Shown here piece after piece: positions 1 to 64,000 of a stretch of 64,000 bases of DNA (positions are counted from its first letter, which is position 1; each line of letters starts with the position of its first letter). The translations under genes and the position numbers were made by a program. The stretch comes from Gemmobacter megaterium. GTDB lineage: Bacteria > Pseudomonadota > Alphaproteobacteria > Rhodobacterales > Rhodobacteraceae. Location of the stretch: positions 1 to 64,000 of the forward strand of contig NZ_FTOT01000006.1 of assembly GCF_900156815.1 (NCBI RefSeq), read 5' to 3'. The notes under the pieces were generated by a model. It was not told the DNA's origin. It saw only the letters and a list, made by a program, of their open reading frames with translations, and made no database searches.

Positions 1-94
1 ACACCGCGCTCGGCATCCCTGTCACAGAGCCCGTGGGATAAGTCTGTCCGGGGAAAGGGGAACCCCGGCCATCAGCCGATTTGTGCAACAGAGC
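1..94. mobile_element. Right end of an IS5-type insertion sequence
   Basis: Positions 77-94 read GATTTGTGCAACAGAGCC. The reverse complement, GGCTCTGTTGCACAAATC, has the form of the terminal inverted repeat of IS5-family elements. Just inside it, positions 3-41 encode the typical end of an IS5-family transposase. The rest of the element, its other terminal repeat and the target duplication lie left of the window. The family assignment rests on recollection of these ends and was not checked by a search. Confidence 0.6.
3..41 (+). pseudogene. C-terminal end of IS5-family transposase (cut by the window start)
   Basis: Reading from position 3 gives TALGIPVTEPVG followed by TAA at 39-41. This resembles the conserved tail of IS5-type DDE transposases, which commonly end in a TALG-P-T-x-x-VG pattern. 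Only twelve codons are visible, so whether the full gene is intact cannot be judged. It lies 36 bases inside the terminal inverted repeat, the normal spacing for a transposase stop codon near an IS end. Confidence 0.5.
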
Positions 95-96
95 CC

Positions 97-447
97 ATGG
101 AACGCATCGATCGCGTGGTCCTCAAGAACGCGCGAGGCCATGCCTACTTCGAATACGGCGAGCCGAGGATGGAAGCTCCGCTCCGAGTCTGGGCTCGCCC
201 ATTGGAAAGCATGTCGGAATCCGAACGCGCGGAATTCGAAGGGCTACGGGCCGCGGGCGGCCTAGCCGCATGGCCCGAAGTAGGCAGTCGGATGACGACA
301 CGCATTGCCACCGGCCTAGACATGGACGGAGACTGGGTCGTCGTGCAAGACGGCACCTATCGTTACGCGGTCGACGATGCAGAAGGTCTGCGCGTGAGGT
401 CAATTGTATGGGAATACCTTGCGACGGAGGTCCATTGGGAGTCCTAA
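97..447 (+). CDS. Hypothetical protein, probable C-terminal remnant next to an IS end
   Basis: This is a 116-residue acidic, soluble protein with no membrane segment or signal peptide. The sequence is protein-like (for example AAWPEVGSRMTTR and DGDWVVVQDGTYRY) and resembles, from memory, the C-terminal half of larger uncharacterised alphaproteobacterial proteins, some annotated as HNH-type endonucleases. No nuclease motif is present here. The first ATG lies 2 bases after the IS terminal repeat, and the frame stays open back through the IS end to position 1. I therefore infer that the insertion removed the 5' half of the original gene. No convincing ribosome binding site precedes the ATG, so expression is doubtful. 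The function is unknown. Confidence 0.45.
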   Translation: MERIDRVVLKNARGHAYFEYGEPRMEAPLRVWARPLESMSESERAEFEGLRAAGGLAAWPEVGSRMTTRIATGLDMDGDWVVVQDGTYRYAVDDAEGLRVRSIVWEYLATEVHWES

Positions 448-638
448 GGGTTTGATCATCGCCGAGCGACAGCCTTCAAGGCAGTAAAAGCCTCGATTTT
501 TGTAAAAGGGGGGTCTTAGAGGGCTATGGCGTAGACATAGTTCTCATCTTCACCCGGCGCGGCGCGCCATTTTCCTTAAGAGCTCACATCGTACATCCGC
601 GTGAAGCAAGCTCTGTCGGATTCACTCCATGCACCGCC

Positions 639-1793
639 TCAGAAGACCTTGCCGCGCGCGCTGATCGGCCAGAGAGCTTCCACCTGGCCATTTCTGACGC
701 AGACATACCAGTCGTGCAGGTTGCAGGTGGGGTCGCAGTGACCTGGCACCAATCGCAGGCGGTCATTAAGTTTCAGCGCGCCCTGCGGATCGGACAAGGT
801 GCCATGTTCGTCGCTGCACCCGGTATAAGACACATCATCGCGCCCATATACGCGGGGCAGGCCGCTTTCCGCGCTCATCGCCTTGAGACCCGCATCGCAG
901 ACGGCCCTGCCAGGTAGCGGATGGCTCATCACGCTGGTCAGCACGAACAGGGCGTTGTCCCATTGGGTTTCGTCGATACGATGGCCTTCGGCATCACGGA
1001 TGCGTCCGTAATCCGCATCCATGAAGGCATATGAGCCGCATTGCAGTTCGTTGTACACGCCCGACTCGGTCTCGAACTGGAACGAACCTGTTCCGGCGCC
1101 AGAAACCAGACCTGGCGGCAGGCCCGCCGCTTGCAGCGCCGAGACCACCGTTCTGACCAGTGCGATGGCAACATCTGCCTTTGCCTTGCGGTCCGCATGA
1201 TGCTCCAGATGCTGCATTGCGCCCTGATACGCCTGGAGGCCGGCAAACCGCAGGCTAGGCGCGGCGTCGATGGCCTGTGCGAGGGCCACAGCCGCATTCG
1301 GGCCGGAAACACCGCAGCGGGCTGCCCCTACATCCACCTCGACCAGACAATTCAGCACCGTGCCGTGGCGCTGCGCCGAAGCCGACAGATGGGCCACATT
1401 GCCCAGATCATCCACGCAGACCGTGATCTGCGCGCCCAGCTTTGGCATCCGAGCCAATCGGTCAATCTTGGCCGCATCCGTCACCTGGTTGGACACCAGA
1501 ATATCCGCCACGCCGGCACGGGCAAAAACCTCGGCCTCGGAAACCTTCTGGCAACACACGCCGACGGCGCCACCAAGCTCCATCTGCAATTTCAGCACAT
1601 CAACCGACTTGTGCATCTTGCCATGGGCGCGATGCCGCATCCCATGCGTATGGGCGAAGTGACCCAGCTTTCGGATATTGCGCTCCAGCGCATCCATATC
1701 GAGGATCAGACAGGGTGTCTGAATCTCCGCCTCGGACATACCCGGCAATGCCGGAATATCGAACCCGACCTCATATCCGTCAAAGCTGCTCAT
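639..1793 (-). CDS. D-3-hydroxyaspartate aldolase-like / D-threonine aldolase family, PLP-dependent
   Basis: This 384-residue protein belongs to the alanine-racemase-fold D-threonine aldolase (DSD1-like) family. Lys59 in the RAHGKMHKS motif matches the PLP lysine, and the C-terminal GHCD motif (about His352 and Asp354) matches the divalent-metal site. The sequence closely resembles, from memory, BhcC of Paracoccus, which cleaves beta-hydroxyaspartate to glycine and glyoxylate. The other beta-hydroxyaspartate cycle genes (bhcA, bhcB, bhcD) are not here, so the substrate could instead be D-threonine or another D-3-hydroxy amino acid. The start at 1793 is preceded by AGGAGG; the longer open frame upstream lacks such a site. 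It is divergent from an amidase and a DadA-type dehydrogenase, suggesting shared amino-acid catabolism. Confidence 0.85.
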   Translation of the reverse strand: MSSFDGYEVGFDIPALPGMSEAEIQTPCLILDMDALERNIRKLGHFAHTHGMRHRAHGKMHKSVDVLKLQMELGGAVGVCCQKVSEAEVFARAGVADILVSNQVTDAAKIDRLARMPKLGAQITVCVDDLGNVAHLSASAQRHGTVLNCLVEVDVGAARCGVSGPNAAVALAQAIDAAPSLRFAGLQAYQGAMQHLEHHADRKAKADVAIALVRTVVSALQAAGLPPGLVSGAGTGSFQFETESGVYNELQCGSYAFMDADYGRIRDAEGHRIDETQWDNALFVLTSVMSHPLPGRAVCDAGLKAMSAESGLPRVYGRDDVSYTGCSDEHGTLSDPQGALKLNDRLRLVPGHCDPTCNLHDWYVCVRNGQVEALWPISARGKVF

Positions 1794-1913
1794 CCCGGCC
1801 TCCTGCTCGCGTAGTGTTATGGGTCGCCTGCATGGAAAGGAAAGGCAATAGGCCAATGGAACGAGTTGCAGCCACCGGCCGGGAACGCCATGCTGCACAA
1901 GAAGGGCCACGCA

Positions 1914-1929
1914 ACTTGCGCGCGCAAGT
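1914..1929. promoter_or_regulatory. 16-bp perfect palindrome in the aldolase/amidase divergent promoter region
   Basis: ACTTGCGCGCGCAAGT is perfectly self-complementary. It lies in the 193-base gap between the divergent aldolase (start 1793) and amidase (start 1987), where a shared operator would be expected. No regulator gene lies next to the cluster, so the binding protein, if any, is encoded elsewhere. Operator function is inference. Confidence 0.35.
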
Positions 1930-1986
1930 GAATCCGGCGGTCCAACCAGTGCCACCGCGGCGACGGCGGCTGGTCGAAAGGATGAA

Positions 1987-3393
1987 ATGATGGCAGATCT
2001 GTGGGAACTCGATGCAACCGCGATTGCGTCTATGGTGCGACAGCGTGACATAACCGCCCGTGAGGTGACAGAGAGCGCGCTGGCGCGGCTGGCGGCTGTA
2101 AACCCCCGCGTGAATGCCGTTGTTCAGGAATTCCCCGACGAGGCGCTGGCGACGGCCGACCGCGTCGATGCCGCCATTGCCAATGGGCAGGATCCGGGGC
2201 CGATGGCGGGCGTTCCGGTGACGATCAAGGTCAACATCGACATGGCAGGTCACGCCAATACCAATGGGTTGCGGCTGCAGAAGGACCAGATTGCCGCCTC
2301 CAACAGTCCGGTGGCGGACAACTTTCTGCGCGCCGGTGCCATCATCATCGGGCGAACCAACACGCCTGCGTTTTCCATGCGCTGGTTTACCGACAACCAG
2401 TTGCATGGCCGAACCCTGAATCCTCATGACCCCTCGATCACACCTGGCGGATCCTCTGGTGGCGCCTCTGCCGCGGTCGCATCGGGCATCGGCGCCGTTG
2501 GGCATGGAAACGACATCGGCGGCTCGGTTCGCTATCCGGCCTATGCTTGCGGGATTCATGGGCTAAGGCCAAGCTTTGGGCGGGTTGCCGCCTTCAACGC
2601 CTCGGGCTCGGAGCGCAGCCTGGGCGCGCAGATCATGTCGGTTCAGGGGCCGCTGGCGCGCAGCATCGGCGATGTGCGCCTTGCACTGGCCGCCATGGCC
2701 GGGCCTGACATCCGCGATCCATGGTGGGTTCCGGCCCCGCTCGAAGGCCCCGCCTATCCGAAACGGGCAGCGTTGTGCATCCGCCCCGACGGGCTTGAAA
2801 CCGTACCCGAGGTGGAGGCCGCGCTGCGCGAGGCCGCTGCCCGGCTAACGGATGCCGGCTGGACAGTGCGGGAGTTCGACGCACTTCCCCCCTTGCGCGA
2901 CCTTGTTCCCCTGCAACTGGCATTGTGGTTCAGCAGCGACGGGATTGAAAACATGCGCGCGCTCGTGAACCGCGAGGGCGATCCCGGCGCCATGGCAACA
3001 TTGCAGAACGTGCTGGGCAAGAACCTTGATGCGATGGATCTGCCGACCTATTCGTCCGTTCTTACACGCAGAGCGACGTATCTTCGGCAATGGATGGCCT
3101 TTTTCGAGGAGTGGCCGGCTGTGCTGATACCGAACTCTGCCCATTTGCCGATGCCGCAGGATTTTGACATTCAATCCGAAGCAACCGGCGCAATCACGGC
3201 CGAAATTCAGATGACGCAACTGGCCCTGCCGGTTCTGGGTCTGCCTGGCCTGTCGGTGGCGATGGACAAAGTGGGGCAGGTGCCCAACGGCGTGCAGATC
3301 ATCGGAAGCCGGTTCCGTGAAGATATCCTTCTGGCGGCTGGCGATGATATCGCAAGCCGGGGTGCGCCCGTCCTGCCCGTCACGCCGGTGTAA
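1987..3393 (+). CDS. Amidase signature family hydrolase
   Basis: This 468-residue enzyme hydrolyses a carboxamide, N-acyl or related C-N bond. It is predicted to be cytoplasmic, with no signal peptide. The amidase-signature triad is visible: Lys81 in GVPVTIKV, the cis-serine in PGGSSGGA (Ser156/157) and the nucleophile Ser180 in GNDIGGSVR. The length is normal for the family. The start at 1987 follows the purine-rich GAAAGGATGA. A DadA-type dehydrogenase follows 12 bases downstream on the same strand, so the two are probably cotranscribed. Amidase substrates cannot be read from sequence. The context suggests an amide or N-acyl derivative of an amino acid handled by the flanking aldolase and dehydrogenase. 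Confidence 0.85.
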   Translation: MMADLWELDATAIASMVRQRDITAREVTESALARLAAVNPRVNAVVQEFPDEALATADRVDAAIANGQDPGPMAGVPVTIKVNIDMAGHANTNGLRLQKDQIAASNSPVADNFLRAGAIIIGRTNTPAFSMRWFTDNQLHGRTLNPHDPSITPGGSSGGASAAVASGIGAVGHGNDIGGSVRYPAYACGIHGLRPSFGRVAAFNASGSERSLGAQIMSVQGPLARSIGDVRLALAAMAGPDIRDPWWVPAPLEGPAYPKRAALCIRPDGLETVPEVEAALREAAARLTDAGWTVREFDALPPLRDLVPLQLALWFSSDGIENMRALVNREGDPGAMATLQNVLGKNLDAMDLPTYSSVLTRRATYLRQWMAFFEEWPAVLIPNSAHLPMPQDFDIQSEATGAITAEIQMTQLALPVLGLPGLSVAMDKVGQVPNGVQIIGSRFREDILLAAGDDIASRGAPVLPVTPV

Positions 3394-3405
3394 AGGTCAA
3401 CCCAT

Positions 3406-4626
3406 ATGTCCGAGGTGATGGTATTGGGCGCCGGCATGGTTGGTGTGTCCACTGCACTGGCCTTGCAGGCCGCAGGCCGGGCCGTCGTGTTGGTTGACCG
3501 GCAGGATCCAGGACGCGAAACCAGCTATGGCAACGCCGGGATCATCCAGGGCGAAGCGGTGGAGCCCTATGGACTGCCCAGGGATCTCGTCAGTTTGTGG
3601 AGGATCGTTCTGGGGCAGGACAATGCCGTAAGTTATCACCTGAACGCGCTCCCCTCGCATCTGGAGGTGCTATGGCGATACTTCCGCGCCTCTGCACCGG
3701 CGCGGCACCGTCACGCTTCGCAAACTTATGCAGGGCTGATACAGCGCGCGACCAATGACCATGCGCCGCTGATCGCGGCCGCAGGCGCTGACAAACTGAT
3801 CCGCCGCGATGGCTTTCGCACTGCGGCGCGATCAGAGCGCCCATTCGCCGCGCAGGTTGCAGAAGCCGAGCGGCTGGAGCGCAGCTATGGCGTCCGCATC
3901 TCTGTCATGGATGGCGATGCGCTGGCCGCCGCGGAACCGGCGCTGAAGCTGCGTTTCGCAGGCGCGATCCATTGGCACGATGGCTGGACCTGTTCGGATC
4001 CCGGCGCATTGGTCGCCGCCTATGCCGATCTGTTCCGCGCGCGCGGGGGCAAGATCGCCTCTGCTGACGCCATGCTGCTGCAACAGGATGGCGCAGGATG
4101 GAAGCTGGGACCACATCAGGCGGCTGACGTTGTAGTGGCGCTTGGTCCATGGTCGCCAATGCTGCTTGCGCGCTTCGGGTACCGCATCCCACTGCTGCGG
4201 AAACGAGGGTACCACCGGCATTTCCGTGGTGGGGCGACCCTGGATCTTCCGATGATGGATACCTCGATCGCCACCGTCCTGGCGCCAATGGCCACCGGGC
4301 TGCGGGTCTTGACCGGCGCCGAACTGGCGAGGCCAGGCGCACCGCCCACACCGCGACAGTTGGCGCGCGCCGAAACCGCGGCACGGGAAATTCTCGACCT
4401 TGGCGATCAGGTCGAGTTGCAGCCGTGGATGGGAAACCGTCCTTGTATGCCCGACATGATTCCGCTGGTGGGGCAGGCGCCACGCCACCGGGGTCTCTGG
4501 TTTCACTTCGGCCACGGGCATCAGGGGTTCACCCTTGGCCCAACCACCGCCGCACTTCTTGCAGAGCATATGTCAAGCGGACGGGCGCCAATACCAGCAT
4601 TGGATCCGGCGCGACGCACAGGTTAG
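3406..4626 (+). CDS. FAD-dependent D-amino-acid dehydrogenase (DadA-like)
   Basis: This 406-residue DAO/DadA-family flavoprotein oxidises an amino acid to the imino and then 2-oxo acid, passing electrons to the respiratory chain. The N-terminal dinucleotide-binding motif VLGAGMVGVSTAL (about residues 5-17) and the family-typical C-terminal HFGHGHQGFTLGPTTA segment are both present. Members act at the inner face of the membrane, and no signal peptide is seen. It follows the amidase by 12 bases and converges with a GNAT gene 7 bases downstream. Assignment to the family is strong. The specific substrate (D-amino acid, glycine/sarcosine or hydroxyproline-like) is not determined. Confidence 0.85.
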   Translation: MSEVMVLGAGMVGVSTALALQAAGRAVVLVDRQDPGRETSYGNAGIIQGEAVEPYGLPRDLVSLWRIVLGQDNAVSYHLNALPSHLEVLWRYFRASAPARHRHASQTYAGLIQRATNDHAPLIAAAGADKLIRRDGFRTAARSERPFAAQVAEAERLERSYGVRISVMDGDALAAAEPALKLRFAGAIHWHDGWTCSDPGALVAAYADLFRARGGKIASADAMLLQQDGAGWKLGPHQAADVVVALGPWSPMLLARFGYRIPLLRKRGYHRHFRGGATLDLPMMDTSIATVLAPMATGLRVLTGAELARPGAPPTPRQLARAETAAREILDLGDQVELQPWMGNRPCMPDMIPLVGQAPRHRGLWFHFGHGHQGFTLGPTTAALLAEHMSSGRAPIPALDPARRTG

Positions 4627-4633
4627 CGCCCTG

Positions 4634-5077
4634 TCAAAGCGGCTTCTTGAAACCAAGATGGCTGGGCGCATAGCCCTGCCGTTCATAGAACGCATGAGCC
4701 CGCAGACGGTCCCGGTTGGTGGTCAACTGGATCAGGCCGCATCCAGCCGCACGGGCACGCGCCTCGGCATCGGCCATCAACAGCGAGCCGATTCCCGCAC
4801 TGCGCAGGGTCGAGGCAACACGCACCGATTCCACCTGGGCCCGGCGCGAGGCCCGCAGCGAAAGACCCGAGATGAACGTCAGTTGATAGGTAGCGATGAT
4901 GACGCCGTCCTGTTCGCCGACGATCAGGTGATTGTTGCCTTCGGCCGTCATTGCATCAAAGGCCGCGAAATAGGGGCGCGGATCCTCGCTTTCGCGCCGG
5001 GCGCCAAGATCATCGTCAGTCAGCAAGGCCAGAACCTGAGGCACATCGTCCCGCTTCGCCAGGCGCCAGATAATCAT
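4634..5077 (-). CDS. GNAT-family N-acetyltransferase
   Basis: This 147-residue single-domain GNAT protein probably transfers an acetyl group from acetyl-CoA to an amine. The acetyl-CoA pyrophosphate-binding motif A is visible as [10 protein letters not shown] (around residues 91-100). It is followed by the typical [19 protein letters not shown] segment, in which the Tyr near the end is the usual general-acid position. Its ATG overlaps the trpF stop codon (ATGA), so it is translationally coupled to trpF. This spot is where trpB normally follows trpF in related genomes. The acceptor substrate is unknown. Confidence 0.85.
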
Positions 5078-5760
5078 GCGGCAACCGTCGCCCGGACAAA
5101 TTCAGCAATCATGTCTGCATCCTTCTTTCCCGGCGTGCTTTCCACACCGGACGAGACATCGACCTGCCGCGCGCCGGTCAGGTGAATCGCCTCTGCGACA
5201 TTGGCCGCCGTCAGGCCACCCGCCAGCATCCATGGCCGCGTCCAGCGGCGGCCTGCAATCAGGCGCCAGTCAAAAGCCAGACCATTCCCCCCCGGCAGCG
5301 CCGCATCCTTTGGCGCCTTGGCATCCACCAACAGCATGTCCGAAACAGCGGAATACAGGTCGAGCGCCACCACATCCGCGGCATCGGCCACACCGACGGC
5401 TTTCATCACCGGCAATCCATAGCGGGCGCGGATCTGGCTAACGCGGTCAGGGGTTTCCTTGCCATGCAGTTGCAGGATGTCGATTGGCACGCTGGACAGA
5501 ATGGCATCAAGCTGAGCGTCATCGGCGTCAACCGTCAACGCAACCTTCGCAAGTCCGACCGGCGCAAGAACGGCCAGTTCCCGCGCTGCCGAGATCGACA
5601 GGTGACGCGGCGAGCGAGCAAAGAAGACAAACCCACCATAGGCTGCACCTGCGCTTGCCGCTGCTTCCACATCTGCCGGAGTCGTCAATCCACAGATCTT
5701 GGCGCGCACTGGGCCCTGTGCGCCCAGATCCGCACCTGCCATCACCAACCGGACCGGCAT
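5074..5760 (-). CDS. trpF: Phosphoribosylanthranilate isomerase
   Basis: TrpF converts N-(5'-phosphoribosyl)anthranilate to the carboxyphenylamino-deoxyribulose phosphate in tryptophan synthesis. The catalytic Cys lies in KICGL and the C-terminal phosphate-binding region contains DVSSGVE. With the ATG at 5760 the protein has 228 residues, a slightly long N-terminus, since the catalytic Cys is at about residue 23 rather than the usual 7-10. A GTG at 5709 would give the more typical length, and a TTG at 5766 is the least likely start. The gene follows lapA almost directly and is coupled to the GNAT gene. trpB, its usual neighbour in Rhodobacterales, is absent. Confidence 0.92.
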
Positions 5761-5762
5761 GG

Positions 5763-6125
5763 TCAACCCGCCTTGCGCGGTGGGGTGTCAAGCAGGGCTA
5801 TAACCTCGTCCTTCTTGTGCTGCGGCTGCGTGGTACGCCCCACCTCACGCCGTAGTTCCTGCACCTCGCGCGCACGGGCAGCGGCGGCGGCGCGGTGTTT
5901 GTGCTCGCGCAGCCATTCCCAGACGAAGCCGATCAGCACACCCACAATGATCCCGCCGAAGCCGACAAGGAAAAGTGGCAACCGTATCTGCCAGTCGATC
6001 CCGATCAGCTGAGCCAGATCTGCTGGCAGCGCATGAAGAACCACCGGCTCGCGGTTTGCCAGCGCCACAGAGATCAACCCAAGGGCGATTACCAGCAGCA
6101 CCAGATAGCGCAGATATTTCATCAT
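5763..6125 (-). CDS. lapA: LapA-domain (DUF1049) inner-membrane protein
   Basis: This 120-residue protein has a hydrophobic N-terminal segment (about residues 5-24), a second around 45-65, then a basic and alanine-rich coiled-coil-like tail ([20 protein letters not shown]). This is the LapA layout; in E. coli LapA works with LapB in lipopolysaccharide assembly and FtsH/LpxC control. Its start overlaps the ihfB stop codon (ATGA) and trpF begins just after its stop, giving an ihfB-lapA-trpF transcription unit. The ihfB-lapA linkage is common in proteobacteria. No LapB gene is adjacent. Confidence 0.85.
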
Positions 6126-6427
6126 TCGTCGTCGTCCGGTCCCGTGTCATAGCCATTGAGGCGGTCACGCAGAAGCTTGCCCGTCTTGAAGAACGGCACG
6201 CGCTTTTCCTCGACCTCGACCGCCTCGCCAGTGCGGGGGTTGCGGCCGACGCGGGCGTCACGCTCCTTGACGGAAAACGCACCGAAGCCACGCAGTTCTA
6301 CCCGATCACCTCGGGAAAGCGCAGAGATGACTTCCTCGAATACTGTGTTCACGATCCGCTCTACATGACGCTGGGTCAGGTGCGGGTTCTCGTCCGCGAT
6401 CTTCTGGATCAGCTCGGAGCGTATCAT
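6122..6427 (-). CDS. ihfB: Integration host factor subunit beta
   Basis: This 101-residue HU/IHF-family DNA-bending protein is the beta subunit of the IHF heterodimer. The start [11 protein letters not shown] and the DNA-intercalating arm [24 protein letters not shown], with its Pro at the tip, are diagnostic. An acidic tail (DDDE) ends the protein. It sits downstream of rpsA, as in most proteobacteria, but is separated from it by a terminator hairpin and has a good promoter of its own at 6473-6500. It is followed by lapA with a 4-base overlap. Confidence 0.95.
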
Positions 6428-6472
6428 TTGGTCCCCCGGTGTTGGAGTGGTCCTGTGTCCGGACCTGCCGAG

Positions 6473-6500
6473 ACTATAGGCAGAAAATACGTGCTGACAA
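6473..6500 (-). promoter_or_regulatory. Sigma70-type promoter of ihfB-lapA-trpF
   Basis: On the minus strand TTGTCA (6500-6495) and TATAGT (6478-6473) are separated by 16 bases, a good match to a housekeeping promoter. The -10 element lies 46 bases upstream of the ihfB ATG. It is placed just after the rpsA terminator hairpin, consistent with independent transcription of ihfB. Confidence 0.55.
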
Positions 6501-6550
6501 ATACTAAAGCCAGATCATGCCCCTTGCAGGCAATCCATGGCGCACCCCGA

Positions 6551-6578
6551 ATGAAAACGGCCCCGCAAATGCGGGGCC
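6551..6578 (-). terminator. Rho-independent terminator of rpsA
   Basis: GGCCCCGCA and TGCGGGGCC (6559-6578) form a perfect 9-bp stem with a 2-base loop. On the minus strand it is followed by GTTTTCAT. It lies 26 bases after the rpsA stop codon. Confidence 0.75.
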
Positions 6579-6603
6579 GCCCCATGGACCATGCGGCCCG
6601 TTC

Positions 6604-8286
6604 TCAGTTGCGATCGCCGCGAAGTGCCGCGCCGAGAATATCGCCCAGCGACGCGCCCGAATCAGACGAGCCGTACTGTTCCACGGCCTCTTTCTCTTCG
6701 GCGATCTCACGTGCCTTGATCGACAGGCCAAGACGGCGGGTCTTGGAGTCGATGTTGGTGACGCGAACGTCGATGTTGTCACCGACCTGGAAACGCTCGG
6801 GACGCTGGTCTGCGCGGTCGCGCGCCAGATCGGAACGGCGGATGAACGACTTGGCGCCGTTGTATTCCACCTCGATCCCGCCATCTTCGATGGCCGAAAC
6901 GGCAACGGTGATCACCGAGCCACGTTTCACGCCATCAACGGCATCGGTGAAGGTATCGTCGCCCAAGGCCTTGACCGACAGCGAGATACGCTCACGCTCG
7001 ACATCCACCTCGGACACGGCCGCGCGGACGACATCGCCCTTGCGGTAGTTCTGGATGGCATCCTCGCCGCGCTGATCCCACGACAGATCCGATAGGTGGA
7101 CCATGCCGTCGATATCGCCTTCGAGGCCAATGAACAGACCGAATTCGGTGATGTTCTTGACTTCGCCTTCGATCTGGGTGCCGGGCGGATTGGTTTCGGC
7201 GAACACTTCCCACGGGTTGCGCATGACCTGCTTGAGGCCCAGCGACACGCGGCGTTTGGCGCTGTCGATTTCCAGCACCATGACGTCCACCTCTTGCGAG
7301 GTCGAGACGATCTTGCCGGGGTGCACGTTCTTCTTGGTCCAGGACATTTCCGAGACGTGCACCAGACCTTCGACACCGGCTTCCAGCTCGACGAATGCGC
7401 CGTAGTCGGTGATGTTGGTCACGCGGCCCTTGTGGACCGAACCCAGCGGATAGGTCTTTTCCACCACATCCCACGGATCGGTCTGGAGCTGTTTCATGCC
7501 CAGGCTGATACGATGGGTTTCCTTGTTGATCTTGACGACCTGGACCTTGACGGTCTCGCCGATTGCCAGAATCTCGGAGGGGTGGTTGACGCGGCGCCAG
7601 GCCATGTCGGTCACGTGCAACAGGCCGTCGACACCGCCCAGATCAACGAACGCACCGTATTCGGTGATGTTCTTGACCACGCCGTCGACGATCTGGCCTT
7701 CGGCCAGCTTGCCGATGATTTCGGCGCGCTGTTCGGCACGCGACTCTTCCAGGATGGCGCGGCGCGAGACAACGATGTTGCCGCGACGACGATCCATTTT
7801 CAGGATCTGGAAGGGCTGCTTCAGACCCATCAGCGGGCCGGCATCGCGCACGGGGCGCACATCGACCTGCGAGCCGGGAAGGAACGCAACAGCGCCGCCC
7901 AGATCGACGGTGAAGCCGCCCTTGACGCGACCGAAGATGGCGCCTTCGACGCGCTCTTCCTTCGCATAAGCTTTTTCAAGACGATCCCAGGCTGCTTCGC
8001 GCTTGGCTTTCTCGCGCGAGATGACAGCCTCGCCGCGGGCATTTTCCACGCGATCGAGATAGACCTCGACTTCGTCGCCGACATTGACGTCGGGCGCTTC
8101 GCCGGGATTTGCGAATTCCTTGAGGTCGATGCGGCCTTCCATCTTGTAGCCGACATCGATGATGGCCTGGCCCGCCTCGATGGCGATGACCTTGCCTTTG
8201 ACAACCGTACCCTCGTCGGGGGTGTCAAGTTCGAAGCTTTCGTTAAGGAGGGCTTCGAATTCCTCCATGGTCGCTTTAGCGCACAT
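6604..8286 (-). CDS. rpsA: 30S ribosomal protein S1
   Basis: S1 binds mRNA on the 30S subunit and promotes initiation on structured or weak-Shine-Dalgarno messages. The 560-residue product carries the repeated S1 OB-fold domains; four clear repeats have the GAFV-L-VEGLVHVSEMSW form, and two degenerate ones lie at the N-terminus. I chose the start at 8286 (MCAKATMEEFEALL), the form typical of Rhodobacteraceae and preceded by AAGGAAA; a longer open frame runs upstream. The long leader contains a strong hairpin (8367-8386). cmk, the usual gene upstream, is replaced here by divergent secB. Confidence 0.95.
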   Translation of the reverse strand: MCAKATMEEFEALLNESFELDTPDEGTVVKGKVIAIEAGQAIIDVGYKMEGRIDLKEFANPGEAPDVNVGDEVEVYLDRVENARGEAVISREKAKREAAWDRLEKAYAKEERVEGAIFGRVKGGFTVDLGGAVAFLPGSQVDVRPVRDAGPLMGLKQPFQILKMDRRRGNIVVSRRAILEESRAEQRAEIIGKLAEGQIVDGVVKNITEYGAFVDLGGVDGLLHVTDMAWRRVNHPSEILAIGETVKVQVVKINKETHRISLGMKQLQTDPWDVVEKTYPLGSVHKGRVTNITDYGAFVELEAGVEGLVHVSEMSWTKKNVHPGKIVSTSQEVDVMVLEIDSAKRRVSLGLKQVMRNPWEVFAETNPPGTQIEGEVKNITEFGLFIGLEGDIDGMVHLSDLSWDQRGEDAIQNYRKGDVVRAAVSEVDVERERISLSVKALGDDTFTDAVDGVKRGSVITVAVSAIEDGGIEVEYNGAKSFIRRSDLARDRADQRPERFQVGDNIDVRVTNIDSKTRRLGLSIKAREIAEEKEAVEQYGSSDSGASLGDILGAALRGDRN

Positions 8287-8366
8287 GCAGATCAGTTTCC
8301 TTTTGGTCTGTTTCACTGGCCTTGCGGTTGGCTCCGCCGGTCTTTGGTTGGTCCTTGCAACGGCAT

Positions 8367-8386
8367 GTGCCCGGTGGTCCGGGCAC
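8367..8386 (-). promoter_or_regulatory. Hairpin in the rpsA leader
   Basis: GTGCCCGG and CCGGGCAC form a perfect 8-bp stem closed by a 4-base loop, about 80 bases upstream of the rpsA start on the minus strand. No T-tract follows, so it is not an ordinary terminator. S1 is known to autoregulate translation of its own mRNA through leader structure in E. coli; whether this hairpin has such a role is inference. Confidence 0.35.
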
Positions 8387-8560
8387 GAGAATCGCAGCAT
8401 CTGGATTGCGCGCATTTAACGCGCCAGAGCCCGCGATACAAGGAAAAGACGCAATCCTGGTGAGACGGACCGCCAAGTTGGTCGGGGATCCCTACCATTG
8501 AGGCGCGAAAGGCTTCCTGCTAACACGGGCGCAACGTCGGTATTTCAGCAGGAGAGCACT

Positions 8561-9031
8561 ATGGCCGAAGAAGCAGAGGCAGCGCCGCAGGTGCGGATGA
8601 ACGTTGTCGCGCAGTATATCCGTGACCTGAGCTTCGAGAATGCGCTGGCCCAGAAAGGCCTCGCCTCGGGCGACGTACAGCCGGACATCCAGGTGCAGGT
8701 TGCACTGGACGCCAGCAAGCGCGCGCAGGACCATCAGTTCGAAGTGGTCCAGAAATACAAGATCACCGCCAAGAACAAGGTGAACGGCGACACGCTGTTC
8801 CTGATGGAGGTCGATTACGGCGGCGTGTTCCACGTCGAAGGCGTGCCTGAAGACCAGATGCATCCGTTCCTGCTGATCGAATGCCCGCGGATGCTGTTTC
8901 CGTTCGTGCGCCGCATCGTGTCGGACATGACCCGCGACGGCGGCTTCCCGCCGCTGAACTTGGACCCGGTGGATTTCCTGGGCCTGTACCGTCAGGAACT
9001 GGCACGCCGCGCACAAGCGGGCAACGCCTGA
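8561..9031 (+). CDS. secB: Protein-export chaperone SecB
   Basis: SecB keeps preproteins unfolded and hands them to SecA for Sec export. The 156-residue product has the family core, from VAQYIRDLSFENA through VDYGGVFHVEG to the conserved ECPRMLFPFVRRIVSD and GFPPLNLDPVDF segments. I chose the ATG at 8561 because AGGAGA precedes it; a TTG further upstream is unlikely. The gene is convergent with dnaQ, as in other alphaproteobacteria, but its usual other neighbour fxsA is about 45 kb away at 54.0 kb. Confidence 0.96.
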   Translation: MAEEAEAAPQVRMNVVAQYIRDLSFENALAQKGLASGDVQPDIQVQVALDASKRAQDHQFEVVQKYKITAKNKVNGDTLFLMEVDYGGVFHVEGVPEDQMHPFLLIECPRMLFPFVRRIVSDMTRDGGFPPLNLDPVDFLGLYRQELARRAQAGNA

Positions 9032-9047
9032 TCCGATGCCATTGGGC

Positions 9048-9074
9048 GGGCCAGGGAGGTATATCCCCTGGCCC
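9048..9074. terminator. Hairpin between convergent secB and dnaQ
   Basis: GGGCCAGGG and CCCTGGCCC form a perfect 9-bp stem with a 9-base loop in the 72-base gap between the converging stop codons. No clear T-tract follows on either side, so terminator function is inferred from the position. Confidence 0.45.
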
Positions 9075-9103
9075 CCTGAAGTCGTGGGCGGCAGCGTCAG
9101 GGG

Positions 9104-9799
9104 TTAGATGGATCGTTTCCAGATGGCAGTGTCCCCCATACCTTCCACAAACGCGGCGTGAGCCGTTGCCTCTGCGTCTGTCAGGCGCGACCCAAGCGGC
9201 ACCGGACGCGGGCGGGGACGCCAGTCGGTATCCGTCTGCGACAGATCTTTCTTGCGATCATTGATCGGAGCCAGAACAAGGTCAGGCTGACGACCGCCGA
9301 TGAGCTCCAGATAGACCTCTGCAAGAATCTCGCTATCGAGCAAGGCCCCGTGCTTTTCACGGGCAGAGTTATCCACACCGAAACGTCGACAAAGCGCATC
9401 GAGCGAGGCCGGAGATCCTGGAAATTTACGCCGCGCCATGGCCAGGGTATCGACCACGCGATCCCACTGGAGATGCGTCAGACCGATGCGACCAAGTTCA
9501 AAGTTGAGAAACTTGATGTCGAACGCCGCATTGTGGATGATCAGCCGGGCATCGCCAACAAAGTCGAGAAACGCCTCCCCGATGTTGCGAAACACCGGAT
9601 GGTTGCGCAGGAACTCTTCCGATAGCCCATGAACGGCGAAAGCTTCGGTCGGCATGTCGCGTTCAGGGTTGATATATTGGTGATAGGTTCGCCCGGTCGG
9701 CATGTGGTTGAACAACTCCACCGCACCAATCTCGACGATACGGTGTCCCTCTGACGGTTCGAAACCCGTCGTCTCGGTATCAAGGACGATTTCACGCAT
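9104..9799 (-). CDS. dnaQ: DNA polymerase III epsilon subunit (3'-5' proofreading exonuclease)
   Basis: This 231-residue DEDDh exonuclease is the proofreading subunit of the replicative polymerase core. Asp7 and Glu9 in LDTETTGF form ExoI, HNAAFDIKFL forms ExoII, and HGALLDSEI carries the ExoIII His and Asp. The C-terminal part is the expected short segment that binds the alpha subunit. It is the last gene of the maf-aroE-coaE-dnaQ unit and overlaps coaE by 8 bases. Confidence 0.95.
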   Translation of the reverse strand: MREIVLDTETTGFEPSEGHRIVEIGAVELFNHMPTGRTYHQYINPERDMPTEAFAVHGLSEEFLRNHPVFRNIGEAFLDFVGDARLIIHNAAFDIKFLNFELGRIGLTHLQWDRVVDTLAMARRKFPGSPASLDALCRRFGVDNSAREKHGALLDSEILAEVYLELIGGRQPDLVLAPINDRKKDLSQTDTDWRPRPRPVPLGSRLTDAEATAHAAFVEGMGDTAIWKRSI

Positions 9800-10388
9800 G
9801 TTTCAGGCTGGCCCGGATCTCTGACAGGATGGCCCTTACTTTCTCACGCGCGCCGTCCAGCGTCGAGGTGTCTATCACCCAGGTGGCACGGGCGCGTTTC
9901 TCGGCGTCAGGCATCTGGTTCGCCAGGATGCGGTCAAGATCCGCCTCTGTCATGGTACCACGGGCAAGAACACGCGCCCGCTGCACCGCCTGCGGGACGG
10001 AAACCACGGCGACACCATCGCACAGATCCGCAGATGTTCCCTCGAACAGCAGCGGGATATCGAGAAGAACAATATCGGCCTCGCTTCCCGCAAGAAAGGC
10101 CATGCGATCCTGAGCAACGAGCGGATGAACAATGCCCTCCAGCCGTTTCAGGACCGACGGATCTGCGGCGATTTCGGCCTTGAGGACTGAGCGGTCAATC
10201 GAGCCGTTCACCACTGCACGGGGAAACACCTCTGACAGTGGCGCGACAGCGGCACCACCAGCCGAATAGAGCCTGTGGACGGTGGAATCCGCGTCCCAGA
10301 CAGGAATGCCCTCGTCAGCAAACATCTGCGCCGTGGTGGATTTTCCCATCCCGATACCACCCGTCAGCCCAAGGACAAATCGCGTCAT
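9792..10388 (-). CDS. coaE: Dephospho-CoA kinase
   Basis: CoaE phosphorylates the 3'-hydroxyl of the ribose of dephospho-CoA, the last step of coenzyme A synthesis. The 198-residue product has the P-loop GGIGMGKST at residues 10-18 and the conserved VWDADSTVHRLY segment that binds substrate. The length is normal. It overlaps aroE upstream by 4 bases and dnaQ downstream by 8, so the genes are translationally coupled. The coaE-dnaQ order next to the origin is conserved in alphaproteobacteria. Confidence 0.95.
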   Translation of the reverse strand: MTRFVLGLTGGIGMGKSTTAQMFADEGIPVWDADSTVHRLYSAGGAAVAPLSEVFPRAVVNGSIDRSVLKAEIAADPSVLKRLEGIVHPLVAQDRMAFLAGSEADIVLLDIPLLFEGTSADLCDGVAVVSVPQAVQRARVLARGTMTEADLDRILANQMPDAEKRARATWVIDTSTLDGAREKVRAILSEIRASLKHA

Positions 10389-11230
10389 GATGCAAGAACC
10401 GCTGCGCGGGTTTCTGAATCGACCGTCGGCCGTGTACCAAACCAGCGTTCAAAGCCGGGAACAGCCTGATGCAGCAGCATCCCCAGACCATCTACTGTGG
10501 TGCAACCTGCCTCCCGCGCCGCACGCAGGAAGGGGGTTTCCAGCGGGTTATAGACAATATCAGTCACAAGAGCATGAGGGTTGAGCGCATCAAGCGAAAT
10601 GCGGAACTCGGATTTGCCGACCATGCCAAGTGACGTCGTATTCACGACAGTCATGGCATCGTCGAGCATACCACCGCCTTGGGTCCAATCCACCACCTGC
10701 ACCCGTGCGCCGAAATCGGCACGCAGACTGTCGGCCCGTGGACGGGTACGGTTGGCGATCCGCACCTCCGGCACTCCGGCATCAAGAAGCGCGGACACCA
10801 CAGCACGTGCCGCACCACCAGCGCCGAATACCGCCGCAGGACCAGCCGAGGGCAACCAGTGCGGCGCCTCTTGCTTGAGATTGTTCAAAAAGCCGATACC
10901 GTCCGTGTTGTCGGCGTGAAGCTTGCCATCCTTGCGAAAGATCAACGTGTTCGCAGCGCCGATAAGGGCAGCCCGGTCCGTCACGATATCGGCCAGGCCG
11001 ATCATCGCCTCTTTGTGCGGAATGGTGACGTTGCAACCGACAAACCCAAGCTTGGGAAGCATCTGCAAGGCTGTGGCAAGATCAGCCGAGCTGACCTCCA
11101 TCGGGATGTAGTGCCCGACAATGCCATAGCGGCGCAACCAGTACCCATGCAGCGCGGGTGAACGAGAATGCGCAATAGGTGATCCGATGACACCCGCCAG
11201 CGGAATGCGGTCCAGGGCAGCGACCGTCAT
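10385..11230 (-). CDS. aroE: Shikimate dehydrogenase (NADP+)
   Basis: AroE reduces 3-dehydroshikimate to shikimate in aromatic amino-acid synthesis. The 281-residue product has the substrate motif [11 protein letters not shown], the catalytic lysine in [10 protein letters not shown], the NTDGIGFL motif and the nucleotide-binding [11 protein letters not shown]. It starts inside the maf stop codon (ATGA overlap) and overlaps coaE by 4 bases. Confidence 0.95.
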
Positions 11231-11823
11231 GCCGGGATTATCCCTCGCTGCCCGAGATACCCCAGCAACGCCACCAGCGGTAGGCCGAGGACGGTGAAGT
11301 AATCGCCTTCGATCTGCGAAAACAGGCGGACACCTTCGGATTCAAGCTTGTAGCCGCCAACGCTGTCAAGCACCGCGCCTGAGTTTCGGATGATATAGCT
11401 GTCCAGATACTCTTGCGAAAAGTCTCGCATGGTCAAACGCACCTCCCCCACATGGCGCCATACGGGGCCACCAGCTTGGTATACCACGACCGCCGAAAGA
11501 AGTTTGTGGGTACGGCCCCGAAGAGCCGTCAACTGTGCCCGTACTGCATCAGGGGTTTCCGGCTTTGATAGCACTGTCCCACCAAGATCCAGCACCTGAT
11601 CGCAACCGATCACAACCGATTCCGGGAACCGCGAAGCAAGCTTGGCGGCCTTCATCTCTGCCAGCATGTCGGCCTGGTCGCGGGGGCTGGCGCCCTCCGC
11701 CTGCAATGAGGCGCGCACCGCCTCCTCATCTATATGAGCTGGATGACATACAACCTCCAGCCCGGCATCGCGCAACAGCGCAGCGCGTATGGGAGAAGCG
11801 GAAGCAAGGACAAGCGAGGACAT
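11227..11823 (-). CDS. maf: Maf-family nucleoside triphosphate pyrophosphatase
   Basis: Maf proteins hydrolyse non-canonical or pyrimidine nucleoside triphosphates to monophosphates. The 198-residue product starts with the family signature [20 protein letters not shown] and has the catalytic region [12 protein letters not shown], with the conserved Asp. It is the first gene of the maf-aroE-coaE-dnaQ operon and its start codon borders the putative origin. The upstream DUF299/ppsR gene usual in this neighbourhood is absent. Confidence 0.93.
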
Positions 11824-11832
11824 GGACGACTC

Positions 11833-11841
11833 TGTGGATAT
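11833..11841 (-). promoter_or_regulatory. DnaA box (8 of 9)
   Basis: TGTGGATAT matches the reverse DnaA box TGTGGATAA with one mismatch at the last base. It lies 10 bases upstream of the maf start codon, at the left edge of the putative origin. Confidence 0.45.
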
Positions 11842-11966
11842 TCGCGGATTGTTCCGGTGTCAGAGTTTGGGACAGTCGGCCCGCGCCGACAAGATGGGAA
11901 AAATACCGCCGCTTCCGGCACCTGCTATGCCCAACAACCCACAGGTGCGCAAGTTGTCACATCCCT

Positions 11967-11975
11967 TGGGGATAA
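11967..11975 (-). promoter_or_regulatory. DnaA box (8 of 9)
   Basis: TGGGGATAA matches the reverse DnaA box TGTGGATAA with one mismatch. It lies 28 bases from the perfect box at 12003-12011, in the opposite orientation. Confidence 0.4.
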
Positions 11976-12002
11976 CTTGCCCGACAGCGCATGTCCCTGA
12001 TT

Positions 12003-12011
12003 TTATCCACA
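12003..12011 (+). promoter_or_regulatory. DnaA box (perfect)
   Basis: TTATCCACA matches the consensus DnaA box at all nine positions. It is the strongest single piece of sequence evidence for an origin in this gap. Confidence 0.6.
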
Positions 12012-12215
12012 GGGCGAGATCACCGGAGATCACATCAAGCCTATGAAAAACATAGGATAAATACTAAGTGGCGCTGAAACACATATTTCGTCAACAAGAT
12101 ATGCACACAGGCGCTGGATGGGGATTAATAGGCGGGCATCGCGTGATTTCCAGTTTTCCACTGCCCCTACTATCATCTACATCCTATCTTAAGACTCTAT
12201 ATTTAAGAGGATAGA

Positions 12216-12668
12216 ATGACTGACCTTCTCGCCATCGCCTATCCTTGGACCAAGGCGATGCATGTCGTTTCTGTGATCTCCTGGATGGCCGGGCTATTCT
12301 ACCTGCCACGCCTGTACGTTTATCACGCTGAACAGGTACAGGCAGGGTTGGTCCAGGCCGAAGACCTGTTCCGTACGATGGAACGCCGGCTGCTGCGGGC
12401 AATCATGAACCCAGCTTTGGTCGCAACCTGGATCTTTGGTCTGTTGCTGGTGGCAACGCCAGGTATCGTTGACTGGTCTATGGTCTGGCCTTGGGCCAAA
12501 GCAGGCGCGGTCCTTGCCATGACCTGGTTTCACATGTGGCTTGCTATTCGCCGCAAGGAGTTCGAGGCGGGGCAGAACACAAGATCCGGTCGAACCTATC
12601 GGCTGATGAACGAAGTTCCAACCTTGCTGATGCTGATCATTGTCTTTGCCGTCATCGTGAAGTTCTGA
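12216..12668 (+). CDS. hemJ: Protoporphyrinogen IX oxidase HemJ, membrane protein
   Basis: HemJ oxidises protoporphyrinogen IX to protoporphyrin IX in haem synthesis and replaces HemG/HemY in most alphaproteobacteria. The 150-residue protein has four predicted membrane helices. Conserved features include the early His in KAMHVVSVISWMAGLFYLPRLYVYH, the helix-2 region RRLLRAIMNPA and WFHMWLAIRRKEF. AGAGGAT precedes the ATG. The hemJ-rho linkage is conserved in the group; hemE, often upstream, is missing here, so hemJ directly borders the putative origin. Confidence 0.9.
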   Translation: MTDLLAIAYPWTKAMHVVSVISWMAGLFYLPRLYVYHAEQVQAGLVQAEDLFRTMERRLLRAIMNPALVATWIFGLLLVATPGIVDWSMVWPWAKAGAVLAMTWFHMWLAIRRKEFEAGQNTRSGRTYRLMNEVPTLLMLIIVFAVIVKF

Positions 12669-12793
12669 AAACATTGACTCACCCTGCCTCCCGGTGTAGC
12701 GGGGTGGCTGGAGGCCGTCCGGCCAAACCGTTTCCCGAATGATACCCGATGTGCTGCCCCATGGGCGGCGCCCGTTTGCGTTGAGGGCCTGCC

Positions 12794-14062
12794 ATGACCG
12801 AGCAGTTGAAACTTTCAGATCTTAAGGCCAAGACACCCGCCGATCTTCTGGCGATGGCAGAAGAGTGGGAGATCGAGAACGCCTCGTCCATGCGCAAGGG
12901 CGAGATGATGTTCCAGATCCTCAAGGAACATGCCGAAGAAGGTTTCGAGATCGGTGGCGATGGTGTTCTGGAAGTGCTTCAGGACGGTTTCGGGTTCCTG
13001 CGCAGCCCAGAAGCCAACTATCTGCCGGGACCGGACGACATTTACGTCTCTCCGGACATGATACGTCAATGGTCGCTTCGGACCGGGGATTCCGTTGAAG
13101 GGGTGATCCAGGCGCCTCGTGAGAACGAACGCTATTTCAGTCTTACCAAGGTGACGCGGATCAACTTTGACGATCCCGAAAAAGCCCGCCACAAGGTTCA
13201 CTTTGACAACCTGACCCCGCTTTATCCCGACGAGCGATTGAAGATGGAAATCGAGGATCCGACGATCAAGGATCGCTCGGCTCGGATCATTGATCTGGTG
13301 GCACCGATCGGCAAAGGGCAACGGGCTCTTATCGTGGCGCCGCCGCGTACGGGTAAGACGGTGCTGTTGCAGAACATCGCGCGGTCGATCGAGGTGAACC
13401 ATCCAGAGTGTTACCTTATTGTCCTTCTGATCGACGAACGCCCCGAGGAAGTGACCGACATGCAGCGGTCCGTGAAGGGTGAGGTCATCTCGTCAACCTT
13501 TGACGAACCGGCAACCCGTCACGTTGCCGTGGCAGAGATGGTGATCGAAAAGGCTAAGCGCCTGGTCGAGCATAAGCGAGATGTTGTGATCCTTCTGGAT
13601 TCCATCACAAGACTTGGTAGAGCATTCAACACCGTCGTTCCGTCTTCGGGCAAGGTTCTGACGGGTGGTGTAGACGCAAATGCCCTTCAACGGCCCAAGA
13701 GGTTCTTTGGCGCGGCGCGGAATATCGAAGAAGGTGGGTCTCTGACGATCATCGCGACTGCGCTGATTGATACAGGAAGCCGGATGGACGAAGTCATCTT
13801 CGAAGAGTTCAAAGGAACCGGCAACAGCGAGATTGTTCTGGACCGCAAGGTCGCAGACAAGCGAATCTTCCCGGCGATGGACATCCTGAAGTCTGGAACC
13901 AGGAAGGAAGAGCTTCTGGTTGCAAAGAACGATCTCCAGAAAACCTATGTGCTGCGACGTATCCTGAACCCGATGGGGACGACAGATGCGATCGAGTTCC
14001 TAATCTCCAAGTTGAAGCAGACCAAGACAAACTCGGAATTTTTCGACTCCATGAACAGCTGA
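12794..14062 (+). CDS. rho: Transcription termination factor Rho
   Basis: Rho is a hexameric RNA-dependent ATPase that terminates transcription. The 422-residue protein has the N-terminal Rho domain, the RNA-binding cold-shock-like domain ([18 protein letters not shown] around residues 62-79), the Walker [10 protein letters not shown] at about 182-190, the [13 protein letters not shown] segment and the [15 protein letters not shown] region with the Q/R-loops. The length is typical. It is followed by mnmE after 10 bases, a conserved arrangement next to the alphaproteobacterial origin. Confidence 0.97.
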
Positions 14063-14072
14063 GGTCTGCAAA

Positions 14073-15359
14073 ATGGACACGATCTATGCCCTGGCATCGG
14101 CGCGGGGCAAGGCCGGGGTTGCGGTTGTCCGGATTTCCGGACCGCAAGCCATGTGTTCGTTGTTGCCGGTTGTTGGATCCTTCGGTCCGCCGAGAGTTGC
14201 CGCGCTACGTGCCCTGAAGGACGGTGACGCGATCCTGGATCACGCTCTGGTGATCTGCTTTGAGCAGGATCGGAGCTTCACCGGAGAGACGGTTGTTGAG
14301 CTTCACTTGCACGGTAGTCAGGCCATAGTGCAGGCAGTGTTGGCGTTGCTTGGTGGTCTGTCTGGATTTCGACTTGCCGAAGCTGGAGAGTTCACGCGCA
14401 GGGCGCTGGAGAATGGTCGTCTGGATCTGGCGCAAGTCGAAGGTCTCGCGGATCTGATAGAGTCCGAGACAGAGATGCAGCGGCGCCAGGCGATGCGGAT
14501 ATTTTCCGGCGAGTTGGGCAAGAGATCCGAGATCTGGCGGCAAAAACTGCTGCGCGCAGCCGCGTTGACCGAAGCCGTCCTGGATTTTGCAGACGAAGAA
14601 GTTCCGACCGATGTACGGCCAGAAGTCCTGGCGCTTGTTGGCGATGTACTGGATGATCTGCGGGCGGAGCAAGATGGCTATGCTGTAGCGGAACGCATTC
14701 GGGACGGTTTCGAGGTTGCCATTCTCGGTGCCCCCAATGCCGGGAAGTCGACACTGCTGAACCGGCTTGCCGGCCGCCAAGCTGCGATCACATCCGAGTA
14801 CGCTGGCACGACCCGTGATGTCATCGAGGTTCGTATGGACCTGCGGGGACTTCCTGTTACGATTCTCGATACGGCGGGTCTGCGAGAAACGGATGATCCT
14901 GTTGAAGCGATAGGCGTTGCGCGTGCGATAGAGCGGGCGAATACCGCCGATTTGCGGGTTTTCCTGTTGGGTGGAGAGGGTGACTCTCTGCCAGTTCATC
15001 CCTTGGTTGACGACATCGTGGTGCAGGGCAAAGCAGATACGATAATGGCTGACGGTCTGTCGGTATCTGGCCGGACAGGGCAGGGTGTTGATGTTCTGGT
15101 TGATCGGATAGCGTCTGTACTGGAACAGCGTGCAGCATCTTCCGCGACCATCACCCGGTCACGGCATCGGCAAGTGGTTGATCAGTCGGTAGAGGCTTTG
15201 GAATCGGCGCGAGAGGTGTTATTGAACGGCCACGAAGGCGATGAAATCGTCGCAGATGCGCTGCGGCTGGCCATCGGCTTCATGGATGATCTGGTCGGGC
15301 GGATTGGCGTGGAAGATCTCTTGGGGGAGATCTTTGCTTCGTTCTGTATCGGGAAGTAG
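14073..15359 (+). CDS. mnmE: tRNA modification GTPase MnmE
   Basis: MnmE acts with MnmG to add (carboxymethyl)aminomethyl groups at the 5-position of wobble U34. The 428-residue product has the N-terminal tetrahydrofolate-binding domain ([22 protein letters not shown]), the helical domain, a G domain with GAPNAGKST and DTAGLR motifs, and the diagnostic C-terminal CIGK (residues 425-428). It is slightly shorter than E. coli MnmE. It is followed by mnmG and starts the mnmE-mnmG-rsmG-parA-parB run. Confidence 0.95.
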
Positions 15360-15363
15360 GGAT

Positions 15364-15379
15364 TGTTTCACATGAAACA
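15364..15379. other. parS site 1, containing the mnmG start codon
   Basis: TGTTTCACATGAAACA differs from the consensus parS TGTTTCACGTGAAACA at one central base. The mnmG ATG (15372) is part of the palindrome, so ParB would bind over the translation start. It lies about 3.4 kb from the putative origin and 3.3 kb upstream of parB. It is identical, in reverse orientation, to the site at 20768. Confidence 0.85.
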
Positions 15380-17246
15380 CTATGACGTCATTGTCGTCGG
15401 CGGTGGCCATGCCGGAACAGAAGCTGCGGATGCAGCGGCTCGTCTTGGCGTGCGCGTTGCGCTTGTAACCATGCGCGCAGATCGCATTGGCGTCATGTCC
15501 TGCAACCCTGCTATTGGCGGATTGGGCAAGGGTCATCTGGTCCGAGAGATAGATGCGCTGGATGGATTGATGGCACGTGCCGGAGACCGTGCGGGCATTC
15601 AATATCGTCTGTTGAATCGCAGGAAGGGACCGGCGGTGCAAGGCCCGCGAATCCAGGCGGATCGGGAGTTGTATCGTACAGCCATCCAGGAATTTCTGCG
15701 CAACCGTGTAGGTCTGGATATCCTAGAGGCAGAAGTCTCGGGATTTATCCTTTCCGGCGAAGCGATTGAGGGAGTCATCCTTCATGATGGCAGCAGACTG
15801 GCGGCCGGGGCGGTCGTACTTACCGCCGGAACCTTTCTGAATGGCGTGATGCATGTCGGCCCGAGGCAAGAACAAGGCGGCAGGGTCGGGGATTCTGCGT
15901 CGAACAGCTTGGCGGATATGCTTCGCGAGATTGCCACAGGACGAGGGCGCCTGAAGACAGGAACACCGCCGCGGCTTGACGGACGTACGATCAACTGGGA
16001 TGTGGTCGAGCGCCAGCATGGCGATGACTGTCCAGTCATGCTGTCCTTCCTCAACAGATTGCCACTCGTTCCGCAGATTTCTTGCGGGATTACCCATACA
16101 AACGCCGCCACGCATGAGATTGTCCGCGAGAATCTCGACAAGTCGGCAATGTACGGTGGGTTCATAGAAGGCGTCGGACCAAGATACTGCCCTTCGATTG
16201 AGGATAAGATTGTTCGGTTCGCGGACAAGGATAGTCATCAGGTGTTTCTTGAGCCGGAAGGCTTGAACGACACAACTGTGTATCCCAATGGCATTTCGAC
16301 ATCTCTGCCTGCCGACATTCAAGAGCGATATGTCCGATCCATCAGGGGTCTGGAGCAGGTCGAGATACTTCAGCCAGGATATGCGATTGAGTATGACTAT
16401 TTCGATCCTTGCGGGCTGACGCGTACATTGGCGGTTCGAAGCATGAAGGGCCTGTTCTTTGCAGGCCAGATCAATGGGACAACGGGGTATGAGGAAGCCG
16501 CAGCGCAAGGCTTGCTGGCAGGTTTGAATGCGGCCCGTCACGCGCGCGGTGCGGAAGGCGTGGTCCTTCAGCGCACCGATAGCTACATCGGGGTGATGAT
16601 TGACGATCTGGTTACCCGCGGCGTGACCGAGCCATACCGGATGTTCACCTCCCGAGCAGAATACCGCCTTAGCTTGCGCGTGGACAATGCTGATCAGAGA
16701 TTGACCCCGTTGGGGATCGCCTTGGGTTGTGTTGGGCCTGACCGGACTTTGTCTTTCAACAAAAAACTTGAGGATCTGAACGCTGCCCGGAACAGCCTCG
16801 ATAGCGGCAAGTTCAGTCCCAACGAGCTTGCAGCAGTGGGCATCAATGCAAACAGAGATGGCGTTCGTCGTTCGGCGCTTGATGTTCTGACATTTCCGGA
16901 TGTGACATTGGCTCAGATTGCCGCACTTGTCCCGGCTGTTGAGGATATTGCGCCAGAGATTATTGAACAGCTCCAGAAGGAAACGCTCTATTCGGCCTAC
17001 CAGGATCGTCAGCAAGCTCAGCTTGAGGCGGTTCGCCGCGACGAGAATTGGACCATTCCGGTGGATTTTGACTTCTCGGCTGTCGTAGGGCTCTCTAACG
17101 AGCTTCGGCAGAAGCTGAATCGAAGCCGACCCGAGACCCTGGCCCAAGCTTCCCGCATCGAAGGGATGACTCCGGCGGGATTGGCGTTGATTCATCTTCG
17201 ACTGAAGGCAGCAAGCGTTGCACCGCCGCGGGTAGCGATGAGATGA
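15372..17246 (+). CDS. mnmG: tRNA uridine-5-carboxymethylaminomethyl modification enzyme MnmG (GidA)
   Basis: MnmG is the FAD partner of MnmE in modifying tRNA wobble uridine. The 624-residue protein has the FAD-binding [16 protein letters not shown] near the N-terminus, the [22 protein letters not shown] block and the [11 protein letters not shown] segment. The start is the ATG at 15372 inside the parS palindrome; an in-frame TTG at 15363 is possible but less likely. A purine-rich AGGGA precedes it. The stop overlaps the rsmG start (ATGA). Confidence 0.96.
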
Positions 17247-17881
17247 TCCGGCAGCATCTTTCCGAGATGTCGGGGATCGAGCTTTCTGAGGTCACGGTTT
17301 CCAAGCTCGAAGCGTTTCGGGACTTGGTCCTCAAATGGAATCCTCGGATCAATCTCGTGTCGCGCGCATCCTTGGCTGACCTTTGGACGAGGCATATCGC
17401 TGATTCCGCTCAACTTTATCGCTATGCCTGTAATGTCTCCGGAACGTGGGCAGATCTTGGATCCGGAGGCGGCTTTCCTGGTGTCGTGCTTGCGGTTCTA
17501 TCCACGCAGGCGCACCCGGCTCGCCAGTACAGATTTGTCGAATCTGATCAGCGCAAGGCTGTTTTCCTGCGCGAGGCTGTTCGGGTCACGGAGTGCCGAG
17601 CCAGCGTTGTCTGTGATCGGATCGAACAGGTAGACCCGATGAATGCGGATGTCGTAACTGCACGCGCCTTGGCATCTTTGCCCGATCTTCTTGGTTTGGT
17701 TGCGCGGCATTTGCGTTCTGATGGTCTGGCTATCCTGCCGAAGGGCGCCAACTACAAACTCGAACTTGATGCTGCGCGTGCGAACTGGGCTTTCGATGCG
17801 CAGGTTCATCCTAGTATCACGGACCCTGATGGTCACATCCTCCAGGTCGAGGGTCTGAAAGAGCGATTGGAAGATCGGTAG
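17243..17881 (+). CDS. rsmG: 16S rRNA (guanine527-N7)-methyltransferase RsmG (GidB)
   Basis: RsmG methylates N7 of G527 of 16S rRNA using SAM; its loss gives low-level streptomycin resistance in several bacteria. The 212-residue protein has the SAM-binding motif [18 protein letters not shown] and the conserved [10 protein letters not shown] segment near the N-terminus. It overlaps the mnmG stop codon by 4 bases and is followed by parA after 4 bases, so ribosome biogenesis and segregation genes form one unit. Confidence 0.94.
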
Positions 17882-17885
17882 TGTT

Positions 17886-18683
17886 ATGAGAATCATCGCC
17901 ATAGCGAACCAAAAAGGCGGGGTCGGCAAGACCACTACCACCATAAATCTCGGTGCGGCGCTGGCTGAGCATGACAAGAAAGTCTTGCTTATTGACCTGG
18001 ATCCGCAAGGGAATACCTCCACTGGTTTGGGTATATCACCAAGCTCGCGTAGTGCTACGAGCTATGATCTCTTGCTTGGGGACGTGGTGCCTGAACCCCA
18101 GAAAGTTGGCGTTGGCGACCGGGGGCTTTGGATCATTCCGGCCAACACCGACCTCGCTTCAGCAGACATTGAGCTTCATGCGCATGAGAAGCGCAGTTTT
18201 CTTCTGCACGACGCCTTGAGAGGGCAGATGCTGCAGGATGACAGGTTTGACTATGTCTTGATTGACTGTCCGCCGTCACTCAATCTGCTTACAGTGAATG
18301 CAATGGTCGCAGCTCACGCGGTTCTGGTTCCGCTGCAGGCAGAGTTCTTTGCTCTGGAAGGGCTATCTCAACTTATGATGACCATCCGGGAGGTTCGAAT
18401 GAAGGCGAATCCGGGGCTGCGGATTGAAGGGATAGTGCTGACGATGGCCGATATGCGCAATCGACTGTCTCAGCAGGTAGAGGCTGACGTGCGCGAGACC
18501 TTGGGCGATCTAGTTTTTCAGAACGTCATTCCACGGAATGTTCGGATCAGCGAAGCGCCATCTTTCGCCCGCACCATTCTGGACTATGATCCGTCGTCCA
18601 AGGGCAGCCAGGCTTATCGAGCACTTGCTGTCGAAGTGCTGGAACGGCATTACAACGCTGGACGCAAAGGGGCAGGGGCATGA
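17886..18683 (+). CDS. parA: Chromosome-partitioning ATPase ParA
   Basis: ParA is the Walker-type ATPase that moves ParB-parS complexes to separate newly replicated origins. The 265-residue protein has the deviant Walker A KGGVGKTT at residues 10-17, the switch motif VLLIDLDPQGN and the Walker B VLIDCPPSLN. The length matches chromosomal Soj/ParA. It is coupled to parB by an ATGA overlap. Confidence 0.96.
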   Translation: MRIIAIANQKGGVGKTTTTINLGAALAEHDKKVLLIDLDPQGNTSTGLGISPSSRSATSYDLLLGDVVPEPQKVGVGDRGLWIIPANTDLASADIELHAHEKRSFLLHDALRGQMLQDDRFDYVLIDCPPSLNLLTVNAMVAAHAVLVPLQAEFFALEGLSQLMMTIREVRMKANPGLRIEGIVLTMADMRNRLSQQVEADVRETLGDLVFQNVIPRNVRISEAPSFARTILDYDPSSKGSQAYRALAVEVLERHYNAGRKGAGA

Positions 18684-19582
18684 ACGAACGCAAGATGGAA
18701 CGGCGCGGGCTGGGGCGTGGCCTTTCCGCTCTTATGGCGGATGTCGGTATGGTGGAATCAACCGTCGCAAAGGGTAGCGTCGGCGTCCGGGATGTACCAA
18801 TAGAGCATGTTCAACCCAATCCCGATCAACCCCGCCGTCGATTTGATGAAGAGGCCTTGGCCGATCTTGCGAACTCCATCCGTGAAAAGGGTGTCCTGCA
18901 GCCCTTGCTGGTACGGGAGGTTGGCGACAGTTTCGAGATTGTGGCAGGTGAACGGCGTTGGCGCGCGGCACAGATCGCGCAGCTACATGTAGTTCCGGTC
19001 ATCGTGCGCGACTATGACGATACCGAAGTCTTGGAAGTTGCGATCATTGAGAACATTCAGCGGGCAGACCTTAGCCCGGTGGAGGAAGCGGCTGCATATC
19101 GTCAGTTGATTGAACGATTTGGGCATACCCAGGAGAAAGTCGCGGAAACTCTTGGGAAGAGCCGAAGCTATATTGCAAACTCGCTGCGCCTGCTGGCTTT
19201 GCCCAGTGATGTGATCGGCATGATTGAAACCGGAGCATTGTCCTCGGGTCATGCGCGGGCGCTTGTCGCATCGGACAAGGCGTCCGCATTGGCGCGCAAG
19301 ATTGTCGATCAGGGAATGACTGTCCGCGAAGTTGAACGCCTTGTCAGAGAGGACAAGACCGGGAAAGGAACGACGCGAGGGTATCGTTCGCGTCAGGGGC
19401 AGAAAGACGACGACACCTTGGCGCTTGAGGCAGATGTCTCCAGCAATCTGGGTATGAGCGTCAAGATCGCCCATGAGGCGCATACTGGTGGTGGCACTCT
19501 GTCTGTGCGTTACACGACGCTGGAGCAACTTGACCTGCTGTGCCGGGTGCTTTCGTCAGTCGGTTCCGACACGAATTCCTAG
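18680..19582 (+). CDS. parB: Chromosome-partitioning protein ParB
   Basis: ParB is a CTP-dependent clamp that loads at parS and spreads on flanking DNA. The 300-residue protein has the N-terminal ParA-interacting region (RRGLGRGLSALM), the CTP-binding GERRWRAA at residues 90-97, a helix-turn-helix (TQEKVAETLGKSRSYIANSL) and a C-terminal dimerisation domain. Three parS-like sites occur in this window, all within 18.3 kb of the putative origin. Its TAG stop overlaps the hemW stop (shared CTAG), so the two genes converge without a gap. Confidence 0.96.
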   Translation: MNERKMERRGLGRGLSALMADVGMVESTVAKGSVGVRDVPIEHVQPNPDQPRRRFDEEALADLANSIREKGVLQPLLVREVGDSFEIVAGERRWRAAQIAQLHVVPVIVRDYDDTEVLEVAIIENIQRADLSPVEEAAAYRQLIERFGHTQEKVAETLGKSRSYIANSLRLLALPSDVIGMIETGALSSGHARALVASDKASALARKIVDQGMTVREVERLVREDKTGKGTTRGYRSRQGQKDDDTLALEADVSSNLGMSVKIAHEAHTGGGTLSVRYTTLEQLDLLCRVLSSVGSDTNS

Positions 19583-20730
19583 TGTTCGGCGATATCCGAT
19601 AGCAATCTTGCTATGACAGAGTTCAACAAGATCCGGCCTTTGGGAGTCGCCTGTACTGCATGGTCGCTGCGTGCGAGATAGCCTTCTTGCGTCATCTCGA
19701 CGAGAGACGTCCAGGTGTTCAGGTTGACCCCCATGCGGGCAAAGGTACTGTTGGGGATTCCGTCAACAAGCCGCAGGCCCATCAGGATTGTTTCGGCTGT
19801 CTGCTCGTCTTGTGAGAGCTCGACAGTTGGCAGGTCTCCTGACCCCTGTGTTTCGACAGCTTCCAACCACGCGCGCGGGTCTCTTATTGCCTCTGTCGCG
19901 ACTCGTTGATGGCCAAGCATGACCCGGCCGTGTGCGCCAGGACCAACACCGGCGTAGATGCCACTGTTCCAATAGATGAGATTGTGTCGGCATTGCTCGT
20001 CGATGCGCGCATGGTTCGACACTTCATAAGCGGGCAGGCCGGCCGCTTCGCAGATGTCTTGGGTAAGCTCGAACATCTCCGCGGCGCTATCCTCGTCCGG
20101 CAGACCTTTGAGCTGCCCTGCGCTGTGACGGCGGGAAAAGACGGTGCCATCCTCGATCGTCAGTTGATAGAGCGAAAGATGCCCTGTTCCAAGGGAGATT
20201 GCTTCGTTCAACTCGGCAGACCAGTCCGGGATTGTCTGATGTTGGCGAGCGTATATGAGATCCAGATTCACCCTCTGAAAGTTGGCCTGGGCGATTTCGA
20301 CTGCCCGCAAAGCCTCGCGTCGGCCATGTAGCCGTCCCAACCTTGCAAGGTGATCGTCGTTCAGGGACTGGACTCCGAGAGACACTCGGTTGACACCAGC
20401 CAGCGCGTAGCTTTTGAATCGCCCGCTTTCGACCGAGCCGGGATTCGCCTCCATGGATATCTCGATGTCGTTGGCTGTCCTCCAGGCATCTGTCGCTGAT
20501 CTGACAAGGCTGTCGACGATCCTCGGGTCCATCAGAGACGGGGTACCGCCTCCGATGAATATGGTGCTCAGAATATGGTCGGGGCATGCTTCTGCGATAC
20601 GGGAGATCTCGTGTTGATACGCTGAGATCCACCGCTCTGGGTCGATGGCCGTTGCGACGTGGCTGTTGAAGTCACAGTATGGGCACTTGGACTGGCAGTA
20701 AGGCCAATGAACATACAGTCCGAATTTCAT
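19579..20730 (-). CDS. hemW: Radical SAM haem chaperone HemW
   Basis: HemW-type proteins are radical-SAM-family haem chaperones, formerly annotated as coproporphyrinogen III oxidase HemN. The 383-residue protein starts MKFGLYVHWPYCQSKCPYC, giving the CxxxCxxC cluster motif at Cys12, Cys16 and Cys19, followed by FIGGGTPSLM. It lacks the extra N-terminal region of true HemN. A downstream parS lies 38 bases upstream of its start codon, between it and rdgB. It converges with parB. Confidence 0.92.
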   Translation of the reverse strand: MKFGLYVHWPYCQSKCPYCDFNSHVATAIDPERWISAYQHEISRIAEACPDHILSTIFIGGGTPSLMDPRIVDSLVRSATDAWRTANDIEISMEANPGSVESGRFKSYALAGVNRVSLGVQSLNDDHLARLGRLHGRREALRAVEIAQANFQRVNLDLIYARQHQTIPDWSAELNEAISLGTGHLSLYQLTIEDGTVFSRRHSAGQLKGLPDEDSAAEMFELTQDICEAAGLPAYEVSNHARIDEQCRHNLIYWNSGIYAGVGPGAHGRVMLGHQRVATEAIRDPRAWLEAVETQGSGDLPTVELSQDEQTAETILMGLRLVDGIPNSTFARMGVNLNTWTSLVEMTQEGYLARSDHAVQATPKGRILLNSVIARLLSDIAEH

Positions 20731-20767
20731 CGCAGGCTCCCAGAATCGTGATTAACTGCGAACGCTC

Positions 20768-20783
20768 TGTTTCATGTGAAACA
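20768..20783. other. parS site 2, spanning the rdgB stop codon
   Basis: TGTTTCATGTGAAACA is the exact reverse complement of the parS at 15364-15379. The rdgB stop codon (20772-20774 on the minus strand) lies within it. It is about 8.8 kb from the putative origin, between rdgB and hemW. Confidence 0.85.
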
Positions 20784-21377
20784 AGCAAGGAGCTTCTGGA
20801 ACGCCAGCCCCCGGTGACTCAGGCGATTTTTCTGCCAGCGATCCATTTCCCCGAAAGTCTGCGTGTGACCATCCGGCTGGAAGATTGGGTCATAGCCATG
20901 TCCGTGCGCTCCGCGACCAGGGTTCACGATCCGCCCTTCGATCCGCCCTTCGAATACCTCGTCGTGACCATCCGGCCAGGCCAACACCAGTGTGCACACA
21001 AAGGCAGCTCGCCATGGCTCGGGCGCGCCACATTGGTCGAGTTCGTCGTGCACCCGACGCATCGCCAGTTGAAAGTCTCTGCCAGCGGGCGTCTCCGCCC
21101 AATCTGCGGTATAGACGCCTGGCGCGCCATGCAGAGCGTCGACACAAAGCCCGGAGTCATCCGCCAGCGCGACGTGTCCCGTGGCAGCGGCGGCGGCATG
21201 GGCTTTGATCCGGGCATTGCCGACGAAGGTTGTTTCGGTTTCCTCCGGTTCAGGAAGATCGAAGTCACCCATTGCAAAGAGCTTGATGTTCCGGTTCGCA
21301 AGCAGTTCGGAAATTTCTTCCAGCTTTCCGGAATTATGAGTCGCGATCAGAAGCGCCTCCTGCGTAAACTTCCTCAT
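20772..21377 (-). CDS. rdgB: XTP/dITP diphosphatase RdgB
   Basis: RdgB (Ham1 family) hydrolyses ITP, dITP and XTP to monophosphates, keeping deaminated purines out of DNA. The 201-residue protein has the signature [18 protein letters not shown] at the N-terminus, the [10 protein letters not shown] catalytic segment and [12 protein letters not shown] near the C-terminus. Its start overlaps the rph stop (ATGA), so the two form an operon. The last codons lie in a parS site, which constrains the C-terminus (CFT). Confidence 0.95.
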
Positions 21378-22087
21378 GAGATTGCAGTCTTTTGAGCGGA
21401 GACCAATTGCTTGATACCGCTTTCTGCGTGGTCCAGAAGCTGCAACATTTCGGATCTCGAGAATGCAGCGCCTTCTGCGGACATCTGTACTTCAACAAGA
21501 GCGCCAGAGCCGGTCAGCACAAAGTTACCGTCTGTGCCGGCTGCGCTATCCTCTACATATTCGAGATCCAGCACCGGCTGACCGCCATATATGCCACAGG
21601 ATACGGCGGCGATATGGTCGGTGATCGGGTCGGAGAGGATCAGTCTGCTCGCCAGCAGCTTGTTGGCAGCCAGACGCAGAGCAACCCATCCACCCGTGAT
21701 GGCGGCGCAGCGGGTACCGCCGTCGGCCTGGATCACATCACAATCCACGACGATCTGGCGCTCTCCAAGTGCAGCGCGATCCACGCCTGCGCGCAAGGCG
21801 CGGCCGATAAGACGCTGGATCTCAATCGTGCGCCCTTGTTGCTTTCCCGAGGCAGCTTCGCGGCGATTGCGGGTGTTCGTCGCCCGCGGCAGCATTCCGT
21901 ATTCTGCAGTGACCCAGCCAAGTCCGGTCCCCTTCAGAAACGGTGGCGGGCGGTCCTCGATGCTGGCGGTGCACAGGACATGCGTATCTCCGATGCGGAT
22001 CAGGCAAGATCCCTCCGCATGTTTGACAACATTCGTCTCGATCGAGATTGTGCGCATTTCGTTCAATGCCCGTCCGGAAGGCCGCAT
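21374..22087 (-). CDS. rph: Ribonuclease PH
   Basis: RNase PH is a phosphorolytic 3'-5' exoribonuclease that trims tRNA 3' ends. The 237-residue product has the N-terminal [18 protein letters not shown], the [18 protein letters not shown] segment and the substrate-binding [18 protein letters not shown] region. The length is typical. It is divergent from hrcA, an arrangement conserved in alphaproteobacteria, and coupled to rdgB. Confidence 0.96.
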
Positions 22088-22175
22088 CCCGTATCCTTTC
22101 TGTTCTAGGTTTATTGGCAGTTACCCTTGTGCCGCAGGGCTGGCAAGCCCAAGGTTCTGTTCATGCTGGCAACCG

Positions 22176-22204
22176 TTGACGAGCGGCAGAGGGGCACCTA
22201 ATTT
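22176..22204 (+). promoter_or_regulatory. Sigma70-type promoter of hrcA-grpE
   Basis: TTGACG (22176-22181) and TAATTT (22199-22204) are separated by 17 bases, and the -10 element lies 23 bases before the hrcA ATG. No CIRCE inverted repeat is present in this gap, so hrcA does not appear to be self-regulated here. Confidence 0.5.
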
Positions 22205-22227
22205 GGAGCGTCGTCAGAGTAGCACCA

Positions 22228-23298
22228 ATGACCAACTCACCAAGCCCTCTCCATGATCTGAACACGCGTTCGCGCGAGGTGTTCCGGCGGGTTGTGGAAA
22301 GCTATCTGCAATCCGGTGATCCTGTCGGATCCAGGACACTGACCCGCGCCATGTCAGAGAAGTTGTCAGCAGCAACCATCCGAAATGTGATGCAGGATCT
22401 GGAGTTTCTGGGGCTTCTAGATTCGCCGCATGTCTCGGCGGGCCGGATCCCGACGCAACTTGGCTTGCGTATGTTTGTTGATGGCTTGCTGGAAGTTGAG
22501 TCCATCGACTCGAGCGACCTGGAGCGCATTCATGCCAGCGTCGATCCTGCGGACCGGGATGTTGCGCATATGCTGGATCAGGTCAGCGGGACCTTGTCGC
22601 GGATAACCCGTGGCGCCAGCCTGGTTCTCACCCCCAAGCATGAAGCCGCGATCCGCCATATCGAGTTTGTCAGCCTTGCGCCAGACCGCGCACTGGTGGT
22701 TCTGGTGTTTTCGGATGGCCACGTCGAGAACCGGATCTTCACCCCCCCTGCCGGGCAGACGCCATCGTCCATGCGAGAGGCGGCCAATTTTCTGAGTGCC
22801 TTTGCAGAAGGGCGCACCCTGACCGATCTTCGCGCCCAATTTGCACGAGAGCTTCAGGACCGCAGGCAGGAAATAGATGTTCTGGCGCGCGATCTGGTCG
22901 AAAGCGGGCTGGCTGTGTGGGAGAATGCGGGCCAGGTGTCCGAGCGACTGATCGTGCGCGGTCGGGCGAATTTGTTGCCGGAAAGCGATGAAGCTGCCGA
23001 GCTCGACCGTATCCGCAGCCTGTTCGACGATCTGGAACGCAAGCGAGACATCGCGGAATTTCTGGATCTTGCCGAAGAAGGGCAGGGCGTGCGCATTTTC
23101 ATTGGGTCAGAGAACAAGGTTTTCTCACTTTCCGGTTCCTCTCTCGTTGTCTCTCCCTATATGAACGCCGAGCGGAAGATCATCGGTGCCATCGGGGTGA
23201 TCGGTCCGACCCGGCTGAACTATGGCCGGATCGTTCCGATTGTCGATTACACCGCCCAGCTCATCGGGAAGATGATTTCTGATCGAACGAAAGGATAA
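22228..23298 (+). CDS. hrcA: Heat-inducible transcription repressor HrcA
   Basis: HrcA represses groESL and related heat-shock genes by binding CIRCE and is released when GroEL becomes limiting. The 356-residue protein has an N-terminal winged helix (SREVFRRVVESYLQSGDPVGSRT, then LSAATIRNVMQDLE) and a C-terminal GAF-like domain ending with the conserved GAIGVIGPTRLNYGRIVPIVDYTA. It is followed by grpE after 5 bases, the usual pairing. Confidence 0.96.
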   Translation: MTNSPSPLHDLNTRSREVFRRVVESYLQSGDPVGSRTLTRAMSEKLSAATIRNVMQDLEFLGLLDSPHVSAGRIPTQLGLRMFVDGLLEVESIDSSDLERIHASVDPADRDVAHMLDQVSGTLSRITRGASLVLTPKHEAAIRHIEFVSLAPDRALVVLVFSDGHVENRIFTPPAGQTPSSMREAANFLSAFAEGRTLTDLRAQFARELQDRRQEIDVLARDLVESGLAVWENAGQVSERLIVRGRANLLPESDEAAELDRIRSLFDDLERKRDIAEFLDLAEEGQGVRIFIGSENKVFSLSGSSLVVSPYMNAERKIIGAIGVIGPTRLNYGRIVPIVDYTAQLIGKMISDRTKG

Positions 23299-23303
23299 GA
23301 GGC

Positions 23304-23855
23304 ATGCAGGACGAAAAGCTCAACCCTTCGGAACAAGGTCCGACAACCACCGCAGAGGGGGCGGAGCCGGAGTTCGACTACATCGACGCCGAAGAGCTGG
23401 ACAGGCTCAAGGCCGAACGTGACGAGTTCCGCGACAAGTTCATGAGGGCGCTGGCCGACGCTGAAAACTCCCGCAAGCGTGCGGATCGTGACCGGCGCGA
23501 GGCAGAGCAATATGGCGGATCGCGTCTGGCTCGGGATCTGCTGCCCGTGCATGACAACATGCGGCGTGCCATCGAGGCGATCAGCGACGAGCAGCGCGAA
23601 CAGAATGCGGCGCTGATCGAAGGCGTCGAGCTGACACTGCGCGAGTTGCACAATGTGTTCAGCAAGCACGGTGTCACCTTGATCTCACCGCAGGTTGGCG
23701 ATCTCTTCGATCCGCAAATTCATCAGGCCATGTTCGAGGCCCCGGTGCCCGGCACGGTCGCCGGAACCATCCTCCAGTGCATGGCAGACGGATTCATGCT
23801 GCATGATCGTCTGCTGCGACCGGCGCAGGTTGGTGTATCGTCCAACAATGGCTGA
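23304..23855 (+). CDS. grpE: Nucleotide exchange factor GrpE
   Basis: GrpE releases ADP from DnaK. The 183-residue protein has an acidic N-terminus, a long charged coiled-coil (about residues 30-90, with ADAENSRKRADRDRREA), and the C-terminal beta domain with the conserved PQVGDLFDPQIHQAMFE and DRLLRPAQVGVS segments. It is cotranscribed with hrcA and converges with mutS after 32 bases. dnaKJ are not in the window. Confidence 0.95.
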   Translation: MQDEKLNPSEQGPTTTAEGAEPEFDYIDAEELDRLKAERDEFRDKFMRALADAENSRKRADRDRREAEQYGGSRLARDLLPVHDNMRRAIEAISDEQREQNAALIEGVELTLRELHNVFSKHGVTLISPQVGDLFDPQIHQAMFEAPVPGTVAGTILQCMADGFMLHDRLLRPAQVGVSSNNG

Positions 23856-23887
23856 CGGTGGCGGTTGACGCGCAATCGCCAGGTGGA

Positions 23888-26566
23888 TCATCTTGAAGAG
23901 GGTGGGGCCGGAGTCTGATCCGGCTTTGCCATCAAACCGCGAAGCTCATACAGAAGTTCCAGCGCCTGCCGGGGTGATAGGTCGTCTACATTGATCTTGT
24001 GCAGGCGATCTTCGACTTGCGAAGGGGGGGCCGCCGCCGTGCGCGGCGCGGCTGCGGAGGCGGCCGAGAACAGCGGCAGATCGTCGATCAGCGCCATGGT
24101 CCGCGTCCTCCCGCCTTCCCGCTCGCCCTTTTCCAGAGCCTCAAGCACCACCCGTGCCCGATCCACCACAGACGACGGCAACCCTGCCAGGCGCGCAACC
24201 TGCACACCGTACGACCGATCAGCGGCCCCCTTGCGGACCTCGTGAAGGAAGATGACCTCTCCTTGCCATTCCTTGACGCTTACCGTCGCATTCTCGACGG
24301 CCTTCAGACGGCCGGCTAGGGTGGTCATTTCGTGATAATGCGTTGCAAACAACGCGCGGCAGCGGTTCGTGTCATGCAGGTGTTCCAGAACAGCCCATGC
24401 AATCGAAAGCCCGTCATAGGTTGCGGTTCCGCGACCAATCTCATCCAGAATGACCAGCGCCCGCGCATCTGCCTGATTTAGAATGCCAGCGGTCTCGACC
24501 ATTTCGACCATGAATGTCGAGCGCCCGCGTGCAAGATCGTCCGACGCGCCGACTCTGCTGAACAACTGGCTGACAAGGCCGATCCGCACCGAGTCGGCGG
24601 GCACGAAACTGCCGGCCTGTGCGAGCACGGCAATCAGCGCGTTTTGTCGCAGGAATGTGGATTTACCGGCCATATTCGGCCCGGTCAGCAACCATATTGC
24701 CGGAGACTCGCCCGTGGACAAAAGGCAATCGTTGGCGACAAATGGCTCCCCGGCACGGCGCAAGGCGCGCTCCACAACAGGGTGCCGGCCGCCGCTGATC
24801 TCGAACGCATGGCTGTCGTCCACAATCGGCTCGCACCAGTGCTCTGCTATTGCCAGATCGGCCAGGGCACAGGCGACGTCGATCTCTGCCAGTGCGCGTG
24901 AGGTTTGGGCGATTGCGCCAGAACTGGCAAGCACCGTGGATTGCAGCGACTGGAAATGGCCGCGCTCCAGTTGCAGGGCGTGGCTCGCCGCATTCAGGAT
25001 ACGGGTTTCCAGTGCAGACAGTGCGACAGTCGTGAAACGCACCTGATTGGCAGTGGTTTGACGGTGAATGTATCGCTCCGACAGCGGCGGGGTCATCATC
25101 CGCTCTGCATGTCTGTCCGTCACTTCGATAAAATAGCCCAACACATTGTTGTGCTTGATCTTCAGGGTTTGTATTCCGGTTTCTACCGCATAGTCGGCCT
25201 GCATCCGCGCAATCACGCCGCGCCCTTCGTCCCTGAGTGCGCGGGTCTCGTCGAGTTCCGAGTCGAAGCCCTTGGCAACAAAACCTCCGTCACGAAGCAG
25301 CAACGGGGGATCACTCACAACGGCAGAGCGCAAGAGCGAGACAAGCGCGTCGTGTCCGGTCAGCGACCTGGCCGCCTCGCCAAGCAAAACCGGCGCGTCC
25401 TGCCAGCCAGCCAGTATGTCCGCAATCTCGACGGCATGATACAGCCCGTCCCTGATGGCCGCCAGATCGCGCGGCCCGCCCCTGTCGAGGGCAAGCCTGG
25501 ACTGTGCCCGTTCCATATCCGGTACCGCCTTCAACAACGTCCGAAGCTGGTCGCGAAGTCGCGCGTTTTCGGCAAGGCTGCGCACCGCGATCAGGCGCTG
25601 CCGGATCAGATTCAAGTCTCTGGACGGCCCCGAGAGCCGCCTTTCCAGCAGCCTTGCCCCTGCTGCGGTCACAGTGCGATCTACCGTGGCCAACAGCGAT
25701 CCGTCGCGGCCACCATTGCTGCCATGAGTAATCTCCAGGCTTCTCCGGGTTGCCGCGTCTATCTGCATGAGCCCGCCGGCAAGTTCCCTGACCGGAGGTC
25801 GAACCAGTGGGAGGCGGCCACGTTGAGTCAGATCCAGATAGTCGACAAGCGCGCCCATGGCAGACAATTCGGCCCGATCAAAGGCGCCGAAACCGTCCAG
25901 CGTGGACACCGACCACAAGCCGCACAGTCTCCGCTCGGCGCCGGTACTGTCAAAGCCCGATCGTGGCCGCAAGGTGTCGACGGCGCCGCTCTCCGTCACA
26001 ACAGGACAGAGGGCGGCCTGCGTCTCGGACAGCAGCACCTCGCGCGGCGCAAGCCGGGCGAGTTCCGGTCCCAGTCTGACAGCAGGGCAGGGCATCACCC
26101 GCATCTCGCCGGTCGATATGTCGACCCAGGCCAACGCGCCTGCGTCTCGGACTTCGGAAAAGGCCGCCAGATAGTTGTGTCGCCGCGCTTCCAGCAAGGA
26201 ATCTTCGGTCAGGGTTCCCGGCGTGACCAGTCGCACCACATCGCGTCGCACGACCGATTTCGACCCGCGCTTTTTCGCCTCGGCCGGGTCTTCCATCTGT
26301 TCGGCGATTGCGACGCGAAATCCCTTGCGGATCAGCGCCAGAAGATAGCCCTCGGCGGCATGAACCGGCACACCGCACATCGGGATGTCGGCGCCCAGAT
26401 GTTGGCCGCGTTTCGTCAATGCGATGTCCAGGGCGGCAGATGCCTGAACCGCATCATCAAAGAACATCTCGTAGAAGTCGCCCATACGGTAGAACAGGAT
26501 TGCGTCCGCGTGCTGGCCCTTGATCTCCAGATATTGGGCCATCATCGGCGTAACGGTATCGGTCAT
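23888..26566 (-). CDS. mutS: DNA mismatch repair protein MutS
   Basis: MutS recognises mismatches and small loops and recruits MutL. The 892-residue protein has the mismatch-binding motif (FYRMGDFYEMF, in which Phe and Glu contact the mispair), connector, core and clamp domains, and the C-terminal ATPase with LLTGPNMAGKSTFLRQ and VILDEIGRGTATYDG. I chose the start at 26566 (MTDTVTPMMAQYLEIK); the open frame continues far upstream only because it is antisense to maeB. The C-terminal helix-turn-helix region (LSPRQALELLYELRGL) is present. Confidence 0.96.
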   Translation of the reverse strand: MTDTVTPMMAQYLEIKGQHADAILFYRMGDFYEMFFDDAVQASAALDIALTKRGQHLGADIPMCGVPVHAAEGYLLALIRKGFRVAIAEQMEDPAEAKKRGSKSVVRRDVVRLVTPGTLTEDSLLEARRHNYLAAFSEVRDAGALAWVDISTGEMRVMPCPAVRLGPELARLAPREVLLSETQAALCPVVTESGAVDTLRPRSGFDSTGAERRLCGLWSVSTLDGFGAFDRAELSAMGALVDYLDLTQRGRLPLVRPPVRELAGGLMQIDAATRRSLEITHGSNGGRDGSLLATVDRTVTAAGARLLERRLSGPSRDLNLIRQRLIAVRSLAENARLRDQLRTLLKAVPDMERAQSRLALDRGGPRDLAAIRDGLYHAVEIADILAGWQDAPVLLGEAARSLTGHDALVSLLRSAVVSDPPLLLRDGGFVAKGFDSELDETRALRDEGRGVIARMQADYAVETGIQTLKIKHNNVLGYFIEVTDRHAERMMTPPLSERYIHRQTTANQVRFTTVALSALETRILNAASHALQLERGHFQSLQSTVLASSGAIAQTSRALAEIDVACALADLAIAEHWCEPIVDDSHAFEISGGRHPVVERALRRAGEPFVANDCLLSTGESPAIWLLTGPNMAGKSTFLRQNALIAVLAQAGSFVPADSVRIGLVSQLFSRVGASDDLARGRSTFMVEMVETAGILNQADARALVILDEIGRGTATYDGLSIAWAVLEHLHDTNRCRALFATHYHEMTTLAGRLKAVENATVSVKEWQGEVIFLHEVRKGAADRSYGVQVARLAGLPSSVVDRARVVLEALEKGEREGGRTRTMALIDDLPLFSAASAAAPRTAAAPPSQVEDRLHKINVDDLSPRQALELLYELRGLMAKPDQTPAPPSSR

Positions 26567-26680
26567 GCGGTCCCCCTGTCGTGGCGCAGAACCTAGCGCG
26601 TACGCCACGAAGGGAAAAGGCCCGCAAATCCATTGTTCCGCGCGGACCGGAACGGTATTAGGGCGCAAAGGGAGGCCCGA

Positions 26681-28936
26681 ATGACCCGCACGAAGATCAC
26701 GCCCGAAGAGGCGCTTGCCTATCATCTGGAACCGCGTCCAGGTAAGTACGATATCGTGGCCTCGACCCCGATGGCGACACAGCGGGATCTGTCCCTTGCC
26801 TATTCGCCGGGTGTGGCCGTCCCCGTCCAGGCGATTGCCGAGCGCCCGGAGACAGCCTACGACTATACCGTCAAAGGCAACATGGTCGCGGTGATTTCCA
26901 ACGGAACGGCGATCCTCGGGCTTGGTAACCTGGGTGCACTGGCCTCCAAGCCCGTGATGGAAGGCAAGGCAGTGTTGTTCAAGCGCTTCGCCGACGTCAA
27001 CGCCATCGACATCGAACTGGACACCGAAGACCCGGACGAGATCATCAAGGCGGTCAGCCTGATGGGCCCGACATTCGGAGGTATCAACCTCGAAGATATC
27101 AAGGCGCCGGAATGCTTCATCATCGAGAGCCGCCTGAAGGAGATCATGGATATTCCGGTGTTCCATGACGATCAGCATGGCACGGCGGTGATATGTGCGG
27201 CGGGACTGATCAATGCGCTCGAAATTTCGGGCAAGAAGATCCAGGATGTGAAGATCGTTCTGAACGGGGCCGGGGCGGCGGGAATTGCGTGCCTTGAACT
27301 GCTGAAATCCATGGGCGCCCGGCACGAGAACTGCCTGATGTGCGATACCAAGGGTGTGGTCTACCAGGGCCGGACCGAGGGGATGAACCAGTGGAAATCG
27401 GCACATGCCGCGCAAACCGATCTTCGGACGCTGCAAGAGGCTATGGTCGGGGCGGATGTGTTCCTGGGTGTTTCCGCCAAAGGTGCCGTTACGGCCGAAA
27501 TGGTCGCCAGCATGGCAGACAATCCGGTGATCTTTGCGATGGCCAACCCGGATCCGGAGATCACTCCGGAAGAGGCCCATGCCGTGCGCGCGGATGCCAT
27601 CGTGGCGACGGGACGCAGCGATTACCCGAACCAGGTGAACAACGTCCTGGGCTTTCCCTATCTGTTTCGCGGCGCCTTGGACATCCATGCCCGCGCGATC
27701 AATGACGAAATGAAGATCGCCTGTGCCCAGGCACTGGCAAAGCTGGCGCGAGAGGATGTGCCGGACGAAGTGGCGATGGCCTATGGCCGCAAGCTGTCGT
27801 TCGGGCGGGACTACATCATTCCCACCCCCTTTGATCCCCGCCTGATCCATGTGATCCCCCCGGCGGTGGCCAAGGCGGGGATGGACACGGGCGTCGCCCG
27901 CCGTCCTATCATTGACCTTGCGGCCTATGAGCAAAGCCTGAAAAGCCGGATGGATCCGACCTCCAGCATCCTGCAAGGAGTCCACGCACGTGCACGCCAG
28001 GCACAGGCCCGGATGATCTTTGCCGAAGGCGATGATCCCCGCGTGCTGAGGGCGGCCGTCGCCTATCAACGTGCGGGATTGGGCAAGGCGTTGGTGGTCG
28101 GGCGCGACACCGATGTGCGTGACAAGCTCGAAGCCGCCGGGCTGTCCGATGCCGTCCGTGAACTGGAGGTCGTGAACGCGGCCAATACCCGCCATCTCGA
28201 TACCTACAAGGATTTTCTGTATCATCGGCTCCGGCGGCAGGGATTTGACCGGCAGGATATCCACCGCCTTGCCGCGCGCGACAGGCATGTCTTTGCATCG
28301 CTGATGCTGGCCCACGGCCACGGAGATGGCTTGGTGACGGGGGCTACGCGAAAATCGGCCCATGTGCTGAGCCTGATCAACCATGTTTTCGACGCGACGG
28401 CTGCGGATGGTGCCGTTGGGGTTACCGCGCTGTTCCACAAGGGCCGGATCGTGCTGATTGCCGACACACTGGTCCATGAATGGCCCGACGAAAGGGATCT
28501 GGCGACAATCGCCATCGCGGCGGCGGGCGTGGCCCGAAATCTTGGGTTGGAACCGCGCGTCGCTTTTGTCTCGTTCTCGACATTCGGGTATCCTGTCAGC
28601 GAGCGGGCCACCAAGATGCATCGCGCGCCGACAGTCCTGGACGACATGAAGGTTGACTTCGAATACGAAGGAGAAATGACTGTCGATGTGGCTCTGAACA
28701 TGGATCAGATGGCGCATTATCCATTCTGCCGCCTGAGTGGGCCAGCGAACATCCTTGTTGTGCCCGCCCGGCACTCGGCGTCGATCTCGGTCAAGCTGAT
28801 GCAAGAAATGGCGGGGGCCACGGTGATCGGGCCAATTCTGTCCGGTGTGAAGAAACCCATCCAGATCTGTTCGACCAATGCGACCGTGAACGACATTCTG
28901 AACATGGCGGTCATGGCCGCCTGCAAGATGGGGTGA
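26681..28936 (+). CDS. maeB: NADP-dependent malic enzyme with phosphotransacetylase-like domain
   Basis: This 751-residue enzyme oxidatively decarboxylates malate to pyruvate with NADP+, supplying pyruvate/acetyl-CoA and NADPH. Residues 1 to about 430 are the malic enzyme domain (YSPGVAVPVQAI, the FHDDQHGTAV metal-binding segment and the nucleotide-binding LNGAGAAGIACLEL). The remainder is a PTA-like domain (MIFAEGDDPRVLRAA, then VDGTVNV-type repeats), which in MaeB proteins is regulatory rather than catalytic. GGGAGG precedes the ATG at 26681. It is divergent from mutS. Confidence 0.94.
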   Translation: MTRTKITPEEALAYHLEPRPGKYDIVASTPMATQRDLSLAYSPGVAVPVQAIAERPETAYDYTVKGNMVAVISNGTAILGLGNLGALASKPVMEGKAVLFKRFADVNAIDIELDTEDPDEIIKAVSLMGPTFGGINLEDIKAPECFIIESRLKEIMDIPVFHDDQHGTAVICAAGLINALEISGKKIQDVKIVLNGAGAAGIACLELLKSMGARHENCLMCDTKGVVYQGRTEGMNQWKSAHAAQTDLRTLQEAMVGADVFLGVSAKGAVTAEMVASMADNPVIFAMANPDPEITPEEAHAVRADAIVATGRSDYPNQVNNVLGFPYLFRGALDIHARAINDEMKIACAQALAKLAREDVPDEVAMAYGRKLSFGRDYIIPTPFDPRLIHVIPPAVAKAGMDTGVARRPIIDLAAYEQSLKSRMDPTSSILQGVHARARQAQARMIFAEGDDPRVLRAAVAYQRAGLGKALVVGRDTDVRDKLEAAGLSDAVRELEVVNAANTRHLDTYKDFLYHRLRRQGFDRQDIHRLAARDRHVFASLMLAHGHGDGLVTGATRKSAHVLSLINHVFDATAADGAVGVTALFHKGRIVLIADTLVHEWPDERDLATIAIAAAGVARNLGLEPRVAFVSFSTFGYPVSERATKMHRAPTVLDDMKVDFEYEGEMTVDVALNMDQMAHYPFCRLSGPANILVVPARHSASISVKLMQEMAGATVIGPILSGVKKPIQICSTNATVNDILNMAVMAACKMG

Positions 28937-28945
28937 ATGCCATGT

Positions 28946-28974
28946 GCCCGCCAGCGCCGATGCGCCTGGCGGGC
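28946..28974. terminator. Hairpin between convergent maeB and hydrolase genes
   Basis: GCCCGCCAG (28946-28954) pairs with CTGGCGGGC (28966-28974), forming a 9-bp stem with an 11-base loop in the 52-base gap between the two stop codons. It could serve both strands, although no T-tract follows. Confidence 0.45.
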
Positions 28975-28988
28975 CCTGGCAGACTGGC

Positions 28989-30113
28989 CTAGTTGGCCAG
29001 TTCTTCTCCAATGAGGGCCACCGGGGACAGGATGATCCGGGTTGCCCCCTGAACAGTCAATATTGCGCCGGGCAACAGGCCTATGCGGCTTGCCGCGTCG
29101 CGTCCCAGCGCGTCGTCAACATCACCGATGCCATTGAGCAGCTGAATCAGGCTGGGTGACGTGCCCGCAGTGAAATGGCCATCGCCCGTCGAGAATGCCC
29201 CGACTTCCAGTAATGTGACCTCGAGCCCCGCCAGTGCCTGCACATCGCCCAGATTGCCCAGGCGGGATGTCTCTCCGGCCAGTCTTGCAGATAGGCCGAG
29301 CGCCCTGTCGCGGGAGGATGTGAAGATCACGAATGGCTGTGGCAATACGCCGACCGCCTGCGCCTGTGCCCGAAACACATCGACGTCTATGTCAGGCGAG
29401 ATCAGAATGACCCCACCGACACGAGGCAGCACAGATCTATCGCGGCCGATTGCCAGTTGGCGCAGTGCCTCCATTGTCAGCGCACTACCCAGGGAATGCG
29501 CGACAAGGAGGATTTGATCGGCCCCTGCCGCCGACACCTCCTGTAACAGCCGCTCCAGCCCATCCCTGGCAAACAGGGCGGAGTCACGGTCGTAGGCATA
29601 GCCCAGCGGCGTGCCACGAGACGGCCAGCTATACAGCACAGGCACGCCCGGCAGTCCCATGTCATGCTGCAACTGCGCAAGGCGATACAGGCTCTCGGCG
29701 AAGGTATTATTGAAGCCATGAATGTACACGACGACCTCGCGCTTGCCGGGCGGGGTGTGGCGCAACTCTCTGGCCAAATCCGTGCGAAAGGCCGCGTCGG
29801 TCTCATAGCTCTTTTGGTCAACCGTCAGCATATGCTTCGATGGGTCTGCCGGGCCATGGCGCGGCGGCCAGGGCAGGGAGCCAAGCTGGCGATCCGGGGG
29901 GATAGAGACATCATAGCGCGCGAACCGGGTCATATAGCTGCGGCCGCGTGAATAGGGATTCCCCGCGTCATCCCCTGGCAGGCGCGTGCTGCCGATGAAA
30001 ATCCGCTCTACAGCGCCGACCGCTGCGGCTTCCGGGGCAAGGGTGATCAAACCTCGCGGCGCGCAGGCAGCCAGGGCAACAATCGAGAGGGCTGCTAGGA
30101 GGAGGATCCGCAT
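28989..30113 (-). CDS. Alpha/beta hydrolase lipoprotein (DUF900 family)
   Basis: This 374-residue protein starts with a lipoprotein signal peptide (MRILLLAALSIVALAACAPRG) whose lipobox is LAAC. It then has an alpha/beta-hydrolase fold of the DUF900 type: VVVYIHGFNNTFAES for the oxyanion loop and LLVAHSLGSALTMEAL with the nucleophile Ser. A lipid-anchored hydrolase at the cell envelope is the safest description; the substrate is unknown. I chose the start at 30113 because it gives a clean signal peptide after GGAGGAT; the open frame extends 12 codons further. It converges with maeB. Confidence 0.85.
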   Translation of the reverse strand: MRILLLAALSIVALAACAPRGLITLAPEAAAVGAVERIFIGSTRLPGDDAGNPYSRGRSYMTRFARYDVSIPPDRQLGSLPWPPRHGPADPSKHMLTVDQKSYETDAAFRTDLARELRHTPPGKREVVVYIHGFNNTFAESLYRLAQLQHDMGLPGVPVLYSWPSRGTPLGYAYDRDSALFARDGLERLLQEVSAAGADQILLVAHSLGSALTMEALRQLAIGRDRSVLPRVGGVILISPDIDVDVFRAQAQAVGVLPQPFVIFTSSRDRALGLSARLAGETSRLGNLGDVQALAGLEVTLLEVGAFSTGDGHFTAGTSPSLIQLLNGIGDVDDALGRDAASRIGLLPGAILTVQGATRIILSPVALIGEELAN

Positions 30114-30197
30114 GTCGCAATTGATCCTCAAGTTCCGCCGCTTCGTCAATCAGGCTTGAGGCCGGATCTCTGCCGCCGCCTCATGCCGGTTCAGAAG

Positions 30198-30213
30198 TGT
30201 TTCCCGTGAAACA
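30198..30213. other. parS-like site 3
   Basis: TGTTTCCCGTGAAACA differs from consensus parS TGTTTCACGTGAAACA at one central base, and CCCGTG breaks the perfect dyad. It lies in the 105-base gap between rmuC and the hydrolase lipoprotein, about 18.2 kb from the putative origin. Unlike the other two sites it is entirely intergenic. Confidence 0.7.
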
Positions 30214-30218
30214 TCGGC

Positions 30219-31379
30219 TCAACGTGCATTGAACGGTGCGATCGGTTCGGCCGGATTGGGCTCTGGCCCGATCTCTTCAAAATCGAAGGCATCCAGCCGT
30301 CGGGCACGACGTCCGGCCTTGTCTGCGGAAATGCGGATTTCCTCTACGTCCTTTGCGGCCTGACTGAAGTGCCGGTCCAGATTCTCGACGCGGGTACCAA
30401 GGCGTTCGACATCTGCATGGAGCAAGGCCAGTTCCTTGCGGATCGCACCTGCCTGCTCACGCATACGCGCGTCCTTCAGGACAGCGCGCATTGTGTTTAA
30501 CACGGCCATGCAGGTCGTCGGAGACACGATCCAGACCCGCAACGCAAAACCCTCCCGCACAACATCGGCGAAATTGGCGTGAAGCTCGGCATAGACCGCT
30601 TCGGATGGCAGGAACATCAAGGCGCCCTCTGCCGTCTCTCCTTCAATGATGTAGCGTTCGGCAATCGCGCGCAAATGGGCGCGAACTGCCGTTCTGAGCA
30701 TTCGCGCCGCTTCGGTTTGCTGTTGCGGTGTCTTGGCATTGCGCAGAGCCTCGTAGGCTTCCAGCGGAAACTTGCTGTCGACAACGATGGGGCCGGGTGG
30801 TTTGGGCAGGTGGATCAGGCAGTCTGCCCTTTTCCCGTTCGAAAGCGTTGCCTGCATCGTGTAGCTGTCGCTGGGCAGCGCCTTCAGGACGATATCATGC
30901 AGTTGGATCTCGCCAAATGCGCCACGCGTCTGCTTGTTCGACAAGATGTCCTGGAGCGACAGAACATCGCCGGACAGCTTCTCGATCTTTGCCTGCGCGC
31001 GATCTATCGTCTCCAGTCGTTGCTGCAAATCGCCCAGCGACCGCGCGGTCCGAGTGGCCGAGCCATTGAGCGACTCGCCTATGCGTTGCTGGACCTCGGA
31101 CAGCCGGGCCTCCATCAGCTTCAACATGGCCGTCTGGGCCTGGGTTTGCGTCTCGGAGACATGCGCCAGGCCGCCTGCCAGACGCTCCTGCCCATCACCA
31201 AGCGCCTGAACCCTTTGCGCAAGCCAGCCCAGATCGCCCCGCAGAGGTTCCGCCATGCGCGCCGCGCGCCCCGCCGCCCGCAGGGTCAGGATCAGCAGGA
31301 CAAGCAGGATCGCGCCGCCAAGCGCGGCAAGGATTTGCCAATCTGACAGGGCAAAGCTCTGATCGCCTATTGTAATCAT
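30219..31379 (-). CDS. rmuC: DNA recombination protein RmuC
   Basis: RmuC-family proteins limit inversion at short inverted repeats and are predicted to have a PD-(D/E)XK nuclease-like core. The 386-residue protein has one N-terminal membrane helix ([18 protein letters not shown], about residues 16-33), a long coiled coil to about residue 140, then the conserved core with [12 protein letters not shown], the [23 protein letters not shown] segment and [12 protein letters not shown]. It is coupled to mutL by an ATGA overlap, linking two DNA-maintenance genes. Confidence 0.92.
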
Positions 31380-33196
31380 GTGCGCCCGAACAATCGCTCA
31401 ATGTCGGACAGCTTCAGTTCGACATAGGTCGGGCGGCCATGATTGCACTGGCCAGACATTGGCGTGGCTTCCATGTCACGCAGCAGGGCGTTCATCTCGT
31501 CGGCACGCATCTGGCGCCCTGTGCGAACCGACCCGTGGCAGGCCATGCGGCTGAGAATGGCATCTATCCGCGTGTTCAGCAGCGTTGCCGTTCCCTGATC
31601 GGCGATCTCGTCCACGATGTCATGCAACAGTTTTGCTGCGTTGATCTGGCCCAGAACGGCCGGGGTTTCCCGGACGGCGACGGCACCGCCGCCAAACGGT
31701 TCGATGACCAGACCAAGCCGCGCGAGTTCTGGCGCCAATTCCATCAGCCGTGATGCTTCATCGGCTGGAAGTTCCACGATGTCAGGTATCAGTAGTGCCT
31801 GGGAGGGCACAGTGCCTTGGGCCTGCGTCTTGAGCCGTTCATACACCAGCCGCTCATGCGCAGCATGTGCATCGACGATGACAATACCATCAGATGTCTG
31901 AGCGATGATGTAGTTCTCGTGCAGATGCGCACGTGCGGCCCCAAGCGGATGGTCCCCCGAAACAGGCAAAACAGGCTCTATGCGGCCCGTTGGCTGCTCT
32001 GAAAATCCGATTGGGGCCTGATAGGCGGCGCTGCGCGCGAGCGTCTGGGACGATGGCCGGTCCATCTGGTAGACGCGCGCCGGGGTTGGCGGTGGCTCGA
32101 TGTTCTGGGGTCGCATTGCTGCAAGTGTTGCCTCTGCGACCGTGGTTGACGCGCGGTGCCCCGCTTCCGCCAGCGCGTGCCGCAGCGCCGTGACGATCAG
32201 ACCGCGCGCGACGGTCGGGTCGCGGAAACGGACTTCGGACTTTGCCGGATGCACGTTCACATCCACCAGCTGGGGATCGCAGTCCAGAAACAACGCAGCA
32301 CCCGGATGACGATCCCGCGAAAGGACGTCCACATAGGCCGCGCGCAACGCGCTGAACAACAGCCTGTCCAGCACCGGCCGACCGTTGACGAACAGGAACT
32401 GTGCTACAGCCGCGCCACGTGACCAGGTGGGCAGCGCGGCATAGCCTGTCAGCCGGATTCCGTCGCGTTCCGCCTGGATCGGCAAGGCATTCTCTGAGAA
32501 GTCCGGGCCAATGACGCGCGCCAACCGGCGGCGCAGCGCATCGAACATATCGCCGGTTTCGGCATCGGCGCGAAACACCAGCCGCCCCTCTCCGCCGCCC
32601 GTCACATCCCGGAGCGTGAAGGATACTTCGGGCTCTGCCATGGCGAGGCGCTTGATCACATCGGCAATCGCCATGGCCTCGGCACGATCCGACCTGAGAA
32701 ATTTCAATCGCGCGGGCGTGGCAAAGAACAGATCGCGGAGTTCCACGACAGTCCCACGTGTCAGCGCGGCTGGCCGCACCTCTCCCAACCGGCCGCCAGA
32801 GATGGCAAGGCTTGCGGCATCTTCGCCCTGCACGCGACTGGTGATCGTCAGACGCCCGACCGCGCCAAGACTGGGCAGCGCCTCGCCCCGAAAGCCGAAG
32901 GTATGGATGTTCAGCAGATCGCTTCCGTCGATCTTGGACGTGGCATGACGGGTCAGCGCCAGCGGCAGATCCTGCTGGGTCATCCCGAAGCCATCGTCCG
33001 CGACCCGGACCAACGCCTTGCCGCCCTGCGCATAGGCAATGTCCACACGCCGCGCGCCAGCATCCAGCGCGTTTTCCACCAGTTCCTTTACCGCCGAAGC
33101 GGGGCGCTCCACGACCTCTCCCGCTGCGATGCGGTTGATGGCGGACTCGTCCAACTGCCGGATAACCGGGCGCATCTGGGGGGCTTGAGCGTTCAT
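31376..33196 (-). CDS. mutL: DNA mismatch repair protein MutL
   Basis: MutL couples MutS mismatch recognition to strand incision. The 606-residue protein has the GHKL ATPase motifs ([27 protein letters not shown]) in the N-terminal domain and a C-terminal dimerisation domain. MutL in bacteria without MutH usually has an endonuclease DQHAxxE motif; here the segment [15 protein letters not shown] corresponds to that region. The start at 33196 ([17 protein letters not shown]) is chosen; [10 protein letters not shown] seven codons downstream is possible. It is cotranscribed with rmuC. Confidence 0.95.
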
Positions 33197-33281
33197 GCCT
33201 CCATATATAGCAGCGCCCGACCTGTGATGCCACTGCCTAGCCACAGCGTTGGACTTGGTGATCCGGGGCGGCAATGTGATG

Positions 33282-34580
33282 TTACGGACTGCCCAGACCA
33301 ACCGGGTTTCCGACGACGACAAACGACAACCTTTCCGGATCGAATACGCGCCGGGCGGCTCTGTTGGCGTCTTCCAGCGTGACGGCTTCGATATAGGTGT
33401 TGCGTTTGGACGGATAATCGCGCGGATAGCCGCTCAGTTGCAGACCGACCAGCGCGCGCGCGATATTGGCATTGCCGTCCCAGCGCAACGGGTAGGCCCC
33501 GGTCAGATAGGTCTTGGCCGCCTCCAGTTCCTCTGGTGTGATTTCGGGAATGCGTGCCCATTCTGCGCGGATGACGTCGATGGTGTCCTTGACGGTCCCA
33601 TTTGCGGTCTGAACCTGACCGGTGACAAGCGCCGCGTGATCCATGATGGACAAGCCCGCGCCTATCCCATACGTCAGACCCCGTTTTTCGCGGACCTCTG
33701 TCATCAATCTGGTCCCGAACCGTCCGCCACCCAGAATCTCCGACACGACAAAAGCCGGGAAGAAATCGGGATCGTCCTCGCGGAGTCCTTCGTGACCGAA
33801 CAGGATTACGGATTGCGGGCTGGGAAAAGTCTCGACTATGACCTGCCCGTCCAACGCCACCGTGGCGGGCCCAGGCAAGGGCGCTCCGGTGGCGGGCAGA
33901 TCGCCCAGCAACTTGTCCAGGATGGGTGCCAGATCCGCAGCCGAAATATCCCCCACCGCAGCAATGTAGGCACGATCCCTTGCCATTGTCGCCCTGTGGG
34001 CGGCACGAATGTCGTCCACGGTCAGCGCGCTGATGCTCTCGGGCGTGCCATCGGATGGCCGTGCATATACGTGGTCGCCAAAGCCCGCACGAGCAAATGC
34101 GATACCCGCCAGAACGGAAGGATCTTGCGCATCGGCGCGCAGACCCGCCAGCATTTGCCCGCGGACTCGTTCCACCGCATCGGCAGAGAAACTTGGATCC
34201 ACCATCGCCAGTCGCAGCAGGTCAACCGCTTCGTCGCGGTTCTCGGACAGGAACCGGGCAGAAACGGAAAGCGAATCCGTCCTTGCCCCAAAGCGATAGC
34301 TGGCAGCCAGGGCATCGCGCGCGGCGGCGAAGCCCAACGCATCCAGGTTGCCGGCGCCTTCTTCCAGGAGCCCCGCCATAAGCGATACCGCGCCCTCTTT
34401 TCCCGGTACATCCAGCGAGGTACCGCCGCGAAAGCGAATTTCGAGCGCGACAAAGGGGATTTCCGGCGCTTCGACCAGCCAGGCCGTCAGCCCGCCATCG
34501 GTTGTTACTTCCTGCACGGCCACTTCGGCCGAGACGGGCATGGCGACAAGCGCAAACAGGGCAAAAAGACGTGCGATCAT
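33282..34580 (-). CDS. M16-family peptidase-like protein lacking the zinc motif
   Basis: This 432-residue protein has a signal peptide ([18 protein letters not shown]) and the insulinase/M16 fold. Where active members have HxxEH it reads [10 protein letters not shown], so the zinc ligands are missing and it is probably a non-catalytic partner. The adjacent upstream gene encodes the active paralogue and the two overlap by 4 bases (ATGA). Pairs with one active and one inactive M16 chain are known from bacterial periplasmic proteases and mitochondrial processing peptidase. A periplasmic heterodimer is the inferred form. Confidence 0.85.
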
Positions 34581-35902
34581 TGGTCAATGTCCTTGCGCAG
34601 CCAGCCAGTGGTCGATTGTTTACGGTCCAGAACCTTGCGGGCGGCTTCCATTACCTGATCCGGCGTGACGGATTGCAGAATCTCCGGCCATGCGATTTCG
34701 TCACCGACCGTCAATCCGCTTGTCAAAGCAGTCCCATAGCGCCGCGCTACGCCCATGGTGCTGTCCTGCGCATAGATCTGTTGCGCCTTGATGCGCGCCA
34801 TGATGGTGGAAAAGTCGCCGGGGTTCACGCCAGTCGCAAGGAAATCTTCCAGAACCGCGTCAAGCGCGGTTTCCGCCTCGGCCAATGTGATGCCCGGCGC
34901 GGGAACGACGATCAAGGTCAGGGTAGAATGGTCATAGCCCGTCGGATCGTAGTAGGCATTCGTCTGAACCGCGAGTCTGCTATCGAATTGCAGCGCGCGA
35001 CTGAGCGCCGAATTCGGCCCTGCTCCACCCAGAAGTTGCGCCAGAACCACCAATGCTGCGGGGTCTGCTTGTGACCCTGTCTGACGTGACGGCGCCAGAT
35101 AGCTGCGCACCAGATAGGGCTGGCCGACCCGATCGTCCTGCATGACCACGCGCCGTTCCGCGATCTGCGGCGGCTCCGCCGGACGAACCCGGCCACCGAT
35201 CCCGCCATGCGCCGGGATTGGGCCGTAATGCCGCTGCGCAAGCTCGCGCACCTCGTCTGGGGTGACGTCTCCGGCAACCACAAGGATGGCATTGTCCGGG
35301 GCATAATGCGCCTTGTAGAATTTCAACGCCGCGTCGCGGCTTAGCGCCTCGATCTCGTGCCGCCATCCAATTATGGGGCGCCCGTAGGGATGGTTGAGGT
35401 ACATCGTGGCCTGCCGCTGTTCGCTGAACAGGCCACCCGGATCGCTTTCGACGCGGGTTGCCCGTTCTTCCAGTACCACATTCCGTTCGGTATCGACATC
35501 GCCTTGCGCCAGGGTCAGGTTGACCATCCGGTCCGCTTCCATCCCCATGACCATGTCCAGCCGATCCGCAGCAACACGCTGAAAATAGGCAGTGTAGTCC
35601 CACGCGGTAAAGGCATTGTCGCTGCCACCCTGCGCGGATACCCGCTGCGAGAATTCGCCAGGGGCCATGGTCTTGGTGCCCTTGAACATCAGGTGCTCAA
35701 GAAAATGCGCCAGGCCGGATTCACCGCTTGTTTCGTCAGCGGCACCGACGCGGTACCAGACCATGTGAACCACGACTGGTGCGCGGCGATCTTCGATCAC
35801 CACCACCTGCAAGCCGTTGTCCAGGGCGAAGGCGCTGACCCGTTCGTCGGCAGCCGCAGAGAACGGTAACAGCAGGATCAGAAAGGTCAGCAAAAAACGC
35901 AT
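34577..35902 (-). CDS. M16-family zinc metallopeptidase, secreted
   Basis: This 441-residue protein has a signal peptide (MRFLLTFLILLLPFSAAA) and the inverted zinc motif HFLEH at residues 66-70, in the typical GLAHFLEHLMFKGT context. A third metal-ligand Glu is expected about 75 residues further on, in the TERNVVLEERATR region. It probably degrades or processes peptides in the periplasm. The start at 35902 is selected because the signal peptide begins there; the open frame upstream is not coding. It is coupled to the inactive paralogue and follows a lipoprotein gene. Confidence 0.92.
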   Translation of the reverse strand: MRFLLTFLILLLPFSAAADERVSAFALDNGLQVVVIEDRRAPVVVHMVWYRVGAADETSGESGLAHFLEHLMFKGTKTMAPGEFSQRVSAQGGSDNAFTAWDYTAYFQRVAADRLDMVMGMEADRMVNLTLAQGDVDTERNVVLEERATRVESDPGGLFSEQRQATMYLNHPYGRPIIGWRHEIEALSRDAALKFYKAHYAPDNAILVVAGDVTPDEVRELAQRHYGPIPAHGGIGGRVRPAEPPQIAERRVVMQDDRVGQPYLVRSYLAPSRQTGSQADPAALVVLAQLLGGAGPNSALSRALQFDSRLAVQTNAYYDPTGYDHSTLTLIVVPAPGITLAEAETALDAVLEDFLATGVNPGDFSTIMARIKAQQIYAQDSTMGVARRYGTALTSGLTVGDEIAWPEILQSVTPDQVMEAARKVLDRKQSTTGWLRKDIDQ

Positions 35903-35984
35903 CGGCAGCCTCCGCAGGTTCACTGCGCAAGCTATAGGTCCGCGACGCGCGGTCAAGTCAGCCGACAGGAATGTGATGCCCGCC

Positions 35985-36497
35985 TTAGCGGTCGTATACC
36001 GGCGGTGCGGAAGGTGTGCGTGCGCCCGCCCTGCGCCACCGCTCCAGCTCTGCATCCGAAGCTACGGCCTGATCGCCATAGACACGGTGATAGGTCGAAC
36101 TGCCGAACAGCCGCTCCAGAAGGCGAGGTCCATTGCGGCTGCGGAATTCAGAATCTTCCGCGGCGAGCTGTTCCCGGATCGAGCCCGATACGCCATAGCG
36201 CCCGGTTGCAGATGCCAGAGCGGCATCGTTCCCGCCAGCACCCGGCCGGCCACCCAGCGCAATGACAGCGTCATCCAGCGGTGCGGGATCCACCAGATTC
36301 TTCGCCCCTGGTTCCGGTGGCGGCAACTGGCTGAAATCTTGCGGCATCTCCAACGGTTTCGTCGGCAGAATGGCGAACTCATCCGGCCCGTCGTGCGGAG
36401 AGCGCAGATTCATCAGCTTCTGATCAGATCCGCCACAGGCCGACAACAGCAGCCCGGTCGTCAGCGCCATCAGCACCACAGCCTTTCCTGCCGCCAT
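35985..36497 (-). CDS. DUF3035-type lipoprotein
   Basis: This 170-residue protein has a lipoprotein signal with lipobox LLSACGG near residue 20 and a proline-rich stretch (PTKPLEMPQDFSQLPPPEPG). The C-terminal part contains a conserved ERLFGSSTYHRVYGDQ segment. It matches, from memory, the alphaproteobacterial DUF3035 family of unknown function. GAAGGAGACTGAG precedes the ATG at 36497. It lies between lspA and the two M16 peptidases in one minus-strand run. Confidence 0.8.
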   Translation of the reverse strand: MAAGKAVVLMALTTGLLLSACGGSDQKLMNLRSPHDGPDEFAILPTKPLEMPQDFSQLPPPEPGAKNLVDPAPLDDAVIALGGRPGAGGNDAALASATGRYGVSGSIREQLAAEDSEFRSRNGPRLLERLFGSSTYHRVYGDQAVASDAELERWRRAGARTPSAPPVYDR

Positions 36498-36550
36498 CTC
36501 AGTCTCCTTCCGCGGGTCATGCCCCGTCTTAGCGCAATGCCGTTCCGTCG

Positions 36551-37036
36551 TCACGGGGTCTTTCCACGCTTCTGTGCGGGCCGACCCGAAAACAGGGCAA
36601 GTCCCAGCGCACCGGCAAAGATAGAGATATCGGCGACATTGAACGAGAACGGGTTGCTGAAACCGCAGCAGGACATGTTCAGGAAATCCGCAACTGCCCC
36701 GTACAGCAGCCGATCCAGAACATTCCCCAGCGCCCCGCCGATCATCAGCCCGGCAGAGACCTGAACGTACAGGCTATGCGCCTCCTTGCGTGACCACATC
36801 CAGACCCATGCCGAGATCGCCAGTGACACGGCAATCAGGATCCATTTCGTTGCGGCATCCTCGCCCGAAAACAGGCCAAAGTTCACGCCCTGATTCCAGG
36901 CCATCCGAAAATTCAGGAACGGCGGCCATACATCTATTGCCAGACGCCGGTGCAATTCCATCGCATGGATCACGGCGTATTTGCTGGCCTGATCCAGTAA
37001 GAACACACCCAAGGCCACCAGACCTGCCAGCCTCAC
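36551..37036 (-). CDS. lspA: Lipoprotein signal peptidase (signal peptidase II)
   Basis: LspA removes the signal peptide of prolipoproteins after lipidation. The 161-residue protein has four predicted membrane helices and the family motifs: DQASKYAVI near the N-terminus, NQGVNFGLFSG, and the catalytic-Asp blocks GGALGNVLDRLLYG and VADFLN. The start is a GTG at 37036 preceded by AAGGAAGCAGG; a TTG further upstream is unlikely. It is followed by a lipoprotein gene, a probable LspA substrate. Confidence 0.93.
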   Translation of the reverse strand: MRLAGLVALGVFLLDQASKYAVIHAMELHRRLAIDVWPPFLNFRMAWNQGVNFGLFSGEDAATKWILIAVSLAISAWVWMWSRKEAHSLYVQVSAGLMIGGALGNVLDRLLYGAVADFLNMSCCGFSNPFSFNVADISIFAGALGLALFSGRPAQKRGKTP

Positions 37037-37078
37037 CCTGCTTCCTTTCGCTCTGATCCAAGTATCCTTTGGGGGGGG

Positions 37079-37096
37079 CGGGGGCAAATGCCCCCG
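37079..37096 (-). terminator. Hairpin downstream of purH
   Basis: CGGGGGC and GCCCCCG form a perfect 7-bp stem with a 4-base loop, 5 bases past the purH stop on the minus strand. It is followed on that strand by a C-tract rather than T residues, so terminator strength is doubtful. It overlaps a G-rich tract (37071-37084). Confidence 0.4.
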
Positions 37097-37100
37097 GCGC

Positions 37101-38687
37101 TCAATGCCGGAAATGCCGCATTCCGGTGAAGACCATCGCCAATCCGGCTTCGTCGGCGGCCGCGATCACTTCGGCGTCCCGCATCGAGCCGCCCGGTTGG
37201 ATCACGGCGGTCGCGCCCGCCTCGGCAGCCGTCAGCAGGCCGTCCGCAAAGGGAAAGAACGCATCAGAGGCCACCACAGATCCCTTGGTCAGTGGTTGGG
37301 CCAGGCCCATTACCTCCGCCATGTCCTGCGCTTTGCGTGCGGCAATGCGGGTGCTGTCAACGCGGCTCATCTGTCCGGCACCCACACCCACAGTCGCCCC
37401 GTCCTTCACATAGACGATGGCATTCGACTTCACATGTTTGGCAACCTTCCAGGCGAACAGCAAATCTGCCATTTCCGCGTCGGTCGGCGCGCGCTTTGTC
37501 ACCACCTTCAAGGCTGACAGGTCCAACTGGCCCGAATCACGGTCCTGTACCAAAAGGCCGCCAGCCACCTGACGAAACGCCAGGCCCTTGGCCCTGGGAT
37601 CTGGCAGGCCGCCCGTCGTCAGCAGGCGCAGGTTCTTTTTCGCGGCGAACACGGCCTTTGCGGCCTCGTCCGCCTCGGGGGCAATCACGACCTCGGTAAA
37701 GATCTCGGAGATCCTTTCCGCAGTCGCACCGTCCAGGGTCCGGTTCAGCGCGATGATGCCGCCAAAGGCACTGGTGCGATCACAGTCAAAGGCGCGGGCA
37801 TATGCGTCGGCCAGCGTCGCCCCTCTGGCAACGCCGCAGGGGTTGGCGTGTTTCACGATCACGCAGGCGGGTTCGTCGGTGCCAAGATCGGCGACCAGTT
37901 CGAAAGCCGCATCCGTATCGTTGATATTGTTGTAGCTCAGCTCCTTGCCCTGCCACTGCCTGGCAGTTGCAACACCTGGGCGGTTTGTTCCGTCGGTATA
38001 GAAGGCTGCCGATTGGTGCGGATTCTCGCCATAGCGCAAACCCTGCGCAAGCGTCCCGGCAAAGGCACGCCGCCGAGGGGCTTCTTCGCCAATGGCATCG
38101 GCCATCCAGCCGGAAACCGCCGCGTCATAGGCTGCTGTCCGTCCATAGGCGATCTGTGCCTGATGTTTGCGGAATGCCAGCGAGGCGGCACCGTCATTGC
38201 GCTTCATCTCGTCCAGAAGCGCGGCATAGTCCTCGGGGTCGGTGACGACCGTCACGAATTTGTGGTTCTTCGATGCGGCCCGGATCATGGCCGGTCCGCC
38301 GATGTCGATATTCTCGATGCAATCGTCATACGAGGCGCCGCGGGCCACGGTCGCCTCGAACGGGTAGAGGTTCACGACCAGCAGGTCGATCGGCTCTATC
38401 CCGTGCGCGGCCATGGCCACCAGATGTTCGTCATCGTCGCGCAGTGCCAGCAAACCGCCATGTACCATCGGATGCAGCGTCTTGACCCTGCCATCCATCA
38501 TCTCGGGAAATCCGGTCACATCCGAAACGTCGCGCACCTTCAGGCCCGCCGCGCGCAGCGTAAGCGATGTGCCGCCGGTCGAGATCAGTTCAACTCCATA
38601 TCCGGCCAGGGCGCGGGCAAACTCGATCAGCCCCTCCTTGTCGGACACCGAAATCAACGCACGGCCAATGGGAACAAGATCGGTCAT
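37101..38687 (-). CDS. purH: Bifunctional AICAR transformylase / IMP cyclohydrolase
   Basis: PurH carries out the last two steps of IMP synthesis: formylation of AICAR by 10-formyl-tetrahydrofolate and closure to IMP. The 528-residue protein has the MGS-like IMP cyclohydrolase domain ([28 protein letters not shown]) and the transformylase domain, including the KHANPCGVA region, and ends FTGMRHFRH as typical members do. It follows the heparinase-like gene after 15 bases and is probably in one operon with it and rsmB. Confidence 0.97.
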
Positions 38688-38702
38688 CGTGGTGCCTTTC
38701 TG

Positions 38703-40430
38703 TCAGACGGGCGGCTCGTCCCGTTCGAGATCGCGGATGGCGAGCGGCGTATCCTGTGCCTTCGCCAAGGTCCAGCCCACCTCGGTCGCATAATCAAGAA
38801 CTCGGGCAGAAAGGACGATCTGTTTTGTCGCACGCGGCTTAAGGCGGCCCTTTTCCAAGTATACCGACGGTTCAAGGGACAAGGTTGCCACGCCATCATG
38901 GCGAAACACCCATATTTCCCCCGAGCGCAGCCCAAGCGAGATTGCGGCACCGCCAAGGTCAATCTGGGCATCGACATCTGGGTGCAGATGGAACCGGATA
39001 GAGAACGCCACGCCCTGCAACTTGACAGAGGACATGACGGCATCGAACCGCCGCCGTTCTGCGCCCGTCAGCGCGCCCAGCGTATCCTGCCCCATCAGGG
39101 CGCGGCCATCGGGCGACAGTTCCAGCCCCCGCATGTGGCTAAGGCCATGGGTCGCGGCCCAGCCGGTATGCCCGATCAGCAGTGCCTGCCCTTCGGGCCC
39201 CTGGGTCATGCGCGCAGGTACGACATGCGCCCGATCTGTCAGACGCTCGCCCTGACCCAGCCGGCTGGACGAATATCCGTCGATGGCCAGGGTCGAATGG
39301 CTGGCCGTTGCCCGGCCCGCCCGCCGCCATTCGGCACCGAACGGTGCACCGGACCCGCATGACACGATCACCGGCCGTCGCCCTGACGTCATTTCGAATG
39401 CCAGCGTCGAGGCATGTGCGGCAACCGAGGCGCGGCCTTCGGGTGGGGCCTTGGCGTCGATGATCACCGTGGTCCGCCCCGAAGACAGGCGGGCAAAGCC
39501 CATGGCCAGGCCCCGGATCACCATCGGCTTGATTCCCGATTGCGCCAGTGCGTGATCCAGACGTCCCTCAAGGCCACGCCCACCGCCATGGAACCGCGCC
39601 AGCCCGCCATCCGAATGCCGCAACGCGCGCAGTGTGGGGGCAATTCGTGCGATGGCCGTCGTCAACTCGGCCGGGGGTGTGCGACCGGACTCTTGCAGCG
39701 TCTGGGAAGTCCAGTTGAGCAGGGTGAAGACCTCCAGAAGCTCTTCGGGATTGCGGGTCGGGATCCCGCCTTCGCCGTCGATTTCCGTGGCGCAATCGCG
39801 TGCCAGCGCGGCCAGCGCCGGGCCGGTCAACCGCTCCATCCCCGTTAGCGCAAGGCCGGAACAGACCAGCCCGGAAAGGGATTCGAACCGCGGAAGGCCG
39901 GGCCGCGCGGCTTTCCAGCGATAGGAAAGATAGACGGTCTGACGTGTCAGCGCGGCGAAAAAGGCATCGCTTTCAGGGCGTTCCTTGCCGGACAGCAGCA
40001 TCAGCGCATGGTTGATCCAACGGATTACCCGTCGCCCCGTCAGATCAGGGGTCCAGCCCGTGCCCGTGCCGCGCCCATATGTGGCGATCCACTGGAACAC
40101 CCAGTCCTGCGCGCGCGTACGAGCAGCCAGATCACCGGCTGCCGCCAGATCATCCAGCCAGGTGAAGCCATGAGCCGCCTCTGCAAAGCTGGGATCCGGT
40201 GGCATCGCCTCCCACAGGCTGCGCCCCTTTGCTTCAACAAGAACGCCGCCCAGAAGCAGGTTTCCGGCGGCAAGCTGGCGCCCCCTTGCCACCATGCCGA
40301 TGCTGCGCGGCTCTGGCTGCGAAACAAAGGCCGCCGCCGGCCGGGCAAAGCCCGCGCGCCATGCCGCAAAGCGATCAGCCAAGCGCGGAGTGCGGTCGGG
40401 TTCAAGGGGCTGCGTTGTTGTTTCTGCCAT
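38703..40430 (-). CDS. Heparinase II/III-family protein without a signal peptide
   Basis: This 575-residue protein resembles the heparinase II/III-type family: an N-terminal alpha-helical (alpha/alpha) region with DSDAFFAALTRQTVYLSYRW and a C-terminal beta-rich domain (GATLSLEPSVYLEKG-like repeats). It has no signal peptide or membrane segment, so a cytoplasmic location is predicted, unlike secreted polysaccharide lyases. From memory, a rsmB-heparinase-purH order is conserved in Rhodobacterales, which suggests a housekeeping rather than a scavenging role. The substrate is unknown; a role on cell-envelope polysaccharide is only one possibility. Confidence 0.75.
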   Translation of the reverse strand: MAETTTQPLEPDRTPRLADRFAAWRAGFARPAAAFVSQPEPRSIGMVARGRQLAAGNLLLGGVLVEAKGRSLWEAMPPDPSFAEAAHGFTWLDDLAAAGDLAARTRAQDWVFQWIATYGRGTGTGWTPDLTGRRVIRWINHALMLLSGKERPESDAFFAALTRQTVYLSYRWKAARPGLPRFESLSGLVCSGLALTGMERLTGPALAALARDCATEIDGEGGIPTRNPEELLEVFTLLNWTSQTLQESGRTPPAELTTAIARIAPTLRALRHSDGGLARFHGGGRGLEGRLDHALAQSGIKPMVIRGLAMGFARLSSGRTTVIIDAKAPPEGRASVAAHASTLAFEMTSGRRPVIVSCGSGAPFGAEWRRAGRATASHSTLAIDGYSSSRLGQGERLTDRAHVVPARMTQGPEGQALLIGHTGWAATHGLSHMRGLELSPDGRALMGQDTLGALTGAERRRFDAVMSSVKLQGVAFSIRFHLHPDVDAQIDLGGAAISLGLRSGEIWVFRHDGVATLSLEPSVYLEKGRLKPRATKQIVLSARVLDYATEVGWTLAKAQDTPLAIRDLERDEPPV

Positions 40431-40507
40431 GCTCCGGCGCCTGTTTCCGGGGGGGCCCGGCGCGAACCATAGCGACGGCGCGGCGCACTGTCACCCCGGC
40501 CTGCGCA

Positions 40508-41785
40508 TTACGCGGATTTCCGCATCGCCCCGATGAAAAAGCCGTCCAGACCACCCCTCTCCGCCCAGTGGTCGGGCCGGATTCGCAGGCCACCGCCTTT
40601 GGCGTCCCAGTTCCCCGGCCAGCCTGCCACCGCCTTTTGGTCGCGGGCCATCTGCGGGTGTCGATCCAGTGCGGCGGCCATCTGGTTTTCGCCCTCGTCT
40701 GGCAATAGCGAGCAGGTACAGTACACCAGCCGCCCGCCCGGCCTCAGCAGCGCGATCGCGCGGTCGATCAGTGCGGATTGCAATGCGACAAGACCGGGCA
40801 GATCTGCGGGATCCTTCACGAACGGCAATTCCGGGTGCCGCCGGATCGTGCCGGTGGCGCTGCATGGCGCATCCAGCAGGATGGCGTCAAATCCGGTAGC
40901 CCCCTGCCATTCCAGCGCATCGGCCACCACCAACTCGGCCTGCAACCCGGTGCGGGCAAGGTTCTCGCGCACCCGTTCCATTCGCGCACCCGAAGCATCC
41001 AGCGCCACGACCCGCGCCCCCGCAGCGGCCAGTTGCAGTGTCTTGCCGCCCGGCGCGGCGCACATGTCGAGGACCGATTCGCCAGGCTGCACAGCCAGGA
41101 CGCGGGCCGGAATGGCTGCGGCGGCGTCCTGCACCCACCACTCGCCGGTTTCGTAGCCGGGCAGGGCGGTGACCTGAACGCCCGGCGCCAGACGCAGGCT
41201 GCCACCGGGCAGAACTTCGGCGCCCAGCCTGTCGGCCCAGAGCGCGGTGTCTGCCGAATGCCTGACCGTCAGATCCAGCATCGGCCCGGCAAGATGCGCG
41301 GCCTCGATCGCCTTGACGGTGGCTTTTCCGAACCGTTGAACAAGCGGCCTGCGCAGCCAGACGGGCAAGCGCTGGGTTTCCAGCGTCACCGGCGCGGCTG
41401 AGATGCGTCGCAAGACGGCATTGACGAAGCCTGACGCCTGGGTCGATTTCGGATCGGAGCGCACCAAAGTCACCGCCTCGGATACAATGCCATGTGCATC
41501 CTGTGGCCGCTCGGCAAGTTCGGCGACGGCCAGCCGCAACACGGCCAGAACCAGGGGCGCCGGAGTGCGTCGGATGTGAGGTGCGATCGTGGCATCTGCC
41601 GGTTGGATGCGGCGCAGCGTGGCAAGTGTCAGGCGTTGCGCGCGTGCACGGTCGGGACCGTTCAGCCCGGCCAACGGGCCCGTTGGATCTGCAAGGATGT
41701 CCGATAGCAGACGGCCACTGCCGGTTGCTTCCAGCAGCAGGGCCACTGCCGCGCGCCGCGCTGCCAAACCTTCGGACACATCCAC
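40508..41785 (-). CDS. rsmB: 16S rRNA (cytosine-C5)-methyltransferase, RsmB/Sun family
   Basis: RsmB-type enzymes methylate C5 of a 16S rRNA cytosine (C967 in E. coli). The 425-residue protein has the NusB-like N-terminal domain (RAAVALLLEATGSG) and a C-terminal SAM methyltransferase domain with MCAAPGGKTLQLA, the catalytic Cys of DAPCSATG and the second Cys of YCTCSLLPDEGE. It heads the probable rsmB-heparinase-purH run and is divergent from the SdhAF4-like gene. Close m5C methyltransferase paralogues exist, so the exact target site is inferred. Confidence 0.88.
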   Translation of the reverse strand: MDVSEGLAARRAAVALLLEATGSGRLLSDILADPTGPLAGLNGPDRARAQRLTLATLRRIQPADATIAPHIRRTPAPLVLAVLRLAVAELAERPQDAHGIVSEAVTLVRSDPKSTQASGFVNAVLRRISAAPVTLETQRLPVWLRRPLVQRFGKATVKAIEAAHLAGPMLDLTVRHSADTALWADRLGAEVLPGGSLRLAPGVQVTALPGYETGEWWVQDAAAAIPARVLAVQPGESVLDMCAAPGGKTLQLAAAGARVVALDASGARMERVRENLARTGLQAELVVADALEWQGATGFDAILLDAPCSATGTIRRHPELPFVKDPADLPGLVALQSALIDRAIALLRPGGRLVYCTCSLLPDEGENQMAAALDRHPQMARDQKAVAGWPGNWDAKGGGLRIRPDHWAERGGLDGFFIGAMRKSA

Positions 41786-41902
41786 TTCCTTTCGTTCAGG
41801 TGCCTAAGCGGCTAGGGTCAAACGCCTGCCCAATACCGCGCCCGCCGCTTGTCTGGCGGATCAGACGGGATATAACCGTTAGACCTTCCGAAGGGAAAGC
41901 AC

Positions 41903-42085
41903 ATGTCTGACGAAGCTCTGCATCCCGATCTGCCCCCGGCTGCCTTGCGCGCGCTGGCCGAGGCCGAAGAACGCCGCCGCAAGGCGAGCGAGGTGGTCTT
42001 GCCGCCAGAGCTAGGGGGGCGTGATGGCCCCGAGCCGGTGCGCTATGGCGACTGGGAGAAAAAGGGGCTGGCGATTGATTTCTGA
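41903..42085 (+). CDS. DUF1674 / SdhAF4-like succinate dehydrogenase assembly factor
   Basis: This 60-residue protein ends with the DUF1674 signature, GRDGPEPVRYGDWEKKGLAIDF, the motif of mitochondrial SDHAF4 and its alphaproteobacterial homologues. SDHAF4 binds flavinylated SDHA and helps succinate dehydrogenase assembly. The N-terminal half is charged and probably flexible. GAAGGGAAAG precedes the ATG. No sdh gene is adjacent; it is divergent from rsmB. Confidence 0.8.
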   Translation: MSDEALHPDLPPAALRALAEAEERRRKASEVVLPPELGGRDGPEPVRYGDWEKKGLAIDF

Positions 42086-42251
42086 CAGGAAATCCGGACG
42101 CCGCTACGCGCCCTGACGCAGGACCGGATCCTTGTCCGTCCTGCCCCTGCGTATCCCCGGCGCAGAGATCTGGGTGGTCTTGCCGCGCGTATCCGGGACG
42201 GTTTTTTCATGGCGCCATGAACGGGCCTTGCCATGGCGTGCCCGCAATATC

Positions 42252-42283
42252 AAAGGGGCACGGGAAATATCCCGCGCCCCTTT
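42252..42283. terminator. Bidirectional terminator between the SdhAF4-like gene and hsp20
   Basis: AAAGGGGC and GCCCCTTT flank a further CGGGA/TCCCG pairing, with small bulges, giving a long stem whose A- and T-tracts suit termination on both strands. It lies between two genes that converge on it. Confidence 0.7.
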
Positions 42284-42306
42284 CGTCATATCTGCCCGAC
42301 GGCTGG

Positions 42307-42774
42307 TCAGGCGTCGATGGTCTCGGCCGGAATCGCCTGCGCTTCGACACTGTTTCCGCGAACAATCTCGATGCGGCGAGGCTTCAGCGCCTCGGGGGTT
42401 TCGCGGACCAGATCAATGTGGAGCATGCCGTTTTCATGCGCGGCGCCCGAGACCTTCACATGGTCGGCCAGGGCAAAGCGGCGTTCGAATGCACGGGTGG
42501 CAATCCCGCGATGCAGATAGGTGCGATCCGTCGCCTCAGGCGCCTTGCGGGCGGCAACGTGAAGGGTGTTCTCCTTGACCTCGACCGAGAGTTCATCGGG
42601 GGCAAAGCCCGCCACCGCGATAGAAATCCGATAGGCATGATCGGCGGTTTTCTCGATGTTGTAAGGCGGGTAGGTGGTGGCGGTGTCGCCAACCATGGCC
42701 CTGTCCATCAGGTCGGCGATACGGTCAAAACCGACAGTGGCGCGATACAGCGGGGCAAGATCGAAATTGCGCAT
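42307..42774 (-). CDS. Small heat-shock protein, Hsp20 family
   Basis: This 155-residue chaperone prevents aggregation of unfolded proteins. It has the N-terminal FDLAPLYRATVGFDRIADLMDRA of IbpA-like proteins, the alpha-crystallin domain (YNIEKTADHAYRISIAVAGFAPDELSVEV to ENGMLHIDLVRE) and a C-terminal extension with an I-x-I-like RRIEIVRG. The ATG at 42774 is preferred over 42780 because AAAGAGG lies 6 bases upstream of it. A sigma32-like promoter overlaps the stop codon of the upstream phosphatase gene. Confidence 0.92.
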   Translation of the reverse strand: MRNFDLAPLYRATVGFDRIADLMDRAMVGDTATTYPPYNIEKTADHAYRISIAVAGFAPDELSVEVKENTLHVAARKAPEATDRTYLHRGIATRAFERRFALADHVKVSGAAHENGMLHIDLVRETPEALKPRRIEIVRGNSVEAQAIPAETIDA

Positions 42775-42860
42775 GGTCATCCTCTTTGAGCGATGTCAGA
42801 TGCCTTCCCGTCGGGGCAAGGCAGGTTGACCGGGCCCGATACTGGCGCCCGGATACTGAT

Positions 42861-42890
42861 GAATTGGGATGCCTTTGCGCCCGTTTCAAG
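42861..42890 (-). promoter_or_regulatory. Sigma32 (RpoH)-type promoter of hsp20
   Basis: On the minus strand CTTGAAA (42890-42884) and CCCAATTC (42868-42861) are separated by 15 bases, matching the RpoH promoter pattern CTTGAAA-N(11-16)-CCCCATNT with small deviations. The -35 element overlaps the TGA stop codon of the upstream IMPase-family gene. The -10 end is about 87 bases from the hsp20 start. Confidence 0.5.
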
Positions 42891-43674
42891 AGGGAGAGCG
42901 GGTCCGCGCGATCAGGGCGCTGTGCAGGGTAGGGGGCGCAGCGATGACGCCTTGAGCGCGCGGGTCAGGGCCGTTGAACCGCAGCGCCCCGCCCCGCGCA
43001 TCGGTCACGCAAGCGCCAGCGCGTTCCGCGATCAGACTTGCTGCGGCAATGTCCCATTCCCAGGCCGGGCGGAACGTGATCATCGCGTCGTGTCGGCCCT
43101 CGGCCACCAGACATATCCGATAGGCGAGCGACGGGCGGAAGCTGCGCTTGAGGTCCGGGATACCCCCTGGCCAGTGGCTGGCGGCCATGTTGGGCGCGGT
43201 GGTCAACACACGGGCACCATCGGGCTGCGCCGTGGTGCTGGCCTGTATCGGCGTGCCGTTGAACAGCGCAACTCCGTCGCTATGCGCCGAATAGAGCCTT
43301 TCCAGAGCCGGCAACCAGACCGCCCCCGCGATCATGCGCCCGCCTTCGGAAATTCCGGCCACGATCGAGAAAGTGTCCTCACCATTGATGAACCCCCGTG
43401 TTCCGTCGATCGGATCCACGATGAAGCAGCGGGGGGCTTTCAACCGCTCTGGCCCGTCGGTGCTTTCCTCGGAAAGCCAGCCATAATCGGGGCGCGCGTC
43501 ACGCAATAGCCGGTGCAACCGCTCATTCACGGCCAGATCCGCCTCGGACACCGGGCCGCCGTTGTCGGGTTTGTCCCAGTGCGCAGGTTTGCGCCGCCAA
43601 AAGCGCATGGCGATCTCGCCTGCCTCCTGCACCGCGGCGCAAAGCAGTGCCAGATCAACGTCAGGCGCCCGCAA
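42886..43674 (-). CDS. Inositol monophosphatase-family phosphatase (CysQ/IMPase type)
   Basis: This 262-residue phosphatase has the family metal-binding motifs: WLSEESTDG with the catalytic Glu, and DPIDGTRGFINGED with three acidic ligands, plus the C-terminal WDIAAASLIAERAGA motif. Such enzymes hydrolyse inositol monophosphate or 3'-phosphoadenosine 5'-phosphate; sequence alone does not decide which. The sequence resembles CysQ-type proteins in length. It overlaps the TldE/PmbA gene upstream by 14 bases, and an RpoH-like promoter for hsp20 starts inside its stop codon. Confidence 0.88.
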   Translation of the reverse strand: MRAPDVDLALLCAAVQEAGEIAMRFWRRKPAHWDKPDNGGPVSEADLAVNERLHRLLRDARPDYGWLSEESTDGPERLKAPRCFIVDPIDGTRGFINGEDTFSIVAGISEGGRMIAGAVWLPALERLYSAHSDGVALFNGTPIQASTTAQPDGARVLTTAPNMAASHWPGGIPDLKRSFRPSLAYRICLVAEGRHDAMITFRPAWEWDIAAASLIAERAGACVTDARGGALRFNGPDPRAQGVIAAPPTLHSALIARTRSPS

Positions 43675-45034
43675 GCGTCATTCCTTCGACCAGCAGGCTG
43701 GGAACCACGGTGGACAGATGTGGGCGGGCGTCATTCGCAGGTATGATCCGGCGCAGCATCTCGCGCAGATTTCCGGCGATGGTGCATTCGTTGACCGCAT
43801 AGGCGATCTGACCATTTTCCACCCAGAAGCCGGTAGCGCCGCGCGAATAGTCGCCGGTGTTCGGGTTGATCGTCGCCCCGATCATCGACGTTACCAACAG
43901 ACCGCGCCCCATATCCCGGATCAGGTCGTCGCGGCTGGCCTGGCCTTGGGTCAGCGCGACATTGCCGGGGCTTGGTGCTGGCGGACCGCCGGTTCCGCGG
44001 GCGGCGCTGGCCGTGCTGTGCAGGCCGAGTTTGCGCGCAGTGGCAAGATCCAGCACCCAGCTTTGCAGGATACCGCCCTGAACCAGTGCCCGGCGCATCG
44101 TGGCCAGCCCCTCGCCATCGAACGGGCGTGAACCGGCAACACGCGGGCGATGGGGATCCTCGATCAGGTCGATACCATCCGGCAGTACCGGCTGGCCCAT
44201 CGCGTCGCGCAGGAAACTGGCGCCGCGGGCAATCGCAGTGCCGTTGATCGCATTCAGAAGATGCCCGATCAGCGAGCTTGCGATCCGTTCGTCAAAAAGG
44301 ACGGAGTAACTGCCGGTTGGCGGTTTGCGCGCACCAGCGCGGTCCAGCGTTCGCCGTGCCGCCAGCAAGCCCACACTTTCTGGAGTCGGTAGATCGGCTG
44401 CCCAGGCGCGCGATTCACCGGCATAGTCCCGTTCCATCGCGCCACCCTTGCCGGTGATCGCAACGCAGGAAATGGCGCGACCGGTGCGACCATAGCCGCC
44501 GGAAAAGCCATTGCTTGCCGCCATGTGGAACGCGCGGCGCGAGTAGCTGGCCGAGGCGCTGTCCACCTGGCTGATGCCAGTCTGCGACAGGGCTGCCGCC
44601 TCTGCGCGCAATGCGTCGTCCTGCAAGGCCGCTGCGGTCGGCTCTGGCGCCGGATCCAGCATTTCCAGCGCCGCAAGATCCCATCCCCGCGCCAGTTGAT
44701 CCGGATCTGCCAGGCCAGCGGTCGGGTCTTCGGGCGCCTCCCGTGCCATGGCGACGGCCCGTTCGGCCAGCCCGGCGATCACGGCTTCCGAAATGTCAGA
44801 GGCCGAGACACAGGCCTGCCGGCGTCCGATCAAGACACGCAGGCCGATGTCCACGCCTTCGGCGCGTTCGGCCTGTTCCAGTTTGCCGCCCCGAACATCA
44901 ATGGATACCGACTGCCCGGCAACCGCCACGGCATCGGCGGTATCCGCGCCAGCCTTGCGGGCCGCGTCCAGCATCTGTTGGGTCAGCCGTTCAAGAACAG
45001 CGGGGTTCAGGGCGGTATCGCGCGTGTCGGGCAA
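43661..45034 (-). CDS. pmbA: TldE/PmbA family protein
   Basis: TldD and TldE (PmbA) form a heterodimeric zinc protease; TldE lacks the zinc ligands. The partner is needed in E. coli for microcin B17 maturation and CcdA degradation. The 457-residue protein has the family N-terminal Rossmann-like region and the C-terminal GNVALTQGQASRDDLIRDMGRGLLVTSMIGATINPNTGDYSRGATGFWVENGQI block (in parts). It overlaps the IMPase gene by 14 bases. TldD is not in the window. Confidence 0.88.
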   Translation of the reverse strand: MPDTRDTALNPAVLERLTQQMLDAARKAGADTADAVAVAGQSVSIDVRGGKLEQAERAEGVDIGLRVLIGRRQACVSASDISEAVIAGLAERAVAMAREAPEDPTAGLADPDQLARGWDLAALEMLDPAPEPTAAALQDDALRAEAAALSQTGISQVDSASASYSRRAFHMAASNGFSGGYGRTGRAISCVAITGKGGAMERDYAGESRAWAADLPTPESVGLLAARRTLDRAGARKPPTGSYSVLFDERIASSLIGHLLNAINGTAIARGASFLRDAMGQPVLPDGIDLIEDPHRPRVAGSRPFDGEGLATMRRALVQGGILQSWVLDLATARKLGLHSTASAARGTGGPPAPSPGNVALTQGQASRDDLIRDMGRGLLVTSMIGATINPNTGDYSRGATGFWVENGQIAYAVNECTIAGNLREMLRRIIPANDARPHLSTVVPSLLVEGMTLAGA

Positions 45035-45099
45035 GGGCGGGCCTTTCCTGATGGGTCGCGCCCTGAGGTAGCGCGCCGCCCCCCTGCTGTCCAGCGGCG

Positions 45100-46605
45100 T
45101 TACTGGATCCGCTGGCCGTTCGCGAGGATCTGGCCCTCTGGCGTCATCTCGATCTTCGAGGTCAGCGTGTCTGGCCCCTCGCCCGGTCGGGTGAACAGTG
45201 CCAGCATCATCCGAAAGCCCATCAACTGATCCTGTGGTACCAGCCCCAATGCGAGCAGATTGTCCAGCAGGGCATTCCCACCTGTCAGCGTCAGCTCTGC
45301 TGTGCCGGCGGGGCGGGGTATGCCGGGAAAGGTCTGCATGTCGGAGTTGTCAAAGATAAAGGCACCCTGGCCGGTCAGTTCCGCGCCCGCCGCCTTTGCC
45401 TGCAATCTGTTGATCGTCAGCGCATCGAACTGACCGATGGTGGCACCGGGTTCCTGTGCGGCCTGACTGGTCAGATCCTCGAACAAGGTGGCCTTGCCGG
45501 TTGCATCAACCTCCACCGTGGCAGGGTCGCGCGACAGTCGGCCCTGAGGGTCGATCATCGCCCAGACGCCTTCGGGCAGTGTCAGATCGGCCAGTCGCAG
45601 CAGAAGGCCGAAATCCGAGGGTATTTCCGATTTTGTCAGCGGCAGGGTCAGGCCCAGCCTGTATTCGCTGGCCGTCACGCGGAAATCCGGAAAGGGAATC
45701 GCGCTGCCCGAGGCGGTGATATCCAGCCCGGTTGCCCCGGCAGAATAGCGCAGGCCCGCCGGGTCCATTCCGATGTCCACCTGTGCGCTGCTGGCTGTGC
45801 CTTGCGCCTTGGCGGTATTGCCGTCTTCCTCGATCGAAAAGTCGAAGGTCATCGGCCCGATGATGTACCCCCCGTTTCCGCGAAGCCCTGCGTTCAGCAA
45901 GACGGGCAGCTCGGCCCCCTGCGGCATGGATTGGGGCAAGGTGCCGGCAAAGTTCCCCGACAGCGACTGCGCGCGCGCCTCCATGCGCATGGTGCCGCCG
46001 GTTTCCGGGTTCGTGGCATCGACGCCGATGTCCAGCGTTTCGGCGGTCAGGTCATAGGTGATATCGGTGGCCGCGCTACGGTCCAGTGTGGTGCTGCCCC
46101 TGAGACCGCCCAGAATGGCGGACATCGTCATGGGAACCTCCTTGCCATCGACCTTGGGCGCGATCTGCGACATGGTCAAAGAGGTTGCGGTGAAGTCCAC
46201 CTTGGGGCTTTCGGGCGTGCCTGAAACCACGGCGACATAGCCCTCCTGATCCAGGCGCATCGCCATGTCGACGGGGTCGGCATCGGGTTCCTTGACCTGC
46301 ATGGTCAATTCGATCGACGGCGACATGGTCACCTCAACCGTTCCATCGCCGCGGTCGCGCATGAGGATCTCTGCGATGGGCAAGCGCAAGGTGGCAATGT
46401 CGGTGGTGGTGCCGGCCAGCACTTGTTCAAGCACCAGCCTGTCGCCGTCGCGCCGCTGGGTTTCGGCGGTCAGGCTGTAGCCCATGTTGGCAGACAGATC
46501 CTGCCACATGGTCCACACCTGTTCGGCAGAGATCTGGGCATGGCCAGGCAATGCGCCTGCCAGAACAACAATCCCGGACAATCGGATCTGACGCAGCATC
46601 GACAT
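45100..46605 (-). CDS. DUF2125 secreted protein
   Basis: This 501-residue protein has a Sec signal peptide (SMLRQIRLSGIVVLAGALPGHA, cleaved after the first 20-25 residues) and no other membrane segment. The rest is a long repetitive beta-rich domain with many D/G/T residues, matching the DUF2125 family from memory. The function is unknown; a periplasmic location is likely. The start at 46605 is chosen because it gives a proper signal peptide. It is divergent from the SDR gene. Confidence 0.75.
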   Translation of the reverse strand: MSMLRQIRLSGIVVLAGALPGHAQISAEQVWTMWQDLSANMGYSLTAETQRRDGDRLVLEQVLAGTTTDIATLRLPIAEILMRDRGDGTVEVTMSPSIELTMQVKEPDADPVDMAMRLDQEGYVAVVSGTPESPKVDFTATSLTMSQIAPKVDGKEVPMTMSAILGGLRGSTTLDRSAATDITYDLTAETLDIGVDATNPETGGTMRMEARAQSLSGNFAGTLPQSMPQGAELPVLLNAGLRGNGGYIIGPMTFDFSIEEDGNTAKAQGTASSAQVDIGMDPAGLRYSAGATGLDITASGSAIPFPDFRVTASEYRLGLTLPLTKSEIPSDFGLLLRLADLTLPEGVWAMIDPQGRLSRDPATVEVDATGKATLFEDLTSQAAQEPGATIGQFDALTINRLQAKAAGAELTGQGAFIFDNSDMQTFPGIPRPAGTAELTLTGGNALLDNLLALGLVPQDQLMGFRMMLALFTRPGEGPDTLTSKIEMTPEGQILANGQRIQ

Positions 46606-46738
46606 CTGTGGGCCTTTCGGTGAAATGCACTTTGTCCCAAGCATCCCAGCGGGCGCGGGGGCGGTCAAGCGGGTTGCAGGTCACATCGGCGGAACCTAAC
46701 CTGTCGGTCACTGACACAGGGGCAGGAGTGCGGGCGGA

Positions 46739-47494
46739 ATGACGGATCTGACAGGCAAGCTGGTGGCGATCACAGGCGCGGCGCGTGGCATCGGGGCTGC
46801 GGCGGCGCGGGCTTTTGTTGCCAAGGGCGCAAGGGTTGCGCTGATTTCGCGCGACGAAGCCCGGTTGAAGGTTCAGGCTGCGGAGCTTGGCCGTGCTGCG
46901 CTGGCCGTGCCATGTGACGTCGCGGATGCGGCGGCATTGAAAGCGGCGCTGACCCAGGCAGAGGAGGCCATGGGCCCGCTGGAGGTTCTGATCAACAATG
47001 CCGGGGTGATCGACCCGATCGCCCATATTGCCGATGCCGACCCAAAGGCATTTGCCCGTGCCGTCGCCGTAAACCTGAACGGCGTGTTCAACGGAATGCA
47101 CGCGGCGCTTCCTGGCATGATCGAACGCGGACGTGGAACCATCCTGACCATCGGATCTGGCGCGGCGCACAACCCTCAAGAGGGCTGGGCGGCCTATTGT
47201 TCGTCGAAGGCGGGCGCATTCATGCTGACCCGAGCCGCCCATCTCGAAGCAGGCGCAGCGGGGGTGCGGGTGATTTCGCTGTCTCCGGGCACGGTCGCGA
47301 CGGATATGCAGGCCGCGATCAGGACGAGCGGCGTGAACCCCGTCAGCCAACTGGACTGGTCTGTGCATATCCCGCCGGAATGGCCGGCGCAGGCTCTGGT
47401 CTGGATGTGCGGCCCTGGTGGCGATGCCTATCTGGGGCAAGAGGTGTCTTTGCGCGACGAAGACGTGCGGCGTGCCGTGGGGGTCATCCAGTGA
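46739..47494 (+). CDS. Short-chain dehydrogenase/reductase
   Basis: This 251-residue SDR has the cofactor motif TGAARGIGAAAA (residues 10-21), the NNAGVI motif and the catalytic Tyr and Lys in WAAYCSSKAGAF, preceded by the Ser in TIGSGAAH. The preference for NAD or NADP and the substrate are not clear. The stop codon overlaps the GTG start of the next gene (GTGA), so the two are translationally coupled and probably act together on acyl-CoA-type or hydroxy substrates. Confidence 0.9.
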   Translation: MTDLTGKLVAITGAARGIGAAAARAFVAKGARVALISRDEARLKVQAAELGRAALAVPCDVADAAALKAALTQAEEAMGPLEVLINNAGVIDPIAHIADADPKAFARAVAVNLNGVFNGMHAALPGMIERGRGTILTIGSGAAHNPQEGWAAYCSSKAGAFMLTRAAHLEAGAAGVRVISLSPGTVATDMQAAIRTSGVNPVSQLDWSVHIPPEWPAQALVWMCGPGGDAYLGQEVSLRDEDVRRAVGVIQ

Positions 47495-48108
47495 TCCGGC
47501 TGGAGGTGGATGGCGCGTTGTGGACGGCGGTGATCGACCGCCCGGACAAGGCCAATTCGGTGACGGCGCAGATGCTGGCCGATTTGCGCGACATTGCGAG
47601 GCGGGCACCATCAGACGGCGCAGCGGTTCTGGTTCTGACCGGGACCGGCAAGGTGTTTTCCGCCGGCGCCGATCTGGAGGCGGCGCGCGCGGGTCTTGCG
47701 ACATCGGATCTTTGGGAAGAGCTTTCAACGGCCATCGCGGCGTTTCCCGGCCTGACGATCGCCGCGCTGAACGGAACGATTGCAGGTGGTGCGATGGGCA
47801 TGGCGCTGGCCTGTGACCTGCGGCTGGGCGTTCCCGGCATGAAGGTATTCTATCCTGTCATGCGGCTTGGCTACCTGCCGCAACCGTCCGATCCGGCACG
47901 GCTGGCGGCACTGGTCGGTCCGGCACGCGCAAAGATGATCCTGATGGGAGGACAGAAGATCGAGGCGGAGGAGGCATTGGCATGGGGGCTGCTGGACCGT
48001 CTGGTCCCGCCCGAGACTCTGATTGAGGCCGCACATTCGCTTGCCGCCGATGTGCTGGCCGCAAAATCCGGCCATGCGGCAGCGATCAAGCGTATGATTC
48101 CCGGCTGA
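47491..48108 (+). CDS. Crotonase-fold protein lacking the hydratase glutamates
   Basis: This 205-residue protein belongs to the enoyl-CoA hydratase/isomerase superfamily: IDRPDKANSVTAQML at the N-terminus, the oxyanion-hole segment SAGADLEA and the second one NGTIAGGAMGMALACDLRLG. The two glutamates of true hydratases are replaced by Gly103 and Val123 by alignment, so a different reaction or a non-hydratase role is likely. The protein is shorter than typical crotonases (about 260). It is coupled to the SDR by a GTGA overlap. Confidence 0.82.
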   Translation: MIRLEVDGALWTAVIDRPDKANSVTAQMLADLRDIARRAPSDGAAVLVLTGTGKVFSAGADLEAARAGLATSDLWEELSTAIAAFPGLTIAALNGTIAGGAMGMALACDLRLGVPGMKVFYPVMRLGYLPQPSDPARLAALVGPARAKMILMGGQKIEAEEALAWGLLDRLVPPETLIEAAHSLAADVLAAKSGHAAAIKRMIPG

Positions 48109-48247
48109 GGTCCGTTGCCTTTCCGGGGTGCGGGGACTATGCACCGCCCGTTTGTCCTGGCCCGACCGCAAGGACCGGGGTGCGCCCCGGATCCCCGCAG
48201 GATATCGGGATCAGCGCGACAGGCAGATGGGTGCAAGGAGACGGGCG

Positions 48248-48967
48248 ATGGTGTCGGATGAACGGTTGATCGTGGCACTGGACGTGCCGAATGCGCTGGC
48301 GGGGCTTGAACTGGCCGGTCGCATCGGGGACGCCGCCGCGTTCTACAAGATCGGGCTGGGGATGCTGACGGGCGGTGGCCTTGCCCTGGCCAACGAGTTG
48401 AAGCAGGAGCACGGCAAGCGGGTGTTTCTGGACATGAAGCTGTTCGACATCGGTGCCACGGTCGAGGCGGCGGTGCGCGGCCTGGCCCAGTATGATCTGG
48501 ATTTCCTGACCGTGCATGGCGATCCGCAGGTGGTTCGGGCGGCGGTGGAAGGCAAGCGCGGAAAGGACATGAAAATCCTTGCGGTCACGGTACTGACCTC
48601 GTTGGACAGGGCCGATCTTGATGCCAACATGATCCGGTCGGGCGATCTGCGGGAAATCACGATCGAGCGCGCGGCACGGGCGTTCGAGGCAGGGGCGGAT
48701 GGGGTGATCACCAGCCCGCAAGAGGCGGCGGCCATCCGTGCGCTGCCCCAGGCCGCGGGGCGGCTGATCGTGACGCCGGGGGTCCGCCCGGCGGGGGCCG
48801 AACTCGGGGATCAAAAGCGTATCGCCACCCCGGCGCAGGCCGTGGCAGATGGCGCGGATCATATCGTAGTGGGTCGTCCGGTATGGCGATCCGAAGATCC
48901 AAGGGCGGCGGTTCAGGCGATCAACGCCGAATTGGCAAGCCCCCAGGCGCAAAGACCCAACCGCTGA
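48248..48967 (+). CDS. pyrF: Orotidine 5'-phosphate decarboxylase
   Basis: PyrF decarboxylates OMP to UMP, the last step of de novo pyrimidine synthesis. The 239-residue protein has the catalytic DMKLFDIGATVEAAVRG motif (Asp-Lys-Asp pattern), IVALDVPNALAGL at the N-terminus and the conserved IVTPGVRP and HIVVGRPVWRS phosphate-binding loop at the C-terminus. The ATG at 48248 is preceded by AAGGAGACGGGCG. It follows the crotonase gene with a 139-base gap in which no other gene was seen. Confidence 0.95.
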   Translation: MVSDERLIVALDVPNALAGLELAGRIGDAAAFYKIGLGMLTGGGLALANELKQEHGKRVFLDMKLFDIGATVEAAVRGLAQYDLDFLTVHGDPQVVRAAVEGKRGKDMKILAVTVLTSLDRADLDANMIRSGDLREITIERAARAFEAGADGVITSPQEAAAIRALPQAAGRLIVTPGVRPAGAELGDQKRIATPAQAVADGADHIVVGRPVWRSEDPRAAVQAINAELASPQAQRPNR

Positions 48968-49037
48968 GATCATGCGCCGAGGCCGACCGTCGCCCCAGGG
49001 TGCTGCCATATGTGATCACATGGCGGCAACGGGGGGA

Positions 49038-49790
49038 TCAGCGACAGGTGTTCAAGGCGTAGACGGTCTTGCTGTCTTGCTTGAGCAGATAGCCCTGTGC
49101 GGTGTCCGACTGCACCCCGCACCACAGGCGCCCCTGTTCGTCTTCGGAACAGAAAGTGATGGCCAGGCAGGCGCCCGCCTCTGCCCGGCCTATGACGGCA
49201 GAGCCGCTGGTGGTGCCTTGGTCACGCAGGTTCATGCGGGTCAGAACCTGCAACTGCCCGCCTTCGGGGGGGCCGAGATCTGATTGCTCGGCGCAGGTTC
49301 CCTCGCGTCCCGCGTAGGAGAGGCAGTCGCCTTGTGGGGCTGCGCCCGCCAATGGGGCATCGGCCGCAGCTTCGTCCTCAAGATCGAGCGGTTCGGCGGT
49401 TTCACCCGTCATCAGACCTGTCATCGGATCGGCGATCCCGATAGGGCCGGATTTGTGTTCCAGCCGCAGGACACCGCCACCGCGCAGGCGCCCGGTAAAG
49501 ACGCCATCGGCCTGCCGCGTGACATTGCCGACCAGATCCACCCCGTCGAGTGTTGAGTACAGCACAACGACGGCGCCTTCCTCGTTCAGCGCGTAGCCGG
49601 TGATCCTGCCGATGTCGGCGCCGCATTCTGCGTCGCCCCGGTCCACAAAGAAGATGCCGTCATCCACCGCCTCGGGCAGAAAGGATACATCGCAGCCACC
49701 GGATTCGGCGATCAGCGACCAGACGCCGGTTTCTGCCTGCGCCAGGGTTGCTGGCAGAAGGGCGAGCAGGGCGAGTGCTTTCAGGCGCAT
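49038..49790 (-). CDS. Secreted protein with an AprI/Inh-like N-domain and C-terminal SH3-like domain
   Basis: This 250-residue protein has a signal peptide (MRLKALALLALLPATLAQA). The N-terminal half (GVWSLIAESGGCDVSFLPE to FTGRLRGGGVLRLEHK) has the Trp/Cys/Gly pattern of AprI/Inh-type protease inhibitors. The C-terminal part (VLTRMNLRDQGTTSGSAVIGRAEAGACL) looks like a bacterial SH3 domain, and there are six or more Cys suitable for disulfides. Both assignments are by eye. I chose the start at 49790 because the signal peptide begins there. Confidence 0.6.
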   Translation of the reverse strand: MRLKALALLALLPATLAQAETGVWSLIAESGGCDVSFLPEAVDDGIFFVDRGDAECGADIGRITGYALNEEGAVVVLYSTLDGVDLVGNVTRQADGVFTGRLRGGGVLRLEHKSGPIGIADPMTGLMTGETAEPLDLEDEAAADAPLAGAAPQGDCLSYAGREGTCAEQSDLGPPEGGQLQVLTRMNLRDQGTTSGSAVIGRAEAGACLAITFCSEDEQGRLWCGVQSDTAQGYLLKQDSKTVYALNTCR

Positions 49791-49874
49791 GATATCCCCC
49801 GGATCAAGGCTGCGCGAATGGCGGGTCGGCGGCAGTCTTGCGGTCAGAACGGCTGTGGTCAAGCCGGGCCGTCC

Positions 49875-50141
49875 TCAGTTGTCGTTGATGTCGTGGCGGA
49901 TGATCTTCACATCCCCGGCACGGCGTCCCAGGATGCGGCGCATCGTGGCCCAGGCGATCAACGATAGGGCGGCGAAAATCACCAGTGCCAGGGGCAGATT
50001 GCCGGGGATCCCCACGGCGACCAGTCCGCCGGTCAGCACTGCACCAACGGCGAACCCCAGGAAGATGTAGCCCGGCGCCAGCAGTTCCAGCACGCCCAGT
50101 GCGATCCCGCCCGCAATCCAGATCCACCAGGTTGCCCACAT
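49875..50141 (-). CDS. NfeD-like membrane protein
   Basis: This 88-residue protein has two hydrophobic stretches (about residues 5-45) and then a basic tail. It resembles the short form of NfeD, which lacks the serine-protease-like and OB-fold regions of long members. It sits 1 base after the SPFH/stomatin-like gene, the typical NfeD-SPFH pairing in which NfeD partners a membrane-microdomain scaffold. The length is at the low end for NfeD. Confidence 0.75.
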   Translation of the reverse strand: MWATWWIWIAGGIALGVLELLAPGYIFLGFAVGAVLTGGLVAVGIPGNLPLALVIFAALSLIAWATMRRILGRRAGDVKIIRHDINDN

Positions 50142-50142
50142 C

Positions 50143-51021
50143 TCAGCGCCCTTTCAGCAGTTTGAAGGCATCGCCAAAGGCCGCGACGGCATCGGCGGGA
50201 AGGATGATGGTCTGCTTGCCTTCGCCTTGGGCAATCTTTGACAGGGATTCGACCTGTTTCAGCGCCACCTGATACTGTGCGGCCTCGATTCCATGCTCGC
50301 GGATCGCTTCGGCGACAACCTTGGTGGCGTAGGCTTCGGCATCGGCCTGGATGCGCCGTGCCTCGGCAACCTGCTTGGCGGCATACAGTTCGGCATCCGC
50401 CGAAAGCTCTACCGCGCGTTTCTTGCCTTCGGCTTCCGTGACCTGCGCACGGCGCGCGCGTTCCGCATTCAACTGTTGCAGCATTGCGGCGCGGGTGGCC
50501 TCGTCCAGATTGACGTCCAGGATCTCGGCGCGCGTCACCTCGATGCCCCAGTCGTCCACGACATTTGCCAGGCTTTCGCTGATCCGGGCAATCACACGCG
50601 AACGGTTCGACTGCACCTCGTCAAGTTCCATCGTACCGATCTCTGCCCGGACGATGCCCGCGACGGTGGCGGCAATGGCTGCATCGACATCCCGGATCCG
50701 GTAGACCGTCTTTTCCGGCTCGATGATGCGGTAGAATACCGAGGTTTCGACCTGGACCAGCACGTTATCAGCGGTGATCGCATCCTGACGGCTGGTCGGA
50801 AGCTGGCGTTCCAGCACCGAGATTCTGTGGGCCACCGTATCAAAGAACGGTACGATCAGGTTAAGGCCCGGACCCAGCACCGATTGCAGGCGGCCAAAGC
50901 GTTCGACGACGTACTTTTCCGATTGCGGGACAATGCGTACGGCCAGAAAGACTGTAACGATCAAGAGCAGTGCAATCGCCAGATAGACGATGTTTGCACC
51001 AATGAACCCTTCGAAATCCAA
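50143..51021 (-). CDS. SPFH/band-7 membrane protein (stomatin/QmcA-like)
   Basis: This 292-residue membrane scaffold protein has an N-terminal membrane helix (about residues 6-25), the SPFH domain with RIVPQSEKYVVERFGRLQ and GLNLIVPFFDTVAHRISVLE, and a long alpha-helical C-terminus rich in A, E and R. Such proteins organise membrane microdomains and modulate FtsH. The start is taken as a TTG at 51021 preceded by AGGAGGG; the reading frame extends upstream without a ribosome binding site. It is paired with NfeD. Confidence 0.88.
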   Translation of the reverse strand: MDFEGFIGANIVYLAIALLLIVTVFLAVRIVPQSEKYVVERFGRLQSVLGPGLNLIVPFFDTVAHRISVLERQLPTSRQDAITADNVLVQVETSVFYRIIEPEKTVYRIRDVDAAIAATVAGIVRAEIGTMELDEVQSNRSRVIARISESLANVVDDWGIEVTRAEILDVNLDEATRAAMLQQLNAERARRAQVTEAEGKKRAVELSADAELYAAKQVAEARRIQADAEAYATKVVAEAIREHGIEAAQYQVALKQVESLSKIAQGEGKQTIILPADAVAAFGDAFKLLKGR

Positions 51022-51079
51022 ATGACCCTCCTGCGTCTGCGCGCTGCATGGTGACATCAGCGCGCGCGGATGCAAGGGG

Positions 51080-51538
51080 TCAGCGCATCTCGGGGTTCAG
51101 CCGGATCAGGCCGATCGTCAGCGATGCCGCAACCGTGACCCAGCCCAGATAGGGGAGCAGCAAGGCGCCTGCCAGGCGGTCGAGGCGCCAGAATGCCACG
51201 ATCATGGCGGCGATGACGACCCAGAGTATCCCGATGATGATCAGCCCCGGAACCATCCGGTTCAGGCCAAAGAACACCGGCGTCCAGAGTGTGTTCAGCG
51301 CGATCTGCAAGGCCCAGAGCGCCATGGCGTACTGCGCGCCCTGCATGGGGGCGACGCGCGCGGCGGCCACGGACATCAACACATAGAGCGTGGTCCAGAC
51401 GATGGGAAAGGCGATTGATGGGGGGGTGAACCACGGCTTTGTCAGCGCGGCGTACCATTCGCCGGGGGGGAAAAGTGTCCCGGTTGCAGCGGCGGCCCCT
51501 GTGGCGGCAAGGAAGATGAGAAAGAGTGCAAAGTCCAT
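51080..51538 (-). CDS. tspO: TspO/MBR-family tryptophan-rich sensory protein
   Basis: This 152-residue membrane protein has five predicted helices and the TspO signatures WYAALTKPWFTPPSIAFPIVWTTLYVLM (in parts), ALQIALNTLWTPVFFG and the C-terminal LLPYLGWVTVA. TspO proteins bind tetrapyrroles and, in Rhodobacter, act as negative regulators of photosynthesis genes in response to oxygen. A run of seven G bases (51420-51426) lies in the codons for TPPS. The gene follows Smr on the minus strand after a 51-base gap. Confidence 0.92.
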   Translation of the reverse strand: MDFALFLIFLAATGAAAATGTLFPPGEWYAALTKPWFTPPSIAFPIVWTTLYVLMSVAAARVAPMQGAQYAMALWALQIALNTLWTPVFFGLNRMVPGLIIIGILWVVIAAMIVAFWRLDRLAGALLLPYLGWVTVAASLTIGLIRLNPEMR

Positions 51539-51589
51539 GGCGGTCCCCCGGCGCGTTGACGATCATTACGGACCAACGCCGCAGACGGA

Positions 51590-52186
51590 TTAACGGTGCC
51601 GCCTGAGATAGACATAAAATGCACCGGCTCCGCCATGTTTCAGATGTGCCTCTGCGATCTGAAGCACGACCGGCCCAAGGGGCGGAAGGCGTAGCCAGTG
51701 TGGCAACTGATGGCGCAGGGCGCCGGTGCGTGTGGGAATGGGGCCGCCGTTGTCGCGGTCCTTGCCCTTGCCAGTGATCACAAGCACCAGGCGCATTCCA
51801 GCCGCATGGGCGTTCAGCACGAAGTGTATCAGCTCGGGGTGCGCTTCGGCCAGTGTCAGCCCGTGCAGGTCAAGGCGGGCCTCGGGCATCAGTTTGCCAC
51901 GCCGCATCGCCTTGTGCACACCCGCGTCCATGCGCAGCGGGCTGGTCGCCAGTTGCTGCGCAATCGTGGGTGACAGATCGTGGCGCGCGGGCAATTGCGG
52001 CGCCCTGTTGCCAATGCGGAACTCGGGTAGGCCTGCCGGGGGCTTGGCAGGTTTGGGCGGCGGCTTCTGCGCGGCAGGTTCGACGTCGGGCTGCTTGGGA
52101 CGCGCGGGATGCATCGCGCGCGCGGTGCGGGCGACCAGTTCCCAGATTTCCTCCTCGTCGGGGCGCAGGCTGCGGCGGCGGGCCAT
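51590..52186 (-). CDS. Smr domain endonuclease-like protein
   Basis: This 198-residue protein has a proline- and lysine-rich N-terminal linker and a C-terminal Smr domain with the motifs LDLHGLTLAEAHP and LVITGKGKDRDNGG. Smr domains have nicking endonuclease or RNase activity; this stand-alone form is a MutS2-type C-terminal-domain homologue. It lies 2 bases downstream of mltA in the conserved smr-mltA-tim44-fxsA block. Substrate not known. Confidence 0.88.
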   Translation of the reverse strand: MARRRSLRPDEEEIWELVARTARAMHPARPKQPDVEPAAQKPPPKPAKPPAGLPEFRIGNRAPQLPARHDLSPTIAQQLATSPLRMDAGVHKAMRRGKLMPEARLDLHGLTLAEAHPELIHFVLNAHAAGMRLVLVITGKGKDRDNGGPIPTRTGALRHQLPHWLRLPPLGPVVLQIAEAHLKHGGAGAFYVYLRRHR

Positions 52187-52188
52187 CG

Positions 52189-53190
52189 TCAGTCCCCGGC
52201 CTGCGCAAACGCCAGATCAAGGGGGAGCAACACGACCATGCGGCCGCTGTCCTTGATCCGCCCGGCCTCGTCCCCGGCAGCCGGACCGCTGCCGTAGAAG
52301 ATATCGGCGCGCTGGGCGCCCTTGATGGCCGTTCCGGTATCTTGTGCCACCATCAGACGGTGCAGCGGGTTTTGCCCGGATTTCTCTATCCAGACCGGCG
52401 CCCCGAGCGGCACATGGGCGGGATCCACCGCCAGAGACCGCATTGCCGTCACGCTGCGCCCCATTGCTCCCACAGGGCCTTGATCCGGTGCCAGATCGGC
52501 CATCTTGCGAAAAAAGACAAAGGAGGGATTGTGTCGCAGCAACTGCGCCCCGGCAGAGGGATTGCGCCGGACCCATGCCTTGATGCCCTGCGCCGACACC
52601 GCATGTTGCGCCATCGCACCCCGGCGGACCAGTTCGGCTCCGATGGAGCGGTAGGGATGGTTGTTCTTGGCGGCAAAGCCAAGCCGCATCACGCGCCCAT
52701 CCTGCAGGCGGATGCGGCCCGAGCCCTGAACCTGCAAGAAGAACGCCTCAACCGGATCCTCCAGCCAGGCAAGCTCCAGCCCCCGACCGCGCAACAGGCC
52801 GCGACTCTCGATCGCGTCCCGACTGTGCCAGATGCCTTTGCCGTCGAACTCTGGCGGCCGGGCATAGACCGGATGGGCAAAGCGGGGAGTCCGCACCGCA
52901 GAGCCCGGCAGCTCTGGTTCGTAATAGCCGGTGAACAGGGCTGGCGGCTGGCCAATCAACACAGGCTGAAAGAACATCTCGAAAAAGGCCCGCGCATTCG
53001 TGACATCGGCCGCCAGACGGCACAGCGGCTCCCAGTCGGGCGCCGGAATCAGGTCGCAGGTCTGGCGGAATGTGGCAAGGGCGGCTGCATGGTCATCCGT
53101 CGCCCAGCCGGTCAGATCCGCGAAACGCATGGGCTGTGCGCCGGCGGCGCTCACTGTCAGCCCCAGCGCGAGGACCAGGGCGCGCAGCAC
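52189..53190 (-). CDS. mltA: Membrane-bound lytic murein transglycosylase A
   Basis: MltA cleaves peptidoglycan to 1,6-anhydro muropeptides. The 333-residue protein has a signal peptide (VLRALVLALGLTVSAAGA, no lipobox cysteine, so probably soluble rather than a lipoprotein), the conserved LFTGYYEPELPGS segment and the 3D-type domain with QDTGTAIKGAQRADIFYGSG, which contains the catalytic Asp. The GTG at 53190 directly follows the Tim44-like stop codon. It sits in the smr-mltA-tim44-like run. Confidence 0.92.
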   Translation of the reverse strand: MLRALVLALGLTVSAAGAQPMRFADLTGWATDDHAAALATFRQTCDLIPAPDWEPLCRLAADVTNARAFFEMFFQPVLIGQPPALFTGYYEPELPGSAVRTPRFAHPVYARPPEFDGKGIWHSRDAIESRGLLRGRGLELAWLEDPVEAFFLQVQGSGRIRLQDGRVMRLGFAAKNNHPYRSIGAELVRRGAMAQHAVSAQGIKAWVRRNPSAGAQLLRHNPSFVFFRKMADLAPDQGPVGAMGRSVTAMRSLAVDPAHVPLGAPVWIEKSGQNPLHRLMVAQDTGTAIKGAQRADIFYGSGPAAGDEAGRIKDSGRMVVLLPLDLAFAQAGD

Positions 53191-53191
53191 C

Positions 53192-53863
53192 TCATTCCCC
53201 GGTGGCGACCAGTTGCCAGTTCGGGTCATCAACACCCATGCGCCGGGCAAAGGTCCAGACATCGCGCTGGCGTTTCACCTCGGTCGGGCTGCCATCGACC
53301 ACCTCGCCCATGCGGTTGCGGATGACCGAGGTCAGTTCGCTGACGAACCGAACGGTGATTTCCGCCTCGCGCGTGTCGCGGTTGAACGTGGCATCGTGCA
53401 GGGCAAGCTCGCGCAGGCCGACGAACGTTGCCTCTACCGTCAGCCCTTCCTGCTCGCGGGCGTCCACGACGGATTGAAAGCTGTCGTAGACATCCTTGGA
53501 CAGCAGCGGAACGATGTCGTCCAGCTTGCCCTTTTCGAAGGCCATCAGAATCCACTCATAGGCGCCGCGCGCTCCGTTCAGGAATTCTGTCGCGGAAAAT
53601 CCGGGTTCTGCAATCTTCATGGCCGCCAGCGACTTGGCCGCAGGGCTGCCATCGGGAACGTGGTCGGTAATGTCACGGTCCTGCCCGCCCTCGACCACCT
53701 GGAAGTCGCGCCGGCGCGCGGCGCCATCGACCCCGTCCTGAGGCGGCAACGGCTGTGGCGGGCGTTCGAAGCCATCGCGGCTGCCCAGCACTGATTTCAG
53801 CTTGACGATCAGGAACACGGCGATCGCCGCCAATACTAGCAGTTGAATAAGGGCGGAACTCAT
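53192..53863 (-). CDS. Tim44/TimA-domain inner-membrane protein
   Basis: This 223-residue protein has one N-terminal membrane helix (LIQLLVLAAIAVFLIVKL, about residues 6-23), a charged linker (RPPQPLPPQDGVDG) and the C-terminal Tim44-like domain with AYEWILMAFEKGKLDDIVPLLS and VRFVSELTSVIRNRMGEVV. It is the bacterial relative of mitochondrial Tim44, probably a membrane-associated assembly or import-type protein. The function in bacteria is not established. It is divergent from fxsA and adjacent to mltA. Confidence 0.88.
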   Translation of the reverse strand: MSSALIQLLVLAAIAVFLIVKLKSVLGSRDGFERPPQPLPPQDGVDGAARRRDFQVVEGGQDRDITDHVPDGSPAAKSLAAMKIAEPGFSATEFLNGARGAYEWILMAFEKGKLDDIVPLLSKDVYDSFQSVVDAREQEGLTVEATFVGLRELALHDATFNRDTREAEITVRFVSELTSVIRNRMGEVVDGSPTEVKRQRDVWTFARRMGVDDPNWQLVATGE

Positions 53864-54002
53864 GGATCCTCGGGGTGCAGGCGCTCTGGTTATTTTCCGG
53901 TGCGCAGGGGTTGGTGCTGTGGTCGGTTGTCACCTATGTAGGGTACGGGTCCCGTCAAGTCCACCGCACCGGGGCATAAGCACGTCTGAAAGGACCGATC
54001 CC

Positions 54003-54491
54003 TTGCCGTTTCTTGCCCTTTTCGTCCTGCTGCCCCTGATCGAGATCGCGTTGTTCGTGCTGGTCGGTGGCTGGTTGGGTCTGTGGCCGACGCTGGGCCT
54101 TGTTGTTTTGGGGGCGGTCATCGGCTTGGCGCTGGTCCGTAACCAGGGCTTTGCCGCGCTTCGGGATGTCCAGCGTTCGGCGCAGGGAATGGGCGATCCT
54201 GCGCACCCCCTGGCCCATGGGGCGCTGATCGTGCTTGCGGGTTTTCTGCTGTTGCTGCCCGGTTTTTTCACGGACCTTCTGGCGCTGCCCCTGCTGTTTC
54301 CACCATCGCGCAACCTGATCCTGCGCCAACTGGCGCGGCGCGTTGTCGTTGTGGCCGGGGCAGCCCGCAGGGATCCGCGCTGGGCGGGTGCGCGTGATGA
54401 CATCATCGACGGCGAGGCGACAGAGATTGCCCAGGATCCGGCATCGCTGCCGCGCAACCGTCCGTCCGGCTGGACCAATCCGCCGGAATGA
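54003..54491 (+). CDS. fxsA: FxsA-family inner-membrane protein
   Basis: This 162-residue protein begins with two to three membrane helices (FLALFVLLPLIEIALFVLVGGWLGLWPTLGLVVLGAVIGLALV in parts, then ALIVLAGFLLLLPGFFTDLLALPLLF) and has a cytoplasmic tail. The first block is the FxsA signature. In E. coli FxsA overexpression relieves exclusion of phage T7 by the F plasmid; its physiological role is unknown. A TTG start at 54003 follows AAAGGA. The gene is divergent from the Tim44-like gene. Its usual neighbour secB is at 8.6 kb. Confidence 0.9.
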   Translation: MPFLALFVLLPLIEIALFVLVGGWLGLWPTLGLVVLGAVIGLALVRNQGFAALRDVQRSAQGMGDPAHPLAHGALIVLAGFLLLLPGFFTDLLALPLLFPPSRNLILRQLARRVVVVAGAARRDPRWAGARDDIIDGEATEIAQDPASLPRNRPSGWTNPPE

Positions 54492-54718
54492 AGCGCGCGC
54501 CGGATCATGCCCCAGGCCCAATCCTGCATGGTTCCATCACGGCTGCCCGTCAGAGGCGACCTTGACTCGGGCGTCCCGCAGGCGTAAGCCCGCTGTAACC
54601 CCGGAATGGCCACGCCCTTCCGGTCCCTTGGCCTTGGCCGGGATCGCCATCCACCAGCGCGTTGCGCCCGTGGGTGCCGTTGCCGTTTGGGCCGCCCGTT
54701 CTGCCGAAGGAGGCACCC

Positions 54719-56215
54719 ATGTTCGAGAACCTGTCAGAGCGCCTTGGTAGCGTCTTCGACCGGCTGTCCCGGCAAGGCGCCCTGAGCGACGACGACGTTT
54801 CCACCGCGCTGCGCGAAGTGCGTACCGCGTTGCTGGAGGCAGACGTCTCGCTGCCCGTGACGCGCGAATTCATCCGCTCTGTGCAGAAAAAGGCGACGGG
54901 GCAGGCGGTTACGAAATCGGTGACACCCGGCCAGCAGGTCATCAAGATCGTCCACGACGAACTTGTGAACATGTTGCAGGGCGATGGCCCGGCGGAACGG
55001 CTGAAGATCGACAACCCGCCTGCGCCGATCCTGATGGTCGGTCTGCAAGGCTCTGGCAAGACCACCACCTCGGGAAAGCTGGCGCGCCGCCTCAAGGAGC
55101 GTGAGAACAAGAAAGTTCTGCTCGCCTCGCTTGATACGCAGCGACCGGCTGCGATGGAACAGCTCGCGATCCTCGGCAGCCAGATCGGTGTGGATGTCCT
55201 GCCGATCGTCAAGGGCGAATCGGCGGTGCAGATCGCACGGCGCGCCAAACAGCAGGCCACGCTGGGTGGCTATGATGTCTATATCCTTGACACCGCAGGC
55301 CGGTTGCAGATCGACATCCCGCTGATGGAAGAGGTCGCGCAGGTGCGCGACGTTGCCCAACCCCGCGAGACGCTGCTGGTGGTGGATGGTCTGACCGGCC
55401 AGGTCGCGGTCGAGGTTGCGCAGGAATTCGATGCCAAGGTCGGCATCACCGGCGTGGTTCTGACGCGGATGGATGGCGATGGCCGTGGCGGCGCCGCGCT
55501 GTCGATGCGGGCTGTGACCGGCAAGCCCATCCGGTTCGTCGGCCTGGGCGAAAAATCCGAGGCGCTGGAGCCGTTCGAGGCCGAGCGTGTTGCAGGACGC
55601 ATCCTTGGCATGGGTGACATCGTTGCCCTTGTGGAAAAGGCGCGCGAGACCTTCGAGGCCGAACAGGCGGAACGCATGGCCAAGCGTTTCTCCAAGGGTC
55701 TGTTCAACATGAACGACATGAAGATGCAGCTCGACCAGATGATGAAGATGGGCGGGATGCAGGGCCTGATGGGCATGTTGCCCGGCATGGGAAAGATGGC
55801 CAAGGCCGCCGAGACCGCAGGCTTTGACGATCTGATGCTGCGGCGCCAGATCGCGCTGATCAATTCCATGACCAAGAAGGAACGGGCAAACCCCGATATG
55901 CTTCAGGCCAGCCGCAAGAAGCGGATCGCGCAAGGCGCGGGGCTGGATGTGGCCGAATTGAACCGCTTGCTCAAGATGCACCGCCAGATGGCGGACATGA
56001 TGAAGAAGATGGGCAAGGGCGGCATGATGAAGCAGGCCATCAAGCAGATGATGGGCCGCAAGGGAATGCCTGACCCGTCCAAGATGACGCCCGATCAGTT
56101 GGCCGAGCTTGGCAAAGGTGTTCAGGAAGGCATGAAGCTGCCGGGCTTGGGGGGTGGAATGCCGGGCGGCATGTCGCTGCCGCCAGGGTTGTCGGGGCTG
56201 ATGAAGCGCAAATGA
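54719..56215 (+). CDS. ffh: Signal recognition particle protein Ffh
   Basis: Ffh is the GTPase subunit of SRP, which delivers nascent membrane proteins to FtsY. The 498-residue protein has the N domain, the G domain (GLQGSGKTTTSGKLARRL, DTAGRLQ, and GVVLTRMDGDGRGG), and a methionine-rich M domain (KQMMGRKGMPDPSKM; the C-terminus is Met- and Gly-rich). GAAGGAGG precedes the ATG at 54719. It heads the ffh-GNAT-chorismate mutase-rpsP-rimM run. A 227-base gap upstream shows no recognisable gene. Confidence 0.96.
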   Translation: MFENLSERLGSVFDRLSRQGALSDDDVSTALREVRTALLEADVSLPVTREFIRSVQKKATGQAVTKSVTPGQQVIKIVHDELVNMLQGDGPAERLKIDNPPAPILMVGLQGSGKTTTSGKLARRLKERENKKVLLASLDTQRPAAMEQLAILGSQIGVDVLPIVKGESAVQIARRAKQQATLGGYDVYILDTAGRLQIDIPLMEEVAQVRDVAQPRETLLVVDGLTGQVAVEVAQEFDAKVGITGVVLTRMDGDGRGGAALSMRAVTGKPIRFVGLGEKSEALEPFEAERVAGRILGMGDIVALVEKARETFEAEQAERMAKRFSKGLFNMNDMKMQLDQMMKMGGMQGLMGMLPGMGKMAKAAETAGFDDLMLRRQIALINSMTKKERANPDMLQASRKKRIAQGAGLDVAELNRLLKMHRQMADMMKKMGKGGMMKQAIKQMMGRKGMPDPSKMTPDQLAELGKGVQEGMKLPGLGGGMPGGMSLPPGLSGLMKRK

Positions 56216-56763
56216 TCCACCTGTCAGGCACCCCTGTTCTGGAAACGGAACGTTTGATCCTGCGCGCCCCGCAGGCGTCGGATTTCGAGGCTTTTGCCCA
56301 GTTCTTCGTCACCGACCGCGCCCGGCATGTGGGCGGCCCTGTCGAGAGACCGCAAGCGTGGCGTGCCTTTGGCCATCTGATTGGCCATTGGGTGATGCGC
56401 GGCTATGGCTTTTTCGTTTTTGCCGATCGCACCAGCGGCCTGCCGCTGGGCAGCGCGGGGCCGTGGTGTCCCGACGGCTGGCCAGAGCCGGAGATCGGCT
56501 GGACGGTCTGGGCCCCCGAAGCCGAAGGCAAGGGCATGGCGCACGAGGCGGCGCTGGCGGCGCGTGCCTGGGCCTATGGCCAGTTGGGCTGGGAAACCGC
56601 CATCAGCCTGATCGCTGCCGAGAATGCGCGCTCGCAGGCACTTGCGCGCCGCATGGGCGCCGTGCCGGAACGCGACGCCGACGTGATGGGCAAGCCTTGC
56701 GTGATCTGGCGCCATCCTTCGGCCGATGCGCTGACGGACGGTGGTATGGAGGCCTACGCATGA
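56212..56763 (+). CDS. GNAT-family N-acetyltransferase (RimJ/RimL type)
   Basis: This 183-residue protein starts LETERLILRAPQASDFEAFAQF, the signature of RimJ/RimL-like GNAT enzymes, and has the acetyl-CoA-binding motif in EAEGKGMAHEAALAARAWAY. Such proteins acetylate N-termini of ribosomal proteins or small amines. It overlaps the ffh stop codon (ATGA), and the chorismate mutase start lies 15 bases after its stop. The ffh-GNAT-chorismate mutase-rpsP order is found in Rhodobacterales, so it is ancestral there rather than recently acquired. Confidence 0.88.
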   Translation: MIHLSGTPVLETERLILRAPQASDFEAFAQFFVTDRARHVGGPVERPQAWRAFGHLIGHWVMRGYGFFVFADRTSGLPLGSAGPWCPDGWPEPEIGWTVWAPEAEGKGMAHEAALAARAWAYGQLGWETAISLIAAENARSQALARRMGAVPERDADVMGKPCVIWRHPSADALTDGGMEAYA

Positions 56764-56777
56764 CCAAGGAGACTGCC

Positions 56778-57074
56778 ATGACCGATGTCGTTGCCCGCGC
56801 CGCAGAAGTGTTGCGCGACCACCGCGCCTCGATCGACCGGCTGGATGCCATTCTGGTCTACACCTTGGCCGAGCGGTTCAAGCATACCCAGGCGGTAGGG
56901 CGCCTGAAGGCACAGTACGAACTGCCGCCCAGCGACCCGAACCGTGAGGCACATCAGATCGAGCGTCTGGAACGGCTGTCGCAAGAGGCTGACCTGGACC
57001 CCGAATTCGCCCGGAAATTCCTGGCGTTCATCATCTCGGAAGTCATCCGGCATCACGAGAAACTGCAGAAGTAA
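56778..57074 (+). CDS. Chorismate mutase, AroQ class
   Basis: AroQ converts chorismate to prephenate, the branch point to phenylalanine and tyrosine. The 98-residue all-helical monofunctional protein has [33 protein letters not shown], which includes the active-site Arg and Lys of AroQ enzymes. The ATG at 56778 follows AAGGAGACTGCC; an in-frame ATG 6 codons upstream (56760) overlaps the GNAT stop. It lies between the GNAT gene and rpsP. No prephenate dehydratase is adjacent. Confidence 0.92.
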
Positions 57075-57114
57075 GCCGGAGACCCGGCCCCAAGGACACC
57101 CAAGGAGAACACCC

Positions 57115-57468
57115 ATGTCCATGAAAATCCGTCTGGCCCGTGGCGGCTCGAAAAAGCGCCCGCACTACGCCATCGTCGCTGCCGACTCGCGTATGCCCCG
57201 CGATGGTCGCTTCATCGAGAAGCTGGGGGTCTATGATCCGCTGCTCGCCAAGGACAACGAAGGCCGCGTCAAGATGAACCTGGAGCGCGTGCAATTCTGG
57301 CTGAGCCAGGGCGCCCAGCCCACCGAACGTGTTGCCCGCTTCCTCGAAGCGGCTGGCGTGCGTGAAAAGACGGTGCGCAACAATCCCAAGGCTGCGGTGC
57401 CGGGCAAGAAAGCCAAAGAGCGCGCTGCTGCCAAGGCGGCCAAGGCCGAGGCCGCAGCGGCCGAGTGA
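57115..57468 (+). CDS. rpsP: 30S ribosomal protein S16
   Basis: S16 is a small-subunit assembly protein. The 117-residue product has the signature [40 protein letters not shown] (in parts) and a long alanine- and lysine-rich tail ([20 protein letters not shown]). The ATG at 57115 follows AAGGAGAAC; a second ATG at 57121 is in frame. It is followed by a strong hairpin and rimM. Confidence 0.97.
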
Positions 57469-57493
57469 TCCGACAGGATCGCTGAACAGACAG

Positions 57494-57518
57494 GCCGGGT
57501 GCCCGCTGGGCACCCGGC
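57494..57518 (+). terminator. Strong hairpin between rpsP and rimM
   Basis: GCCGGGTGCCC and GGGCACCCGGC form a perfect 11-bp stem with a 3-base loop in the 72-base rpsP-rimM gap, with only weak T-richness after it. It could be an attenuator giving more rpsP than rimM message, an RNA processing site, or a partial terminator. Confidence 0.4.
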
Positions 57519-57540
57519 ATTGGCATTTGGGGGCAGGGTC

Positions 57541-58047
57541 ATGGCTGCGAAGGATCGGGTCTGTGTCGGTGTCATATCAGGCGCCTTTGGGGTCAAGGGC
57601 GAGGTGCGGCTGAAAAGCTATTGCGCCGATCCTGCGGCGATTTCGGACTATGCGCCGCTGTATTCCGAAGACGGCAGCCGCAGCTTTGATCTGGTTCTGA
57701 CGGGTGTTCTGACCAACGGGCTGGCCGCCCGCATGTCGGGTATCGTGACCCGCGAGGATGCCGAAGCCGCAAAGGGTTTGCGCCTGTTTGCAGATCGCGC
57801 GCGGCTGCCTGTGCTTGAGGATGACGAGTATTACCACGCCGACCTGATCGGGCTTGCCGTGCTTGATGCGGGTGGCAACCGGATCGGGGCGGTAAAGGCC
57901 GTGCTGAATCATGGTGCCTCGGATCTTCTCGAGGTTCTCGGGCCCGGCATGAAGGCGCCGCTGCTGTTGCCGTTTACCAAGGCCGTCGTCCCGACGGTGG
58001 ACATTGCCGGAGGACGGCTGATCGTCGATCTGCCGGACGAGGTCTGA
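57541..58047 (+). CDS. rimM: Ribosome maturation factor RimM
   Basis: RimM helps assembly of the 30S head and binds S19. The 168-residue protein has the N-terminal RimM domain (VCVGVISGAFGVKGEVRLKSYCADP) and a C-terminal PRC barrel (EDDEYYHADLIGLAVLDAGGNRIGAVKAV and LLLPFTKAVVPTVDIAGGRLIVDLP). It is normally followed by trmD and rplS, which are absent here; the next gene is dinB on the other strand, 34 bases away. That marks a synteny break. Confidence 0.95.
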   Translation: MAAKDRVCVGVISGAFGVKGEVRLKSYCADPAAISDYAPLYSEDGSRSFDLVLTGVLTNGLAARMSGIVTREDAEAAKGLRLFADRARLPVLEDDEYYHADLIGLAVLDAGGNRIGAVKAVLNHGASDLLEVLGPGMKAPLLLPFTKAVVPTVDIAGGRLIVDLPDEV

Positions 58048-58081
58048 CGCCTGTCGGGGCGGCATGTTGCGCCAGACCGGA

Positions 58082-59335
58082 TCAGCGCAGGGCCCGGCCC
58101 TTGACGATGGCCTCGTGACCAAACTTCGCCCGGATACGGTCGGCGGCCCGTTCGGCTGCGGCGCGACGGGCGGCATTCGGGTCGAGCAGATCCCCGGCAG
58201 GATCACGGCCGCTGGCTGGTGAAAGATCAGAGATGCCGACCCCGATCAGTCGAAACGGGGCCTGCGACAACATGCCAGCCAACAGTGGATCGGCCGCGCG
58301 CCAGATGGCATCTGCGATCTGGGCTGGTTCGGGTAATGCGCGCCTGCGCGTCAGGATGTGGTGATCGGCACGCTTGAGCTTGACTGTAACGGTCCGGCCC
58401 TGGAACTCCTTTGCCTTGGCGCGGTCTGCAACCTGCTCGGCCAAGCGCCACAGATGACCCTGAAGCAGATCAGGGTCGGATATGTCGCTGTCAAAGGTGG
58501 TTTCCTTGGAAATGGACTTCGGCGTCTCGCGCGGGTTCACCGGGCGGTCGTCTTCGCCTCTGGCCAGATGCCACAGGCGGGCGCCGGTGTGGCCAAAGCG
58601 GGTGGTCAGGTCTGCCTCGGACCAGGCACGCAGATCTGCCAGCGTGCGGATCCCTGCGGATTCCAGCGCCGCCTGGGTGGCAACGCCCACGCCCCATATG
58701 ATCCGCACCGGCTTGTCATGCAAAAAGGCCGCGGTATCGGCTCGTCCGATCACGGAGAACCCCCTTGGCTTGTCGAGATCCGACGCGATTTTTGCCAGAA
58801 ACTTGTTGTGCGACAGGCCGACCGACAAGGAGATACCCAGGTCTGCCTCGACCTCTTTCGACAACCTTGCCAGCAACTCTGCCGGCGAGGCGCCATGCAG
58901 TCGGGCGGTGCCGGTAAGGTCCAGAAAGGCTTCGTCCAGGCTAAGGGTCTGGACCGCGGGGGTCAGGGCCTCCATCCGGGCGCGAATGGTGCGGGATGTC
59001 TCGACATAAGCCTGCATCCGGGGTTTGACGACCACTGCCTGCGGGCATTTCCGGAGGGCTTCGAACATCGGCATGGCGGATCGGACGCCGTAGATGCGGG
59101 CAATGTAGCAGCAGGTGGACACAACGCCGCGTTGGCCGCCACCGACGATCACCGGCTTGTCCCGCAGATCCGGCTGATCGCGTTTCTCCACGCTGGCATA
59201 GAAGGCATCGCAATCGACATGCGCGATGGAGAGGTCGTCGATTTCCTCATGCCGGATCACCCGCGGGCTGCGGCAAACCGGGCAGCGCGGGGCAGGATGA
59301 AACCGGGCAAGGCAATCGCGGCACAGGGCAGGCAT
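58082..59335 (-). CDS. dinB: DNA polymerase IV (DinB) with an N-terminal zinc-ribbon-like segment
   Basis: DinB is a Y-family translesion polymerase. The 417-residue protein has the catalytic palm (AHVDCDAFYASVE with the metal Asp and steric-gate region, and LSLDEAFLD with the metal Asp/Glu) and a C-terminal little-finger domain. Ahead of the palm is a Cys-rich segment: LCRDCLARFHPAPRCPVC, two CxxC pairs that could bind zinc, known from memory in Rhodobacterales DinB. No LexA box was seen upstream. It sits 44 bases from the GntR gene on the same strand. Confidence 0.93.
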   Translation of the reverse strand: MPALCRDCLARFHPAPRCPVCRSPRVIRHEEIDDLSIAHVDCDAFYASVEKRDQPDLRDKPVIVGGGQRGVVSTCCYIARIYGVRSAMPMFEALRKCPQAVVVKPRMQAYVETSRTIRARMEALTPAVQTLSLDEAFLDLTGTARLHGASPAELLARLSKEVEADLGISLSVGLSHNKFLAKIASDLDKPRGFSVIGRADTAAFLHDKPVRIIWGVGVATQAALESAGIRTLADLRAWSEADLTTRFGHTGARLWHLARGEDDRPVNPRETPKSISKETTFDSDISDPDLLQGHLWRLAEQVADRAKAKEFQGRTVTVKLKRADHHILTRRRALPEPAQIADAIWRAADPLLAGMLSQAPFRLIGVGISDLSPASGRDPAGDLLDPNAARRAAAERAADRIRAKFGHEAIVKGRALR

Positions 59336-59379
59336 GATATATGCAATATGCGCCTGTCCACGGCTTGCGTCCACGGGGC

Positions 59380-60060
59380 TCAGGCGCGTTTGCGCAGGCC
59401 CAACGCACGGTATCCGGCAGCCAGATCGTTGAAGCGATCACCTTGCACCGCGATATGCTTGCGCAGCTCTTCGCCCGCCTGCACGGCATCGCCCGCGACC
59501 AATGCGTCAAAGATGGCCCGGTGCTCCCGCAGCGATTCCGGCAGTCGGCCCCTGACCCGCAGTTGCAGGCGTCGGAACGGCTTTAGCCGACGGTGCAATC
59601 GTTCGGCTTCGCTTGCAAGAAAGCGGTTTCCCGCGGCGTGATATATGGCCACGTGAAAATCCTTGTTGGCGCGGTAGTATCCTTCGGTATCACCCGCTGC
59701 ACATGCCTTTTCGCAGGCGATCAGCGCGGATTCGATGGCAAGCTGATCGTCGGGCGTCATCCTGCGCACGGCTTGACGGCCGCATAGGGCCTCGATCTCG
59801 GCCATGACCTCGAACATCTCGACCACTTCTTCCAGTGCCGGAAACCGGACGAATGCGCCGCGCCGCAACCGCAGCTCGACCAGGCCAGATGCGGCAAGTG
59901 CCTGAAATGCTTCGCGCAGCGGGGTCCGCGAGACTTGAAATCGTTCTGCAAGACTTACCTCGTCCAGCCGGTCGCCATCGGCGAACTGCCCTTCGACGAT
60001 CATTTCCTCCAGCGCCTCGCGGACCTGGTCGGTGCGGCGGTCGGATTGCGGGTCGGTCAT
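59380..60060 (-). CDS. matR: GntR-family (FCD) transcriptional regulator of malonate genes
   Basis: This 226-residue regulator has the N-terminal winged helix-turn-helix (DRLDEVSLAERFQVSRTPLREAFQALAASGLVELRLRRGAFVR in parts) and a C-terminal all-helical FCD ligand domain with the metal-binding His residues typical of FadR-type GntR proteins. It is divergent from the TRAP genes and probably controls them. Start choice: 60060 is preferred because two candidate operators lie upstream of it. Symbol matR is given by analogy with other malonate clusters. Confidence 0.88.
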   Translation of the reverse strand: MTDPQSDRRTDQVREALEEMIVEGQFADGDRLDEVSLAERFQVSRTPLREAFQALAASGLVELRLRRGAFVRFPALEEVVEMFEVMAEIEALCGRQAVRRMTPDDQLAIESALIACEKACAAGDTEGYYRANKDFHVAIYHAAGNRFLASEAERLHRRLKPFRRLQLRVRGRLPESLREHRAIFDALVAGDAVQAGEELRKHIAVQGDRFNDLAAGYRALGLRKRA

Positions 60061-60083
60061 CTTTGTGTTCCGGATGTCCATTT

Positions 60084-60095
60084 CTTGCATACAAG
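60084..60095. promoter_or_regulatory. Candidate GntR operator (near-palindrome)
   Basis: CTTGCATACAAG resembles the TTGTATACAA-type core of FCD-subfamily operators, with one central asymmetry (CTTG-CATA-CAAG). It lies just upstream of the regulator start codon. Binding by the adjacent regulator is inferred from family operators. Confidence 0.35.
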
Positions 60096-60098
60096 AGT

Positions 60099-60126
60099 GT
60101 TGACTTGGAATGCATCTGGCGTCAAC
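60099..60126. promoter_or_regulatory. 28-bp dyad in the regulator/TRAP intergenic region
   Basis: GTTGAC-N5-ATGCAT-N5-GTCAAC is a perfect spaced dyad, the centre and both arms being self-complementary. It lies between the divergent regulator and matP, where a shared operator is expected. Which protein binds is inference. Confidence 0.4.
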
Positions 60127-60171
60127 CTCCTTTGCATCGCCACATACGAAGAGCTTTGGGAGGAGACTTCG

Positions 60172-61149
60172 ATGACATTCGCCAAGATTGCGGCCATAGC
60201 GGCCATCCCGTTCTGTTTGGCTGCGACCACCGCTTCTGCGGTCGAACTACGGCTGTCACACCAGTTTGCGCCGGGTGATCTGCGCCACAAGATCGCGCAG
60301 ATGGTGGCGGACGACGTCGCAGCGGCAAACGTTGACCTGTCCATCAAGATTTTCCCTTCGGGGTCGCTGTTCAAGGCGACAGAGCAGTATATCCCGCTTA
60401 GCCGCGGTCAGTTGGACATGACGGTGTTTCCGCTGTCCTATGCAGGCGGCCAGCACCCGGAATACAACCTGACCCTGATGCCTGGTCTGGTGAAGAACCA
60501 TGACCATGCCGCACGACTGATCGCATCGCCCTTCATGGCCGAGATCGAGAAGGTGCTGAACGACGATGATGTCATGACACTGGTTCATGGCTATCTAGCG
60601 GGTGGATTTGCCAGCGTGGATGGCTGCGTTCGCCGCCCCGAGGACGTCAAGGGCAAGTCGGTGCGCGCTGCGGGCAAGGGGTTCGAGGAAATGCTCCAGG
60701 CCGCCGGGGCGTCGATTGCCTCCATGCCATCGTCGGAAACCTACAATGCGATGCAGCAGCATGTCTTGCAGGCGCTGAACACGTCGTCCTCGTCCTTCGT
60801 GTCGTTCCGTTTGCAGGAACTGGCCAAGTGCTACACCCCGGCGGGCGATATTGCGCTGTGGTTCATGTATCAGCCGATGCTGATCAACAAGACGACGTTC
60901 GACCGGCTGACACCTGAGCAGCAGCAGGCGCTGCGCGATGCGTCGGCCAAGGCCGAAGCCTATTATCTGGCCGAGGCGTCCAAAGAGGATGCAACCTCTG
61001 TCGAAGTGTTCCGCGCGGCAGGGGTCGAGATTGCCGACCTGACGCAGGATGACTTTGATGCGTGGAAGGCGCTGGCCGAAACCTCGTCGTACAAATCTTT
61101 CGAAGGCAACGGCAAGAAGCTGCTCGATATGGCGCTGTCGGTCGAGTGA
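60172..61149 (+). CDS. matP: TRAP transporter substrate-binding protein, probably for malonate
   Basis: This 325-residue DctP-family protein has a signal peptide (MTFAKIAAIAAIPFCLAATTASA) and the family core: the Arg in SVRAAGKGFEEML, which contacts the substrate carboxylate, and the conserved NAMQQHVLQALNTSSSSFVSF region. It would deliver a dicarboxylate such as malonate to the MatQM membrane pair. The substrate is inferred from the malonyl-CoA decarboxylase gene downstream. GGGAGGAGACTTCG precedes the ATG at 60172. Confidence 0.88.
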   Translation: MTFAKIAAIAAIPFCLAATTASAVELRLSHQFAPGDLRHKIAQMVADDVAAANVDLSIKIFPSGSLFKATEQYIPLSRGQLDMTVFPLSYAGGQHPEYNLTLMPGLVKNHDHAARLIASPFMAEIEKVLNDDDVMTLVHGYLAGGFASVDGCVRRPEDVKGKSVRAAGKGFEEMLQAAGASIASMPSSETYNAMQQHVLQALNTSSSSFVSFRLQELAKCYTPAGDIALWFMYQPMLINKTTFDRLTPEQQQALRDASAKAEAYYLAEASKEDATSVEVFRAAGVEIADLTQDDFDAWKALAETSSYKSFEGNGKKLLDMALSVE

Positions 61150-61207
61150 CGCATTCGGGGTGTGGCGCCTGGCGCCGCACTCCCCCTGCACCCCCCGGAG
61201 AACCCCC

Positions 61208-61756
61208 ATGAGCCGACTTCCCCACGCCGGGCTGCCAATGCCCGGCGGCAATCCCTTCGTGCGCGGTGTGCGCGCCATATCCACCGTCTGTGGCTGGGTT
61301 GCGGCATCGCTGACCGTTATTGCGCTGTTCGTGACCTGCCATATGATTTTCGTGCGCTATGCGCTGGGCCACTCGACCATATGGCAGACCGAAGCGGTCA
61401 TCTACCTGATGATCGGCGCGGCCTGCATCGGTCTGCCCTATGTGCAAACCCTGCGTGGGCATGTGAATGTCGACCTGGTCCCGATGGCATTGCCACGCCG
61501 AGGGCGGCTGGTGCTGGCATGGGTGGTGCAACTGGCCACCATCGCGGTGATTGCACTGATCGCCTGGTATTCCTGGGAGGTCTGGCATCAGGCATGGGAC
61601 CGCAACTGGAAATCGCCCTCGGTCTGGGGGCCGCGCCTGTGGATCCCCTATATGGTGCTGCCGATCGGCTTTGGCCTGTTTCTGCTGCAACTTCTGGCGG
61701 ATCTGGTCGCGCTGGCCATTGGTGAAGATGCGCCCTTTGGCATGAAGGAGGGCTGA
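61208..61756 (+). CDS. matQ: TRAP transporter small permease (DctQ type)
   Basis: This 182-residue protein has four predicted membrane helices (for example AASLTVIALFVTCHMIFVRYA and VVQLATIAVIALIAWYSW), as in DctQ. The conserved WQTEAVIYLMIGAACIGLPYVQTLRGHVNVD motif, including the His in RGHVNVD, is present. It works with MatM as the membrane component of the TRAP uptake system. It lies 58 bases after matP and 1 base before matM. Confidence 0.88.
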   Translation: MSRLPHAGLPMPGGNPFVRGVRAISTVCGWVAASLTVIALFVTCHMIFVRYALGHSTIWQTEAVIYLMIGAACIGLPYVQTLRGHVNVDLVPMALPRRGRLVLAWVVQLATIAVIALIAWYSWEVWHQAWDRNWKSPSVWGPRLWIPYMVLPIGFGLFLLQLLADLVALAIGEDAPFGMKEG

Positions 61757-61757
61757 G

Positions 61758-63074
61758 ATGGATCCGCTTTCGCTTGGTCTTCTGGTGGCGGTGGCCACTG
61801 TCGCAATCCTGTTTTCCGGCGTGTCGGTGGCCGTCGGATTGCTGATCGTATCGGCCCTGTTCCTGCTGGTCTTCGACGGCGCCCGGTCGCTGGAGATGAT
61901 GCCGGAGATTTTCTTTGCCGATCTCAACAGCTTCACCATCCTGTCGATTCCGATGTTCATCATCATGGGGGCGGCTGTCGCATCGACCCGCGCGGGCGCC
62001 GATCTGTTCGAGGCACTGGAACGTTGGATGACCCGTGTTCCCGGTGGGCTGGTGGTGTCGAACCTGGGTGCCTGCGCACTGTTTTCGGCGATGTCCGGGT
62101 CCAGCCCGGCGACCTGCGCCGCCATCGGCAAGATGGGCATCCCTGAAATGCAAAAGCGCGGCTACCCCGATACCGTGGCGGCCGGCTCTATCGCGGCGGG
62201 GGGCACGCTGGGCATTCTGATTCCGCCGTCGGTGACGATGATCGTCTATGGCATTGCCACCGAAACCTCGATCGGGCGGCTGTTCCTTGCGGGGATCGTG
62301 CCGGGGGTCATGCTGACGCTGCTGTTCATGGCCTGGGCGATCTTTGCCACCTGGCGTTCGGGCAATGCGATGGTCCTGGCGTCGCGGCATTATTCCATCC
62401 GCGAACGGCTGGAGATCCTGCCGCGCGTGGTGCCGTTCCTGCTGGTGATCGTTGGTGTGCTGTATTCCATGTATGGCGGCATCGCCACCACATCGGAGAC
62501 AGCGGCGGTCGGTGCGCTGCTATGCCTTGGCATGGCCATCGTGATCTATCGGATGTGGAGCCCGGTCGCCATCTGGGGCGTATTGCGCGACAGCACCAAG
62601 GAAAGCGTGATGATCCTGTTCATCATGGCGGCTGCCGGGGTGTTTGCCTACATGATGTCGTCGCTGTTCATCACCCAGTCCATCGCGCAATGGATTGCGG
62701 GCCTGGAGGTGAACCGCTGGGTTCTGATGATCCTGATCAACATCTTCCTGCTGGTGGCCGGGTTCTTTCTGCCGCCGGTGGCCGTGATCCTGATGACGGC
62801 GCCGATCCTGATGCCCATTCTGGATGCGGCGGATTTCGATCCCTACTGGTTTGCGGTGATCCTGACGATCAACATGGAAATCGGCTTGATCACGCCGCCG
62901 GTGGGCCTCAACCTGTTCGTGATCAACTCCATCGCACCGAAGATTCCGCTCAAGACCATCCTGTGGGGGTCGGCACCGTTTGTTGGCTGCATGTTCCTGG
63001 CCATCTTCCTGCTGTGTCTGTTTCCCGGCCTTGCAACCTGGCTTCCCGACGTCGTGATGGGCCCCAGCCTGTAG
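61758..63074 (+). CDS. matM: TRAP transporter large permease (DctM type)
   Basis: This 438-residue protein has 11-12 predicted membrane helices and conserved DctM features such as LNSFTILSIPMFIIMGAAV, the SGSSPATCAAIGKMGIPEM segment and the C-terminal MEIGLITPPVGLNLFVINSIAP. It forms the sodium-coupled channel of the TRAP system. Its stop is followed by the malonyl-CoA decarboxylase start after 10 bases. Confidence 0.9.
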   Translation: MDPLSLGLLVAVATVAILFSGVSVAVGLLIVSALFLLVFDGARSLEMMPEIFFADLNSFTILSIPMFIIMGAAVASTRAGADLFEALERWMTRVPGGLVVSNLGACALFSAMSGSSPATCAAIGKMGIPEMQKRGYPDTVAAGSIAAGGTLGILIPPSVTMIVYGIATETSIGRLFLAGIVPGVMLTLLFMAWAIFATWRSGNAMVLASRHYSIRERLEILPRVVPFLLVIVGVLYSMYGGIATTSETAAVGALLCLGMAIVIYRMWSPVAIWGVLRDSTKESVMILFIMAAAGVFAYMMSSLFITQSIAQWIAGLEVNRWVLMILINIFLLVAGFFLPPVAVILMTAPILMPILDAADFDPYWFAVILTINMEIGLITPPVGLNLFVINSIAPKIPLKTILWGSAPFVGCMFLAIFLLCLFPGLATWLPDVVMGPSL

Positions 63075-63084
63075 AGGACAAGAC

Positions 63085-64000
63085 ATGAGCCGCATCGCCT
63101 ATTTCGCCGATCTGATGACAACCCTGTTCGAGCGTCGTCCGGGCAAGCCGGATGTCGCCAGCCGGGCGCCAATTGCCGAACTGTGCGCCGCGCTGCTGTC
63201 GTCGCGGGGCGAAGTCTCGGGTGCGCGGCTGGCGCGGGATATTCTGGCGCATTACGCCCGCCTTGATGCGGAGGGGCGTCGCGCCTTCTTTGCCTATCTG
63301 GCCGCCGATCTTGATCTGGACCCTGATCGGCTGACCGAGGCCGCTGCGGCCTACAAGGCCAAGCGGGACGCGCGCACCCTTGCGAAGCTGACGCGCGAGG
63401 CAGAGCCGCGGCGACAGGAACTGTTCCGGCGGCTCAACCAGGCGCCGGGCGCCACGGGCGAGTTGGTGAGGATGCGGCTGGATCTGCTGAACCTGCTGCC
63501 CGAGGCGCCCGAGCTGGGCGTGATCGACCCGGATTTCCAGCATCTGTTCGCCAGCTGGTTCAACCGCGGCTTTCTGGTGTTGCGGCACATCGACTGGCGG
63601 ACACCGGCCAATATCCTGGAAAAGATCATCGAATACGAGGCAGTCCATGCCATCAACGACTGGGACGATCTGCAACGCCGCCTGCGGCCGAACGACCGGC
63701 GCTGCTTTGCGTTCTTTCACCCCGCGATGCCGGAGGAACCGCTGATCTTTGTCGAGGTGGCGTTGACAAAGGGGGTTCCCGGTTCAGTCCAGACCCTGCT
63801 TGCCGAAGGGCGGACCCCGTTGGCCGATGGCGAGTTCGACACGGCGGTGTTCTATTCCATCTCCAACTGTCAGGAAGGGCTGCGTGGCATTTCCTTTGGC
63901 AATTCGCTGATCAAGCAGGTCGTCGAGGAGGTGAGGGTCGATCTGCCGCAGGTCAGCCGCTATGTCACATTGTCGCCGGTGCCCACGCTGGCCCGGTGGC
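63085..64000 (+). CDS. matA: Malonyl-CoA decarboxylase (5' part; continues past the window)
   Basis: Malonyl-CoA decarboxylase converts malonyl-CoA to acetyl-CoA and CO2. Of the protein, 305 residues are visible (full length is about 450). They contain the N-terminal helical domain with LQRRLRPNDRRCFAFFHPAMPEEPLIFVEVALTKGVP and AVFYSISNCQEGLRGISFGNSLIKQVV (in parts), which are typical of the family, including the beginning of the C-terminal GNAT-like catalytic domain. The catalytic residues further on are outside the window. A malonyl-CoA synthetase (matB) is expected downstream. It completes the uptake-to-acetyl-CoA route with matPQM. Confidence 0.9.
   Translation, partial: MSRIAYFADLMTTLFERRPGKPDVASRAPIAELCAALLSSRGEVSGARLARDILAHYARLDAEGRRAFFAYLAADLDLDPDRLTEAAAAYKAKRDARTLAKLTREAEPRRQELFRRLNQAPGATGELVRMRLDLLNLLPEAPELGVIDPDFQHLFASWFNRGFLVLRHIDWRTPANILEKIIEYEAVHAINDWDDLQRRLRPNDRRCFAFFHPAMPEEPLIFVEVALTKGVPGSVQTLLAEGRTPLADGEFDTAVFYSISNCQEGLRGISFGNSLIKQVVEEVRVDLPQVSRYVTLSPVPTLARW

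Follow-up and report, generated by a model that had tools for sequence, protein, structure and literature searches.

Known origins and the maf/hemJ gap

For the Rhodobacteraceae, a survey of 101 closed genomes located oriC with Ori-Finder; the criteria were that the site has DnaA boxes, lies near the GC-disparity minimum and near parAB, and coincides with a local GC minimum (PMC6699656). Elsewhere in the Alphaproteobacteria, Cori of Caulobacter crescentus lies between hemE and COG1806 and carries CtrA and IHF sites; the Rickettsia origin is of the same hemE/COG1806 type (PMC1914354). Strand opening has been described through the basal unwinding system (BUS) of Bacillus subtilis, in which a DnaA box is followed by a short spacer, by trinucleotides with a conserved middle A and by a T- or AT-rich tract. 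This arrangement was predicted in 1755 of 2070 origins (PMC8287927, PMC6669920).

The divergent gap between maf and hemJ analysed here shares with the Rhodobacteraceae origins its DnaA boxes, low GC content and neighbouring parAB genes, and GC skew fits in two of three relatives; maf itself is never named in the main text of the survey (PMC6699656). Like Cori and the Rickettsia origin, it is an alphaproteobacterial gap of about 400 bp that contains DnaA boxes and adjoins a haem-synthesis gene (PMC1914354). It differs from Cori, as outlined in the same report, in being bordered by Maf and UPF0093/HemJ rather than by COG1806 and hemE, in having no full CtrA site, and in an IHF-like site that carries two mismatches. 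Taken together, the sequence features make it very probable that this gap is the chromosomal oriC. It is an ordinary origin of a kind common to its relatives and adds little that is new in type.

Gene neighbourhood and parS sites

The window, that is, the whole stretch of DNA analysed, makes up the initial 64 kb of the 299,855-bp contig C16, in a genome of 4.17 Mb assembled into 45 contigs. The first-pass annotation had proposed a probable chromosomal oriC in a gap of 392 bases between maf and hemJ at 11824-12215, and these coordinates are exact. The flanking genes read away from the gap, as had been stated, and their starts bound it (Table 1). The right-hand ORF belongs to the UPF0093 family, for which HemJ is the usual name. 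To the left of maf, the minus strand carries aroE, coaE and a gene for a dnaQ-like exonuclease, and the plus strand carries secB; rightward of hemJ follow, in order, rho, mnmE, gidA, gidB, parA and parB. Further along the window, the stretch 41786-42216 is one candidate for a gap larger than the 392-bp one, which had been called the largest; empty in an ORF list of at least 100 aa, it holds, read by eye, a 60-codon ORF (41903-42085) whose product presumably resembles a DUF1674 protein.

Table 1. Features of the maf/hemJ gap and its surroundings (window positions)
Feature	Position	Strand	Basis
Very probable oriC, whole gap between maf and hemJ	11824..12215	.	Box clustering, layout in relatives
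maf, left border gene	11227..11823	-	Maf family, PF02545
hemJ (UPF0093), right border gene	12216..12668	+	PF03653
DnaA box, 8 of 9, maf side; most constant box position in relatives	11833..11841	-	Box scan
DnaA box, 8 of 9	11967..11975	-	Box scan, gap alignment
DnaA box, perfect	12003..12011	+	Box scan, gap alignment
AT-richer middle of the gap; 38/80 gaps have their IHF-like site at this place, degenerate in the window (best 2 mismatches)	12033..12063		
Weak DnaA box, 2 mismatches; position recurs in relatives	12099..12107	+	Box scan, alignment
Weak DnaA box, 2 mismatches	12119..12127	-	Box scan, alignment
Weak DnaA box, 2 mismatches, hemJ side, adjoining putative unwinding module	12154..12162	+	Box scan, alignment
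Short C-rich spacer, then DnaA-trio-like trinucleotides, register interrupted	12163..12184	+	Alignment; fails published rule
AT-rich tract, putative site of first strand opening	12185..12211	.	Base composition
parA	17886..18683	+	PF13614
parB	18680..19582	+	PF02195, PF17762, PF23552
parS-like site, 1 mismatch	15365..15378	.	14-mer palindrome scan
parS-like site, 1 mismatch	20769..20782	.	14-mer palindrome scan
parS-like site, 1 mismatch	30199..30212	.	14-mer palindrome scan

Both parAB and parS sites had been noted nearby, and both are present. In the whole genome, palindromes with at most one mismatch to the parS 14-mer occur at three places only, against none for the reversed control, and all three are found 3-18 kb from the gap. 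Closeness to parAB and to parS, by which an oriC may be recognised, is thus observed here. The 5' end of gidA, whose ORF is listed from 15363, overlaps the leftmost parS-like site; an in-frame ATG, a likely start codon, falls within the palindrome, which makes the site partly coding. The middle site overlaps the 3' end of a Ham1-family ORF (20772-21377, minus strand).

DnaA boxes

The gap contains seven DnaA boxes at up to two mismatches, three of them at up to one, and the one perfect and two 8-of-9 boxes reported from the first reading were all recovered. Dinucleotide shuffles of the gap hold on average 0.108 boxes at the stricter threshold and 1.29 at the looser one; none of 2000 shuffles reaches three and none of 500 reaches seven. 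The clustering of boxes above chance that marks bacterial chromosomal origins is therefore present. Across the 299,855-bp contig, the gap is the sole 400-bp stretch with three boxes at up to one mismatch.

The 4.17-Mb genome has five exact boxes, two of them on contig C16 (at 9369 and 12003). Genome-wide, neither exact boxes (5 vs 9 for the reversed control) nor near-boxes (244 vs 329) are enriched, and a looser DnaA pattern performs no better (55 vs 45). In the whole genomes of two relatives, exact boxes number 32 against 18 in the control (G001) and 10 against 16 (G002). No further group of three near-boxes within 400 bp was seen by eye among the 100 of 244 genome places listed, a coverage that leaves a second cluster elsewhere in the genome possible. 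The dnaQ-like gene carries two boxes, one exact and one 8-of-9 (9369-9377 and 9532-9540), within a span of 172 bp at a distance of about 2.3-2.5 kb from the gap.

The inverted repeat noted on first reading is also present. Eleven inverted-repeat pairs were counted in the gap, a number to which no chance control was applied, and the longest (12 nt, 83%; 11964-11975 / 12003-12014) pairs the two central DnaA boxes.

GC skew

Skew was sampled in three relatives (G009, G019 and G040), with twenty 20-kb stretches taken from a contig of 3.56-4.33 Mb in each. The contigs were treated as circles, the orthologous hemJ was set as origin and the terminus was placed opposite. The expected sign was found in 17 of 20 stretches in G009 (0 of 10000 permutations as good) and in 18 of 20 in G019 (3 of 10000). 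The best turning points, 3.46-3.47 Mb in G009 and 1.19-1.20 Mb in G019, are offset from hemJ (3.477 and 1.182 Mb) by less than the sample spacing. In G040, the sign is as expected in just 11 of 20 stretches, 402 of 10000 permutations do equally well, and the best turning point (3.02-3.21 Mb) lies about 310-500 kb from hemJ at 3.522 Mb. A rearrangement in that genome is possible, but the result counts against an origin at the maf/hemJ gap.

On the window's own contig, skew is -0.025 over the left 12 kb and +0.099 over 12216-20000; blocks of about 20 kb are positive in 14 of 15 cases, the remaining block (20001-40000) having -0.024. This record is one-sided: the genome is a draft of 45 contigs, and just 12 kb of sequence separate the gap from a contig end. 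With a skew minimum at the gap, the support looked for on first reading, G009 and G019 agree and the one-sided own contig is consistent; G040 disagrees. At the resolution of the sampling, the gap is indistinguishable from surroundings of tens of kb.

Conservation in relatives and origin assignment

Loci of relatives were collected through HemJ, keeping the best 80 of 200; the closest HemJ among these is that of Gemmobacter nectariphilus (84% identity). A divergent maf/hemJ gap of 389-454 bp occurs in all 79 loci where maf could be seen, L041 being left out of this count since its stretch begins 99 bp before hemJ. Thirty further loci show the same layout in 29 cases, maf not being found in the other; they add little, because the window is among them and at least six others (L089-L092, L094, L095) match, in length, contigs already counted. 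The gap comparisons below use 80 gaps, namely those of 79 relatives and the window's own.

The relatives' gaps have a median identity of 42% to that of the window. All 80 share descent, and clustering at 80% identity thinned them to 74 distinct gaps. The full set contains 39 exact and 242 near DnaA boxes, against 0.2 and 7.1 in shuffles that kept single-base content only (those used below for the unwinding rule, CtrA and IHF kept dinucleotides); with one gap per cluster (n=74), 34 exact and 225 near boxes remain. At least two near-boxes are found in 70 of the 80 gaps, and 2 of the 80 have no box at up to one mismatch. The first 40 bp hold 68 near-boxes over the 80 gaps, all on the minus strand, while those at about 180 bp and at 260-340 bp are mostly on the plus strand. 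The aligned sequences indicate that these gaps diverge fast yet hold DnaA boxes at recurring places.

Such a pattern could in principle arise if the gap were merely a divergent promoter, its boxes serving to regulate maf and hemJ or to titrate DnaA, with the origin located elsewhere. The maf-side boxes, which in many relatives lie about 2-30 bp from the maf start, are compatible with a regulator, the T-rich block on the hemJ side doubles as hemJ leader, and the skew of G040 indicates another place. We nevertheless regard this as very improbable, as the layout, the length and the places of several boxes persist where the rest of the gap varies, skew agrees in two of the three sampled relatives, and the only parS-like sites of the genome adjoin the gap. 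Still less credible is an origin close to the gap but outside it, for example at the box pair at 9369 and 9532: a perfect and an 8-of-9 box do stand within 172 bp there and skew is blind to 2-3 kb, but both sit within the dnaQ-like ORF (9104-9799), and the gap has more boxes as well as the conserved layout.

The assignment of oriC to the gap itself, as first proposed, is supported by the clustering and recurring places of the boxes, by the conserved layout, by its exclusive nearness to the parS-like sites and by skew in two of three relatives. Locating the origin in this draft assembly would also tell in which direction the neighbouring genes are replicated, and the divergent maf/hemJ gap may serve as a simple oriC landmark for the Rhodobacteraceae.

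AT-rich tracts and regulatory sites

The AT-rich tracts described earlier were confirmed. With a GC content of 0.50, the gap lies below every 20-kb block of the contig (0.594-0.662), and its last bases, 12188-12215, are 71% AT, as suits an unwinding element. In the alignment of the gaps, DnaA boxes flank a central AT-richer element on both sides. Of the 80 gaps, 14 contain an exact IHF consensus, compared with 1.6 in shuffles (maximum 4), and 13 of the 14 sites are on the minus strand at gap positions 210-235. At up to one mismatch, a site is present in 38 of 80 gaps (minus strand, positions 195-245; a count without shuffle control), which is a likeness to Cori as outlined in PMC1914354. The gap of the window holds two-mismatch versions only.

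Full CtrA sites (TTAA-N7-TTAA) are absent from the window's gap and slightly enriched in relatives (6 of 80 gaps vs 0.8 in shuffles, maximum 3). Across the 80 gaps, neither CtrA half sites (TTAAC, 44 vs 61 in shuffles) nor GANTC (99 vs 140) are enriched; the window has two GANTC sites.

The putative unwinding side

The hemJ side appears to resemble the basal unwinding system. Read by eye, many relatives carry there, in BUS order, a DnaA box and a short G+C spacer, then CTAC followed by ATC triplets, and lastly a T-rich tract. CYTAC is found within the last 110 bp of 51 gaps out of 80 and an ATCATC-like string in 52, and the 40 bases past the anchor have a mean T of 0.41 and a mean G of 0.08 (77 gaps where the anchor was found). 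A rule simplified from the published one (DnaA box at up to two mismatches, spacer of 0-16, at least three NAN trios) is satisfied on the plus strand by 56 of 80 gaps, against a shuffle mean of 10.6 (maximum 19), and on the minus strand, for which no shuffles were run, by 24 of 80. The module falls within the last 130 bp in 38 of the 80. The 80-gap comparison thereby indicates one unwinding side.

Two differences from the outlined BUS are apparent (PMC8287927, PMC6669920). The repeated triplets are often ATC on the box strand and not CTA (3'-GAT-5' consensus), and the copy in the window is interrupted: its segment 12154-12184 keeps the module order of the relatives, but the rule is failed on either strand. 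Because of this failure, that the duplex opens just before hemJ is something we infer. Among the matches listed, no title treats an unwinding module of Rhodobacteraceae origins; given the 2070-species survey (PMC8287927), absence from print is not claimed.

A broader reading can be offered tentatively, and we consider it rather unlikely. Rhodobacteraceae origins would have a hemJ-side unwinding module, largely in an ATC register running into a T-rich, nearly G-free strand, together with a central IHF-like site. In the Gemmobacter-like lineage of the window, the trio register would have decayed along with the IHF-like site, DnaA perhaps opening the duplex by a looser rule.

Proposed course of initiation

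At the origin proposed here, DnaA-ATP would bind the strong boxes on the maf side and in the centre, possibly assisted by bending of the AT-richer middle, and would be handed on to the weak hemJ-side box (12154-12162). A DnaA filament may then grow rightward on one strand of the trinucleotides (12167-12184), upon which the AT-rich tract just 5' of hemJ would open and helicases could load to start two forks moving outward. Once duplicated, the origins would be moved by ParA/ParB through putative binding of ParB to the parS-like sites 3-18 kb off.

DnaA C-terminal domains occur at two places in this genome. One belongs to a frame of 526 codons on contig C19, and a second lies on contig C33 (G000:C33:22257-22454, locus L002), where the open frame spans 154 codons.
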